NCBI GenBank assembly: GCA_021307315.1
Contig: JAJSPD010000059.1
Span: forward strand, 1-64,000
Length of the DNA stretch: 64,000 bases
DNA from: Bisporella sp. PMI_857
Lineage: Eukaryota; Ascomycota; Leotiomycetes; Helotiales; Helotiaceae
Reading direction: 5' to 3'
Shown here: in pieces, positions 1 to 64,000 of the stretch
How the letters are laid out: every line of letters starts with the position of its first letter
Numbering within the stretch: position 1 is the first letter of the stretch
Notes under the pieces: model-generated
Seen by the model: the letters and a program-made list of their open reading frames with translations, nothing else
Told to the model about the DNA's origin: nothing
Databases searched by the model: none
Made by a program: the position numbers and the translations under genes

Positions 1-2895
1 CCAACGCTTATCACAGAATACGCATCAAGAAGAGCGATGAGTAGAAAAACGGCGTTTCGTACCCGATACGGCCACTTTAAGTATTTAGTTGTTCTTTTCG
101 GACTGTTAAACGCTCCAGCTACATTTCAAGCTTATATCAACTAAGCACTAGTTGGTCTTGTGGATGTGATTTGTGTAGTTTACTTGGATGACATATTCAT
201 TTTCTCGGAAAAAATCGAAGACCACACAAAAGCGGTTTATGAAGTTTTCGAAAAGCTACGAAGAAATGAGCTGTACGCCAACTTTTCTAAGTGCCGCTTC
301 AATACAGACACTGTTGAGTTTTTGGGCTTTATTGTAGGCTTTAAAGGCATAGAAATGGATCCTTCTCGCGTGGCAACCGTAAAAAAGTGGCCGGTGCTTA
401 AGTGCTATAAAGATATTCAGGTGTTTTTAGGGTTTACTAATTTCTACAGGAAGTTCATTAAAAAGTACGCCAGAATATGCGTGCCGCTAACGGACCTCCT
501 TAAAAAAATGAAAGACTTTACGGTTCTTTTTCGAATAAGAGCCGAAGCGTTGGCGAGCTTTGAAGTTCTGAAAACAAAGTTCCAGAAAGCACCTTTGCTC
601 AGGCATTTCGATCCGCAACGAAGGATCAAAGTAGAGACAGACGGCTCTAAATGGGCTATAGCTGGGATTCTTTCGCAGCTGTTCGGAGAGGGAAAGGAAG
701 CTAGATAGCATCCTGTCGCTTTCTACTTAAAAAAGCTCAGCCCTGTTGAGTCTCGATATGACACTTATGACATAGAGCTAATGGCTATAGTTTATGCTTT
801 TCGACAATAAGGGCAATACCTCCGAGGCAGTGCTGATACCGTTACAGTTCGCACCGACTATAACAATTTGAAATATTTTATGACAAAAAGGAAGCTTACA
901 GGCCGCTAAGCAAAATAGGCCGAAAGCTTAGGCGAGTTTGATTTTGTGATTGAATTTAGACTTGGAACGACTAATTCTGCAAACGGACTTTCACGAAAGC
1001 CCGACTATAAAAAGTCGACGCTGAATCGAAGTGATAGCGGAAAAAAGGCAGAAACGTCTCTCCCGACTTTATACGACAAACTGCGTGTAGCAAGACTATT
1101 TCATACATTTAAAGCCCATCTAGAAAATGTACTTCCAGGTGGCACGAGCTGGGCGCGCTCGTGTAAAGTCGCGTCCACCTAGGGGAGTAGGCACTTTCGA
1201 ACCGGCGAGATGCTGGGGCTACAAACAAACATGACAAAATTATAAGCCAGAGAGTTTTGCGGCGTAATCCAGAGAATTGGGTTTAAGCCTGCTGCTGGCA
1301 TAGCTGGTTGCAAACAGCGCGTGCCACGGAAAGTAGCGATTATGTCGCTATCGACCGAAACGGTGTATGGTAGAGTTACGAAGCCGATTCGGGATGCTTT
1401 GACGGAACTGCAGAAGACTGATCTTTTTTCAGTCCGAAAGATCACCGAAGAAACTACGAAACGAAGCCGAACCGAAGGCAGAAAGCCATGGAGCATAGGC
1501 CACGAAGATGGTTTACTCTGTCATAAAGGAGCTGTATATATCCCTGACGAGAAATCAATACGTGCGGAAATTATTCACATACATCATGATGAAGAGCTTG
1601 CTGGCTATTTTAGTGTACGCAAAACGCGTGAGCTAATTGGCCGAAAGTATTATTGGCCAGGCTTGAAAAAAGATATCAAAAGTCATGTCAAGACGTGCGC
1701 GGAATGCCAAAGAAGCAAGCCGAAAAAGCACCGAACTTACGGCGAGTTGGCCCCGATTTCTATTCCTTTGAAACCTTAGGAAAAGATAACTATGGATTTC
1801 ATTACAGATTTACCGCCCAGCAAAAAGCACAACTAAATATATGACTCTATACTAGTTATAGTTGACAGATACACTAAATTAGCACGCTATATAGCTGTAC
1901 GGAAGAATATTCAAGCTTATAAGCTTGCGAATCTGTTTATGAACTACATCTATAAAGATTTCGGATCCTCGAAAGGAATTACTACCGACAGAGAATCCGT
2001 TTTCACAAGCAAATTCTGGAAAGACTTCATGTATTACTTTAAGGTTTGCCGCCGACTATTTACCGCTTTCTATTCACAGACAAACGGCTAGACAGAAAAA
2101 CAGAATCAAACTTTGGAATTCTATTTGAGAACGTATTGCAATTACAGACAAAATAACTGGGTTTCGAAACTGGCTTTAGCGGAATTCATATACAATAACT
2201 CTGTCTATTTAAGCACCGGCAGCACACCGTTTAGGCTACTTTACGGCTTCGATCCTGAGCTAAGCCTGAACGTCGGAGACGACGTTCTCGAAGGAAAAGT
2301 GCCAGCAGCTAAAGAAAGGATCAAGCTATTAGTGAGAGAACGAGAAAGGCTTTCGAGCAATCTCCGGAAAGCCCACGAAAAGCACAGGAAGTACTACGAC
2401 GCTAAGCACAAGCCAACTCGTTTCTGTGTAAAAGAAAAAGTAATGCTAGCGTTAAAGAACATTCGACAACTTAGGCCTAGCCGCAAGCTTGCAGATAAGT
2501 ATTTAGGGCTATTCGAAGTCGTGGAAATCATAAGAGATCACGAGCAAGCCTACAAGCTAGAGCTACCGCTATCCTACAAAATCCACAATGTGTTTCATGT
2601 GTCTTTGTTAGAGCCGTGGCATGGGCGTAAAGAAGCCGTGGAAAAACCGCCGGCTGTTCTAGTACAGGGAGAAGAAGAGTACGAGGTGAAAGCTATTTAA
2701 GCCCACCGAACCACAAAAAAGGGGATGGAGTATTTAGTACGCTGGAAAGGGTATTCTCCTGCGGAAGACTCATGGGAGCCCGCAGAGAACCTTCAAAACG
2801 CCGATAAGGTAGTGCAGGAGTATTACCGAGGATCTACATTTGAAATAACAAAAGGGTCGAGGAAAAGGAAGCGGAAAGAAACCGCTTACTTATAG
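1..2895 (+). pseudogene. Ty3/gypsy chromovirus pol (RT, RNase H, integrase, chromodomain), nonsense-riddled
   Basis: Polyprotein of an LTR retrotransposon; its 5' part lies outside the window. One frame runs from the left edge to the stop at 2893-2895 with no frameshift. Visible in order: reverse transcriptase with YLDD at 181-192; connection and RNase H to about 1010; integrase zinc finger (HH...CAEC, about 1575-1710); DD35E core with Asp at 1795, Asp at 1987 and Glu at 2095; and a chromodomain (YLVRWKGYSPAEDSWEP, about 2725-2830). The frame is cut by at least ten TAA or TAG codons, for example at 142, 706, 808, 907, 916, 1777, 2089 and 2698. Several fall where the family has Gln or Trp. Chromodomain integrases mark chromoviruses. 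The copy is dead. Confidence 0.92.
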
Positions 2896-3066
2896 TCTGA
2901 GATTCGAGTATTGCTTCTGAGATTCGATTATTGCTCATTTCTATTCATTTAGAGCGGGTATTGTTGATTGTTTTATTGTACCCAGCTTTTACTGTATTCA
3001 AAATAGCACCTGAAGCTTGCAATACCGGCTTGAACGTCGAGGACGACGTTCTAGAGAGGGGGGCAC

Positions 3067-3269
3067 TGTCAGGTGCCAGGATGTCACGTGCTAAAGGGGC
3101 AAGGAGCGGCTCGGTAAGAGCCATGATGCTGGGCACATATGGGCACGTGGGCAGCCGCCAGGGGTACGGAGGGTATAAGTAGGGGACTCGGGACGTAGTA
3201 GAGAGGGTAGAGATTAGTCTTGTATCAGAATTGCAGTTGACTTGTGCCACACTACTCCAGCACCTTACA
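3067..3269 (+). repeat. 3' LTR of the plus-strand gypsy element (LTR family A)
   Basis: It begins TGTCAGGTGCC and ends CACCTTACA, so it has the TGT...ACA termini of an LTR. A purine-rich tract (GAGAGGGGGGCAC) ends immediately before it at 3066, as expected for the polypurine tract that primes plus-strand synthesis. A TATAAGTA box lies near 3174. Related sequence occurs inverted at 27937-28123 and 38578-38680. The next five bases, CGTAT (3270-3274), are the predicted target duplication; the partner copy would be left of the window. Confidence 0.85.
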
Positions 3270-4470
3270 CGTATCTGACTCTTGTTTTGAGAAAAAGGCT
3301 AAACGACTATGGTAAGTACTAGGCACTATGCTCTTTAGAGCTTCCGGCTTGACAGGCTGCTGTTCCTGCTTCCGATCTTCAATTATTCGCTCTAAGCCGT
3401 CTAAGCTGATCGAAAATAGCTCGATTCTTTGCTGTCGAGCGTTTAGCATAAATCCGTTGCCCGAAATCATTTTAATGTCCAAATGCTTGCTAAGCTTGTT
3501 GAGCTTGCTAGACTTTCCAAGCTTGCCATTTCCCCTTGCTTTAGCGAGGTCCTTTGGCCGAAGCTCCTGAGCACTCCTGTAGTCGTAAGGGCGAGAAAGC
3601 TCGTTAGCTATGATTTTCAGGCTTTTGCTGGTTTCTCGAGCCCAGGTTGACCCGTGAGCGCTAGCTCGAGTGAGCTCTTGACTAGCTGTAGCAGAGCTCG
3701 ACTTTCCGAGCGTAGGCTGCTTGCTGTTTTGCTGAACGCTTAACTGCTGAACGGCCTGTGTAGCTTGAACGACTGGATGCTGAACAGCCTGTACAGCCTG
3801 AACGTGCAAACAGTCTTTCTTTGGCAGAGCTTGAGCTAGGCTTACTGTCAGGGTTTTGATCTGAATGCCGTCTAAGCGTCTTTTGTCGTTTTTGGCGATC
3901 GCTTTGTCTCGGCGTAGCATGTCTTGTTAGTGCTGTATTTGAACTTTCTGAGGTCGAACACCGTTTCGTGTGTACGTAGCTATAGTTCTGGAATAGGTAT
4001 GTGCTAGTGGAAATTCCGAAGGCTACTGCAGTTGCCGGTAGTGAACATTAATTAAAATACGAAAATAATCAAAGAAATTGCGTCCGAGAATTATATCATG
4101 AGAGCCCAGCTCTAAAATAAGTAAAGAAAAGTTGTAAATCCGTCGGCTATTAATTTCAATATTAAACAAGAAGTATTGAGAGATAAAGGATCTTTTTTTA
4201 CCGTTGTATCTTTTAGAATAAACAGGTTAAGGAAGCGGTTTAGGCTTCAACCCGAGAATGCGGCAAAAGTCTGAAGTAAAACGAGTGTCAATAAAAACGT
4301 AACTACTAGCTCCGGTGTCACTTAACGCTTTGGCCTGTACTGTAATACTATTTTTGTGAAAAGTGCATGCTACAGTAAAAGAATTGCCGGCTATTAGTGA
4401 ACTTAAATTAATCTGTTGAAGATCGAATACCTGAGCCCTAAGAAAGAAGCCTTGGCTTAGAGCTGTTCGT
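3270..4470 (-). pseudogene. Aspartic protease and pre-RT linker of the family B element
   Basis: Start of pol. The aspartic protease active site DTGAS is at 4319-4305 and a later ILELGSHDIILGRNFF stretch matches the second half of the fold. After several in-frame stops (LP-stop, LQ-stop, QH-stop) the frame stays open from 3920 to 3270 through a Gln/Val-rich linker. It ends in IVPSTYHSRLAFFSKQESDT, the segment that normally precedes RT in fungal gypsy elements. The last few apparent codons (CKVLE) are read out of the inserted LTR, so the protein is truncated by that insertion. Confidence 0.8.
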
Positions 4471-5818
4471 TTTCCGACTCGTTTGAATCGGCTTTATCTT
4501 GTGCTTCGTTGCTTGAAGCGTTTTCTTGTTTAATTTCTTGAATTCTAAGTATTACTCGAAGCTTTGAGCAAACTTTTGCGAAATGTCCCGTTTCGCTACA
4601 GTTGTAGCAAGTGCTTTGAGAGGGATCCGGAGCTGGGCTACGAGCCGGACTGGAAGTGCTGTCGCGGCTTGTAACTAAGCCTGGGGTGCTATTGCGGAAC
4701 GCTGTAGCTGGTCCTGAAGTAATACGTGGCGGAAAGGGTCTGGAAGCCTGTGGAGCTAAAAGGAGTCCTTGGCGTTTAAGAGCCGACAAAGGATTTAACT
4801 TAGCTTGTTGAGTTGGTGCAAGTGGAAATTGCCGATAGTATTCTTGCAAGTCAATACTTAACCGTTGACATTCATGTACTAGTTCCTGGTACGTAGGGTG
4901 CTGGCGGTGTGTAGACAAAAGTCGGTTCTGGAATTCCTTATTTAGCTTTTTTTACAAATGGCTTTTCCAGGTCGAAAAAAGAACTCGCCCTACTGCCGCT
5001 AAGCGAGCAAACTCAGTATAGAAATCATTGAAATTTTGTGCAGCTTGTTGTTTCAGGGCGTAAAACTGGTTCTCGGCTTTTTCGGCCTTAAAATGGTTCC
5101 GAAAAATTGTGTCCAAGTAAGCTAGCATTTCGTTGACAGAAAGCCAAGGTTTTAAGCTATTTTCGTTATGCCGAGGCGATAGGTGACGTTGTGCTTTTTT
5201 TGTAGTACAGCCAAACACGTAATCGATCCGTTTTTGTTCCGTAGGCCACTAGTCCGCATTTGCTTTAAGTTTTCTTCGTAATAAGGATTTCTAAGCAGTG
5301 TACGTAGGCGATGTGCCGTCGTTTAGAGAGTTTGGGTCTCGGTGCTTCGGAGAAAGCTTTTTTGAGTATAGCCGAGACTTGTGCCGCTTATCAGGCTTAG
5401 ACTTATAAGACTTATGGTTGCTACCTGAAGAGGAACTGTCCGATAGTGACGCGTCTGGGTTATTTCTTTCGTTCCGAAATGACCGAGGAGTTGAAGGTTT
5501 CTCTACTGAAGGAACTACGTTGCCTGGCCTCGTAGCCGCTAACCGTTTTAGTAACACACGGAACTGGCTGTCTGAAAGTTGAACAGGGATCCCTAAAGCA
5601 TTAGCTACTTGCTGATTCAATTGACTTCGTGTGTCCGCGTCAGGCTTTTTGCTAGCTGACGACTGATTCGTTTTCTCAGAAGCAGCAGCTGACGACGTTG
5701 CTTCAGGAGTAGTACGGTCGCTTAGTTGAACCAAAGGAGTACTTTCTGTCGAAAGGAGTTTGGAAAGCGTTCTTTGTCCTTTTCCGACGAGCTTCTTTTT
5801 TGCAGCTGTTGTAGGCAT
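4457..5818 (-). pseudogene. gag of the family B gypsy element
   Basis: Capsid/nucleocapsid protein. ATG at 5818. One minus-strand frame runs to the stop at 4457-4459, broken by in-frame TAG/TAA codons (near 5291, 5250 and 4950) but by no frameshift. The N-terminal part is Lys/Ser/Thr-rich. The middle holds the gag helical core (around 5218-4952, with FNDFYTEFARLA). Near 4612-4568 is a retroviral zinc knuckle, CYNCSETGHFAKVC (C-X2-C-X4-H-X4-C). A Glu/Asn/Ser-rich tail follows. The stops sit at likely Gln codons, consistent with RIP. The next reading frame (pol) overlaps the gag end in a shifted frame, as is usual in the family. Confidence 0.85.
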
Positions 5819-6059
5819 GTTGTCGTAGAGTAGAATTCAAGAATAAAGAAGAGTAGTAATAGTAGCTCGACTCGACTGATTAGGAGGAGCAGGCTTAACT
5901 AGTATGTGCTGGAAGCTAACGTTGGTGGTGTATACAGGCCTTGACTTTGACTTATATCTTCACAGACCTCGTCTATAGCGTCGTGGAGTTGTCGTTACGG
6001 TTCTGGTTCAATACAAAAGGAAAGGATATTGTTAAGCTCCGTCCCCGGAAGGTTTGTAA

Positions 6060-6069
6060 AGCTTGTTCT
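6060..6069 (-). other. Self-priming primer-binding site of the family B element
   Basis: Two bases inside the 5' LTR the minus strand reads AGAACAAGCT. Its exact reverse complement, AGCTTGTTCT, lies in the LTR itself about 38 nt after the start of the TATA box (6172-6163 in this copy; 62562-62571 in the solo LTR). That is where transcription should start. No TGG-type tRNA complement is seen. Pairing of the RNA 5' end with the PBS is the self-priming scheme known from Tf1/sushi-group elements. The pairing is seen; the mechanism is inferred. Confidence 0.6.
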
Positions 6070-6071
6070 AA

Positions 6072-6327
6072 TGTAACAACTCAAGCTGAACAGGGATTTC
6101 GATCCGTAGATCTAGGTAGAAGGACTCAGAGGTGTGAACAACTATCAATTGTTATAACTAAGAGAACAAGCTACAAGCAGAAGAAGGGAAGGAGAGCAGT
6201 GCTTTATATACAGGAGGCTGGCCAGGGGCCAGTGTAAGCGAGCCCTGTAGCATTGGTCGCCAAGCTCTGGGATGCCAAGCCCTGTGGCAGCAGGGGCCAA
6301 GCTCGAGATAGGGCCAGGGCCGTGACA
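6072..6327 (-). repeat. 5' LTR of the family B element
   Basis: On the minus strand it starts TGTCACGGCCCTGG (6327) and ends GAGTTGTTACA (6072). It matches the LTRs at 16443-16663, 19037-19270 and 62375-62662, including TATATAAAG and the segment AGCTTGTTCTCTTAG. It is followed inward by gag, so it is the 5' LTR of that element rather than a solo LTR. The outer flank 6328-6332 is AGTAC. Confidence 0.9.
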
Positions 6328-7309
6328 AGTACACTATTATTCTTTAGTTATTTCTCTACAAGGATTCGATTTGTATCGGGAAAATAATGCAGGCTTGATC
6401 ATACAGTTGATCCTTTTGTCAATCGCGTCAAAAGCCATTTCAGTTGTTCCCCCCTGCTCAATCACGAATATCGGCTTGTTTCTAAATTTCGGGGCTATAG
6501 TACAAAACTTCTATCAAAGAAGAATACTGTCTATGAGCTTTGAAGACATGAGGTACCAAAAAACGTTAATACCGAATTTATCCGGACAAAAAGATATATA
6601 TACATAAAATGCCAAGCATTTAGCGACAATTTAGCGTGCATAGCGGCTGGTTTCTAGAAGGTGTCCATAACCCACGTGCCCGGTTTTATTATTGCTGCGC
6701 GTTTACATGACCGTTTACGGTTTGCCCAAAACAACCTTGAGGAACGAAGTTGGAGAATAGCGATGTGAAAGAAATCCAACAAGCGAATTTCAATGTTCGT
6801 CCAAACTACTAAGGAGTGAAATTCCGGAATTTGGAAAACGGAAGGCGCGTGCGGGGCTATCGAGAATCTTGTTAATTTACATGTATTGTTCGTTCTCACG
6901 TCAAAGCTATCTATACGAGACTTTACGAGATATACAGGAGCGTAAATGAGCTATCTAACATCTATTGAGAAACCGGCTTTAGTTAGCATTCCGGTAGTTT
7001 GGCCGAGAAAGGACAAGTACATCGTCACAGGCAGATGACGAGGTTTTCTTGATATCAACTTACGTTATGCGGCACATGATATTCTTTCACTTCTTGTTAT
7101 TTACGTGTAAATTACTATTTTACAAGTAAGTTAGTAATTTTACAAGGATAAATTTACTAAGAGGAAGTAAAATGCGGTCAGCTAATAGAGTTATAGCTAG
7201 TGAATGATTGGACGGTACAGCTCCACGTTGCAAAGGGGCCCTCGGACCATTTAAAAGCTGCCCGCATCGTTTTGTAGCTTGCCTTCAAAATCCACCATCA
7301 AAAATCGAC
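6328..7309. other. AT-rich intergenic stretch left of the HET gene
   Basis: No open frame here looks like a gene. An inverted repeat (GTAAATTACTA at 7107-7117, TAGTAATTTTAC at 7132-7143) lies about 170 bases upstream of the HET start codon and could form a hairpin; no function is claimed. Confidence 0.4.
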
Positions 7310-9554
7310 ATGGCCGAAACTATTTGCGGAGGTTGTCGAGATCTACTAACCAGCAAAAGGTTATACCGCAGACAGGAACGTACCCTAGATCAATTCAACC
7401 ATGCGGTGGACACTCAGTGCTATGTTTGTTACCACTTGTACCAGAGCCTTCTTCGTTCTAAAGACGCGATAAAAATGTGGGAAGAGAGTCGCGCACAGTC
7501 TACTGGGGATACTGTAATCGAGTTCGGTGGTTATTTCGATAGTGACACGGATCTGTCGCTAGTAATAGCAGCCCACAAAAAGACCGTCTATGGTTCCAGC
7601 GAGTGGTTCATGAGTGATAGGTTTATTCTAACACCCAAACAGGAAAGCGACGGTATGTCGATGCAACTGGTTCCGGGCTGTCGTCCTCTTGGATTGGAGC
7701 TGATTTGTCAAAGTCCAAAATTCCCCAAGTCGTCTAAATAAAGTCAAAGAATCAACTCCAACAGTCGATCCTAGTCTTTCATTCCCAGAGGACATGAACG
7801 CCGTAGCAAGTTTATGGCTCCGTGCTTGTCGCGAAAACCACAGTTCATGCCCTTCAGCCTGGACCACCAGCGATGAAACTGGTAATTCATTTCGTCCGAC
7901 TCGACTGCTTGACATTACTCAGCCGGGCTTTGTTCGACTGGCTTCCGGCGCAGATCCTACCATGTCCAAACAATACACCACCATGAGCCACTGGTACGCA
8001 AATTGACGGGCTAACATTCGTGGAAATGGCGCTAACGCCGAATAGTTGGGGCCAGATCGAGCTCTACACCCTCACAAAAGACACCTACGCCGACCTGTCG
8101 AAAGGAATTTCGACTTCCGAGTTGACAAAAACATTCCAAGAAGGACTCAAGGTTGCTCAAGGTCTCGGATTCGAGGCTATGTGGATCGACTCGCTTTGTA
8201 TCTTCCAAGACAAAGACGACCTCACAGATTGGCAGAGGGAATGCTCTCGTATGGCCGACGTTTATCAGCATTCTGCCTGCAATATCGCTGCCACTGCCGG
8301 TCAAGACGGAACAAACGGCTGCTTCTCTAACATGGGCGATCCATGTTTAGCTTGGCCGCCCATTACTCGTGTGTCACTTGTAAAAGAAAATTATGGTTCC
8401 GACGATCAAATACTAGATGGATGGTACCATCTGGTGACGGATAGTTTTCTTAAGGTTGAGCTGACGCAACAGCCCCTCTGCACTCGCGGTTGGGTTGTTC
8501 AGGAGCGCATTCTGGCACCGCGAACGCTTCACTTTTCTGCTAGGCAGATGTTCTGGGAGTGCTCGTCCAATTTTGTGTGCGAGTCGTTTCCCAGCGGTTT
8601 TCCAGATGAGCTTGATGGCATGGCCTCCGCGAAGCCTGCGAGAAAGCTGCTCATCAAATCCGAGGCAGTGAACAAGGACGCTAGGGACAAGTATTGGGCA
8701 TCCGTCGTTATGGATTACAGCGGATGTTTTCTCACGAAGGAGACAGATAAGCTGGTTGCAATTTCAGGTGTCGCCAAGTTAGTCCAGAGAGAGTTTGAGG
8801 ACGAGTACCTCGCTGGCCACTGGCACTCTTCGCTATTTAGTTCGTTGCTTTGGCGAATGACCTATGACCCATCAAGGGAAGTAACTGAGAAGGAGGAGTT
8901 TTACCCCTACCGAGCAGCACACTGGTATCGTGCTCCATCTTGGTCCTGGGCATCCATCGACGATGCCGTGCTCTTTTTGAACCCTGGCTCCGATTATAAT
9001 GCCGTCGCTGAGATTATTTCATGCACGACTCAGCCTCGCCCGGGTAGTGAGACAATGGGCCAGCTATTAGGCGGCACTCTTCGTATTCGTGGACCGGTTT
9101 TTGATATCGATTACTTAGAGTCTCATCCAAAAGCCCGTTCACGATCGGACCCCTTGTGTAGGACGGGAGACAACATGCCTTGCATGAAGGTTCGGGGAAC
9201 CATGGACAACAGGCAAGAACTGGAAGAACATCTCACTGAAGAAAGAAGTATTCCAGTGCTTGTCCTATTGTACAATTCCAAGAGCCAAAACTGCTATGGA
9301 ATCATACTATGGAAGAGATCTGGCGAGGTCGGTGAATACCGTAGAATAGGGGTGGTAGCTTTCCAACTAATACCAGCGGACTATTTCCACTACGGAAAGC
9401 CGAAGTCTTTTCCTAATTTTAGGGATGAGCCAGATGTGGGCTCTGCATATTTGAAATACGTGACAAAAGGTATGTTTCAGCTGCTTTCTTGTTTGCATCT
9501 AGTAAGGAATCATACTTACATACTAACTATTGCATAGAAGTTACAATAATATAG
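7310..9554 (+). CDS. HET-domain protein (heterokaryon incompatibility type), about 687 aa, three introns
   Basis: Model: 7310-7652, 7714-7993, 8046-9469, 9538-9554; total 2064 nt, in phase throughout. Introns: 61 nt (GTATGT, CTGAT branch), 52 nt (GTACGC, CTAAC branch, AATAG) and 68 nt (GTATGT, TACTAAC, CATAG). Splicing the second restores the canonical SHCWG motif of HET proteins, which is strong support. The N-terminus has paired cysteines (ICGGCRDLL, CYVC). After SHCWG come LTKDTYADL, WIDSLCIFQD, YQHSACNIAA, LCTRGWVVQERILAPR and FWECSS, the usual order of HET blocks. HET domains trigger cell death on contact of incompatible hyphae. The ATG at 7310 is chosen because the open frame upstream has no other ATG. 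The first intron could instead end at 7788. It appears intact. Confidence 0.88.
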
Positions 9555-12419
9555 TAGAAAGATCCTATGTTTTTCAAGCTATTATAACTGAGTTAAACAT
9601 TCGATATTGCTTAGTAATAACTCCTATATTATTAGTGGCATAAGCAAAAGCCCAAATTCCTAAACCTTACATGGATTCGTATCATGAACCACACTAGTGA
9701 TATTACTGTATATCATATAAAAGAACGCTATTCTAAATTCAGACCAAAGTGTGGCGTTCTTGGTAGCCAAATCAACTGCTGTTCAAGGCTTGCGACGACT
9801 CTCACCTCCTCCACGCGGTGCCAGCTGGAAACTTATTCCTTTGAATTAGGGCTAAGAAGAGTCACGATTCGATGCCGGATCTATTGATTGATTTGCCTCG
9901 CCGGCGACGGTTCGATCGAAGTTATTGATGCCAACTCTTAATCCGACAAGAGAAGAATTCTTTACGATACAACCCTCTACTTTCGACCTCCACTTTACAT
10001 AGCCAGAATCGGTTCACATATATACCCACGACCGGAGGAAAGGCTGAGCGGAGATATGTAAAGGGGAACAAGGCAGGTTATGGTTTTATTATAAGGAAGG
10101 GGACTTTTGCGGGTTAATGACGACAAGAAGAGACCTCCTTTCGCCGAATTGCCGAATACTAGCAGACATTCGTATCGATCAACCAAATACAAAGGAAGGG
10201 GCCTGAGATAGGGGACCCGAGGCGATTCTATCTGTCTAGAAACCTTCCGGGCAAGCAAATTGTACTTTGTAGGTGAGACCTGGAGAGATTGCTTTTCCTG
10301 AGGCTTTGAAGGGATCTCTTGGCCAAGGAATCAAGCACAAGGTACAAGGAAATTTTCACATACACGTAGGAGCAGGGGGAATTTAGCTAGTTTCTCCTCC
10401 TAAAGAATTGGCTTTGTAGTTTAGTCTACCGTCTTATATAGTTTATCAACTCGGAAAGGACGTTAAACCCACCAAAAAAAAACAAAAAAAAAAAACTGCT
10501 GTTCAACCTCGTATAGGCAAAGTTCGACGACGCGGATGGGGCTTTGGCCGGACAGCCAAAAATGGCATTGCGATAGGAGGTATTATAACGGGAGGGGGAA
10601 ATGGTGGTTGCGACACAGGGCAAAAATAGGCCACTTTTTGCTCCTCTTGAAAAGGGTATGTGCTCGGAGTATGTCGGGAAGGCGGAATTTTTCGGCAAGC
10701 TTGCAGCCCACCAGCCACAAGCTGTGAGAGCCACATAATATTTACATTTTACGGAGATTACTGTAAATCCTACCTCTGTAGATTGATTGATTGATTGATT
10801 GATTTGATTCGTGCTGTATGAGTCGGTGACTATGTAACACTACTAGGTCCTCCTGCCTAGGGGCCTCAAGTACCTAATCCTCAGATAGTATACCCTTTCC
10901 CAGCCTATTTCTCCAGCTCTCTATCAACAGCACAGTGCCCAAATAAACAGTTATTCGACGCAGTACTTAGTAGGTAATTGGCCCTTGTTTCTACATCGCT
11001 ACACTGACCAAACGCTAGCTTGGTGTGTACTGCCCTGTCAGGAAAAATAACTCTAAAAACCACTCAACACGAAATCAAGCAAGGCCACTCGGTGTTTATT
11101 TTATGCTTTCTGGCTCTTTTTCTGCCCAGCTATCCTTTTTATGTTTTTCAAGTCTTTTTTTCGACCGAAGTCGAGTTCTGCGAGCAAAAGTCATAATGCT
11201 ACAATAGCTGTTGTCAACAAAAAAGAATAAAGCTTCGAAAATAAGATTGCTTCTGACCTAGCTTTCTAGTACTGCAAAGAGCGTTGGGGATGCTGTAAGC
11301 TTATTAAAAAGAAAGCTCTCCGTTGCCAGTAAAGGTGCGATTTGAAGAAACGACGCCGAAAGTCTACTCGCTGAAAGAATGTCGAAGAAAGGAAGATTCG
11401 TACTTTGCTAGCAAGCTTCCACGTAGCTTGCAATCGTATGCCGGATGTTATAATCGACAAATTATTCGCTTTTCGTCCTATGTATTTCTCCTCCAGTCTT
11501 TTAGTTGTCGTTTTTTGTTGTCGTAAAAATGTCGAAGTTGGGGGTGAAAACTCTGACGTGGCGGTATCGATAGAGTCAGAAAACATCTACCGTAGTTGTA
11601 ATTGACTCAATCTCGGCTCTGCAGACTCCCAGGCACAGTGAAGCAGAGCTTATTATCGTGCAAGGGAGCTGGAGGTTCGTAGAGGGCACCGCATACAGGT
11701 GTTGAGTCTTCGCCCTCCAATCCTACCTCTGTAGCTGAGCAGGGATCCTTAATCGCCTGATTGGAGGTACCGAAACATGTAGCGATATCGCATGACATAG
11801 AGTGCCCCGGGCCGCCACACGCCTAAGAATAACTTCTCGGTATTATAGAGAGACTAGGAAATCCAGATCTGATCGTTCGATGATTTTGAAAAGATACAAA
11901 AAGCTTAGTAGTGGTGCTACGGGTCAAGGGGACACATTATACTATAAAGGAGGTTCTTAGTAAGTCGGGCGGGGGGGCGGCGACGAGATTATAATTTTCG
12001 GAGCTACGGGGTTAGAAGTATCCGGGACTAGCATAAAAACATAACTAATATTAAAGTAGAAGAAATTTTAAAGCGCTTATAGTATTAGCGCTGCTTGAAT
12101 TCAAAGTACCTATGGTTTGTCTCGCTACGGCGTGCGTCTCGCTACACAGGGACAGACGTTAAGCCAGAAAATTAAAATTCCAGTAGATTTTGTGTCACCA
12201 ATTGCGAGCCCGGGAACCTCCTGAGTCTTCTAGTAAGGCCAAAGCAAGAATATCATAAAGTTTGGTTGTATTCTAGGAGACCAGCATAAGTCGTACTTTG
12301 TGAACTTTGCATGCCATTGCCCTCTTCCTCTAGAATTCTTCAGAAAGTTACAGAAAAACGTTCCATGGTCGCAGTGCATTAAGATGAAACCTTGCTAGAT
12401 GCAATATCAGCTCTTGCCA
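9555..12419. other. Long gene-poor stretch
   Basis: I see no convincing gene. It holds an A-rich tract with short A-runs (about 10472-10496) and scattered short open frames without recognisable domains. One minus-strand frame at 11607-11798 is open but has no family match that I recognise. Confidence 0.4.
10781..10804. repeat. (GATT)6 microsatellite
   Basis: Six uninterrupted copies of GATT, followed by an imperfect unit. Simple tetranucleotide repeat in non-coding sequence. Confidence 0.9.
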
Positions 12420-13341
12420 AATAGGTGTTGTATTTTCCCGTGCCAGCCATACCACTCAGCCAGAATATAGGTTTGCCTTCCTTATCCTTTACCTATTCTT
12501 TTATGCGATGCAGTAACTCGGTGCGAGTATTCGGGAGGCATCTTGCATTATGTTCTTCCATATAGGAGTCAAAAGACGCTCTTTTCGCGATTGGTGGGTT
12601 AACCAGCTTATCATCCCTAATCTCTTTCAAGAGTTGATTCAGCGCCTTCTGCCGCCCTTCGCCGTAGATAAGCGGCATATGGATGTTGAAAATGCCTAGT
12701 AGAGAGTATGCTGCATCTTCTTCGTGTTTGGTCTGGCGATCCCCTACCCATGACATTCGCTCAATCGCACTAAATTGAGATAAAGGGCTTCCTCGAATGG
12801 ATTGAACGGCGATTCCGGTTATCTCGCGGAGAGTTTGTTCTAGTGATCGTTTATCACCAAGCCGCTTTCCCTCCGTGGAGGAGAATTCAACCGATGTCGG
12901 AGCGATAAGCTCTTGAAGTGTCCAGCCACGAGCGAACCATCTACTTTTCTTAAATGCCGGTTTCCACCTCCGGGAGAATTCATCGTCTTCCACGGAGCCG
13001 CTGAGCGAGACGTCCAATAAAAACACGTAGCATCTAGCCGCATCTTGGTACCAGCAAAACATGGAGTTGATGGCCTCTGAAAGCTCTGTGCTGCTTGACT
13101 TATCGATGCAGCAGGTGCCCACCCAGAAGAACTGCAATCCGTCCTTCGCAGCTTGTTTTCCGCAGAAGACAAGCTTGCGATAACCCGTCTTGTTCTTGCC
13201 CGCACCTTCCGTCAAGTCTTTAAAGGTAACTTTTTCGTCATCCGCTCCCCATGTATGCGAAAGAATTGCATATTGCAGAATGTGTCTGCCCAAATATTCG
13301 ACCAGGCTGAAGCAGTTATCTTCAAGCTGCAAAAGACGCAT
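12420..13341 (-). pseudogene. Broken HET-NACHT NLR (HET domain plus start of P-loop)
   Basis: ATG at 13341. The HET domain of NLR type is well kept: YAILSHTWGADDEKVTFKDL, GYRKL, QFFWVGTCCIDKSSSTEL, AINSMFCWYQDAARCYVFL, WFARGWTLQELIAP, ERMSWVGDRQTKHEEDAAYS and LLGIFNIHMPLIYGEG. After LLHRIKE a TAG sits where a Trp is expected. The same frame then reads IFWLSGMAGTGK, the Walker A motif of a NACHT NTPase, after which the frame is lost within a few codons. Intact relatives continue with NACHT and WD40, ANK or TPR repeats. In the HET core WVGTCC replaces the usual WVDTCC. HET-NACHT proteins act as NLR-type triggers of incompatibility; this one is truncated and probably silent. Confidence 0.85.
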
Positions 13342-13860
13342 GAAGAGACGACTGTCAGTGAGCGCTAGAAAACAAAATTATTGGAACAGACATAGCAAGG
13401 TGTGCGCGGGTCGGGCAGTCAAAGAACCGCAATTGTGCTGGCTGGCAAGTTTATGGAAGAAAACTAACAGGATCTGTTCTGGAATGGATAGTTGGGCAGG
13501 CAGCAGCGACGTGCCTGGGCTTCAGCGACTTAATATCACGTAGCCGGATAAGAGCGTGTAATGAGCAACACCATGCAATGATGAAATGGTTTTAACAGTT
13601 GATATCGCTCTGGACGTAGGGCTGTGAGGTGGCGAATCCTGTAGCTGTTTTCAGAGGAGTTGAGTTGGTTGACCAAAGGCAAGTAGGCCAAAAGGTCAAG
13701 TTAGATCGCAAGTCTGGCACAAATGCGACAATGCGAATTAATTTTCTAAGCAAGAGAGGTTCTAATTATTTAAGAGTAGCAATAGTACACAACCTATATA
13801 GAAATATAGTAAATATCGACGTATACACAGGGTTTGAGTTACCCAAAGTCAAAGTACCTA

Positions 13861-14192
13861 CAGTCAAACTTGTTTATATCGGAACTCTTTATATCGGAAA
13901 CCTCTATATATCGGAAAGAAGGCCTGGAACGCTCGATTTTTGGCTATGTATATCGGAATCCTTTTTATATCGTGATCGGAATGGATCTACTAAAAATTTG
14001 TTAGGTTCCGATATAAAAAGCGAAGGAATTTTGCTTAATAATACAAATTATGCACTAACACGTGATATGTTTTGACGCTTTGTGTAATTTTTATACATTT
14101 ATACTTACTTTTGCAACTTAATATACCGGAAACCTCTATATATTGGAATGAAGGTGTGGAACCGATGATTCCGATATAAACAGGGTTGACCG
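13861..14192. mobile_element. 332-bp MITE with TA duplication and iterated TATATCGGAA motif
   Basis: Left end CAGTCAAACTTGTTTATATCGGAA and the reverse complement of the right end (CGGTCAACCCTGTTTATATCGGAA) form terminal inverted repeats. TA lies on each side (13859-13860 and 14193-14194). No transposase is inside. The interior repeats TATATCGGAA several times, and a block of about 55 bp (near 13893) recurs near 14121. TA target and CAGT-like ends point to the Tc1/mariner/pogo superfamily. It is a non-autonomous element; the mobilising transposase is not identified. Confidence 0.8.
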
Positions 14193-14634
14193 TATAATTT
14201 TTCTCGGCACGGCGGGCTTCCCGCCACCAAGGGAGGGGCGTTACTTACTGTCCGGGACCATCTATCCTCGTTAAACCAAAGCGAACCTTGTACGTTGGCC
14301 ACTTTGTTTATTTTCGGTGGATTATTCTAGGAGAACTGCATGTTAGTCGAATATGTGATGCTTGCTATCTGACCGCTACAGTACCACTGTGGAATGCAAA
14401 AAGCATTGCGAACCAGCAACACAGTGTGGCTTTCCCGTGGCCCTAGACCCTTTGTGGAAAGTATGAGGCTGGGCATTGCCCCGCACCAGAAAGGTCAAAC
14501 CATCCAGTAGATAGGTCAAGGAGCGTGAAATCAACAGCTTACATAGCATTCACCACAGCCCTGCACCCGCTAATTCTCACATCACACGCTGAATTCGGAC
14601 GTTGACCATCTTCCTTACGAGTCACCTATGCACC

Positions 14635-15033
14635 ATGCCTCATCTCGCTCACATCTCCCTAGTCATCCGCGACTACGATGAGGCTCTCGCCTTCTACGTC
14701 GACAAGCTCGGCTTCACCCTGGTCGAAGATAAGCAGGAGCCCAACAAGCGCTGGGTCACCATCCGCCCTCCTGGTGCGTCGCCAGACGCGACAACCATAC
14801 TGCTCGCCCGTGCTTCGACGCCGGAGCAGCTAGCCGTCGTGGGAGGTCAGACTGGTGGGCGAGTGTTTTTATTTCTCGAGACGGATGATTTCCAGAGGGA
14901 TTATGATCGGTTTACCAGGAACGGGGTCGAGTGGGTAAGGCCACCAACAGCGATGGATTATGGGACCGTTGCTGTGTTTAAGGACTTGTACGGCAACCAG
15001 TGGGACTTGATTGAGCGAGAAAAAAAGTCTTGA
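14635..15033 (+). CDS. VOC/glyoxalase-bleomycin resistance family protein, 132 aa
   Basis: Single-exon gene; ATG at 14635 gives MPHLAHISLVIRDYDEALAF, the standard start of a VOC domain. The first beta-alpha-beta unit has YVDKLGFTLVEDKQ. The second has GRVFLFLETDDFQRDYDRF, and the C-terminus ends GTVAVFKDLYGNQWDLIE, with a Glu of the metal-binding type. Length fits a one-domain VOC protein of two paired modules. Family members bind a divalent metal and act as glyoxalases, dioxygenases, isomerases or binding proteins, so the substrate cannot be named. No link to its HET or transposon neighbours is evident. It looks intact and is relatively GC-rich. Confidence 0.88.
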   Translation: MPHLAHISLVIRDYDEALAFYVDKLGFTLVEDKQEPNKRWVTIRPPGASPDATTILLARASTPEQLAVVGGQTGGRVFLFLETDDFQRDYDRFTRNGVEWVRPPTAMDYGTVAVFKDLYGNQWDLIEREKKS

Positions 15034-16054
15034 TCGAGATCATACGATACAATTCTAAAATTCAAGGGCCTATCATTGGCTCGTCGCTAAAACTTTGGCG
15101 ATGCTAAAACCAGTAGTCAGACTCCTCCCTCTATAACTCTTAAGGCTCTTGAGTGCATAGCCAATTGTCGCAATCGCCTCGATACTCTTCCCATTTTCTC
15201 CCACCCAATTATAGAGGATGCCAAATCTGGAGTCGGCACCTGCACAGACCCGACGTAGAGCCAAAAACGGAGGCAGCCAGTTTGGATTAGTTGTTTTGCA
15301 CGTGCTGCGTACACACTCTATTTCTAAGAGCCCAGTTCCGGATTACCTCCGCAGCATTACAAATCAGGGCATTATTAAGCAGTGATGTTTGGAGGCGCCA
15401 TTTCGGAGCCCTCTGTAAATACGCCCCCTAATCTAATGCATTAATACTTTTTACCCCAGAGAAGAAACCACATTTTATATAGGCACCTAAAGTAACCCTT
15501 AAGATCCAAAGCTGGCTCACTTTCGGCTTCGTCTAGTTTGGAATGTTGCTTGATCGAAGGATTCACTAACCAAAGGATTAAAGGCTATCACTCTATATCT
15601 CTGAAAATGTGCGGTGAGAGGAAGTAAGGCTACAAGTTAAGATCCAAGGGAACCTGAGGTCATTTACGGATGTTGGAAGATTTGAAAATAGATATAACTA
15701 TAAGCATCAAAAAGGATATAGTATCGGCACAGACTCATCTAAATACAAGTAGCCTGATTAAAGAAATACACAGTCGTTTCTTCTTGAAAATTGGCAATTT
15801 GTCACAGTATAAAGCGCAATAGTACTTCAGCAAACAGAGAGTCCTCTTTTGCAACGCAATTCATTTACGATGTCTAGATATCATCGGCGGCGCCATCAGC
15901 GCGTCTTAACCTGAGATTTGCTTTCGTTCACCTAAATCGTGTGTTAATATATTCTCAAAATCAGCAAGGGCTGATTACACTAACTCGTATTTAAAATGCC
16001 AAAAAAGAACAAACCACGCTTCTCACGTACACAGGTTATGCCGATGCTAATATA
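15034..16054. other. Gene-free stretch
   Basis: AT-rich sequence with no open frame I can support and no repeat shared with the rest of the window. Confidence 0.4.
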
Positions 16055-16442
16055 CTATCCCCCCCCCCCCCCCCTTTAATAATCAGTACTTCCCAGGGTC
16101 AATACAAGGGTATGAACTAGGGCACGTGCGAGGGAGCGTACAAGGGGCTATAGCCAATAGGAATCAAGGATTCGGAGGATCGAGAGAAAAGGATAGATTC
16201 TAGTATTTTGTAGGCCCTCCACCAGCATCAATTACAGCCTGGCAACGCCTCCACCATCTACAAACCTCTTAATATAATCCTCTGGTACGGCCTCCTATGC
16301 ACTTCAAATTATATGTCGAAGTCGATCAAGAGGAAGTTTGCTGGCAGCGTAATAAGCTTCGTAATAGTTATTTTGTATCCAATTCTTCATCCAGTTCTAA
16401 ACGTGCTCGATAAGATTCAGATCAAGAAAATAAGGTAGCTAT

Positions 16443-16663
16443 TGTCACGGCCCTGACTCTTTAGACGGAGCTCAGCACCGGACATCCTAAAGCTCGCTTA
16501 TACTGGCCTCCGGCCAGCTTCCTGTATATAGAGCGCTGCTTTCCTTCCCTTCTTCTGTCTGTAGCTTGTTCTCTTAGTTATAGCAATTGATAGTTGTTCA
16601 CACCTTTGAGTCCTTCTACCTGGATCTACGGATCGAGATCCCTGTTCAGCTTGAGTTGTTACA
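16443..16663 (+). repeat. Solo LTR (family B) inside the outer Tc1 transposase
   Basis: Starts TGTCACGGCCCTG and ends GAGTTGTTACA. A perfect 5-bp target duplication GCTAT lies on both sides (16438-16442 and 16664-16668), so a full retrotransposon inserted here and was later reduced to one LTR by recombination. Confidence 0.92.
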
Positions 16664-17372
16664 GCTATAGCAATAGCTTGATTCCTTGTCGTAATAGTGC
16701 GTTTCTGTGTATGCAGATCGATGGCAAAAAGCGTTATCTTGTTGAAAAGTAAGCTTTGAGTGTTCTACTACAAAAGCTTCAATACCAGGCAAAATATATC
16801 GATCGTAGCGTTCTGAATTCATTGATTCCCAATCTTTTTCCCAAAATACAGCTGGCCCTTTTTTCCTTTGATATATAGTGCCGTGAAACATCCAAGCAGG
16901 AGCTCTGCTGTATTTGTGTTGTAGATTTGTTGCGTCGAATCGATCAGAGCCGTCTTTTTGCACTGTAACAAAAAAAGTCGTATAAGCTCTTTCTATAGCC
17001 TAAACTTCGTTTGAAAGCAAAATATTCATCACTTCTTCTTTTGTTTTTTGAAAGCCGATAATTGCAAAATCTTTTCACAAATCCCAAACGTCTGGATTAT
17101 CCGAAAACTCTTTTTTGATTACTGATCGGCGACAGTAACGAAGTCGTTTTATAACTATAGTTACAGCTTTAACCCCAAAGCTATTCAAGCTTGGTTCATG
17201 ACTTAGAAGTCGAAAAAGCTTTTTCCAAGCAATACGTTTGTGCGAAAGTGATCTTTCTATCTATTCTTGTAGTTGAATTCATTGTGGTGTTTTAATCAAA
17301 GGTAGTCGGCCGCACTTCGATTGTTTTGGAGTAAAAAGATGACTTCGAGCATATAACACCTGGCTTCGAGTA

Positions 17373-18715
17373 CAGTACCGTCGACTAAGTTTGCACTGAC
17401 CACCAAAATTATTATATAGGCCACAACTTCGGCCGACAACCACGTTTTAATTACTTAACCGATTTAGATTAAAATTGAAGCTATTGATACAGTTTTACTC
17501 GTCTTTTCTATTGATCCACTCCACGTGACAATTAGTATTTCGTGTGCCATCCCTTTGCCTTAATCACTGCTTCTACTCTATATGGCATACTGTCGGCGCA
17601 CTGCTCAAATAATCTGTCAGGCAAGGCATTCCAGCCTTCAATTAGGGCCTCTTCTAAGGCCTGTTGGGCCGCCTCGCTGTTGCCTATGTTGTTAAGCTCA
17701 GGGTAGTGCTTTAGCACCCACGCTTTAAGGTGCCACCAGATGTGCTCGATCGGGTTCAGATCAGGAGAAACAGCTGGGTGTGCTGCTAGTGGTATACCTA
17801 TATCGTTGAACCACTGAGTCACTGTCCTGGCGGTATGGATAGAAGCATTATCCTGCATAAAAATAAGACCCGGCTGCCAGCACCTAGGCAGCTGGTCGTC
17901 CAGCACTTCGATATAAGAGCGTGCTGAGTAGCCATGCTTTTTAGATTCGAAGTCTCGGTCCATTATATAAAGATCTGACCGGTAGACCTTGCCATCTACG
18001 AACCAAAAGCAGCCCCAGACCATAGCAGATAAGTCTTTTGACTTCTTATAAGTTTCGACAAACTCTGGCTTCCACTTATCGTCCTTAACCGTCCGGAATA
18101 CCCAGACTTGTGCCCCGCCTTTGCCCCGCTCTGCAGAGCACTCATCAGACCACATATATTGCCGCCATTGTTCGAGAGTCCAGTCTTTCCTAGCTACTGC
18201 CCAGGCAAGTCTAGCACGCGCATGAGCTTCTGTAAGCTCCGGCCGACCTCTAGCCCTCCAATTGAGTATGCCCGAAGGCTCTAGCATCTTTTTCAGCGTA
18301 TCTTTATGCCATAGGAACCCTCCTCGATCTTTCACTTGCTGCCACGTATCTTTTGGGTGTACTCGGCAGTATCGTACAAGCTTTCGAACGTCTCGATCGG
18401 TATATGTTATTTTCGGGCCGCTGCGCGGAAGGGTCTCGCCGTTGGTGCGTAATAAAGATCTTCGTCGTGTAGTTGCGACAGTCTCGGGCGGGTGATTAAG
18501 CACCCTTGCTACTTCGATAGGTTTATGCCCCATTTTTAGGGCTCCCATAATCTCTCCGCGTTCATAAGAAGTCAATTGGGTATTTCTCTTTCTATTGCCA
18601 GAGATCTGGCCCAAAGGTATACGTAGTTGGTTCATAATTAAAAAAATTAAAAAAGGTGGTGCTGGAGGTTACGCGAATTTTCGTGTTTTCGGTTCAAACT
18701 TAGTCGCTAGTACTG
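17373..18715 (-). mobile_element. Inner Tc1-type transposon, 1343 bp, apparently complete
   Basis: Terminal inverted repeats start CAGTAC and share CGACTAAGTTTG (left from 17373; right, reverse complement, from 18715). TA duplication at 17371-17372 and 18716-18717. It encodes one intact transposase and sits inside the transposase gene of the outer element. Confidence 0.88.
17532..18635 (-). CDS. Tc1/mariner transposase (DD34E), 367 aa, intact
   Basis: Cut-and-paste transposase of the inner element. ATG at 18635. The N-terminal third holds two helix-turn-helix units (SYERGEIMGALKMGHKPIEV from residue 23; TYTDRDVRKLVRYC from about 77), which bind the terminal repeats. The DDE nuclease has Asp164 (MWSDE), Asp262 (MQDNASIHTA) and Glu297 (SPDLNPIEHIWWHLK). 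Thirty-four residues separate the last two, giving the DD34E spacing of Tc1-type enzymes. No stop or frameshift, and length is normal for the family, so the element may still be or recently have been active, unlike its host transposon. Confidence 0.93.
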   Translation of the reverse strand: MNQLRIPLGQISGNRKRNTQLTSYERGEIMGALKMGHKPIEVARVLNHPPETVATTRRRSLLRTNGETLPRSGPKITYTDRDVRKLVRYCRVHPKDTWQQVKDRGGFLWHKDTLKKMLEPSGILNWRARGRPELTEAHARARLAWAVARKDWTLEQWRQYMWSDECSAERGKGGAQVWVFRTVKDDKWKPEFVETYKKSKDLSAMVWGCFWFVDGKVYRSDLYIMDRDFESKKHGYSARSYIEVLDDQLPRCWQPGLIFMQDNASIHTARTVTQWFNDIGIPLAAHPAVSPDLNPIEHIWWHLKAWVLKHYPELNNIGNSEAAQQALEEALIEGWNALPDRLFEQCADSMPYRVEAVIKAKGWHTKY

Positions 18716-19036
18716 TAACACCAAGCTTTTTCTGTATATCGGCATATACAACTTTGAACCGAAGAGCTGTTTGTATAGCTAGTCTAGTATCTCTGGAGTA
18801 GAAATATTGTCCGTACGTCCAGTTTCCATTGTTGTAGTTGTAATTGTTGTTTTGGTGCAAACAAATCACGGTGTTGAAACCTGTGAGATATTTGATGATT
18901 ACTAAGCAAAAGTCAGCTATATCCTTGATTCCTATTGGCTATAGCCCTTTGTACGCTCCCTCGCACGTACCCTAGTTCAAACCCTTGTATTGACCCTGGG
19001 AAGTACTGATTATTAGGGGGGGGTAGTACTGCCGTC

Positions 19037-19270
19037 TGTCACGGCCCTGGCCTTATCTCGCTTGGACTCCTTGGGGCTCAGCCCTGACACCACAGGGCCT
19101 CGCTTACACTGGCCCCTGGCCAGCCTCCTGTATATAAAGCATTGCTTTCCTTCCCTTCTTCTATCTGTAGCTCGTTCTCTTCGTTATAACAATTGATAGC
19201 CGTTCATACCTTTGAGTCCATCTCCCTGAGATTTACGGACCGAGATCCCTGTTCACCTTGAGTTGCTACA
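19037..19270 (+). repeat. Solo LTR (family B) ten bases beyond the outer Tc1 element
   Basis: TGTCACGGCCCTGG to GAGTTGCTACA, with TATATAAAG near 19130. The flanks (CCGTC on the left, ACTTG on the right) do not match, so no target duplication is visible, unlike the copies at 16443 and 62375. Confidence 0.88.
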
Positions 19271-19586
19271 ACTTGCCCATTTGTTATTATTGCAGTTAAT
19301 TATTCCGCAAATCAGATTCGTAGCCGTAAACATCATTGACACCAAGAGTTACTTTTCCCTCGATTAGAAATATCAACTTCAAGGGAATTGTTCTTACTTA
19401 GACAAGTGGGAAGTGACAAAGCGATAGCAAATAGTACTCCTGGTATGGTCTGGGCGTAGCTTTCGGAGTGTACAAGAACCGCAAACCATATATAGTAAGC
19501 TCCGAAACCGGCTTCGCCAAACACACTCTCACAAAGAGTCGGCCCCACTTTTGTGAGGAAGACAAAGTCTAAGAAGACTCTTCTTC

Positions 19587-19932
19587 CTATACATTAGCCT
19601 GTACGACGTTCTTATCAGTACCTCTAGTAGTATGCTTACAAACGCCCACAGGCTTGTCAGCACTTACTTTATAGCTAGCCTCTTGATCCTCATAACGCTT
19701 CTTATCCTGAGCAGCCTTGGCCACATATGGAGCACGTTGCTCCTCGTTCAAAGCTCTCCATCGGTCTCCGAGGATTTTGCCGACCAGGCCTGTAATCATG
19801 CGGCATCAGCATGGCTCAATTGACTTGGATCGAGGAGCAGGGAGCCATACCGAAGGGGATACCCGGGTTCTCATTACGAACATACTCACGCTGCTCATTT
19901 GCGTAGAACATGTAGGCTGACAAATCAAGCAT
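19587..19932 (-). CDS. Short HMG-box protein (NHP6-like), possibly truncated
   Basis: Exons 19932-19851 and 19789-19587 with a 61-nt intron (GTATGG, CTGAT branch, ACAG). Splicing joins PGIPF to [11 protein letters not shown] and rebuilds an HMG box: [20 protein letters not shown], then [20 protein letters not shown] and [10 protein letters not shown]. About 94 aa. NHP6-type proteins are small non-sequence-specific DNA-bending chromatin proteins. The basic N-terminal arm usual for the family (Lys/Arg-rich, ending NAPKR) is missing. The sequence just before the start, KAPMLD, looks like a degraded version of it. The SIR2-like gene ends only 63 bases upstream, so either there is an exon I cannot see or this is a truncated duplicate. 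Confidence 0.65.
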
Positions 19933-19995
19933 GGGTGCCTTAACATCTAGACAATGTCAGCGTGATGGTTACTGTAGAACTTTGAATAAGTGGGA

Positions 19996-20978
19996 CTATC
20001 TACTCAAAGGCAGATGCACGAGGCTTGGTGCCTCAGTGTGGTCATCCAATAGCCTCTTAAGATAGAAAACCAGATCCTCGTATCTCGGTCCGTACTTCAC
20101 CCGTAGTAACGGCTGGTAGTTCACGCTATCATCATCCCGAATAAGTAAACAGTGCCGATGTAGGAGATTCTTGTGTCGCTCGCTAGCCCATCTCAGGAGA
20201 GCGTCGAAATTTGGATCTTCTAGCCCTGAGCCGCATCCAACAAATAGAATAGTTTTATACTGTAAGAATTTTTTGAGCATATGCTGTACCACGCCTGAAT
20301 GCTTTACTTCGTAGTAGTCTGTTGTGTCCAGGACGACTTCGTGTGCGTCAAGATAGCTCCCATGAATATGGAAGGCTCCTTTAAGATCTCCACGTTGAAA
20401 CATTAAAACATCATCCTGGTTCGATCGGCCAATGCGTTGTATCCCACAGTGTTTCTCGAGGACATCGTCGTAATTTGTCGTGAGCAGAGTTGCCCCTTTT
20501 TCGTGCAACGCTTTAAGCACGTTGATAAGTGCAGGATGTCTGATTTCTTGACTTAGACTTCCAAACACCGACTCTAACCATGTAGGGAATTGACCATGCT
20601 GCTTCATTTGACTGCTCACGATATTTGCAGCGTCAAGTAGTCCTTCAACTTCTGGATCCTTAAGTGCATCATATGCCCTCTTTGTCCGTCGATTAAATGT
20701 GTCCACGTAGCCTTCACTAACTAGATAGTCCAGACCGTTTCGCAACAAGCCCGTCCATGTGATGAGAGAGAGAGGGTTCCCAGATATATCTGCGGTCACA
20801 TTAAGTGTAACTCCCGCACCAATTATAATCGCGAGTCGATTGTTCTTTAGGTCGTCGCGTAGTCGTGCAAGGATTTGCTCTTGGCGTTGAGCAACCTCCG
20901 TGGTAACTTCATCCTGTATCTACTGTTTTTAGTCCCGGTTCCCCTAGAGAGTTACGTTGTACGTACCGGAGGATTCAT
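19996..20978 (-). CDS. SIR2-like domain protein (SIR2_2 type), 309 aa
   Basis: Exons 20978-20967 (MNPP) and 20913-19996, with a 53-nt intron (GTACGT, ACTAA branch, ACAG). The model is in phase and supplies an ATG. The Rossmann-type start is RLAIIIGAGVTLNV (residues 30-43). LLTTNYDDVLEKHC carries Asn151 and FHIHGS carries His188, the residue pair that NAD-cleaving SIR2 relatives use. ILFVGCGSGLEDPNF (226-240) is the conserved C-terminal SIR2-like block. In bacterial defence systems such as Thoeris and SIR2-STAND, this fold depletes NAD to kill infected cells. Whether this fungal protein cleaves NAD is inference. It lies 503 bases downstream of the large NLR on the same strand, suggesting, not proving, a functional pair. 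Confidence 0.85.
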
Positions 20979-21481
20979 CGCAAGGTTTGATCGTGGAAGC
21001 AATGGGCCTGAAATTCGGGTTTAGCGGGGATAAGGCTGTCGCCAATGTAATGGCTATAATGGCTATGGGGGGCTAAATCAAATGTACGACGTCTATCAGG
21101 CTTCAAGATCAGAGACATTAAGGTGTTGGGTTGATTTCTCACAGAGCGAGCTTGGTTCTGTACTTCGTAGTAGGAGGTCATCACAACGAGTCTTTAGAAA
21201 CGATGGGGCTTCAGCTCTTCCTACGGGCGCTAAACGCACAGACCACTGATCGAGCAGATATGTCCACTCAGTGTTACTAAAATCAGAGGAATCAAATGAA
21301 TTCGCCTAATTGCTGGCCCCTGTCGCTGTTTCCGCACTGCCGATCTGCCACTGATCTGTGCACCCTGGTCGATGTATGAAGAGCCAATTCACGGGTTCCA
21401 ATACACTTACTTACCACCTCGTAGGTTTATAATTTGGCTTGGTCTTTACAATGCCACTCGTCTGATCGCCAACCCCTTTAT

Positions 21482-24400
21482 TTACATCAACGGATCCTCC
21501 CAGCCATCGTCATGGTTCTCGCCTTTATCCATATCTTCGTATTGCTCCTTAATTCTATCTGTCATGTACTCTTCATTCCAACTCTCATCTACAAATGTGA
21601 AGCCCTTGAAATTTGCTTGCATGGTAGGAGATAGTGGCTCAGATGCTAGCGCTGCAGCTCTCGCGTTAAGTGACGAGGAGCCGTCATTGGCAAGAGCATC
21701 CATGAACTCCGGATCAAAGTTAGATGCATCGATTTCTGACATGAGCTTTGGTTTGAATGGGGGCGGGATTTGCTTTTTAGCTAGAGCAACCCAATCAATG
21801 TCATTAAAAAATGGATGATCTTTGAGTTCCTCCGCGTCACGAGCAACACCTAGCCGATGTTTCGGATTTCGGTTTAGTAGACCTTTCACAAAATTTCGTC
21901 CTTCGGTACTAAGTGCGTCCCGTGGAAATCGAACTTTGCTAAAAGCAATGTTTTTATACATTTGTTGAGTATCTTCGGCATAAAATGGGCTCCAACCACA
22001 GCACATCTCGAATACTATAACTCCTAGCGACCAGAAGTCAACTACTTTAGTGTACTTTTGCTCATCTAACAAGACCTCCGGTGCCAAATACTCGACATCG
22101 CCACAAAACGTATTAGTTGTTGCGTTTTCAGTCAGGGTAGCTTTCGATAAACCAAAATCACACAGAGCGATATGTCCGTTAGCATCTAGGAGGATATGTT
22201 CTGGCTTCAAATCTCGGTAAATTATATCGTGGCTGTGCAAGTGTTGCAGGGCCAGAATGAGTTCTGCGATATAAAACTTTGCTCGCATCTCGTTAAATCT
22301 ACCCTCTTTCTGAAGGTGCCAAAAAAGCTCTCCTCCAGACATGTAGTCTGCGATGAGGTACAGATCTGTTAGTGTTTGGAATGAGAACTTGAGTCCCACA
22401 ATGAACGGTGAATCCGCTATCGCTCTTCTGGCAAGAATATTTTGCTCTCCGACCGTATGAGCGGCCTCCTGAACAATAACCTTCTTCGGAAGTACTTTCA
22501 TGGCATATATTCGCTTAGTGCCTTTCTTTCGTACCTGGTAGACCTGCCCGGAAGTTCCTTTTCCAATCAACTTTAAAATCTGGAAATCGTTAGGCCCATA
22601 ATGCTTCTTTTCTGTTGCCTGAAAGGCAGTTTCTACGTAAATCTCGCCTAGCGCATTCTCGTCGTTACTGTATCCTTTTAATGGGTACCATCCACGAACG
22701 GAAGTGTCACCGACCTCCAGGAGTATTGGTTCTAAGCTGACACGACCGATAAATTCTTGGTTGGTCGTACCACGATCGTAAATCGAAATATCTAACAACG
22801 AGTCAGACCTAACAACATCACTGCATAGATTGTTAGCCCAAGGCCGAAGCCAACTCCTGACTCAAGTCTTACAAAACTGCCTCTATGTCCCATTTGGGGC
22901 GGGTCATTAACTTGTTCACAGCCCCCAACTTGACGGTTCGATAATCGCCCAGGCTGGCCACACTGCCATTACTGCTCTGTCGACTTCGCAAGGTCATCGC
23001 AAATGGTGACCTCCCGTTATCACTTCCGGATCTTCCAATTGGGATGCCAGCAATTGGGCTTTCCCTCCCATCCTCTCCTGTGCCATCCTCATATCCCACC
23101 TTCGAAACCAACTCATTCTTTTGAAAGACTGCGACGATATAAGGCTCTCTACATTTTCGCAAGCCTCTTGCTTCCACGATCTTGATGTTCAAGAGTCCCT
23201 TCGGTGCTAAAATGGGAGTTGAAGGGAGTTCTGTTTTTTGGTAAGTGGTGATTAAAGTGACTGCTTCCTTAAATCCACTTTCCGAAGCGATCTGGATGGG
23301 CATTTTGAGCTGGCGGTTTTCAGCGAAAGAATTTGCTCCAGCATTAAGAAGAACTTTGCAAATATCCAGGTTTGGCTGGCTACGTTCGCATGCGAAGTGT
23401 AGAGGAGTATCGCCGAATTCATCCTTGGCATTGACATTCGCGCCGCAGTCTAGCAGTTCTTTTACCATATCTTGATCAGATTGCCAAACAGCAAGATGGA
23501 GGGGGGTTTGTCCGAATATGTCGGCAGCATTGATGACACTTGCTGTGAACGAGGGCAAAGAAGATGAGGCCGCCTTAGATTTTACGTTACCCCAGAAGAC
23601 GCGCAGCAAACCTATATCTGAGGTCGCAGCTATGTGGTGAATGGGCGTCCTTCTCTTTCGGTTGCGAGAACTTACATCCCCCCCATAATCTAAAAGGAGA
23701 ATCATAGCTTCTCTGTTGCACCCGTTTGCTGCTGCAATGAGAGGAGTCCCGTATTCGCCGCCTTGAACGTTGCAATCGTCGCCTAAATCCAAGAGACATT
23801 GAATCCAAGTCTTCAGATTGCGTTCAGCGGCGAAATATAGTAGGGTCGTCTCTATAGAGACGTTCTCTTGGAGGGAGAGTAAGCGCTTCCAAATGCCTTT
23901 ATTGCGAAGTCGTTCGATAATCTTTATTGGGTCAGCCCTCTCTTTTTCGGCAAGGGAGGCGTGGACAAAGATCATGTTGGAAGCATATGACAGAAGTGCT
24001 GGAAAATCCTCAAGGACCTGTGATTGGCCAGCCACAGACTGAGCGACACTGGCCAAGGCAACCGCATCTTCCAGAGCTTCCGGGGGAGCTGCTATGACCG
24101 GATCATTCAGAAACTCTCGTAATGCAAATAAGGTGTCCTCCTCAATACCGTCATGGGTTTTCGTAGAGATTCCGCGTGTTGTTACTGTAGTTGCTGCTGC
24201 TGCTGCTCGCAGTGCCGATCTCACAGAATGGTTTGAATGAACGGATGGAACGTAATCCGATGCTGAAGTACCAAAACTTGTTACACTCAGAGGTCTTTTG
24301 TGTACTCCACGATGCTTTTCCGTTTGGGGTCGCGATTCCATGAAGTAAGATGAGAGTGGGGGGGAAGCCGACCCTTTGGACCCTGCATTCATTCGTGCTT

Positions 24401-27341
24401 GAACTAATGCATCGAGTTCACTAATACTAATGTAATCAAGGCAGGTGTTCAGGATGGACAGATGCCCTTCCCCTATAAAATGGGGTCCAATATTTGGATC
24501 CAGAAATGAGAAGCCATTATGGTGAAGGAAAAATTCACGAACGGACTCGTGTATGAACTGTACAACTCTGTTCTCACCATGATCCGCATCTTGGGATCCA
24601 GCACCCGCCGAAATAGAATCCCATTCATCGTGGGCATGAGCTGACAGGCCTTGGTCTTGTTGGGTCTTTACCTCAACCAGGCCCCTGGATATGCTTCGAA
24701 TCTGCCACTCGAGCTGTTGGTCATTCTCGGTATAGTCTTCAGATCCTCGCCACTCACTTAATGAACTAGGAGCTCTACCTTCAATAAATGCGAGGACGTG
24801 ACGCCACTCACGAAGCCTCAGGGTCCTTCTAGCAAGGAGAGCCCATTGGAAGAACAGGGTCGTTGTGTGCGATTCTTGTGAGTTTGTCCCTTCCAGGATT
24901 TGGGCGAATAGTTCTTCAAGCGCCTGTGGTACTTGGCGAATGCGATTTTCTAGGTGCTTAATGTTTTTGCCCTTATCTCGATCTTTGAGCAGAATGTTCA
25001 CCACGAGTACAAGCCAGAGAAATACTCCAGAAGATCTCTCGAGAATTTCGAGGACCAAATGAGCCCATTGACCGTCACTGCTGATATCACCAGCAGCGAA
25101 TCTCTGCTCTACATAGCGTATCATATCTGGCCCGTTGAAATCTTCCACGATGATTTCAGGGCAGAGGCGGATCGTGATGGTCGGGTACTGTCTGCTTGAT
25201 AGGCAAATATCGAGTTCCAATCCATCTTTATAAGCGGATGTTGTTACGTTACGGAAAAAGTAGGCGAGGTCTCTCATGCCTTCTCCCGTGCATTCATCGA
25301 GTGCGTCAATGAAAATTACGGTTCGTCGCGCTCCAGGCTGCATGAAAATTGAATGAAAAAAGGACTTGAGCGCTCCGACGTGCCATATAACACATTTGCT
25401 TTGATCCTTGTCCATGCACCGATAAAGGACCAAGAACCTACGAAAGGCGTCCCGGGATTGGGGCAATAGCTGGTACAGCAAAGACCGAAAGAGACCAAGA
25501 GGACTTCGTTCTAGCTCCCCCCCACACGCATTGAAGAAGAAGCAAGCCGTGAGGAAGTTTCCCTCTGACTTTTGCTGTTCAACGTGCCGAAAGGCTTCTT
25601 TCATTAGGGTTGATTTGCCTGATCCCGGTTTTCCCTTGATCCATAGCAGGCCGTGGTGATTTTCCAGGTTTTCACGAGCGCGCCATGCTCTGTATGTTGG
25701 GGCTTGTAGTAACCACAAGCATGTCTCTTCCAAAGGCATATCGATGGTTTGTTGCCGGGTTTCTATTCCTTGAAAGAAAAGAGACTGGAGGCAGGCTTAT
25801 GTCAAAAGTGGACATTAGCCTAGCAAAAAACCAAACAGTGGAAATATTTGTTACCTTTTTCGATAGATGTGGGCTCTCTTTTACCACTCTCAGATCCTAT
25901 AAGTTGTTTAGCATCTCTCACTAAGTCATTGGGATAGCGTATGAAATACTATATTTGTCACTCCTCCAATTAACTGATATGGCCTGGTGATTGTTTCCTT
26001 CAAGTGAATGATAGATAATCTTTAGTTCTCCTGAAACTTTGCGGTAGTTTGGGTCACTAGCGTTGCTAAAGCGGCACATGTCCATGTGGTTTGCGTCAAG
26101 AGTTTCAGCTCGTTCCCGTGAGTCACCAAGCAGAGAAGAGAAGTCCGGGACGATCTTCAAAAATGAGAATTAGCATCGTTAGTCTCAACTATTTTGTAGC
26201 ATCCGCACCTTTTCGTTTAGCAAGCCGATCTTGACTCCGGTTACAGGAAAGCCTTCCTGAAAGGTTTTCACTTGAAATTTGTGTGATAACCACAGCCTCG
26301 AGAATGAGTCCTGGCAGCGCTCCAGCTCAGAGTTCTTCAAACCAAGAGCATCTAACATAGCAGAGTTTGTGTCCATCAGAACGGCGCTAGCTACTTTACG
26401 AGCCATTTCTCCTACGCTTGCCAAGTCCTTGCTACCACGATGCGGCGTTCCCAGGAATACAACTGCAGTGGTTGACTCAACGATATTCAGGAGGTCCTTT
26501 TCTGCGGACATGTATGAGCGCGCCAGCATCTGTATCGAGAAGAATTAGAACTCCTGCATTATTTCCTTTCTTGTACACAACTCACATCCTTAACTATAAT
26601 ACCTCCTAATGAGTGTGCAACAAATACAAGTGGACGATTGAGATCCCTGTTTCGCTGCAAGGCAAAAAGGAGATCTTTGCTGTGTGAAAAAATACCATTC
26701 TGGTTCACAGCAGCAGTCATATACTTAGTGATCTTGGTGTCATACCCCCAGGTCAAGATTCGGGCTCTAGGACAATCGGTTGGAAGTAGGTCTGCAGGCC
26801 AGAAACTAAATGACGCATGAAAGACGTTATCCTTTTCTACTGGTCGTTGGTCTTTACCAAGAGAAACATTCTCTAAGGTGGCTCCACTTTGCGATGTGCC
26901 TACGGACTCCTTTAGATGCTGTGGTATGAGGCGTCGAAGGATTTTCTTGGAGCGCTGCTTGTTAGGCCGAGGATTTGGCAGTCTTGGGCTTAGATCAGGA
27001 GCCTTTTCATCCTTCTTGCAAGCCCAGGTCTTGTATGGATGGCCCTGCAGACCGTGGACAAAGACAATACTAAGAGTCTATGTAAGCTATTCGATTCGAT
27101 ATGCTGTAGAATATGATACCAGCGCATCTACGAGTACAAAGCTGAGCTAGATCATGTGACTAGTGGTGGCATAGGATAGGCGGGGGAATGTCGAAGCTAA
27201 ACGGATCAATAGAATTGATAGTATACTAGCCTGCCCAGGGGACAACTTTAGAAAATTTTATGCTTACTCAACGATCGCATCAGCATTCTCGGGCTCATAG
27301 AGGACCGTGATCTCGGTGTCAAATATTGAATGTTCTGCCAT
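21482..27341 (-). CDS. NLR fused to a Sch9-like kinase: alpha/beta hydrolase-NACHT-ankyrin-C2-AGC kinase, about 1795 aa
   Basis: Seven exons: 27341-27268, 27069-26586, 26529-26209, 26154-25950, 25896-25855, 25795-22873, 22820-21482. They total 5388 nt with phase kept at every junction; five introns are 52-59 nt and the first is 198 nt. Residues 1-320: SesB-like hydrolase with FVHGLQGHPYKTW, nucleophile Ser178 (VAHSLGG) and His316 (ANHMDMCRF). NACHT: Walker A GKPGSGKST (430-438), Walker B TVIFIDALDE (534-543). About 1025-1230: ankyrin repeats (GQTPLHLAVWQSDQDMVKEL). From 1239: C2 domain starting GLLNIKIVEARGL. From 1429: AGC kinase with Lys1458, Glu1475, YRDLKPEH, DFG at 1571 and hydrophobic motif FKGFTF. 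The ANK-to-C2 link lies inside one exon, so the fusion is not a merging error; intron 22872-22821 falls within the C2 domain. Relatives of C2-kinase are Sch9 (TORC1 target). Likely an immune or allorecognition receptor with an integrated kinase. Confidence 0.88.
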
Positions 27342-27936
27342 CCCGATAAGGCGAGGTGGGCAATTAAATGGTCCTTCGGATGATGCGTACCGCTAGCCGC
27401 AACATATAACTACGAATCTGCCGCAAAATAAGCAATAGCGCAGATGAAAAGAGTGCTTGAGCCCGATTCTGTGACGAGCTGAAAGGGCTGCGTTGACACT
27501 AGCCACGTGAGGCCACTTTTTTCTTGGCGTTGTATAAATGCACCTTAATCATTAGTTTTTTCATTTTACAAAATGGTTCGTACTGCACATAGAATAAATC
27601 CGACATTGTGGTAGCAATTCAAGTATTTAATAGACATCCAAATTAGCTATTGCCAAAACAACGCAAATCATAATTATCAAGACCCTCGGTTGTTCCAGGG
27701 CCGTATGACCCAGGACGGGACTTCCTAGGCCAGAATACCCAGCAGGGTGGTAATACCCCAACCCGAACTCTGGGATAAGAGTTTCCTTGCCAGAATCAAC
27801 CACTGTGCAAAGTGAATTACTCATTACCCTTAGAATCTATCTACGGAATGATAAAATAAGGGGAACCATGCCAAGAAGTGGCTAAGCAATAGTCAACCAA
27901 TAAGCGTGGCCGTTTTACGCCTGCTTAAACTGTACT
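27342..27936. other. Upstream region of the NLR-kinase gene
   Basis: No coding sequence I can support. It lies between the NLR start codon and a solo LTR and should hold the promoter; no element is recognisable by eye. Confidence 0.35.
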
Positions 27937-28123
27937 TGTAAGGTGTCGGAGTGTGGCATGAATCAACTCCTATTGATACGAAGGCTAATCTCTACTTTTT
28001 CTACTACGTTCGAACATCCTACTTATACCTTTCATGCCCCTGCGACCCCTTACGTAGCGAAACCTATAGCTTTTACCGAACCCCCTTATTATCCGGCGCC
28101 TAACCTTGTACATCTACAGATAT
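27937..28123 (-). repeat. Solo LTR (family A), inverted and degraded
   Basis: The plus strand starts TGTAAGGTGTCGGAGTGTGG, the reverse complement of the end of the LTR at 3067-3269 (CACACTACTCCAGCACCTTACA). The rest matches in order, with CCCCTGCGACCCCTTACGT and TTTTACCGAACC. The other end is eroded, so the boundary at 28123 is approximate and no target duplication is seen. Confidence 0.75.
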
Positions 28124-28793
28124 AGTGGGCAATACTGGTGTAATACAAGAGAATCTAAAGCTAAATCAGAAAGAGGAACTCGAGGAGGGCGGACTTTATA
28201 TCTATGGGGGCTCCGGGAGATCGGCTATACTAGTCACGTGTTCTTCAGGACGGAACGTAAGAGCACTATCCAACAGTACGGTGCTCGAAAAGCCATTGAG
28301 CTGAGGGATAGACAAGCCGAAAAAGCCCGAAAGCCCGAAAGGGCCAAAAAGAAAAACGGAAAGTTCGAAAGGGATGAATAAGCCAAACCGTCGACGATAT
28401 CATTTTTAGGAGGTAACCCGCTTAGGAAACGCAATGAGTTTCCAATTCGTGTCTTTAATTTGAAGCAAATTTTAGAAAGATCAGTTGTAGATCTGACGCG
28501 AAACATTTTACCTTGATTGGATCCGCTCATGAATGCTTTAGAATGAGCAGTTCAAAGTGATTACTCTTTCTAGAGCTCATCAGTCTGTCAGTTCGACAGC
28601 TTGTTTTGGCAATTGGTTATCTGGTCATTATCAGAATTGGGCAAAACGCTGGACAGAGGGGTACGTCGCGTGCCCGTACTCTTTCTCCGCCTCCTCTTGG
28701 TGACAATCTAACCAGGTGGTGCCCGTAAATATTTGATAAATCATACCGTGAATACACGAAAGCTACTGAAGACAACTGTATCTCTTTTCACGA
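28124..28793. other. Relic sequence with a Lys/Arg-rich open frame
   Basis: A plus-strand frame around 28240-28500 reads ELRDRQAEKARKPERAKKK, then a stop, then further open sequence. Charged tails of this kind occur at the C-terminus of pogo-type transposases, but no catalytic block is present to support that. Nothing else is recognisable. Confidence 0.25.
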
Positions 28794-30469
28794 TTATTCG
28801 ATGTTAAACATCATTCCTTCCATACTAGCATACTCGCCACTCATAGCTCCAACAACATATGACGGCCCAATAAACTGGTAAGTGCGGGCAGCATTCTCAA
28901 CTAACCTCTCCCTAAGCACAATTGGCAACCTGCAACCATACAAAACACATGCAACGTCGCCACGACGCATATTCGCAGGTCCAAGCCCAATATGTCCCTC
29001 AACGGTATAAAAAAAGCAGCGATTTCTCAACCGCAAAAATAGGAACTCAAAATACTCTACGACATCCAAAAACTGCGCCAACTGCAATTCATCGTTTATG
29101 GCAGTAACAGCGTCCCATAATTGCTGGCAAGAAAATGGACAAATCTTGGTCGATTGGCTATGCATTCGATCGCCAGTAAGCATCGTGAAGAATTGTAATT
29201 CCTTCTCAGCTTGTGACAGTGCCGGATATTGCCGCTCGAGATGTCGCAGAGAAGTTCTTTTCATCTCTTCCAATGAGGCTCTGAATGCCATAAAATGTTC
29301 ATATGACTTGCCGGAAGCCATAAACTCGAATGGGCCCTGTACATGAGCTACCTTGCTAATGACAGTACCCCCAGCCTTAAGAATCGTGCCAGTGACGATT
29401 GCTTTTGAGTCACGGCGGTCTCCCGATGTGTTGTATTCCTCGGCCATCCCAACTAATGGACGTGTGATATTTGGGATCCATGACGGACTATCATTCCACC
29501 TATTATCCCGGCGCAGCTGCGAAAAGCCACATAGAATGTTGAAATTGCGATAGGCATGCAGGTAAGATCTCACCACATCATACATCAAATCCGGGAAAGA
29601 TTTCTTGTAGTCCGGTTCCAGATGCTGAAGAAATTGCTCCGGGAAGAGGCCTAGAAGTCCATAGACCTTATCCAGGCTCTGCGTCGCCTGAAGGTGCCAT
29701 GAGTCCCGTAGAATCAGCAGAACGTCACTATCGACGCTGGTAGTGAGAAGCAGCAATTTTCGTGGGATCCAAGCAGATGATTCTTGCGTTGCAAAGCCAG
29801 ATAGACGCTTCCAGGACAGGAATTCTCGAACTGCCGTGACAGACACTGACTTCAGCCCGCAGTGAAATGATACTCGACGAGCCACAGCCAGTTCTTGGAC
29901 AACCCACACACGTGTCCAATATGGGCGTGCCCACAGCTTCTCGAGGGCTTTCATGACATTGTCGGATTTGTCCCGCGGGTTGGCGTCGACCCAGCACATG
30001 CTAGACAAGTACGCCATAGCCTGGTCACTGTCATCTGCTTCCTCCCCCAGCCAGGCTACAACTTTGTCTGCAGCCTGGTAGATGCTTTTCATCTGAGCGA
30101 CCTGATGATTCCTCTCTTGAATATCACTTTGGTCGATGCAGATGGCGTCTACCCATAGGGTCCTAGAAACCTTCGAATTGCGGAGATATACCAGTGCGGC
30201 ATGCAGGCCGCTGGTGACTCCAAGGAGTCTTCCATTCACAGCAATAGGCTGGAGAAAGGTGGAATCCCCCATACATATGACAATGCTGTATATTGGGGGT
30301 TGGAGTCTAGAGACTGTGCAAATAAGCGGCACGCAAGAGGTTCTGGCATGATTCCTGGCAGCAGCTCAATCAGCCGCACTGTTCGAGTCTCATAATTGAT
30401 TGGGCATTGCTGGTAAACTGGAGCGGATGGAAATGTTGGCTTCAATAGCGGTGACGACATGCCGATCAT
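28794..30469 (-). pseudogene. HET-domain gene with a single-base frameshift
   Basis: ATG at 30469. The N-terminus YETRTVRLIELLPG and YTALSYVWG starts a HET domain. The next block, DSTFLQPIAVNGRLLGVTSG, is in another frame. The remaining 500 codons are open to 28794: RTLWVDAICIDQSDIQER, QMKSIYQAADKVVAWLGEE and PYWTRVWVVQELAVARR, then a long C-terminal region with LDKVYGLLGLFPEQF and SPSWIPN. The break is in a run of five G (plus-strand C, 30266-30270); six would restore YVWGDS. This is either a very young pseudogene or a homopolymer sequencing error. If real, only about 70 residues are made. No intron with GT-AG ends fits here. Confidence 0.85.
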
Positions 30470-30984
30470 TCGTCACATCAGTTTCATGGAACCTTAGAGG
30501 AAAGAGTGAAGATGCTGGATTCGACTTGTATTGTAAAACTGACCTCCGATTAATTTGTAGGGGTAAGAAGTGCTTCTCTAATACCATCTGAAGCTACCAT
30601 CAGCCACTAAAAGCGCCGTCGACACGGCACGGCACTTGAAGCAACAGGCACTAGAACAAACCTCGGATTCCACCATTGCTCACTGTTTCTCGATCCCGAT
30701 CCCACGCAAAAGCTTTAAATAAGCCGTGCACTGTTGAAAAGGAATCGCAACTAAATTGCGAGTCACTCTAGTCCAATATCTATGCCTTCCCAAGCATATT
30801 TTATAAACAAAGCGTACGTAGGGTGCAAAAAAGTCTGCACCCATGTCACCTTAGCGTGACACATTGTACGGAGTCACAGAAATCCGTGACTCAAGGTGCG
30901 CATTTAAAATACCTGGGGATAGGTCTTGGCGCACTGTGTGGATCGTATGATTCGCGTGTACAGCCCCAAAATGTTAACCTTAAT

Positions 30985-31285
30985 CAAGCGGGTCAGTCCG
31001 GGGAAGGCTGCCTTTAGCCAGTCAGATATCAGATATGACTAGGATGCTCGAAACAAAACTATTTCATTTTTGCCGCAAAACAAATCACCACGCTGGGACT
31101 GGCTACTCATCAAGATGTGGGTTGCTTTGCTTTTTATCTCGTTTCTTTTTCTCCCGACCGAGCCGACCGTATTTGTTTCAGATCAGCTTTGCCAACTTCC
31201 CCATCAGTCGTTGAGGCACTTCTCCGCTAGTGGATACCAAGAAGCGAACTCGCTCCGAGTGGTGAGGGGAGATGCGTTGTTAAAT
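30985..31285. repeat. Dispersed repeat, copy 1 (partner at 60630-60985)
   Basis: Shares long stretches with 60630-60985 in the same orientation, for example CGACCGAGCCGACC, CCCCATCAGTCGTTGAG and ACCAAGAAGCGAA, at roughly 80 percent by eye. Copy 2 has about 70 extra bases before the shared TCGCTCCGAG. No terminal repeats or coding capacity are clear, so the class is unknown. Confidence 0.75.
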
Positions 31286-31427
31286 ATTCCTGTTAATAGC
31301 CCAAGTTGGACTTCGCTTTCAAAGTCAAGTATTTTAGACACATTTTCCATATGATATCAACCTTTCTTTAGCAGTAGTTAATTGTTTAATTTAGTATATC
31401 TGTGTGCTCGGCCGGGCTGCGCTAAGA

Positions 31428-32338
31428 ATGGTGATAAGTCAATCGCTGGCAAGCGACTACCCAGCATCATCCCCAAGTATTAATTTCTTGGGAATCCCAA
31501 AGCAAATCCGGGTTCGAAGTCTCTATCGTGAAATAAGTTACCATCACGATGGAACTGCAGGAGCCGAATGGCATGTGAATTTCGCAGGCCTTCATCGAAC
31601 GATTCTTTGGAAACTTCAAGAAGAACTCATTGAAATTGTTCGTCGGATCCGTGAAAATGACCACGAAATAACCAGCGAGATCTTTGCAGACCTTGAGCCT
31701 TTAATGGCCAAATATGGTGAGCAGAAATATTTCTCGTAGAGCCATTTAGACAGGTCAGCTGAGATGAAGCTCCAGCCGCTGCAGTCCGGGATTGGGAGTT
31801 CATGATCGAACATGCCGAGAAGACGAATGGTGATATTTCAAGAGACTTATTTGTCGCCAGTTCGGCGAAGTGGCTAGGCTATACATTGATGGACGGCAAA
31901 GGAGTGATAGAAAATGGCCCGGAAGATGACTACCAACCACAATCAAGCGAATGGAGATTGCCTGGGTGGCAAAGAAGACATATGAACGCGGAGAAGCGAC
32001 AGGCGCTCGAAGAAGAAAATGCAAAGAAACAAGATGCCATCGACAAGGAAAACGAAGCCAAGGAGAAAAAGCGCAAGGAGCAGTCATTAGAAGCACGATT
32101 TAGACGATTTTGGATGTCAGGTTTCGCGGGAATTGCCCTGGTCGGGCCTATGCTGCTGATGGTCTTGCATCGGGACCAAACCACTGCGCTTGCGACAACA
32201 TCGGTTGCGGTGGTCCTTTTTACGATCATAATTGCAATTGCAGCTCGCACCGCGTCACCTGAAGTGGCGGTTGGAGCAGTCGCTGCCTATGCTGCCGTTT
32301 TGGTAGTCTTTGTTGGCTCAGCACTGCCGCCTCCGTAA
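31428..32338 (+). CDS. DUF6594-type membrane protein, 280 aa
   Basis: Exons 31428-31716 and 31785-32338, 68-nt intron (GTGAGC...GCAG), in phase. The first in-frame ATG is 31428; the open frame begins slightly earlier without an ATG. Residues about 20-95 hold FLGIPKQIRVRSLYREI and LQEELIEIVRRIRENDHEI. The splice joins AKY to VRDWEFMIEHAEKTNG, a family-typical core. Then comes a highly charged helix (about 170-205, EEENAKKQDAIDKENEAKEK) and three closely spaced C-terminal membrane segments (FAGIALVGPMLLMVL, TSVAVVLFTIIIAIA, VGAVAAYAAVLVVFVG). The family is fungal, abundant near HET and NLR genes, and of unknown function. The N-terminal part is shorter than in the 37032 paralogue. Confidence 0.75.
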
Positions 32339-32849
32339 TAATAAGCGAATTTGAAATCGAGGCTTTTCTGTCTTTTTTCGACATCTCAGCTTTTGTTTTT
32401 TGACTTCCGCAATCACTTGCCTTTCAGCAACCGGCTCAAGATCCTGATAATGGATGTTGGCCACTTGGAAAACAGTTCAAAGGGGAGTTTTTACCCGTCT
32501 ATCTTTCTATTTCCAAGAGAGATCCTCTCGAGCGCTACTTTGTTTCCTTAATTTGGTATTCTCGTAGTTAAACCTTACTTTTAGCTCGCAAAAACGCGCT
32601 AGTATTGGTTTCATGAAAGACATAAATTACGTAAAACAGCAGATAAAGGTCAATCGGGTTATGTACGGTCGAAGGGGAAAGCGGCCACTATAGTTAAAAA
32701 GAGTGGAAGTGATGTTCACTTGGCGAGGGTATACTAATTAATAGCCAATGGAAAAACGGACAATCCTTATTCCAATAGGTAACTGAATGTGGTGCTTCGT
32801 ATATACGGCAGTATTTCGATATTATCGTTGTTACCGGACCGCGCTGCTC
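32339..32849. other. Intergenic stretch
   Basis: AT-rich; short open frames only, none with a recognisable domain. Confidence 0.35.
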
Positions 32850-33250
32850 GAAATATAGTACCCCCCTTCTCTATCCAATAAATTTAAGTTTGCCTTTGAT
32901 TCAAGCACTTAGAGAAGCAACTTTAGTATATTCGAGTTTCTATTTGTTGCAGCAAAGTGCAAAGGAGTCCTGCCGTCCTCGGCCACCACGTCTATACTAG
33001 CCTGTCTGTTGAGTAGGGCTTTAATAGCGTCTAATTACCCATTTTCCACAGCAACATGCAGAGCAGTCTTGCCTTCGTCTGCCTGATCTATTTCGGCTCC
33101 TCCTTCATCTAGAAGCAGCTCGATCATCTCAGGATACCAGTGCTTTGCATCAATTTGTAAGGCTGTCCTGCCGGGCAATCCGGTCCTTAACGGTTCTATT
33201 AAACATTCGTATTGTTTTCCAAGCTTCAGAGGTAGGAGCTCCTATTCGTT
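32850..33250 (-). pseudogene. Ankyrin-repeat relic
   Basis: The minus strand reads at least three ankyrin repeats: GRTALQIDAKHWYPEMIELL then LDEGAEIDQADE; GKTALHVAVENG, a TAA stop, then LDAIKALLNRQASIDVVAED; and GRTPLHFAATNRNSNILKLL. After another stop comes ANLNLLDREG, a fourth partial repeat. The stops sit at probable Gln positions (CAA to TAA). No start codon, NTPase or effector domain is attached. It is best read as the leftover tail of an NLR or ankyrin protein. Confidence 0.7.
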
Positions 33251-33522
33251 ATTAATTATCACCAAGTTTCAAATGCCAAATTTTAGAAAACGATTGTCCT
33301 GTTATTGGTGTTATAAAGTCAAAGAAAACAAATTTTCAATCCACCACCAAAGTTATGAAATTAGAAATATAACAAAAGTGCCGCCAGCGCTACCGTCGAC
33401 TGCGCAAACCCCAGGTCGTGAGACCAGAAGTATAAGAAGGGTAATCCCCAAGCCCATCGCCTAATACGATCTTCTGTCAGAGATCGCGAGATAACAACAA
33501 AAGGCACGCCACCAGAAAACGA

Positions 33523-34386
33523 TCAAGCTTGTGAGTCCAACATAGTGAGAAACTTGGTGTCAATAATGGACAAAAATACCAAAGGTGGGAGAGAAAAGGG
33601 CGAAGGATTGTTGTAGATGCCCATAATAAGCAATAGCAAATAGACCACAATATAAAGCCGCCAGGCCAACAAGATAGCAGGACAACAGATGTCGGCATTA
33701 TCGCTTTGGAAAGTTGACGATTTGCCCGGCTTGAGTTTTGAGATTCCAGGCAGCACGGATTCTTCTTCCTCTTTATGGCCAACATCGATGATGCGTATGC
33801 AATCAAGTGGTCTATCCTGAGCTACTTCCAAGTCAGTTTCGTCCATATTGCAGACAAACATACCCAGCTCTGGATTTATGGCATCTTACTGCTGTTTGTC
33901 CAAAGCCTTGATGCCCTTTTTCGCATCCTCGACTTCTTCTTCGTGCTTCTTGATGCGTACTGGATCGGGGTTGGGTTCCGTTTTTGCATCATGTAGGGAG
34001 AATTCCGCGCGCGCAAGGTCACGCTGTAGACCAAGGCTCTCTCTCTTCTCTTTCATATCTTTTATCTCTTGGCGATCTTCATCATCCATATTGGCTGCTG
34101 GTTTGGCTTCTGCTACCCGTATTTCGCGGTCTAGCTTCTCGTATTTCCCCCACAAGTCGTTATGGTGGGTACGGTATTCCTCAAGTCTGGCATCTTAGCA
34201 TAATGTTAGCTTTCTTGAATAGTAGTTTGGGCATGTAAGCATTGTGTCCATCGTACCCTGTTTACCTTTCAGCTCCTTGATGAAAGTGGGGTCTTCCATA
34301 GTGGTTTTCACGGTGCGTTTTTGTTTTGGTAGCCTAGGGTAGGAATATGGTGTTATTGGAGTTTGTTGGAGCGTTAGAATGGGCAT
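33523..34386 (-). pseudogene. Unknown coiled-coil protein with a C-terminal membrane segment; one in-frame stop
   Basis: I do not recognise the family. Exon 1 starts at the ATG at 34386 (MPILTLQQTPITPYSYPRLP). A 72-nt intron (34265-34194; GTAAAC, CTAAC, TAAG) joins IKELK to DARLEEYRTHHNDLWGKYEK. A charged coiled coil follows (EIRVAEAKPAANMDDEDRQE to EEVEDAKKGIKALDKQQ). A TAA at 33885 then interrupts, but the same frame stays open for another 120 codons (CNMDETDLEVAQDRPL..., hydrophobic LYIVVYLLLLIMGIY) to 33523. Either the TAA is a C-to-T nonsense change in a CAA codon, or an intron starting GTAAGA shifts to a different, less natural-looking C-terminus. Confidence 0.45.
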
Positions 34387-34429
34387 CAAACCATTATTTC
34401 CAAACTTTGACAGGATACGCTCCAAATTT

Positions 34430-37031
34430 GTAGATGAATCAATATCTTACACACAAGGCATCAAAATGCTCTCCCGTCCTCCGTGGACTAGTTCAAGAGA
34501 GGCTCTTCAGCTAGCTCTCAAATTTTGAGCCCCGATTGTGAACGGAAGTCCCCGCGACTCGTAACTCTTTCGGATGCCACCCTTCGAAAACAAACTGCTC
34601 CATCAGCATCAGCCGCCACCAGAGTAGAGAAGCCAATTGGGCCTCTCTTCACTGTCGCACAATAGCAACCACCATAGAGAGACTCGTAGACACGGGATAA
34701 ATGTAACCTTTAGTCTTGAGCTTTGGCCATGAAAACGTCTGTTATTGAAACATGACCAACCAAAGGACAACAAGACTGAGAAGATTGCTGACTATGACAC
34801 ACTGAGTCGCAAGTTCTGCCTTGCGCCTGCCGAATTCACCGCGGTGTCGGCTTCGGAAGTTGAATCTTGTAGGTTGCATACGGCTAGCATTTTCGGTCGA
34901 CATGTTTTGACATTAGTTTCGAATATGCGATATCCCATCGAGGAAAGTTGCAAACTAAGATACCTTGATATTTGCTCGGTTTCCAAGTCGAGGGTTTCCC
35001 CCAGCAGACTTGGGATCTTCTCGTTTATTAAACCGTTTTGCCTACCATTCGGGGCCACTTTGACATGGATTTGAGACTTCGGCTGTACAATACACACAGC
35101 AGAATCACTATACAAAATTTGGTGCTGCTTTTTTTCATCAAGGCTCTCGAAATCGCACGGTGGAGAAGAGGTGAACAGATTTCACAAAGAGAAAGTGGAA
35201 AAAGCTACAAACCATACTATGACAGCTCGATGAAATATGATTCTCTTGCCCAGGGGTAGTGAGACAGCATGTTCTTATAAGTTTGCGGCTGTAAAACTTG
35301 AGGCTGCATGCTTTTAAGCCTCGAATACGCTATCGAAGAACAGCTATAGCCGGAAATATCTGACCTAAAAGAATCCTACATCAATCCCAGTTCATTTAGT
35401 CCCCGATCTGCATAACGCAACTTCTTCAATTATATCTTTATTGAAAGGTGATTCGATGGTAGGCTTAATGATATGGCGTGATAGAAATATGCAAGGCACT
35501 GAATGACACACGGAGATAACAGCATGCGCCGTGACAGCATCTATCACCTTTAGGGATTATCCGGGCATATTGAATCCAAATAGAGAAGAGGGTGTCAGCC
35601 ATAAGCAAAGCTGGGCGTCGACGGAGTAAGCCTGCTGCATGTCAGCCTTGAGGCTTGAAGGTCAGCAGGATGCCAGTTTAATGCGCTTCTGGGGTCATGG
35701 TCTCCCCCAAGGCCAACCCCTCCACCTTAAAAGCCTCATATCACAGGGTAATAGATATGAGTCTCGGAAATGAAATGTCACTGAGGGGTTTGATGATTGA
35801 GGCCAACTAAGGCTTTGGATGATAAGCATAAGAACCTCTGAATAGTACAGTCTTCTAAGGATTACTTCAAGAGTGTTCTCGTCCGGTGGAAGTGGAATTG
35901 CGTGAAGAATAAAGCCTGACTTATTTTATGAGTTCGTGTCGCACAGCATCATGATCATGAGAAGTACACAAAGCTCGAAGATTCTTACTGGTATTCGTAT
36001 TAGCCATAGGCAAACCCAGCCTCGCCCTATAACTTTACATGTCTATTCAATTTATTTAAATCAGGAAGTATTGGTATAATCGGCACGCATTGTGACCGTG
36101 AACAACAAGTAAAATGTTTCTCCTCCTACTCCACACGTCGTTGAAGATTCCCAGGCATGCCCTTAGCCCGTTTGGCTAATCATAATATAGAATGGAATAA
36201 TAATATATGCAAGATAGTGCAGTGACATACACTACCCGTAGTGCTCAGGCCGAAAAGTGAATAGGCGTTTGGAGGCGAGTGCCAAACTATTGCTTCGTAA
36301 CAGTTCCTCTGTCTCCATTTGCTAATATCAATTCTGAAATAATTTGTATAAATTATAGAAGTTCATGGTTTATACTCGGCTTGGACATGTACACCAAGTA
36401 TGAATGCTTAAATATATTTCAGTTCACTAATACCACGATTCTAAAGATTTTGAAATCCAATCACAAATACTCCATGCATCGTGCTTTGTATACCGGCGGC
36501 CTATATCAGATAAAAACAGGTTCAGAGAGAGAATATGTTTCATATCCCCGCCAAAGCTTTGTGGAAACAATGCCGAGATGCTTTCCCGTCAGAAAATTAT
36601 GGTTGGTAGAACTCTGCGCTCGAGGACGAATTGGAGTTGGACGTTTTGTGGTGATGCGTCCATCCTCATTTGATTTCATTACAATGCCTGTCTCTCCTGC
36701 ACTGCCAGCGTGTTGTGCATCACTTATGCAGTCTCTACTTTTGAATTTGTCCGCCGCTCCATTGAAGCCGTTGTAAAATATCTTAGTATGTCGTGAGTTC
36801 TCACTCCCACTTTTGATAGTCAAGGCTCATATCGCACAGCGTCAACATACCATGAAACATGATAGCATGCCTCCAATAGTTTTCCCCACAGGAAATATTA
36901 CCCCTCTATGAGGAGAAAAGAACCACTGATTGATAAGGCAGAGGAGAACTCGAAAACCGTTTCAAGAAGAGTTCATCGCCTTAACATATTCGCGAACTTA
37001 TACGGTTGAACTTCGAAGCTGAACCGTCGTC
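34430..37031. other. Gene-poor stretch
   Basis: No gene I can support firmly. A minus-strand frame at 34792-35115 looks protein-like in composition (PKSQIHVKVAPNG, ETLDLETEQISRYLSLQLSS) but has no ATG and no family match; it may be an exon or relic. The rest is AT-rich. Confidence 0.35.
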
Positions 37032-38402
37032 ATGGCTCCACCCTCTGTGATAACAGAGACAGACAACATGTCAACAACACTTACGAACTCATCCTCGTCA
37101 AGTCCCCTTTCCGCTTCTCATGGGAGCACGCAAACATCAGTGACAAATTCGCCTTTGCTCCAGAATCATCCTCACCAGTACTACTACCATCATCATCAAC
37201 AACAGCAGGAATCACCGCGCCCTCCAAATAATCAAGAGGAAGCCTCGGGATGGCCGGGCATCGCGAAGTTAATGGCCGACACACCTTCATTCGAATCATA
37301 TTCCCGCTTTCGAGAGTTGAATGTGAAAAACCTTCTGTACTACCAAGTTGAGCTCAGTATGTTACAGGAAGATCTTACTAGACTCGAAAAGAGAGATAGG
37401 GACAGAAGGGGACCCGATTCATCAAAGTTTGCAAAACTTGCGGATAATATGGTATCTTCACCTAAGATGTGTACGAGACCTAGAGATAAGGAGCAATGGG
37501 AAAAGGCTCTCGAAATCCGACGCTTGTTGAAACAATACAGTAAGATATCTATAGTGATATGGTGAAGATTGAGAGAACTTACTATATCCCCCAACTTATA
37601 GATGCCGCCGTGCTTCAACACGTACAGATGTCAGCCTTACCAAACCCTGACAGTAGCAACGTTGAAGAACTACGAAAATGGATAAAAAGGCCGGATCTGG
37701 GAAATAACTGCATTGCAGGGTCAGGGAGTGATGCTTGGGGAAAACTTCGAGACCCTGTGAAACCTCGGAAGCGTCTCATGCCACAGGTTGTGCAGATGCT
37801 TCGCAGTATCTTCTGGCCAGAGAAAGTTCCACAAAGCGGCTTAGATCTCGTCTCAACGCTTCCTCATCGAAATATGGATGGATTCACTCGCTGGGTTCAA
37901 AAAGAGTGGATCCCCGTCTATCATGCGTGGGACGACCCTCCACCCCCAGCCAATCCTGATGACCCGGAGAAGCTTGACCAGAGTCTTCAAGAGAAAGAGA
38001 AGAATAAACACCCTGTGAGTCTCTATATACATCACCCTAAATACATAAGACGACACTTTTGCTAACTTCGGAAAGGACTTGTGCGAATACTCGGGAGCAG
38101 CGATAGTGAGATTCACTTCTCGAGTAGCAACAGTTCTCGCCTGCATCTTACCAACATTAGCCATTGGCGTCCTAACTACCGCCCACTCAACTCTACACAC
38201 CCTTCTCTATATTGGTGGCTTCACTGCACTATTTTCAATTGGTTTGATGCTTCTTACCCCACCTGATACTACGAGAGTAGAGATATTTACTGCTACTGCT
38301 GCGTGAGTGCCACTAATCCACTAAGAATATGAATTTACTAATAACTGCTGACATGTACATAGCTTCTCGGCCGTATTGGTAGTTTTCGTTCAGAATCAGT
38401 AA
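37032..38402 (+). CDS. DUF6594 domain protein, 395 aa, three introns
   Basis: Exons 37032-37539, 37602-38014, 38076-38302, 38363-38402; introns of 62, 61 and 60 nt with GTAAGA or GTGAGT donors, all in phase. The first 75 residues are low complexity (Ser/Thr, then HPHQYYYHHHQQQQ). The family core then runs GWPGIAKLMADTPSFESYSR, LNVKNLLYYQVELSMLQEDL and LEIRRLLKQY, which splices to NAAVLQHVQMSALP. The linker has GSGSDAWGKL. The C-terminus has three membrane spans (VATVLACILPTLAIGVL, LLYIGGFTALFSIGLMLL, FSAVLVVFV) with the characteristic VEIFTATAA between the last two. Function of the family is unknown; it is fungal-specific and often clustered with HET and NLR genes, as here. It looks intact. 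Confidence 0.87.
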
Positions 38403-38577
38403 CTAGAATGACTACATACCCACCCGAAGCCGAGCTGGTGGGCTTTAGAAGATGGTTTGTGTGCGAAGCACTACCTGCATTCGCGATAGGAATATTTATT
38501 GATTGGGATAGGCGGGCTCCGAGCAGTGCTTTGTGGTTATCAGAGAGAGTGTGATCGCAGCCGGAGCAGGGGCAGTC

Positions 38578-38680
38578 TTAGTGGATATCCGTGCCCCTAT
38601 CGACCCTTACGTGCCGACACCTAGAGCCTTTGCCGAACCGCACTATTACCTCTTAGCACGTAACATCCCAGCATCTGACA
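38578..38680 (-). repeat. Fragment of a family A LTR
   Basis: The plus strand CTCTTAGCACGTAACATCCC ending ATCTGACA is the inverted counterpart of the 5' end of the LTR at 3067 (TGTCAGGTGCC...CACGTGCTAAAGG). The match fades leftward of about 38578, so only the first 100 bases of the LTR remain. It lies just beyond the DUF6594 gene. Confidence 0.7.
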
Positions 38681-40018
38681 GCCTGCGAGCGTATCTAACC
38701 TTCCAAGTCCTATATAACTATAACACCTGCAACGCAAAATCGGGCATCAATGCCACATCGGCGCTTTCAAATCTACTTATTTTCGCTGTATAACTTCAGC
38801 CAAAAAATAAATAAAAATAAAATCGTAATCTGCTATTTATTACATTTTATTGTTGCACGGCTGTACTTTCAAGTCAAAGTTAAACATTTTTTTATGTTAC
38901 TTAGCCGTATAGAAGAAGCAGCCTTGGTCTTGCTTTGCTTTGCTATATGCGCTGCTGTCGCGGGGAGTTAGGGGTCTATATAGCACTATAGCACGTTGGC
39001 TATCGGTGGATTCACTTTTGGCCGCATGGTGCAGTGGTACCATTTTACCGCGTCACAGCTGCTACGAGGCTGCTATACTGCATAATATAGTGCAATTTAA
39101 TGTTGGCATATAAGAACTGGTTGATTACAGTGCAGCTGCCGAGAAAGGGTGGGGCCATAAAGGGAATTATGGTGCGATTGGTTGTCGCATGCAAAATTGT
39201 TGGGCAGATGATATGGTGGGGAGAGGCAACCGGCTGGTACCAAGCGCTTAGAATGGCAGGGTGGATGGGACGGAATGATGGAAAAGCAGCGTGCTTTGGT
39301 GACGTGTCAGTGGTTTGATACATCTACAAAGGCCGCTATCCCCTCTATTTCTAGTCTTAGTATCAGTCTTACTATAAAAAGAAAATGTATATTCTAGTAT
39401 TATACTGCTTGCTATATAGATTAATTAAATTCTATACCCTTTTGCCCTTTTGCCCTTTGCTCTATACTAAATTGGAAGGCTTTGTGTGAGCCAGTGTTTA
39501 ATATATAAAAAGAAAAGATACGCGTCTCACATGCCTTTGTATGTTTTAGAAAGATTTACTTAAATAACTTAATCCGTACTAGCTCTTGCATAAAATGAAG
39601 TGAATTAAAAGATGAGTAACATTAAAGAATCAAGTTAGTACTTAAGGGACCCTTTACTAGTGTGGTGAGTCGCTACCTGAGCCCTTGCAGCCAGTTGTAC
39701 AGTAGCACAAATCTCACCCTATAAAACTTTTCCTTCAGGCGGTCTTTCTTGGTAGCCAAAGCTTACAAATGTTATGCCGTAAGTGAACGCTATAAGACAA
39801 CGCTTCTTTTGTGATAGATCCAAACACCGTTTCTTTTTTCTGGCTCTCGGGTCCCTTTTTGTCACATATTAGCAGTAGCATACATAGTCTGGCATTCGTT
39901 GTCCCGAACGGAGGAGGCTAACCAATATTGCATTCTGGGATCTAGTTTCGGGTCGTTGACAAACCGTCAATCACGCATCACCATTATTAAGGATACCGGG
40001 TAGACGTTCCCGCGAAGT
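38681..40018. other. Intergenic stretch before the third HET gene
   Basis: AT-rich, no gene or repeat that I can support. A short TTTTGCCC direct repeat sits near 39440. Confidence 0.35.
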
Positions 40019-42070
40019 ATGGCCTACCATCCTCTGGACTCCACTGCTGGGGATATTCGATTATTGTATCTACTTCCTAGCGTTGATGGAGAAGGAGATA
40101 TACAGTGCAAGCTAGAACATCGAAGTCTTGATAAGAATGCGACATATTCCGCACTCTCATATGTCTGGGGTAACCCTGAGCCGGCGAAAGCTATCACCTT
40201 GAACGGGAATCCACAGTCTGTAACACCGAATCTCTTCGCCGCCTTGCGGAGACTCCGCCACACTACGGAAACGATGTGCCTCTGGATTGATGCTTTATGT
40301 ATTAACCAAGGCGATAATCAAGAACGGAGTTCTCAAGTCGAACAGATGGGAAAAATTTACGAGACTGCTGAGGTTGTTCTAATGTGGTTGGGCGAAGAGG
40401 AGAATAATAGTAACTTGGCAATGGAGTTAATCCAGCTCCTTTACACGACAGTACGTAAGGAAGGCAGGGCTGTCTTTGAACCCGAACGCTTTGATCGCTT
40501 GAAAGACTTGCTCAGCAATATATCCTTTGAGCAGCACTGGTTAGCACTTGGGCACCTCTTCAAGCGCCCGTATTGGAGCCGCGTCTGGATTATCCAAGAA
40601 GTTCTGCTCACTAACCATGCGCTTCTCTCTTGTGGTGTTTCAAAGAGCAACTGGGATAACCTTATGCAAATTCTTTACCTTTTGTCGAAGTCGTCTTTTT
40701 CGTATCTATTACCCGCAGCGAAGGATATATTGTTGAATCCCGCAAGCTTGCCGATATCATTGGCGACAATGCATGCGAGGCGGACGATGGGTGAGAGGAT
40801 GTCTTTCTTAGATGGCTTAGTGCTCTATCGAAACCGGCTGGCCACTGATCCCAGAGACCACGTTTACGCCATTTTGAGTTTGGTCGAGCACAGCGACTTT
40901 AAACCAGATTATAACAAGCCTCTTTTCACACTATATAGAGAGGTGGCCAAGTTCATGATCAAAATGCATGAAAGCCTTGATATACTCAGTGCTTGCAAGA
41001 AGGCCCAGCTGCGAACTTTCAGCCTCCACACGGCGGTTCTTTCGTTAACTGAGTCGCTTGGTAAGGGTGTGGAAGCCGCCCGGTCCGAGGAGACTGAGGC
41101 GCAGAGCGATGTGAGTTCAGAGCGTCTTTCTAGTTATCGGTGTGGACTAACAGATATTCACTTAAAGTCAGAAGAGGGTATTAGGGAATTGGAAAACATA
41201 AACAAATCCTTGCAGGAGAAGTACCTCCCTTCTTGGGTTCCAGATTGGCGAGATTGGGTTAATGAGTCGGGATACCTGTTACTCGACTACTCGGACAAGT
41301 GTTACTCTGAAGCCGGTGGTAACCCACAGCCCCAGGTCGATTTTCTAGACGACGAACACAACTTGAACAAGTGTTACTATGAAGCTGGTGGTCGAACAAA
41401 GCCGAAGGTCCATTTTCCAGAAGATGAACGATTGTTGGTGGCTGATGGTATTCGCGTCGATAGCATCAAGGTAGTATCGTCTAAGATGACCGGTTCAGGT
41501 AGCATGAGCCCCGCGATCAAAGGTGGCTGGGACTTGTGGCACCTTGGAGACCATCCCACACATTTATATGGAGATCGAAAGCAGCAAGAGGCTGCATTCC
41601 TGCAAACTATAGTTACAGGAAGAAATCTGGACGGCAGCAAGGGCAATCGTCATTTGTCCGCTAACTCAGCGAATGCTATGTTTGAGCTTGGTTTAACAGA
41701 TGATGGCCAACAAGAAGGAGACCAGCACCCTACTGAACGCGAGTATATGTCGATAAGTCTCATGAATCCATGGTTCGGGTTTTGCATCACAAGCCAGGGT
41801 TTCATGGGTCGTGTACCACACGGGACTCAACCAGGTGATGTTGTTGCTGTTTTTCTTGGGGCCAAAGTCCCTTTCGTGCTACGAAAGCACCGCAGTGAGG
41901 ACCGATACTTCTTTGTTGGAGAATGTTGTAAGTCCATTAAATCGCATCGACTCTCGAGGCTAATAATTAACTTGTAGTTACTTTAAGATATCCATGGCAT
42001 TATGGAAGGCGAAGTTATGAACGGGCTGGAGAAGGGAGAGCAGGATTTGGAAAAGTTCTGTTTGATGTAA
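40019..42070 (+). CDS. HET-domain protein, 663 aa, one intron
   Basis: Exon 40019-41927, intron 41928-41987 (60 nt; GTAAGT, GCTAAT branch, TTTAAG), exon 41988-42070. The splice turns a truncated tail into GECYIHGIMEGEVMNGLE, the conserved end of this HET subfamily, which confirms the model. The HET domain has RLLYLLPSVDG, YSALSYVWGNPEPAKAITLN, NLFAALRRLRH, LWIDALCINQGDNQERSSQV, KIYETAEVVLMWLGEEENNS and RPYWSRVWIIQEVLL. A long C-terminal region follows with DPRDHVYAILSLVEHSDFKP and YLPSWVPDW. An imperfect internal repeat (KCYSEAGGNPQPQVDF and KCYYEAGGRTKPKVHF, about residues 430-475) is a local duplication. Predicted role: trigger of heterokaryon incompatibility or related cell death. Intact. 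Confidence 0.92.
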
Positions 42071-42559
42071 TAGAATCTTGGAGTTGCATTAGTGGACCGT
42101 TGCTGAGCTCTTTAATGCATTTTGTGATACAAGAAAAGGAGGCTTGCCACCTGTGGTTTAGGTGAATCATAGCCCTTGCATATCTTTTATACGAAGGTAT
42201 ACATACGTGGTTTGTTAATCTTCCCTACCTCTTATACATGGGCGAATTTCCACAAACTATAAGCCAAAACGGGCATGGCCAATTACTTTGTTAACTAGCG
42301 AAATGTAAATTCTTGGCATCAGATGTAGCGGGGATACATAAAGAGAGGCGTCCTGCCTTTCCAATACTCACGAGCTGAGTATACCGTAGCCTGGAATAAT
42401 GCAAACGCAAACCAAATTATTATTTCATTACTAAATTATCACCCCGCTTTTAACTGATAAGAATAATACACTTGCTCGATAGTACAACCAAAAGACATAG
42501 TGTAAAGACCTGCAAACCTCTGCTATGCAACTAAGCTCCAACCCAAATGTTCTCAATAT

Positions 42560-42660
42560 AGACCTACAAATGCCAGCACTACGAAATAGGCATCAAGTCC
42601 GATATACATCCCTTTCTTCCATCTAGCCATGAACCGGAATACCACAAAAGGCCGGATAGA
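42560..42660 (-). pseudogene. First-exon relic of a fungal rhodopsin-like membrane protein
   Basis: The minus strand reads RPFVVFRFMARWKKGMYIGL then DAYFVVLAFV, close to the end of exon 1 of the gene at 58984-60337 (LRFISRWKKRAYIGIDDYFI). As in that gene, a GT follows the conserved residues, but no downstream exon is found. Orphan fragment of the family. Confidence 0.6.
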
Positions 42661-42739
42661 ATTATGATGGCAACGTTCGTTGCTTTGAGGTAAGGCTATT
42701 GGGTTGGGAGTTTGAGTTAGCGTTCCCGGAGTCGACGTT

Positions 42740-44596
42740 GCCAAAGGCATACTCCGCAGTTGTTTGTGGTGAGAAAGAAAGAGACTGACTGGAAGGATGC
42801 CCCCAAAGAACCAAATGAGCAGTTCAAAAATATTGTAGAGAAACAACTGTTGGATCATTAGAGCGAGGGGTGCATATGGAGGTCAGAGGAGGCATATCTG
42901 TCAAAATAAACAAGTAGTTGTTCGTGACAACTCTCCAACACGGCGCTAATAGACAGGGTTGGCTTTCTATAACAAAAGTGCTGGATGAGCCAGCAGACTT
43001 CGGGGAGGAGCCTTTATTTCTCCTTGAGTTAAGTACCCTTGTATAGTAGAATTCGAAATGGGCTTCAGTTCGGCACACCGATTGGCATTATATTTATATG
43101 TGCACTAGTACTATTGTAGCTGATGACCTGCATCAACTTACTGCCCCTGGCTCTGGGTGTGCACTATAGATTACTGCCTAAGGGTTAGCCAACATCAGCG
43201 TACATCGGCGCATTTAAAAGCTTAGCTTCACGTAAGGAATATGAGATTTTGCCTGAGTATCGGTATTGACGTATAGAATATTCTAGAATATAGCTCTACA
43301 TTGTATCTTCCCTTAGTGATTCCCCCAGATACTTGTTTACTCCCACTAACATTCCCCCAATATCTTAGTATCACCATCGCCTCAAGCGTAAATTTCATTG
43401 ACAAGTTCATGGCCTGCAAAAGTGGCATTTTTAGTAACGTAATTATATTGAAGCAGGATTGGATAGCTAAATTTACTACACACTCCGGTGTGCAGTTTGT
43501 CAGCAGGCCTTAATTTGAAAGAAAATGCCTTAACGACCAACTCATAATAAGACAGGATTATACTGCTAAACTATTGTACCGGTAGCTTACTGGCTAGCTA
43601 TCGCGGCCGTCCAAAAAGGAACTATAAGCAGCTTTGGCTTTTCCAACGATCTATCGATTTACATGATCAGTAGGATGCCTACGACGATTGCAGTTAGCAA
43701 CAAACGCAGACCGTCAAATCGAACAAGCTGTGTCTATGTCAATTTCCTGATTGAAATAGCGAAAGAATCTACATACACTACTTTATCGAGCAAAAAGTTG
43801 CATTAAACAATAAAACGGTAATAAGACCAGACACGGAGCAAGAAACAGTCCTGGAACTTGCTGCCTACTGGAAACACTTTTTTCACCCTAGAACGGAAGA
43901 TTTCTACCGTTAAAAAAAAGTCAAGTCCGAAAATACAAGTGGTGGAGTTTCGGTTACACGGCGCAAAAGTTGATTTCACAAAACGATTCGCTAACACTAG
44001 TGTTAACTGGGCAGTTTTTATCTTATTGCGTAAACTAAAATTTATCATACAAGTAAAGAACTCGGAGTTAAACTTTGATTCAACTACGTATGCACTAGCT
44101 AGCTGTCGACTATTTTCTTACTAAGAAAAATGTTAGAAAAAAACCCTAAATTTTTATCTGCAACTCGACAAATACTTACTAAAGACGCGGCGCAGCTAAA
44201 TACAAAACAGATATTTACTAGGCACTTACCTGTTTGGCGAGGAGTATATAGTTTTATACAGCGCTCTGATCTTGTAACAATTAAGGTCGGTTACAGGCTG
44301 TAAGTGAACCATCAGGGTAACGAAAGCTAGGTGATGGCTAGCCGAAGACTTGCAGCCACAAGCTTGCAGCCACTACAAAGGTGTATAACCTAGACTGTCG
44401 TGGGCTCCGACTGCCAGAATACTATTTAAAAATACCGAAACCTAAACTCAGTAACTCCGTAAGGAAGGAATACAGAACAGTTGGAGAACAAAGGATACAA
44501 AGAAAAGTTCGGACCTTTAGGGAACGGCAAGTTTGAGTTTTCTTCATGAATTAGGAAGCATACTCTTGATATCAACACAACACTATTACAAATGTA
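42740..44596. other. Intergenic stretch
   Basis: Low-complexity and AT-rich sequence with short open frames only; nothing I can name. Confidence 0.35.
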
Positions 44597-44962
44597 TTGT
44601 TGCCCGCACCATCCGGTCAGCAACTTTACCTGGCGTTTTCAGCTAGAGATCCGGCCCTAAACCTGCTTTACACATTTACTCCACCAAGTCACTTCAATGC
44701 TTCTGGCTTTCGAGATGACGCGGTAAAAAAAAAGTACTGTGCTTGGCAGCAATCAAAAGTTAGAAAGCCAATTCTTAAAAAGTATAAAAAGGCATGCGAT
44801 GAAATGATAGAGGTCGGTATAGACCCAGAATTAATCCACCGGGATCGACATCCTGAGTTTTTGATTGAGAGAAAAGTGCTGAGAAGGACCTGACTTAGAT
44901 ATCATAGGTGACATTGGCGAGTGGGTTCAATAGAAGCGAGCTAGGATTAAGCAATACCTAGA
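44597..44962 (+). pseudogene. Relic of a recurrent fungal hypothetical family
   Basis: An open frame without ATG gives FRDDAVKKKYCAWQQSKVRK, KKACDEMIEVGIDPELIHRD and PEFLIERKVLRRT. A one-base shift then continues DIIGDIGEWVQ, a stop at a likely Trp, then KRARIKQYLD. I recall the pattern ACDE...D...PEF...GDIGEWV from many fungal proteins of unknown role near transposons, but I cannot name the family. The shift and stop make it a relic. Confidence 0.45.
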
Positions 44963-45254
44963 TTGAAAAGAAATAGATGTACTTGTATATTGCTATAATT
45001 TGTCAATGCACCATTCCAAAAAGTTATTGAAGCCTTGCTGCGAATTTCTTTATATATATACCTGTAGGAAGTAGGGGTTTACGGATCCACATACGACCCA
45101 CCAGGTCACGTGGTCCGCACAACCCCCATTTTGTAGAATCCAGAGTAGAACCTAATACAACAACAACAATTACCATATCCATCAAAAGCAAAAGCGTGGC
45201 CTATTATATAGAGCTACGCCTTTTGCCCCGTGGAAGGTAAGACACCAATACCAT

Positions 45255-46210
45255 CAATACCGGTTCTGTTTAATGAAACTCTTAGCTCGGCGAAGAACTT
45301 TTCGAAAAGGTCGAAATCCGACAACTACAGTAGCAAAATATACTAGTTTCACACTAGCATCACGACACATCTGCTCAATACGCTTTGTGTGGTAGATAGC
45401 CGCGTTACTTATAACAAGAACCACTCTAGTTCTTGATATATGCCTATGAAAGGAAGGAGCAGCTTCATATAATTCGTAAAGACAGCGCTGTCTGTAAATC
45501 CCTGGGAGACCCGAGCCAAAATAGCGCTATTCTGGATATATGCTGGCAATATCTGATATCGTTGCTTATGCTGGAACCGGGAAACTTGAACTGGAGTCAC
45601 GCCGGGGAGAGCCCACCCCGTCCGCCTAAACCCAATCCGCTTGTCACAGCTAGGTTCACCTACGAAAACATAGTGATATAAACAGAAATCCGATGTCTTA
45701 TGCAAGTACAAGTCTCCCAGATCAGCGCTCCGTGCTTTAGCTATACGGCAAATAGGTTTTCTTGGTCCAACCCTTGGCAACCAGCGCTTTTCCAATACTT
45801 GAGGCGTTACATGCGTCTGAAATTTGCTCCACAGATATTCTACCCTTTCGTATAACATGCCTCAGGGTTATCTAGCAAATACTCATCGCACAGAGCGTCT
45901 AACATCGGAGGCGCAATGGTTCTGGGCCGTCCGACGCCATGGGGCCTCGGTAGCGCCACAAAGACGAACGTTTGGATTTATCGCAAAGACCGAACGCTCA
46001 CTGCAATCTACATCGTCAGCTATCTCAGCAGGAGGACACTTATCAAGGAGCATGCCATGGATCTGCGCATGTATCTGCGCATGTAGCGGCTCTGCAAGAT
46101 TCGGCGCCATTCTGGGTGATGATTTACCTTCATGCAAAGACACTCTCGCTGATGCTGCTCTTGCCAAAAGGACAGGTGGTATACGCCTTAGGCCCGATCG
46201 CATATTCAAC
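45255..46210 (-). pseudogene. IS630/Tc1-like DDE_3 transposase, decayed
   Basis: The minus strand keeps the N-terminal recognition region (LHAQIHGMLLDKCPPAEIAD, then CSERSVFAI), the linker ARSADLGDLYLHKTSDF and the nuclease core (GCDKRIG-like CDKRIGFRRTGWALPGVTPV, then QVSRFQHKQRYQILPAY). The first catalytic Asp is lost (VGEPSC where VDESGC is usual). The second is lost too (VISNAAIYH for VMDNASFHH), and the SPDLNPIEE block is frameshifted. A small tandem duplication (AQIHAQIH) lies near the N-terminus. No terminal repeats are found. Dead copy. Confidence 0.75.
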
Positions 46211-46376
46211 AGAGCCGCAAAGACCTCTTTCCCGGGTCTGCTTTAACTATCCCAGCCGCCTCACCCAGTTGTCTAAGGTTCTCGGAACGTGCTTATATGG
46301 TTGCTCATCGTTGACATAGTGACAATATATAAACTAGTTGGACTATTGCTACCTATAGATATGCTATTTCCTTTAG

Positions 46377-47690
46377 TCACTGATCGATTAGTACGCTAGT
46401 ATTTGCAGTATTAGTTACTGAGGATCGCGTTACAGTAATACCATAAATTTTAGGGAATTTGTGGTCGCGACGGAAAGAAGTAACCCCCCCAATCTCATTG
46501 CTCCTCAATTTCATATAACACCTTCTGCATAGATCCTCGTCTTCACATACTGTGCAAACGAGTAGATCCATGTTGACACCTAACTCGATATCGCATCCAT
46601 CACAAATAGCAATAGGTTCGGATAAATGAAGAGCCAGTTGATGTGCAAAGGCAACTACAGACTTTCCTTCGTCTCCTATCCAGGCAAATACTCGCCCAAT
46701 ATAGTCAAAAAGCGTTAGTCTCGAGCGTCGATGTGTGCTCTGGACCCCATGCCTTTTCGTAGCCTTGCAGTGCCCGCTGATATAATTGTTCCGCCTCGGC
46801 CAGTCTGCTCTGGTCAACGTAAAGGATCCCAAGGTTATTAACTGTATCAAGCGCCAACGTGTGCTCAAGACCCCATGCCTTCTCGTAACCTTGCAGTGCT
46901 GGTTAATACATCTGCTCCGTCTTGAGTGGCTTGCCCTGGCCTGCGTAGAGAAGGCCTAAACATTTTTGATAAGCCAATGCCAAACCATCATTTTGTGGCT
47001 AAATAGTATAATATATTGGAACACCTGACTACATGTTGGAGCAACCGTCGTTGTGTTAACCACGGCTGGACAGCATGCTCGTCTGGGACATGTGACCCTA
47101 CAAACTTCACAGCTACCCTAGCTAGGTCATGATCCCACTCTTGATTTAAAACGTGAATTGTTCGAGAGTGAACGTATCCATAAATGCTCTACCCTCTTGA
47201 CTCAGTCTACTCCTGTGAAGCCATATACCTCTACTAGCCTGTGGTTGCTCAGAATCCGCATCGCGCCGTGGAAGCTTAACTTATTTTCAACAAGCTCTTT
47301 TATCCAGTCTGGGTCCTCGGCATCGCTGTGCCGAAGAAGCTCGAACCAAAGATCCTGGTTTTCAAAGTATGCCCACAACCGAAGAAGCTTAGCAGAAAGA
47401 TGGTTTCGTTGTTCGACTAGGTTAAGTGTTAATAATTTGAAAAAGTTATCGCGGTTTGATCGAGATATGCCCCAGCGGCGGCAAGTGCAAGAGGAAGTCC
47501 ATCTAACTCTTTAGCAAGCTTTATAGCATCAGGATCTAGCATTGAAGTTAGAGTCATAATATTAAATTTAGACCAAACTCACCATTTATCAGCCCTTCAC
47601 GCCCTGATGTATTTGGCAAAGGCTGGGAGCTATCATCTACATTTCCTAGCTTTCGGATGTAGATAGGATGACCGATTCTAATTTGGGAGA
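46377..47690 (-). pseudogene. NB-ARC-TPR NLR relic with a C-terminal ZZ-like zinc finger
   Basis: From the right on the minus strand: IRIGHPIYIRKLGNVDDSSQ and TSGREGL (end of the NB-ARC core); KLAKELDGLPLALAAAGAYL (ARC2 GLPLA motif); a winged-helix-like stretch with WIKELVENKLSFHGAMRILS. Then at least two TPRs of the kinesin light chain type (ALDTVNNLGILYVDQSRLAE, then EQLYQRALQGYEKAWGPEHT). After a frameshift, FDYIGRVFAWIGDEGKSVVA leads to CDGCDIELGVNMDLL-VCTVCEDEDLCRRCY, spaced like a ZZ zinc finger. Stops and at least two frameshifts break it. A ZZ-like tail after TPRs is uncommon and may have been the sensor. Confidence 0.65.
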
Positions 47691-47699
47691 CCTACTTAT

Positions 47700-50502
47700 G
47701 ATTATAACTGAACCTTGATATGATTCAGGGAGATATTGACAGATATTTACTGCGGCGGGATCAGTATTTCCAGATCTGTTGTCACGTGTCCCAAATAACC
47801 CTAGTCAGCAGGGTCCGTGCCGCCCGGCGCCGACTTTCGCTGATATCTACATGTCCACTGATCTTTCAAGCAGTAATTTACATGTCTACACCCAGAGCCT
47901 GCGAAGGAAGCTAATGCAGGTCATCAGCCATAATAGTACTAGTGCAATGAGAGGTTCTGGCCGAACAATCAAATCATTAAGTGTTCCGAACTGAAGCCGA
48001 TTTCAAATTCTACCGTAGAGGCGCACCTCCGTCTTAACTAGCGACGCTTCTGAGCCGCCGCTAGGGTTACACATATTGCACGTGAATCTTTCTCTGCGGT
48101 GCCAATGTTTGTTTGAAGCAAGCAATTGATCGACTGAGCCAGCCGAGAGCTTTAGCGGAGCTCCAGATGTTTATCCCTTCCCAACTTCACCAGATTGTTG
48201 GGTTAAACTAGGAAACTTTGGCTCTGCGCATTAATTTGCCGGATACAGAAAACGCTTTGTGTGAACAACTGGGGAAACTCTTTGCCCTGATCGGGATAAA
48301 GTGCTACAACAATGGTTTACGCATTAAAATGGCCAATGTACAGTATACGAGTCTTGCCGATTCTTGGTTTATCGTCTTTTTGGGTGGTGGGAGTTGGTCG
48401 GGCCAGCGATTCTATGGCCCTTCCAAGAGACTTGCATTCTTACAGTATTTTTCTCTTAAGCAGAACACAGGCGCGCCGACATTAGCTGGTGCTTCTGTGC
48501 ATTCAAGACCCGGAGTCTTAGTCACATATTCTGGGACCTCAATATCGTGACTGCGCTACGATGATCTCGTGTTAATTGGTCGTGAGAGGCGGGCGATGTG
48601 AGAGCTGATTTGCACCACGAGGAAGCAGGCACGACCAAATGGGGATTAATAAAGTAGCACAAATGGTCAGACTCCTGGCTCCTTTCATGCGCATGCAATT
48701 ATTTCTGCGGCTTTTGTCTTATTAAGAGCAAGGGGTTCCTCCGCTATTCGTTTAATGGCCCTCATGGTATCTAACCGATTTGATATATGGCTTCGCAGAT
48801 TGCTAATGGCTTTTCGTGAATGTTGGTGGCTTTTAAATCTCGATTCACAGGCGTCTCCTTCCTAGCTAAAAGCCCCCAGAACGGCCTAACACTATAGTAA
48901 AGTTTGTAAGACAACGTCAAAGTTCTCAGATGGTCTAGTCTATTGGTCCTCAACGGCTGCATTTGCTTTGAACCGGGAGTAACTTACTCTTGACTTTCGG
49001 TTCAGATTGTCAAAAGTTTCGCAACCACTAATGGCGTTTTGTGGCTGCTTTTGATAGGTCTTGGCGGTTCTTCCAGGTATCGATGGCTTTTGATTTCGTG
49101 CCCTAAGATCCTGGAGGTATCAGATATATCTTGGTCCTCGATTGCTATGAATTAGTCCAATAGTTGGCATGACCTGACACACTGTCCAGCTCCTTCGCTA
49201 AGTCCAGGTCAATCAATCTTCCTTTCATATCTTCTGCGTATGCATACTCTGTGAAGGTGATATTGTATTCGGCAACATCGCGGTGAAGAATCTCCCAATT
49301 CTCAAGCAGCGACCAGTGATTCAATGGAGTTCACGATCTAGTTGCGCCAAAGGGATAATGATCATCCCCTCAACCTTGACCTTTCTGGGAAAATGCCGGT
49401 CGCACCTAACGTGATCGGCAGGGCTTCTGCACTGACTCCCACATCGAAGCATTATCGAAGACGCTGTGAGAGAAGCCTTTTCTGCAGCCGCAAGGGGCTG
49501 CCAATTTTGATTTCATAACGGGGGGCTGATTCGCTAACTGCGGCGTATTTCAGAAATTCAGGGACTACAAAGACAACGATGTTGGGTAGAGCTCACCCTG
49601 AACTGATTAGTGAAGCCTGGCGCCATTAACTTTCTCAGATATCAGAAAAGGCCTTGTGCGAGGGGGAACCCCTGTCCCGAACGGGTCAAAATGCCGCACC
49701 GAGAATTGTTCGCGCATACAACTAGCAAATATAAATGACCCTTTGACAAAATTGCTTTTAATCCCTCTTTCGCATGTGAATTAAACGGGCCAGTGGTTTC
49801 GAAGCCCCCTACCGAGAGACTTGCAGGTTTCTATTCGACGGGAGCAGGCAGCCAACAATCTTGCCGCGTATCCCATCGAAATATAACATAAAGATCGTCA
49901 TCTGCTAGTAGTATACTTGTGCAGATCCGGCTCTCACGCCCAAGTCCATGCCTGATTAAAGTCTGCCAGTGGATATTTGACAAAGTTCGATGTAATAAGG
50001 GAACCACCCATACTCGGATCACCCCACACCAGGATTATTTAAGGATGGTCTGGGGTGCATGCCAAGTCTAGGGCGACATCCCTCGACTGACTCGGAGGTT
50101 CCCAGCGTGTCGGTAAAGTCCAATGCTACTCCACCAGCGCACTTGCTCAATTTTCCCCAGTAGTCTGCGCCATGTCTAAGTTGAGACGGATCGAGTTTAT
50201 AGCAGAGATGGTAAGGACCACAAAAGATCCCTCCAGAGAAAAAGGGTATTTTGGAGAATCAAAGGAGGGTATACTTGTGGTTGTATTGCATGAAGGTTCT
50301 CCCCCCCCCCCCCAAAGCAAAAGCTAAATACAGATAAACCTTAAAGGCGTGGTTTACCCCACTTTGACCAAATCTCAGCCGTATCCGCCACTGTTAGGTC
50401 CAAAGAGCTGGCGGCCTGACACTCAATTCCAATTTCATTATTTACTTGCCATATTCTACATATCGAGAAGTCTTTCTGATACTACCGTCTTGGCCGTTAT
50501 CT
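47700..50502. other. Gene-poor stretch
   Basis: No gene I can support. An open frame at 48218-48550 has no ATG and no domain. A run of 13 or so C lies near 50301. Confidence 0.35.
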
Positions 50503-51350
50503 CTACGCTTGAAACTTTTCCTGTCCAACTTTTACAGCGAGTTCGATACCCTCGACTAGCTCGTGCGGCATACTCAGGAATGGCGAGTGAGACGAAGCAA
50601 TGCGGAAGGTCGTGATATCGCTTCCCATCAAGCTCGCCATGCCTTCCTGAACCACCGGAGGAATAGCCCGATCGTTGTCGCAAAAGATATACATGCAGGG
50701 CATATAGTTCCAGGGCTCATAGGTAGACTTCCCCGAGAAGACAGCAGTCGGCGTATGCTTGAGTTGCGCAATCCATTTCTGCTGGTCGGCTGTCGAAAGG
50801 TCGTGGTAGAAGATGTCTGCCCCATCTTCTGCGGCGCGGCAGTAATCGCCCTACAAATAAAGATGATCAAATTAGACAACGGATCCAGAGTTTAAGGACT
50901 TTGCTTTGATGGTCACCATACGCTAACTTTCATCCAAGGAAGCCAGTTCCCTCCAAGCGCGTCCAGTAGACTCGTATCTTTCGGGAGCACAAAGGCGGTC
51001 ATATAGATTAACATTATCACTCCCCCCTTCTTTCCAGCACTCGCCCTTTGGGCGAACCCGGCGTCCTCGACGGCGCAAGATCCAACAACGCCACCATACG
51101 AGTGCGTAACAACAACGATTCTCTTGCCTTCATCAGCCAGTGTCTCTAGAGTCGCTCGCAAATTGGCAGTGTCATCGGATAGGTTCTTTGTGGGTGGCTC
51201 TGCCCCGATGGAAGGGTGAGCAACTGCTTCGGTTGGGTATCCTAAGGCCTTGAGTTGCTCCCGAACGGTGTCGAACCCTGCAGGAAGATGCCAGGCGCCT
51301 GGCACAAAGAGGATAGTGGGTTTTTCCGACGAAACGGTTCCGGCCTCCAT
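50503..51350 (-). CDS. Alpha/beta hydrolase (AB_hydrolase_6 type), about 256 aa
   Basis: Exons 51350-50928 and 50850-50503; 77-nt intron (GTTAGC, CTAAT branch, TGTAG), phase 0, joining LPWMK to GDYCRAAEDGADIFYHDLS. The start is the ATG at 51350 (MEAGTVSSEKPTILFVPGAW); the frame is open further upstream but has no earlier ATG. The oxyanion region is FVPGAWH, nucleophile Ser in VVTHSYGGVVG, acid in FCDNDRAIPP and His in SSHSPFLS. Fungal relatives are esterase-like hydrolases, some in secondary metabolism. The substrate is unknown. All triad residues are present and the length is normal. Confidence 0.88.
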
Positions 51351-51578
51351 TGGGGATATATGTTGTGTTTCAGAAGAAGTTAGCGGAGAGGGTTGTTTAT
51401 TCGAAGACGAAAGAGACAGAAACCAAGACAATTTACTACTCTTGTTATTTGTATGTGACCGGGGGCATTAACCTAGTGTTCACTCCTCAGGTGCAGAGTG
51501 CCACGGAAGTTCCCTACCAAAGTCTTTTGCGCCAAGCTATTAGCGGCGCGCCAAACAGTGTTTGTCTGATTTGGAGTA

Positions 51579-53764
51579 ACCGATATCCCGTGACAAAGCA
51601 CGCCCCGCATCAAAGCACACCAAAACCATCAAAATTTTGAATAACAAATTAATTAATAGTAAATCAACCATGCACTCAATTGTATTGAAAATAGGCTCAT
51701 TTAAAGCGCAACAATTTGATCTATCATTAAGGAAATATTTACTATTGTATGTAGCGTGCTGGGGTTTTGATTGCTCTTCCTGACCGATTTTGTCGGACTA
51801 CTACCGGTGTAACTAGCTCGACCTCTATAGCTTGATTCAATGATTTCCAGCGTGGTTTAGTAATCGAGAATGCTTTAATAGGTTCTTTCGGAAGTTTTAG
51901 AACCTTCCGAGGAGTCACTATAGGTATATTGGCTGTAGGAAGTGACTTCGTATTTGGTGATTTTGCTGAACCGAGATTTTGACTAGCATTCTCTAAACGT
52001 AATTGATTCTCAACAAGTTTAGCAAGCTTCTCTTCTGCTTTTTGCTCTCGAATAGCTTTATTAGTACGAGCTTTGAGCTTTTTATCCAGTTTAGCTTGCT
52101 CAGCGAGTTGATTCTCTTGTTGTTTTTGATCCTGGAAAATCAACGCTTTAGCCACTTTGGCAGGTGAGTATAGAATGGTTCCAGTACTAGGCTCTCCACT
52201 TAAATCAAGCTTTCCTTTCCTTTTGCGCTTTTCCTTTTCAAGGATAATTGCTTGCTGAAGGCCTTTATTGATGTGTTCTGCAATTTCAGCTCGAGTAATG
52301 CAGATATCTATTCCTTTCAACAGCTTTTGAGTGAAGTTCTCACCAAAACCTTGTTTCCGAGCTAGGCAAGCCGCACGTAAAGATCTAACGTTTGTAGGAG
52401 TTCTAATAGAAGTCGAATGCCTTTCAGAAGCACGTGCTATTGGCCGACGAACTATAGAAAGCAAATACTCTTCGTTGATTGGCCAGATTCCAGGTTTGGC
52501 AAAAGCATGACGTATGGTTTTTTCAGTAAATACTTCATTGAAAGCAGTTTCGAAAATCCTGAAAAACAAGCTTTTTGTCATAGTAAGAAGACCTGCGCTT
52601 TGTGAAAGCTGAATATCAAGCTGTATAGAATAACTAGTAGCTAATGGGCCAAACATGCCAATATCGAGAGGCTGCAATTTGTGTGTTGAGTGAGGTGGTA
52701 GAATCAATATGATAATACGGTTTTGACTAGCCCACTGTATAAAAGCCCAATTCACATGACTAGCGTGCCCATCTACTATTAGTAATCGGGTTTCTCGAGA
52801 GCTGATTGGCTTAGTATGTCTGTCGAATATTTTTTGTAGCCATAATAGGCCCATTTCGTTGCTACTCCACCCATTCTCTGTAGAGCTGAAATAGGTATTA
52901 GAATCCTTATTAACATGTGACAGCCAGCTAGCTTGAAGCTCGTGATTTGATCCTTTATAAATCAATAAGGGTGGAACTGATTGGCCAGCCGCTGATATAC
53001 AAGCTATACACGTAACAAATTCCCTGTTGCCATCTTGTCGATTTCGTACCCCTTGTAGTTTATTTGAAGCTTCAACTGTTATAATACGTTTTGCTGTTTG
53101 CCCTATGCCTATCAAGAAGCCTTTCTCATCAACATTCCATATATTTTCAGGCTTAATTTGATGTTTTGTGGTTGCGTGGTGCATCTATAGTAAAGCAACA
53201 ATTAGCAATTTTATTTCAACAAAAAATAATAAAAAATCAACCACAAATTAAATTGACTTACATGGCTGTAGAATAGCTTAAATAAAGGCTCATATTCAGA
53301 GGCTGCTCTTAAATTGTCGATATTTCGTATATAAGCCGATTTAAGTTGATCTTTGTAACGAGCTACAAATTGGCCAACCCAGTTCTTTCCTACCGAAGCT
53401 CCTCGTATCTCTTCTGCAAGGTTCTTAACAATTTTGCTTGTTGGAGGCATATTTCTCATGCTTAAATAATTGATTCTATCAATTAAAAGCTTCTCTTGAA
53501 CGTCGGTAAGGCATTGTCGGCCATACGAGTCGGCGGTTTGCTTGTGTAGCGTAATTCCTTGTCTTCGTCTGTCAATCGCCGATCTCGAAACCTTGAACTC
53601 TGCCGCTGCATGGGATGAATATTTGAACTCTCCTCTTTCGATTGCTTCAATCGCTTTTGTAATCCGATCAGATTTGCTATATTTATCCATGATTGAAGCT
53701 AGGTTGTTAGCATTTTGAAGTGGGGTGTTTTGATGCGGGGTGTGCTTTGTCACGGGATATCGGT
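51579..53764 (-). mobile_element. Complete pogo-type DNA transposon, 2186 bp
   Basis: Inverted repeats start ACCGATATCCCGTGACAAAG at both ends and stay alike for about 45 bases. TA duplicates flank it (51577-51578 and 53765-53766). One spliced transposase gene fills the interior. Confidence 0.9.
51742..53690 (-). CDS. Pogo/Fot1-like transposase, about 623 aa, one intron
   Basis: Exons 53690-53262 and 53184-51742; intron of 77 nt (GTAAGT, GCTAAT, CTATAG). ATG 53690 (MDKYSKSDRITKAIEAIERG). The N-terminal psq-type helix-turn-helix (YSSHAAAEFKVSRSAIDRRR) and CENP-B-type second domain (LTDVQEKLLIDRINYLSMRN, then VGQFVARYKDQL) bind the ends. The DDE_1 nuclease has Asp in NVDEKGF, Asp in LLIVDGHASH and Asp in HKLQPLDIGMFGPL (DDD type). 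It has a Lys/Glu-rich C-terminal tail. No stop or frameshift, so it is probably young and possibly functional. Confidence 0.92.
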
Positions 53765-53766
53765 TA

Positions 53767-54319
53767 TATCATAGTCTGGGAAAACTGTTCGTGCGCCTGT
53801 CTGTGGCGATATTAGCGAGGCAGCCTTGTCCTTTATAAAGTAGAATAGCGCATATTGCCGCGCACTTATTGCTGTGCACATGGCCAGTGCTGGCCTCTGA
53901 TTCAGGGTTATTTCGCTCAGGGGGGTCCGCTCAGGGTTCGCATAGTGCGTCGCTAAAAGCGCGAATGCGGGGTTGGGAGTCAAGTAACAGGCCGTGCCGG
54001 GTTTACTGATACTCCGAACATATCGTCGTGGGATTCATACCCAGCCAATTGTGTGCAAGGGACAAGGGACTGAGCTACGCAAAATGCAATTTCGGTGATC
54101 TTTACAAAGGCGATATTACTTTGGCCGCCTGCGCACGTTTCTTTTTCCCGCCAATTCCAGAGACAACCCATATGCTTTTGGGGCATCGTCTTGGGGTTCG
54201 ATCCGGTTAGCCGATCCGTTCGCTTTGTGATGGCGTAAGACACCCCCACTACAACCTGATAACAAAACCATAATTATTTAACCCCAAAATCTTAAATTAA
54301 CCAAAACCCATCGGAATCT
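53767..54319. other. Sequence flanking the pogo element
   Basis: Minus-strand open frames at 53750-53983 and 53980-54249 have protein-like composition but no recognised family, and they lead into the pogo insertion without a matching continuation on the other side. Left as unexplained. Confidence 0.3.
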
Positions 54320-54875
54320 TCATCTCCGGAAGCATCTATTACAATGGAACCAGTACGCGCAGTTTCATCAAAGCTGTAGATATCTGCGTTGTTGATTCCA
54401 TATTTCGCAATTGTGTTGCGCACAAGCTCAAACCAGCTACGAATGATCTCTGGGTCTTCGCATTTAGCTTTTTGATAATAGTATTTCTTCCGGAAAACCT
54501 GTTCGAAGCTCTGGATGGCGATTGACAAAGTTGAAACCCCAGCGTGGTCCGGAGCATACCTGGACGCGTGTCTCGAGGATTCGATTAGCTATATCTCCTA
54601 CATCACACACTCGAGGAGTAAACCCTTTGGCACTTAAGTTAAGGATATATTGAACAAGAACTCGTTCTTTTACATCGGCCAATTTTCGTGAATTTGGCTG
54701 ACATATCACGTCGTGGCTGAATACCGCGTTTTCGGCGGCACAGCTTTTGGTAGTCAACGGAATAGATATTTCCTGCAGCTCGAGCACTTAACTTTGGGTC
54801 ACGTTGCATAGCCTTAAAATCTAATACGATTTGATTTTCATCCTTTTTTTGAGAGGCATGTTGCGTTGTTATAAG
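54320..54875 (-). pseudogene. Second pogo-like transposase, N-terminal relic
   Basis: Three minus-strand frames must be combined: NQIVLDFKAMQRDPKLSARA (psq helix-turn-helix), then LADVKERVLVQYILNLSAKG and GPRWGFNFVNRHPEL (CENP-B-type domain), then YYYQKAKCEDPEIIRSWFEL and TIAKYGINNADIYSFDET, which ends at the first catalytic Asp. The rest of the nuclease is missing. It is a different family from the intact element at 51579. At least two frameshifts; dead. Confidence 0.75.
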
Positions 54876-55389
54876 AAAGGTGTTTTGACAGAAAAGATGC
54901 AGGTAGCGTGGTGGGGTGTGTCTTTCACTTTGTTGTGTCTTTCGCTGTGCAACTACGTTAGTATGATATGAGAAAAGATTGCCAATAATGATCGGCGTAC
55001 GCATGCGAAATAACAGTATTATATTACATAGTGCATAGTACAAAAATTTTAGGGTCGATATATACCGTGATAATACTATTGAGAACAAACACTAAACTGA
55101 GATGTCATCCATTTTCAAAACTACCAGCCGGGGAAGGTCACCACGTCTGCGCCGACACTAAGTGCAAGTTAACCTATCTACGCAATCATCTAGGTGACGA
55201 AGACTCAATTTAAAGCCATTATTAGTCTCCGCGTTTTACACATGGTCAGCATGAATATGTCCATGGCCAGAGTTGTCATCGCCAGCTCTTGCGCTGCTGA
55301 CTTCCATTGCAACGCATCATCCCAGTGTAGCTTTTGATGCTCTTCAAAGCCGCGACGGACCACTTCTTCCGGTGGTTCACGTGATTATA

Positions 55390-56102
55390 TTTACATACGA
55401 ACCGACACAAGCAAAACGTCTCCAATCGGCGCCTTTTCGATTTGAATCCTCCTTCCGAGCCCTGTCAGAGTGAATCTGGTGAAGAATAAGCCACTGGACG
55501 GACCTAAATAACGAAGATCTGCCCCTGCCGCGACTGAGACGTGCCCAATCTGATCAGAAATTTGGCGAAGTGACCCATCGTCCTGGACAGCTCATTCTCC
55601 AACAAGGAGAGGGGCACAGTGGAGTCTTGGGGGACAGGCACGCGTGAGCTGTTGGAGCCATTGTGTGGCCTAATGCTAAGGTCAATGGCCGGGATTTCTC
55701 CCGAATAATGGACTCCAGCCATTCTATCCGTGCCTCCAAGTCGTTCACGTAACTTAAGGAGGAGTCAGTGTCCACTCTTTAGCCAAAACATGCGATTTTC
55801 TCTTTTCTACCTTCGTGGGATCTCACGCGATGTGCCTCCACCTACGCATTCCACGCCCGCCTTTTGACAGGAACTGCAGGTCGGCAACATAGCATCGCAC
55901 TTTGGCCTCGTCAACATCCCTTCGGGCCAGAATGATCGGTGACTTCCCAATCAGAGGAGGAGAAATGGGGCAAGAAATTTACACGGATCTTCTGTTTCTG
56001 ACATCGGATGCAGGCGGCCCCGATTCGAGACTGGGGCTTCCGTGTGTGCTGGGAGTGTTGGCTCAGAGAGGCCATGGGTGGGCGCTTTTCCGTGTTTTCC
56101 AT
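55390..56102 (-). pseudogene. Zn2Cys6 transcription factor relic
   Basis: ATG at 56102. Exon 1 ends IGAACIRCQKQKIR. An 83-nt intron (55982-55900, GTAAAT...AAAG) joins it to CDAMLPTCSSCQKAGVEC, rebuilding a six-cysteine Zn2Cys6 DNA-binding domain. A second intron (GTAGAA...TAAAG) leads to SYVNDLEARIEWLESIIREK, the usual dimerisation helix. Thereafter the frame shifts twice (DLSIRPHNGSNSS, then RYLGPSSGLFFTRF) and no regulatory domain follows. Full-length relatives exceed 500 aa. It is divergent from the tautomerase gene 416 bases away and may once have regulated a small metabolic cluster. Confidence 0.72.
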
Positions 56103-56517
56103 ATTGCTCGGGATCTTATTCAAAAACGTGACAACGAGAAAACCCAGATAATAGGAATGACAGATAAGTGGGCGTGTGCCAGGTTTTGTCCTGTCCTTTA
56201 CAACCATCTCCGAGCGGAAGGTAGCGGGAATAATGACCAGACGGAAATCCTGCCAAAAAAAAAAAATGCGACGGCTATTCCGTCGATCACTCATCGTTGA
56301 CCCCCCAACCAACACGTGACCAAGCCATCTTCGGCATCTCCCAGGGCAAACAGAGCTGAAGCAGTTCGTCCTCCAAACTGCTAGTCCGTCAATGATCCAC
56401 CACCAAGTACTTTCCTGATTACACGCAGAATATTGGCACCTTCGTGCTCTGCTCTGCTCTACTTTTCGGGAGGCTATTTTGGTAGCAAGATCCAAAAAAG
56501 GAACACGGAAATTGACC

Positions 56518-57051
56518 ATGCCCCTCTACGACATCGAGCACGTTATACCCTTAACAGATGCACAACAGGAGAGGCTAGCTAAAGCATTCACCTCCATACA
56601 CTGCAAACGTTTCCAAACCCCTTCATTCTTCGTCAACGTGCGTTTTACAGATGTTTCTTCGCAAAGAGTGTATCGGGGCGGCTTCCTCCGGCTTTATAAC
56701 CGCGCTATTCTGCGAACCAGGACTAGCGAGAATCGCTCGCCCGAAATGTATGGCCAGCATTGCCGAGACTTGATCAAAGCCTGGGACGACATCGTGATTG
56801 ATACGAACATGGAAGGCGAGCAAATTGAGCCAGGAGCCCGTGGACTTCGTACTGTATGGGTAATGGGGGCTTTGACCACAGCGGTCGAAATGGGTATTCA
56901 ACGGCCAGCAGCGGGACACGAAATCGAGTGGTTGCAGGAGAACAAGGCTGAGTTTGAAAGGTTGGCGAACCAAGGAGACGAGGATATGCAGTACCTGATG
57001 ACAGAGCTGGCAACGCGAGAGGAGTTTTCGGGTGTTCTCGCTATGGAATGA
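56518..57051 (+). CDS. Tautomerase-like protein (cis-CaaD/oxalocrotonate tautomerase fold), 177 aa
   Basis: Single exon. The ATG at 56518 puts Pro at position 2 (MPLYDIEHVIPLTDAQQERL), as needed for the amino-terminal proline catalyst of this superfamily. Then come AKAFTSIHCKRFQTPSFFVN and VRFTDVSSQRVYRGG; a second half has RSPEMYGQHCRDLIKAWDDI. The fused two-module length (about 150 aa or more) fits fungal tautomerase_3 proteins. The tail (ATREEFSGVLAME) is longer than the core fold. Substrate unknown; relatives act on 2-hydroxymuconate-type or halogenated acids. Divergent to the Zn2Cys6 relic. Looks intact. Confidence 0.85.
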   Translation: MPLYDIEHVIPLTDAQQERLAKAFTSIHCKRFQTPSFFVNVRFTDVSSQRVYRGGFLRLYNRAILRTRTSENRSPEMYGQHCRDLIKAWDDIVIDTNMEGEQIEPGARGLRTVWVMGALTTAVEMGIQRPAAGHEIEWLQENKAEFERLANQGDEDMQYLMTELATREEFSGVLAME

Positions 57052-57978
57052 TGAATACATTGGTTAGGCTTTATGGGAGATGAAGAACTATCTTTTGTAC
57101 TTCAAGTATCGACATATCCTTGAGAATTCAGACACTGATGTCACCTATTCATATCCTCCTGGAGTGACTATATACCGAGCATTGCTATATCGTTCTCCCT
57201 TAGTATGCCCAGAATTGAGACTATAAGCAATAGGGAATGTCGCCACGATGAAATCAATGCTAACTCCCCGGCCTGCCTGAAGATGTACCTGACCTCGAAG
57301 TTCTGGCTCCATGGTTCGAAACTTGACTCGCCTTTGACGATCCATAGAGGTTGTGAGCGGAGATCCATGAACACTTTAGCTACTAAAAAGGGTTCAATAT
57401 TGGAGTAGAAGATATTGATTAGATTAAGGGGCGAGGGAAAAAAGAGAGAGTAATGTAGAGCGTGTCATTCGTAAACTTTATATATAGTGCTACGCTCTGG
57501 GCATCCCGTATCTATATACATAATGTCGTATATTGTATCATTATGTAGGACAAAGCTTTGCCATTATTTAGAAGTAGGGTGTTATGGCCGTAAGCTCGAT
57601 GCTTCGGATAGAAGATACATAACTGGTTGGCAGTCTGCATAGAAGCAGGTGTATCACGTATACGATGTGTAATCCCAATGGCAAGTATAGAAATACTATT
57701 TGAGCTGAGCACGAAGCTCCTTCTTAAGAGACTAGCTACATATTTACATAGAACCTTCGTGGTCGTTGGACCTTTCTAGGGTACTGAAGGTTTGTCACGT
57801 AACTCACGAATCCCTGTTTCCTATGCCTAAGTTACCTAACGGGGAGGCACTTGAGTGCAACCGTATTTTGGGAAGATAAATTGTATACCAGGGTGACTTT
57901 CGCTCGCATAGAAATCAATGAGCAATTTCGGCGACGCTGTTAAAGTCGGCTTTGGCGTTGAGCTACGTGTATCTTGTA
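57052..57978. other. Intergenic stretch
   Basis: No gene or repeat that I can support; short open frames only. Confidence 0.35.
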
Positions 57979-58890
57979 CTATTGGACCTTTACCCTCGAA
58001 TCCATGGACCAAATCTCTTCAATGACGCCATTCCGGTGAGCATAATAAAAATCATGCAAGTTAATCGTCGGGTCAATGTGGCTCGGAATCATCTCGACCC
58101 GGTTCCCCACCGCAAACGTAGGGGTTCCATCCTCCCAACTCAGCGAGCCATGCTCATCGCCCAGGTTAATGTGCTTGTACCTTTGATCCTTGCACTCTGT
58201 TAGTCCGCTGTCCATCGTCAAGGACTTGGGGCCGGTGTCAATTGTGACTTGCCGTTTGTCTTGCTTACTAAACTGTTCGAGTAAAATTCCCCTACGGAAT
58301 TTCGGTAGTCCGTGTCCATGAAAATGAAGGATCGGGCTGCAACTCCGTCACGCCAGGCACCATAGCACAGAACTCAGTGGTTCCCGTGCCGCCTGTGGTA
58401 ACGACTTCGATACTAAAGCCCGCATTGCGCAACTCCCCGGCTGTGTCCGTCAGAATTTTCATAGACTCGAGATACTGCTTTTCACGGTCTTCTTGGTCGT
58501 GAAGGCGCTGAAGACGGCCCTCGTATCCCTGTACTCCGATCAAGCGCGAGTGCTTAAGCATGTCGATATGCCTCGCGAGAGCTAAAGCAAGTTCTCCAGC
58601 GGCGACACCCGTGCGGCGCATTCCCACATCAAGGTCAATCAGTGTAGGAATGGGTTAGACCATCCAAAGCATTAAAATTCAACGGAGATTCCTCGCCAAC
58701 GCGAAGCTCCCAGTCATAATGGCGGCACATTTCCACACCAGATATGCCAAGAATGGTTGGAATATCCAGGGCACACCCCGTGCTCCTGTTCGATAAATTA
58801 TAGATTATATGTCGGGGAATAAGGAGGCGATACTTACGCAGCAATGTTGGGAAGATCAATGAGCGGGGGTTCAAATAACAAATGGTCCAT
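57979..58890 (-). pseudogene. D-threonine aldolase/D-serine dehydratase-like enzyme, broken
   Basis: PLP enzyme of the alanine racemase-like fold. Minus strand: MDHLLFEPPLIDLPNIAA (from the ATG at 58890, then an intron starting GTAAGT). A short LDIPTILGISGVEM segment follows; then a gap where 80 or more residues, including the PLP-lysine region, are missing. Next come LDVGMRRTGVAAGELALALA, GVQGYEGRLQRLHDQED and IEVVTTGGTGTTEFCAMVPG; after a frameshift SFIFMDTDYRN; after another HINLGDEHGSLSWEDG, VEMIPSHIDPTINLHDFYY and HRNGVIEEIW (the C-terminal zinc-binding region). The internal deletion and shifts make it non-functional. Confidence 0.75.
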
Positions 58891-58983
58891 TCATGTTGTC
58901 ACTGCAGCTCTATTTCGCATTTCATTGACGCGCAGGAGCTAGGGTATCAATATATATGAGCAGGAATATTCCGAAGCATTTGC

Positions 58984-60337
58984 TTATATCGGCTGGATGT
59001 CTATGTTGGCGCACTTCACTCCGCCTCTATCAGTTTGAATACCCTTCAACGGGATCTCATCGCCACTCCCCTGGCTCTCCGCATCCCCCCATTTCCTACC
59101 ATCGCTACAATGCACACTACTCGCTAACTCGGCACCACGGTTTGGTCGCAAGTCTTCATATCTAAGTGCGCTCTCATCCAAGCGTTCAAAGCGTGAATTT
59201 TTGACTCCTTTACTTCCGCCGCTGCCTCCAATAGTGATCACTTCATTGGCACTTCTGGGGGCGGATAATGATTTGTTTTTGCGCCAAGGCAAGAAATTTG
59301 TAGAACGTAAAAGAGGCGCGAGAGTTGGTAGGCAGGCAGAGATTATGCCGGCGGAGGATTCGACGATAACCCATGTACATGCTTTGGCAAGTGTCCCTAG
59401 GGAATCTTAGTAAGAGGTCGATGAGAGCGAAGTGGAGGAGGGGATTTACATACATGTAAGGTCTGAGGGGACGAATTCGAATAGTGTGGTAAAGCGGTAG
59501 ATACTTGTGAAAACAACGCTAAAAGATATATTAGGGAAAGCTTATCAGCACCTTGGGAGGAGTGATATACTCACAAGCTTCCCAGCAGAAACAGAGCGCT
59601 CAGTTGACATTTTTGGATTAAAGTGGTATGCAAGCTCCATACGTGCGGCATAGGCAAAGCCAAAATAGCTATGTCTGTTAAAATGTTCGGGACGGCATTG
59701 CCAATGAACGATCCTTTGAGATTGATGCAGTGGCCGGGAATAGTTGGGTTCCACGCTTTGGAGATTGGTGTGCATTGGAAAATGCTAACCATAATAATAG
59801 AGATGCACCAGCAAATCGATAAGACGCCAAGGATCCAGCAGCCGATACGCATATTGTCGATAGGGAAGAGGCGGTAGTACATAAAGAGCAGAGATACCTT
59901 TGTGAGGGCGACGGTAGTTACGTAAATACACTCGAAAGCTAAAAGACTTTTACCAACGGCGATAAGCTGATCGAAATCAAGCGCGGCAGCGTGTACTCCA
60001 AGGCCGTAATGAATCACTGCTAAATTTTCAGCAATCAAACTTTTACGTTCAGATATAAATAGCTGATTCTTACTAAACAGGCCAGCAGAGAGAAGGGCAA
60101 GCAACACAGCCTGCGTTTTTGACTTAGCCACCAGCTTTTCTTCAAATATGACTGGATACTCACGTATGCAAGTAAAATGAAGTAATCATCGATGCCAATG
60201 TAAGCGCGCTTTTTCCACCTAGAAATGAACCGAAGCCCAACAAAAATGCCAGCGAGAATAACGAGGGTTATATTCGTCAATCTCAGATTAGACTGTGTGT
60301 TTTCGGACAAATCTTGACCAGCCGTGTTGGGATTCAT
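58984..60337 (-). CDS. Fungal rhodopsin-like integral membrane protein, 371 aa, four introns
   Basis: Exons 60337-60164, 60110-60074, 60016-59575, 59518-59454, 59381-58984; introns 53, 57, 56 and 72 nt, all in phase (total 1116 nt). Seven-helix family of plasma-membrane proteins restricted to fungi (not retinal opsins). Landmarks: LRFISRWKKRAYIGIDDYFI, then LLAYAVLLALLSAGLF, MIHYGLGVHAAALDF, ALTKVSLLFMYYRLFP, CTPISKAWNPTIPGHCINLK, GNAVPNILTDIAILALPMPH, SIYRFTTLFEFVPSDLTS and ESSAGIISACLPTLAPLLRS. A cytoplasmic Ser/Gly-rich tail follows. Most members have no known ligand; some are studied as pathogenicity-linked receptors. It looks intact. A first-exon relic of the same family is at 42560. Confidence 0.9.
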
Positions 60338-60629
60338 GGTCGAATGTTCTTGAATCGCAGTGAAGGAATATAGTAGGAAAGTTAATTATAGGCTTGAAAG
60401 GAGACCAAATTAAAAGGCAAGTAATCCTAAGCAATTGGATTTTGGGTTGGCTTTATATCCAAGGATATGCGTATTGTATATGCTATGCCATAGGAGAGAG
60501 GGATCTCTCGGCCATACTTCTCGAAAATCAATGGAATATATTTCGATGATTCAAAATCCGGCATTTCAACTCACTCCCGAAATTTCAAGGCGCAGACACG
60601 GACGCCCACTTGGGACAACAACCGTCCAT

Positions 60630-60985
60630 AATGACGGGTCGGCCTGGGGAAGGCCATACCTCAGCCCGGTCAGTTATCAGAAATTGACTATATTGCCCTG
60701 AACACGATAATTTTATTTTAGTAGTCCCGCAAACAAATTAGCACACATATACTGACTAGTAATCGGGATGCGAGTAGCTTTGCTATTTATGTCCCGTTTC
60801 TCTTTTTTTTTGTCCGACCGAGCCGACCTTATTTGTCTAGGATCGCCTTTGCCAACTACCCCATCAGTCGTTGAGCCATTTCTCTGCTAGCGGAAACCAA
60901 GAAGCGAAAATAGGGGTCACTGTCTGCAGCTCTAAGTAACGGTGGGGAATGCGGGGAACCCGGGAAATTCGCTCCGAGAGATGTG
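60630..60985. repeat. Dispersed repeat, copy 2 (partner at 30985-31285)
   Basis: See the partner. This copy lies 5' of the rhodopsin-like gene and includes about 70 bases absent from copy 1. On the minus strand both copies read FASW(Y/F)PLAEK followed by LND, so a short coding relic may be inside, but frames are broken in each. Confidence 0.75.
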
Positions 60986-62374
60986 GGAAAAAAAGCTCGT
61001 CCAGTGTGGGGGAATAGTGTGGCCGTAAACAATACAGAGCCTGTAATGCAATACAGAAACAGGTTATTACAATACAGAAAACATTCTGGAAGCAATTCCT
61101 TAGACTGAAGATGATTGCGACTCTCCCTGGAGAACTCCGTTGGAAGCTGCCGCTGTCGACCTCTTTAATAATTCTAAGCCTTTGGAACTCTGGGTCGCAG
61201 ATGCTATCTCTTCTCCTATTGATCTCAGGGGGACTGGATTCCATCCAGCCCTAATATTCCTCCATCAAGTGTATCCAATGTTCAAATGGAGTTGATCAAT
61301 TTTCAGGCACACAAGGGGAGAATCAGACATAACCTTAGCTTTAAACCCCCGCTTCTCGCCTAACTGCTCATAGTCACGTGTTACCCTGAGGTTCAGGAAA
61401 GTGCAATACTGTTGGCGGTGAAGATTGTCAGCCAATAAGGTCGCAATATCTACATAAGAATTGAAGCTGCCCCTAGGAGGGGCCATATGTCCAGTATATC
61501 TTGGTTTTGTATGTTGACCGAAACATCTTGTCCATGATGTAGATATATGAGTTTACTTGAAAGCGAGGCACATTCAACGCCGCAGGTCCTTGATTTTTAA
61601 GGTGAGAGAATGGGGGAGAAGTGTGAGGGTCACCGCCATAGATAAATTGGGGGCAAGTAATAAGTCGGACAAGGGCAGCTGTTACAAAGTTATATATCAT
61701 CCACCTTGATCCGCCTAGCGTCAGGCAAAATGTTGAATTACCAACCAAATAAGAGCCGGCAACTTGTAGCATCACTAACAAGTAATTAGACCGTGTAGCT
61801 TACAAGTGGATGCCGTAATTGAATGGTCACTTTCCCCCATTTTGGCGGCTAAATTTGCTAAGAATGGTCATTCAATTACGACAACAACTGGTGCTTGTTG
61901 TCTTTCCGCTGATGTAGTGACCATCTCACAAAAAGTGTTTCAACTTGTCACCTGCGTTGTTCAATTTGAATGTGTTCAAATAGAGGGAAAGAGTCACGTT
62001 GGCCTTCAGAGGGTACAGGGTAAACGAGTCAATTGCTGAAGGTTATAGAACCTAAACTACAGGAGATAATCCCTCTACTTATAGAGGTACGATACTCACA
62101 TGTCATCACACTGTTGCCTACCGTTGCCTACTGTTGCCTACCGGTGCCTACCGGTGCCTACAATAGACTAGGTATGATCCTTAGACCTAGCCTGTTCAAC
62201 AGAATGGCAAGGTGACAAGATGGAATCTGACATGACAACGCGGCACGATGACAACACGACAACATGACACGATGGCAGCTGACAAGATGAGAAGATGACG
62301 ACACAATGGTAATGATGCCACTATTCTCGCAGTTCCCTTTTCAGATGATCTGAAAATTAGATCTCGGAGTTGGT
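60986..62374. other. Gene-poor stretch with small inverted repeats
   Basis: No gene supported. CGTAATTGAATG at 61814-61825 is repeated inverted at 61869-61880 (12 bp, loop of 43). CCTCTACTTATAGAGG near 62072 could form a small hairpin. 62215-62310 is rich in GACAACA/GATGACAA-like units. Confidence 0.4.
62111..62160. repeat. 10-bp minisatellite, five units
   Basis: Five tandem units of CYGKTGCCTA (CTGTTGCCTA, CCGTTGCCTA, CTGTTGCCTA, CCGGTGCCTA, CCGGTGCCTA), differing at two positions. Confidence 0.9.
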
Positions 62375-62662
62375 TGTCACGGCCCTGGCCCTATCTCGAG
62401 CTTGGCGCCAGACACCGCAGAGCTCGGTAGAGCTTGGCCCCTGTTACTACAAGGCTCGGCATCCCAGAGCTTGGCGACCAACGCTACAGGGCTCGCTTAC
62501 ACTGGCCCCTGGCCAGCCTCCTGTATATAAAGCACTACTCTCCTTTCCTTCTCCTGCCTGTAGCTTGTTCTCTTAGTTATAACAATTGATAGTTGTTCAC
62601 ACCTCTGAGTCCTTCTACCTAGATCTACGGATCGAGATCCCTGTTCAGCTTGAGTTGTTACA
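62375..62662 (+). repeat. Solo LTR (family B), longest copy
   Basis: TGTCACGGCCCTGG to GAGTTGTTACA with a perfect 5-bp duplication TTGGT on both sides (62370-62374 and 62663-62667). TATATAA is at 62524-62530. It is longer than its relatives because the 5' part carries several imperfect repeats of AGAGCTTGGC. Confidence 0.93.
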
Positions 62663-64000
62663 TTGGTGGGAATGATGGACCACCAGGGCCAGTGCCGAAA
62701 TGATTACACCCCTAATGAGTGAGTCTGGATATGATGACTTCTATCAGTTTGCTAAGCTGCCCGACTAATGAATTTGAAAGATAATCACGGCTACATCGTC
62801 AACTGCACTCAATCAAGTTAGAATCTATCTCCCATCTCAGTTTGTTTGTGTGGTCACGCAACTTCGAATGTTCCAGAAATGATTGATTTGACATATACTG
62901 TACAGTACCGCACTGTAGAAGATCTACACATGTAGCTAATCTATAAGAACTCTCCACCTCATATCTGAAATCTGTTCAGTCTCTTGCCCTCTGTTAAGTG
63001 GAATATGGCTAGTAAATGTCCAACTTAATGATACGGCCGCCGCCGACGCCAGCATCCATGCGCTCTAGGTTTTAGCTGGTGTTAGCAGGAGTGTCTAGCA
63101 GGATCAGAAGGAATATAAGCTTCAATTAGAAGCTAAGCTTCTCAGTTTGTATTGGCGCGGCAACCAGCATATTTACCGTTGTTTCATCCGATACGCTGCT
63201 TCAGCATTTGGACAAGCTTTTGAGCCACTTTCCCACCCTCTGCAATAAAAGGCCATTCCTGCGCGGCATTAGAGACCTTTGCAAGATCCCGCAAGGACGA
63301 GCTGAGAAAGTTTCCCCGTACTCTGGGCGGATTCGAAGCCAAGCACTATGTGGTGCATGACCAAAGCAGCCAACAGGATGGCGGTTCGGCGAACTCAGAG
63401 ATAGAAGATGTTTAGGAAAAGGCAATCGACTACATACTATTTATAGAAGCAAGAGGAAGCCTGGGACAGGAGAGCGAAACACTGAGAACCAAGATGAGCT
63501 TCTGGACAAACAAATTTTCATGATACTCAGAAGTGGCAATTTGATTCGGCCATTCTCTACCCCGTTTGTGTCTACATCATCCATGCTCACAAGGCGAAGG
63601 GTTTGAGGAGAGGTCGGATTTTGGAGGGTATTGATTTTCCAGGTGCTACTGATACCTCGGATTCCGACACCGATTGCCCAGTCTCAAGAATCTGTGGGAG
63701 AATTCCCCGTGGGTAGTGTGACTTTGGATGAAGGAAAAATTCGTACTATTCTTCAGGAGCGGCAAATTAACTGTATATTAGCCCTTAATAACAAAGCATA
63801 TTGAGCATCCTTTCCCACTTCTTCTAGAGCAAAAGGAACGTAAAAGGTAAAGCCGAAGAGACCTTCGACACTGCTCTCGAGATACACAAACATGGGGGGG
63901 TGGTTTGAAAGGCTTGACAAAGGGATAATTACGATTATCTAGACTGTAAGCAGTGAGACTTCTGATTTTTACAGTAATATATGGAATACTAGCTTCCTTT
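62663..64000. other. Right end of the window, no supported gene
   Basis: Short open frames on both strands around 63150-63420 have protein-like composition (plus: GGFEAKHYVVHDQSSQQDGG; minus: RGNFLSSSLRDLAKVSNAAQ) but no ATG-started model or family match. Could be an exon relic. Confidence 0.3.

Follow-up and report, generated by a model that had tools for sequence, protein, structure and literature searches.

The window analyzed here is a 64,000-nt stretch of DNA from Bisporella sp. PMI_857. At 27341-21482, it carries a single minus-strand gene of seven exons, and the spliced model encodes 1791 aa with no internal stops. Along this gene, a hydrolase, a NACHT domain and ankyrin repeats are followed by a C2 domain and an AGC kinase. 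The features, all on the minus strand, are as follows:

27268..27341, minus: exon 1, where an alpha/beta-hydrolase (SesB/DUF676-like) domain begins; donor GTAAGC
26586..27069, minus: exon 2, hydrolase with the HSLGG nucleophile elbow at model aa 177; from tblastn of NLR relatives
26209..26529, minus: exon 3, hydrolase; from tblastn of NLR relatives
25962..26154, minus: exon 4, end of the hydrolase (IVPDFSSL...); from tblastn of NLR relatives
25855..25896, minus: exon 5, a short linker exon with inferred boundaries
22873..25795, minus: exon 6, one open exon that runs from NACHT through a linker and the ankyrin repeats into C2, of which it encodes the first half
25191..25727, minus: NACHT / NPHP3_N domain, with intact Walker A (GKPGSGKST) and Walker B (VIFIDALDE) motifs
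23235..23852, minus: ankyrin repeat region (Pfam; 5' limit set by eye)
23301..23303, minus: internal ATG within the last ankyrin repeat, start of the deposited 589-aa protein P0121; Leu in P0172
23198..23234, minus: ANK-to-C2 junction, with Sch9 homology starting at about 23198
22821..22872, minus: intron inherited from sch9, with phase and codon as in canonical sch9
21482..22820, minus: exon 7, with the rest of C2, the AGC kinase and the turn and hydrophobic motifs
22550..22552, minus: glycine-loop tip, F to S, model aa 1436
22196..22198, minus: catalytic loop, N to H, model aa 1554 (PKA N171)
22094..22099, minus: P+1 loop, TT to DV, model aa 1587-1588, with aa 1587 corresponding to PKA T201
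21439..21481, minus: sch9 homology beyond the fusion stop codon, non-coding, 35/43 bases identical

An earlier note on this DNA had proposed a hand-spliced model of 1795 codons with six introns. All six introns were kept in frame, but the protein came to 1791 aa. Its placement of the ANK-to-C2 junction within one uninterrupted exon was correct: no stop interrupts 25795-22873, which links NACHT, ANK and C2. The least certain introns of the model are the small ones at 25961-25897 and 25854-25796. The resulting join, EKACLQSL, was found exactly in two of 120 NLR relatives (P0222 and P0229) and as a looser pattern in 11 of the 120. The intron at 22872-22821 is 52 nt long (GTAAGA...GGGCTAAC...GCAG), and in canonical sch9 (C189, L035) from this genome, a phase-2 intron follows the identical codon, EAVF/DVV.

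The receptor part was examined with Pfam profiles on the spliced model and on single exons. The hydrolase exons were 42-57% identical to NLR relatives among the best 40 of 140 tblastn rows, and DUF676 was detected on the spliced model at aa 163-219, barely above its cut-off (20.9 vs. 20.3). NPHP3_N was found at aa 395-573 of the same model with 102 bits. The NACHT profile scored 26.4 on the full model, just below the cut-off of 26.7, and 27.7 bits on the exon alone, which is above it. Ank_2 exceeded its cut-off in several stretches, along with ankyrin families. The gene has the N-terminal effector domain, the NACHT with Walker A and B motifs and the C-terminal repeats of a tripartite fungal NLR. 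Best local alignments of the receptor part with P0172-P0291, a set of hydrolase-NACHT-ANK NLRs and their relatives, varied in coverage and gave 28-66% identity.

The C2-kinase part matched the Sch9 of this genome (P0001) at 74% identity over 99% of the query. Homology begins at the C2 domain, at ~23198, which is residue 325 of P0001, and the preceding 324 residues are absent. Pkinase was placed at aa 1426-1684 of the spliced model, with a strong profile match, and Pkinase_C at 1706-1755. C2 (PF00168) was not listed by Pfam for the full model or for single exons; it passed its cut-off on P0121 only, where just the latter half of the profile was matched, and it is the resemblance to Sch9 that identifies the first half of the domain. 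With the C2 read in this way, the tail has the C2, AGC kinase, turn motif and hydrophobic motif of Sch9 and is without its N-terminal regulatory region. A net 4-base gap makes the fusion protein stop before the canonical Sch9 tail. In a tree of the whole module, the fusion joined P0001 and P0027 at 98/84, on a long branch (0.77 vs. 0.078 for P0001). In a tree of C2 and the N-lobe, it was not firmly placed and there was no starred set; sisterhood with P0001 was not rejected (p-AU 0.457). A C2 tree united the fusion with P0172 (SH-aLRT 97), but the P0172 branch was 3.58 and the program warned of long branches. The predicted structure of P0121, made from 15 sequences, had a mean pLDDT of 42.4, too low for use. 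The Sch9 layout claimed for the tail in the earlier note was borne out and, judged from the 74% identity and the shared intron, the tail is a descendant of sch9. The claimed fusion of a hydrolase-NACHT-ANK receptor to a C2-AGC kinase likewise held, given the open exon 6, the shared intron and the 1791-aa frame.

The deposited annotation cuts the fusion ORF and leaves the kinase as the 589-aa P0121. If this deposited model were right, the locus would be two adjoining genes, one for an NLR and the other for an AGC kinase that starts in the last ankyrin repeat. We consider this very improbable, since there is no stop between ANK and C2, and the presumed start Met is a Leu in P0172, whose ORF spans NACHT into C2 and lacks any Met between residues 730 and 922. 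P0172 aligns with the fusion over 965 positions, C2 included, at 64% identity. Because it shares the NACHT-ANK-C2 join, breaks off at the same codon and is without a Met at the deposited start, both a split gene and an assembly error are argued against. The DNA of P0172 was not found in a scan of viral contigs. A C2 tail was present in one of the best 120 of 2926 relatives, and a kinase domain in none of these 120, either in the Pfam column or by BLAST at better than E 3. The NACHT-ANK-C2-kinase order that the earlier note proposed to look for elsewhere was matched in P0172 as far as the C2 join.

The catalytic-loop Asn, P+1 Thr and Gly-loop Phe were kept in 170/170 Sch9 relatives and are His, Asp and Ser in the fusion, which therefore lacks the intact catalytic residues of Sch9. 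The beta-3 Lys, alpha-C Glu, YRD Asp and DFG Asp were retained, and the fusion, like 170/170 relatives, has an intact T-loop Thr, turn-motif Ser and hydrophobic-motif Thr. In the available part of one source, Asn171 is counted among the residues required for catalysis, pseudokinases are defined by loss of the VAIK Lys, HRD Asp or DFG Asp, and certain kinases with altered motifs are described as staying active (PMC4718504). The fusion has all three defining residues and is, thus, not a pseudokinase in the strict sense, which, like the activity of kinases with altered motifs, weighs against a decoy or sensor. Even so, the tail looks like it is no longer a working enzyme, a loss of activity predicted from its residues. 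An active AGC kinase serving as the effector of the NLR, the signaling output that the earlier note had weighed against bait, would agree with the intact Lys, Glu, YRD and DFG residues and the strong profile match. It is improbable given the changes to the Mg-binding Asn, P+1 Thr and Gly-loop Phe, and the N-terminal hydrolase is already present as the receptor's effector. Since residues for catalysis were changed while those for the fold and the phosphorylation sites were kept, the bait or sensor side of the earlier proposal is favored over output. A sensor need not involve a foreign attacker: phosphorylation of the tail by PDK1-like and TORC1 kinases could be read, so that the NLR would monitor the nutrient/TORC1 state. 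Such a role would suit the three intact phosphorylation sites beside changed catalytic residues, and yeast Sch9 is phosphorylated by TORC1 and PDK1 orthologues, with T737 the site followed, in the available part of PMC9974134. However, the same part of that paper has vacuolar recruitment of yeast Sch9 depend on an N-terminal domain that the fusion lacks, and we regard this role as unlikely.

The fusion might also be a decaying accident, a chimera that has lost its function. The long fusion branch, the lost invariant residues and the early stop before the canonical tail agree with decay, as does weak constraint on C2, where nonsynonymous differences were 71.5 vs. 88 expected in the first part and 54.8 vs. 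63 in the second, with saturated synonymous sites; purifying selection on C2 is not clearly shown. In the kinase domain, however, pairwise dN/dS between the fusion and its own sch9 was 0.07 over 261 codons. On both branches together, the N-lobe had 18.5 nonsynonymous differences and the C-lobe 22.5, against neutral expectations of 84 and 86 for the fusion branch alone, which was assumed to take half of the synonymous changes. The kinase domain of the fusion is, by these codon comparisons, under purifying selection. Of eight indels in the coding part, seven have lengths divisible by three despite saturated 5' synonymous sites, the NLR motifs are intact and P0172 has the same ANK-C2 join, making decay highly doubtful. 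Polarized protein changes were about six times as many on the fusion branch (106) as on the canonical one (17; 12 were ambiguous), an excess that also fits partial relaxation.

Synonymous divergence from the genome's own sch9 is saturated in the 5' part and falls sharply mid-kinase, which suggests gene conversion between the two genes. Strong synonymous constraint is disfavored as the cause of the low C-lobe divergence because the 43 bases after the fusion stop, which are non-coding there, are about equally similar. RIP damage was also considered, and canonical-to-fusion C>T plus G>A changes in 22600-21482 showed no clear excess (68 vs. 60 in reverse).

Nine CHK2-derived C-terminal kinases in fungal NLRs of the Sordariales, published in 2025, were proposed as integrated decoys (PMC12258605). 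Like these CHK2/PRD-4-tailed T-NACHT NLRs of Chaetomiaceae and Podosporaceae, the fusion is a complete tripartite NLR with a C-terminal copy of a conserved cellular kinase, and a single integration event common to related lineages is possible there too. In contrast, its donor is Sch9 (AGC, with C2), it occurs in another fungal order and its annotation hides the fusion. The changed catalytic-loop residues are a further feature of the fusion. The earlier statement that no fungal NLR with this tail had been described stands for a C2-AGC/Sch9 tail, which was not found in the open-licence full texts searched, and fails for kinase tails as such (PMC12258605). The fusion is a variant of the published kinase-tailed fungal NLRs with another donor, Sch9. 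It shares with canonical fungal Sch9 / BPK2 (P0001) the C2-kinase-hydrophobic motif order, in addition to the intron and the identity given above, and differs in having a receptor in front, no N-terminal region or last residues, and changed catalytic residues. Among plant NLRs, Rpg5 carries a kinase domain, and for some with integrated decoys the effector is known. In the available parts of two sources, such NLRs, including Rpg5, resemble the fusion in joining a duplicated host domain, here a kinase, to an NLR (PMC4246468, PMC6570958). Unlike the fusion, they are NB-ARC-LRR receptors, and the kinase family is another.

The tail is an extra NLR domain derived from another conserved host protein, as in integrated decoys, and we lean toward reading the gene as a fungal NLR whose integrated Sch9 module may act as a decoy or sensor. 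The sequence shows a sch9 copy, starting at C2, fused in frame after the ankyrin repeats of a receptor with the complete hydrolase-NACHT-ANK layout. This probably happened in an ancestor, within the Helotiales, common to P0172 and the fusion. The mock Sch9 may rest on the ANK/NACHT part and hold the receptor off until a Sch9-like kinase is bound, modified or destroyed. The agent could be a factor from a mycovirus or mycoparasite or an incompatible self protein, and abnormal phosphorylation of the TORC1 type is another candidate trigger. Once triggered, the NACHT would oligomerize, and the N-terminal hydrolase would execute a cell-death-type response. More tentatively, the NLR could guard the TORC1-Sch9 axis with a non-catalytic mimic that keeps its phosphorylation sites and is refreshed by gene conversion so that the bait matches the target. 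No attacker of Sch9 was identified in the open-licence full texts searched, and the decoy role is, therefore, put forward as inference. A mycovirus paper considered as a lead was set aside; in its available part, it apparently matched "Sch9" only through the strain name SCH941A1 (PMC11898685).

Fusions of this kind can be split in public gene sets and, hence, undercounted. Little is known of the targets of fungal NLRs, and an integrated host domain points to a candidate target pathway. This would be a second kinase integration in fungal NLRs, beside CHK2 and from another donor, and would point to a strategy in common with plants. If the tail is bait, mycoviruses, mycoparasites or incompatible partners would be attacking the TORC1-Sch9 axis in fungi, and the tail itself could be used directly to find the attacker.

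The spliced model placed the fusion gene on the minus strand from 27341 to 21482, with seven exons encoding 1791 aa. The window is the first part of contig C240 (281,121 bases) of the 55.6-Mb genome. The earlier note had proposed 1795 codons and six introns. Exon 6 is open from the NACHT into the C2, which bears out the claim that the ANK-to-C2 junction lies in one uninterrupted exon.

Exons 1-4, minus strand: hydrolase with HSLGG elbow, 42-57% identical to NLR relatives in the best 40 of 140 tblastn matches
Exon 6, minus strand: NACHT with intact Walker motifs, linker, ankyrin repeats (ANK) and first half of C2, without a stop
Exon 7, minus strand: remainder of C2, AGC kinase, turn motif and hydrophobic motif

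The top-scoring Protein Data Bank sequence for the kinase tail was AKT2, followed by SGK1 and AKT1 and then S6 kinase. The C2 profile fell below the cut-off in the full model; the one sequence in which it reached the cut-off, over its second half only, was P0121, a deposited 589-aa 'AGC family' kinase. P0121 is 100% identical to the tail in the window. The deposited gene set splits the ORF, placing the start Met of P0121 inside the last ankyrin repeat in exon 6 (23303). The fusion is concealed by this Bisporella gene model. For the NLR half, no full-identity protein was found among the matches listed in the NACHT-ANK search, which covered proteins of 781 aa or more.

A relative, P0172 (964 aa, from a contig of 218,147 bases), also runs from NACHT through ANK into C2 in one ORF. 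Its identity to the fusion is 71% over the NACHT, 68% over the part that follows it, 61% around the ANK and 57% over the C2, with 29% (5/17) in the short ANK-C2 linker. Residues 730 to 922 of P0172 include no Met, and a Leu stands at the position of the deposited P0121 start. Its C2 is 55% identical to that of the fusion and 38% to that of canonical Sch9, and the C2 tree paired P0172 with the fusion (SH-aLRT 97), subject to caution over long branches. The P0172 ORF ends in WDLVTCL, which is level with the ends obtained by reading through the intron in the fusion (WDIEAVL) and in canonical sch9 (WDTEAVL), suggesting that the sch9 intron, and by extension perhaps a kinase exon, also follows the C2 in P0172. 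Judged from these sequences, an annotation or assembly artefact is an unlikely source of the fusion, and we consider the fusion very probably real.

In an own-genome search, the locus closest to the kinase exon was on contig C189, at 80% identity, with the next kinase at 50%; the C2 stretch was 58% identical to the same locus. Canonical sch9 lies at this locus and encodes a protein of 915 aa (P0001). An intron follows the same codon in the fusion (52 nt) and in canonical sch9 (49 nt), and therefore the tail was copied at the DNA level. The clearly nearest locus and the shared intron position agree with the earlier assignment of the tail to the Sch9 type. Homology begins at the C2, residue 325 of P0001, and the preceding part of Sch9 is absent. 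At the other end, it continues for 43 bases past the fusion stop codon (35/43 identical) before fading, and the final Sch9 residues were lost via a net 4-base gap.

The similarity to sch9 is uneven. Third-position divergence is 0.546 (163 codons) as far as residue 304 of P0121 and drops to 0.225 (244 codons) beyond it; none of 2000 shuffles gave an equally strong step. Synonymous sites are saturated in the C2 and N-lobe, and the intron is 26/52 identical; the C-lobe and the bases past the stop are much closer to canonical sch9 than the C2, N-lobe or intron. The C-lobe tree placed the fusion with its own P0001 (support 56), within a trio including P0027 (support 91). A pairing of the C-lobe with P0004, another sequence in the Sch9 trees, was rejected (p-AU 0.027). 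The tree of the N-part gave no firm placement of the fusion. The simplest reading is that an old sch9 integration behind the receptor would have been followed by gene conversion from the genome's own sch9 across the 3' part of the fusion.

The state of the kinase was assessed at 312 near-invariant columns, defined over 170 other Sch9-type sequences. The fusion deviates at 43, compared to 1 for its own canonical Sch9 and a median of 0; the two worst other sequences, whose models are short (637 and 638 aa), deviate at 18 each. Sixteen of the 43 precede canonical residue 393, almost all of them within or next to the region missing from the fusion, and 27, including 3 gaps, lie between residues 393 and 894. 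The changes include F to S in the Gly-loop, N to H in the catalytic loop (PKA N171) and TT to DV in the P+1 loop, at positions where all 170 others keep the usual residue. Alignment to AKT2 gave the same changed positions. The first T of the P+1 TT corresponds to PKA T201. The beta-3 Lys, alpha-C Glu, YRD Asp, DFG and APE are intact, as are the T-loop Thr, turn-motif Ser and hydrophobic-motif Thr. PKA N171 is among the residues required for catalysis (PMC4718504) and binds Mg (PMC5130182). Kinase activity of the tail is predicted to be reduced or lost; that the tail serves as a signalling output of the NLR appears improbable. If conversion occurred, the catalytic-loop and P+1 changes would postdate it because they are located in the younger part.

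Across 546 codons, pairwise dN/dS between fusion and canonical sch9 was 0.14; within the kinase domain it was 0.07. By branch, 106 amino-acid differences fell to the fusion and 17 to the canonical copy, with 12 ambiguous. Nonsynonymous differences, counted on both branches, were compared with the number that neutrality predicts on the fusion branch by itself, to which half of the synonymous differences were assigned: 18.5 observed vs 84 expected in the N-lobe, 22.5 vs 86 in the C-lobe, 22 vs 39 in the C-tail, 71.5 vs 88 in the first C2 part and 54.8 vs 63 in the second C2 part plus linker. By these counts the kinase is under strong constraint; constraint on the C2, where synonymous saturation makes the neutral expectation too low, is weak or unproved. 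Seven of eight coding-part indels are multiples of three, the remaining one being the terminal frameshift.

A domain scan of the surroundings took in 7 window ORFs among 14 of 200 aa or more.

7987-9537, plus strand: HET (heterokaryon incompatibility domain) ORF
12493-13377, minus strand: HET ORF
17532-18668 and 51742-53184, both minus strand: DDE transposase ORFs, DDE_3 with Tc3-type HTH and DDE_1
19996-20919, minus strand: SIR2_2 ORF (63.7 bits); its start is roughly 560 bases downstream of where the kinase stops
28794-30365, minus strand: HET ORF
40004-41977, plus strand: HET ORF

The fusion thus sits among immunity genes and transposons, flanked on its own strand by the SIR2_2 ORF and the HET ORF at 28794-30365. 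The former may act with the NLR as an NADase-type partner. By eye, an ORF at 2092-2700 resembles a retrotransposon fragment.

With an ANK-C2-kinase query (proteins of about 781-2485 aa; 7987 candidates scored), the best 120 of 1147 matches were Sch9-type proteins whose Pfam column held only kinase-type and C2 families. With a NACHT-ANK query (7988 scored), no kinase family appeared in the Pfam column among the best 120 of 2926 matches, and a single one of these, P0172, carried a C2 tail. Further fusions may exist outside the matches listed. One Neonectria NLR relative, P0184, has another extra end domain, a C-terminal fungal C2H2 zinc finger (PF24537). The NLR repertoire of the whole genome (G000) is large, with 89 NACHT matches at E up to 0.001 (89/180 candidates scored).

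Fungal NLRs that end in a kinase have been described before. PMC12258605 reports nine in Sordariales, whose C-terminal kinases derive from CHK2/PRD-4 and are proposed to be integrated decoys; these share the plan of the fusion but have another donor. In PMC4986451, C2 is an N-terminal domain in a small number of NLR candidates of basidiomycetes, and PKinase is in the domain table. Judged by title, none of the papers retrieved for Sch9 and NACHT jointly dealt with fungi, and a Sch9/C2-AGC tail on a fungal NLR was not found in the literature searched. The earlier statement that no fungal NLR with this tail had been described therefore holds, within that literature, for the Sch9/C2-AGC type but not for kinase tails in general. 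A role in some form as an integrated Sch9 decoy or a sensor, including a sensor of kinase state, is the probable function of the tail in this Bisporella receptor.
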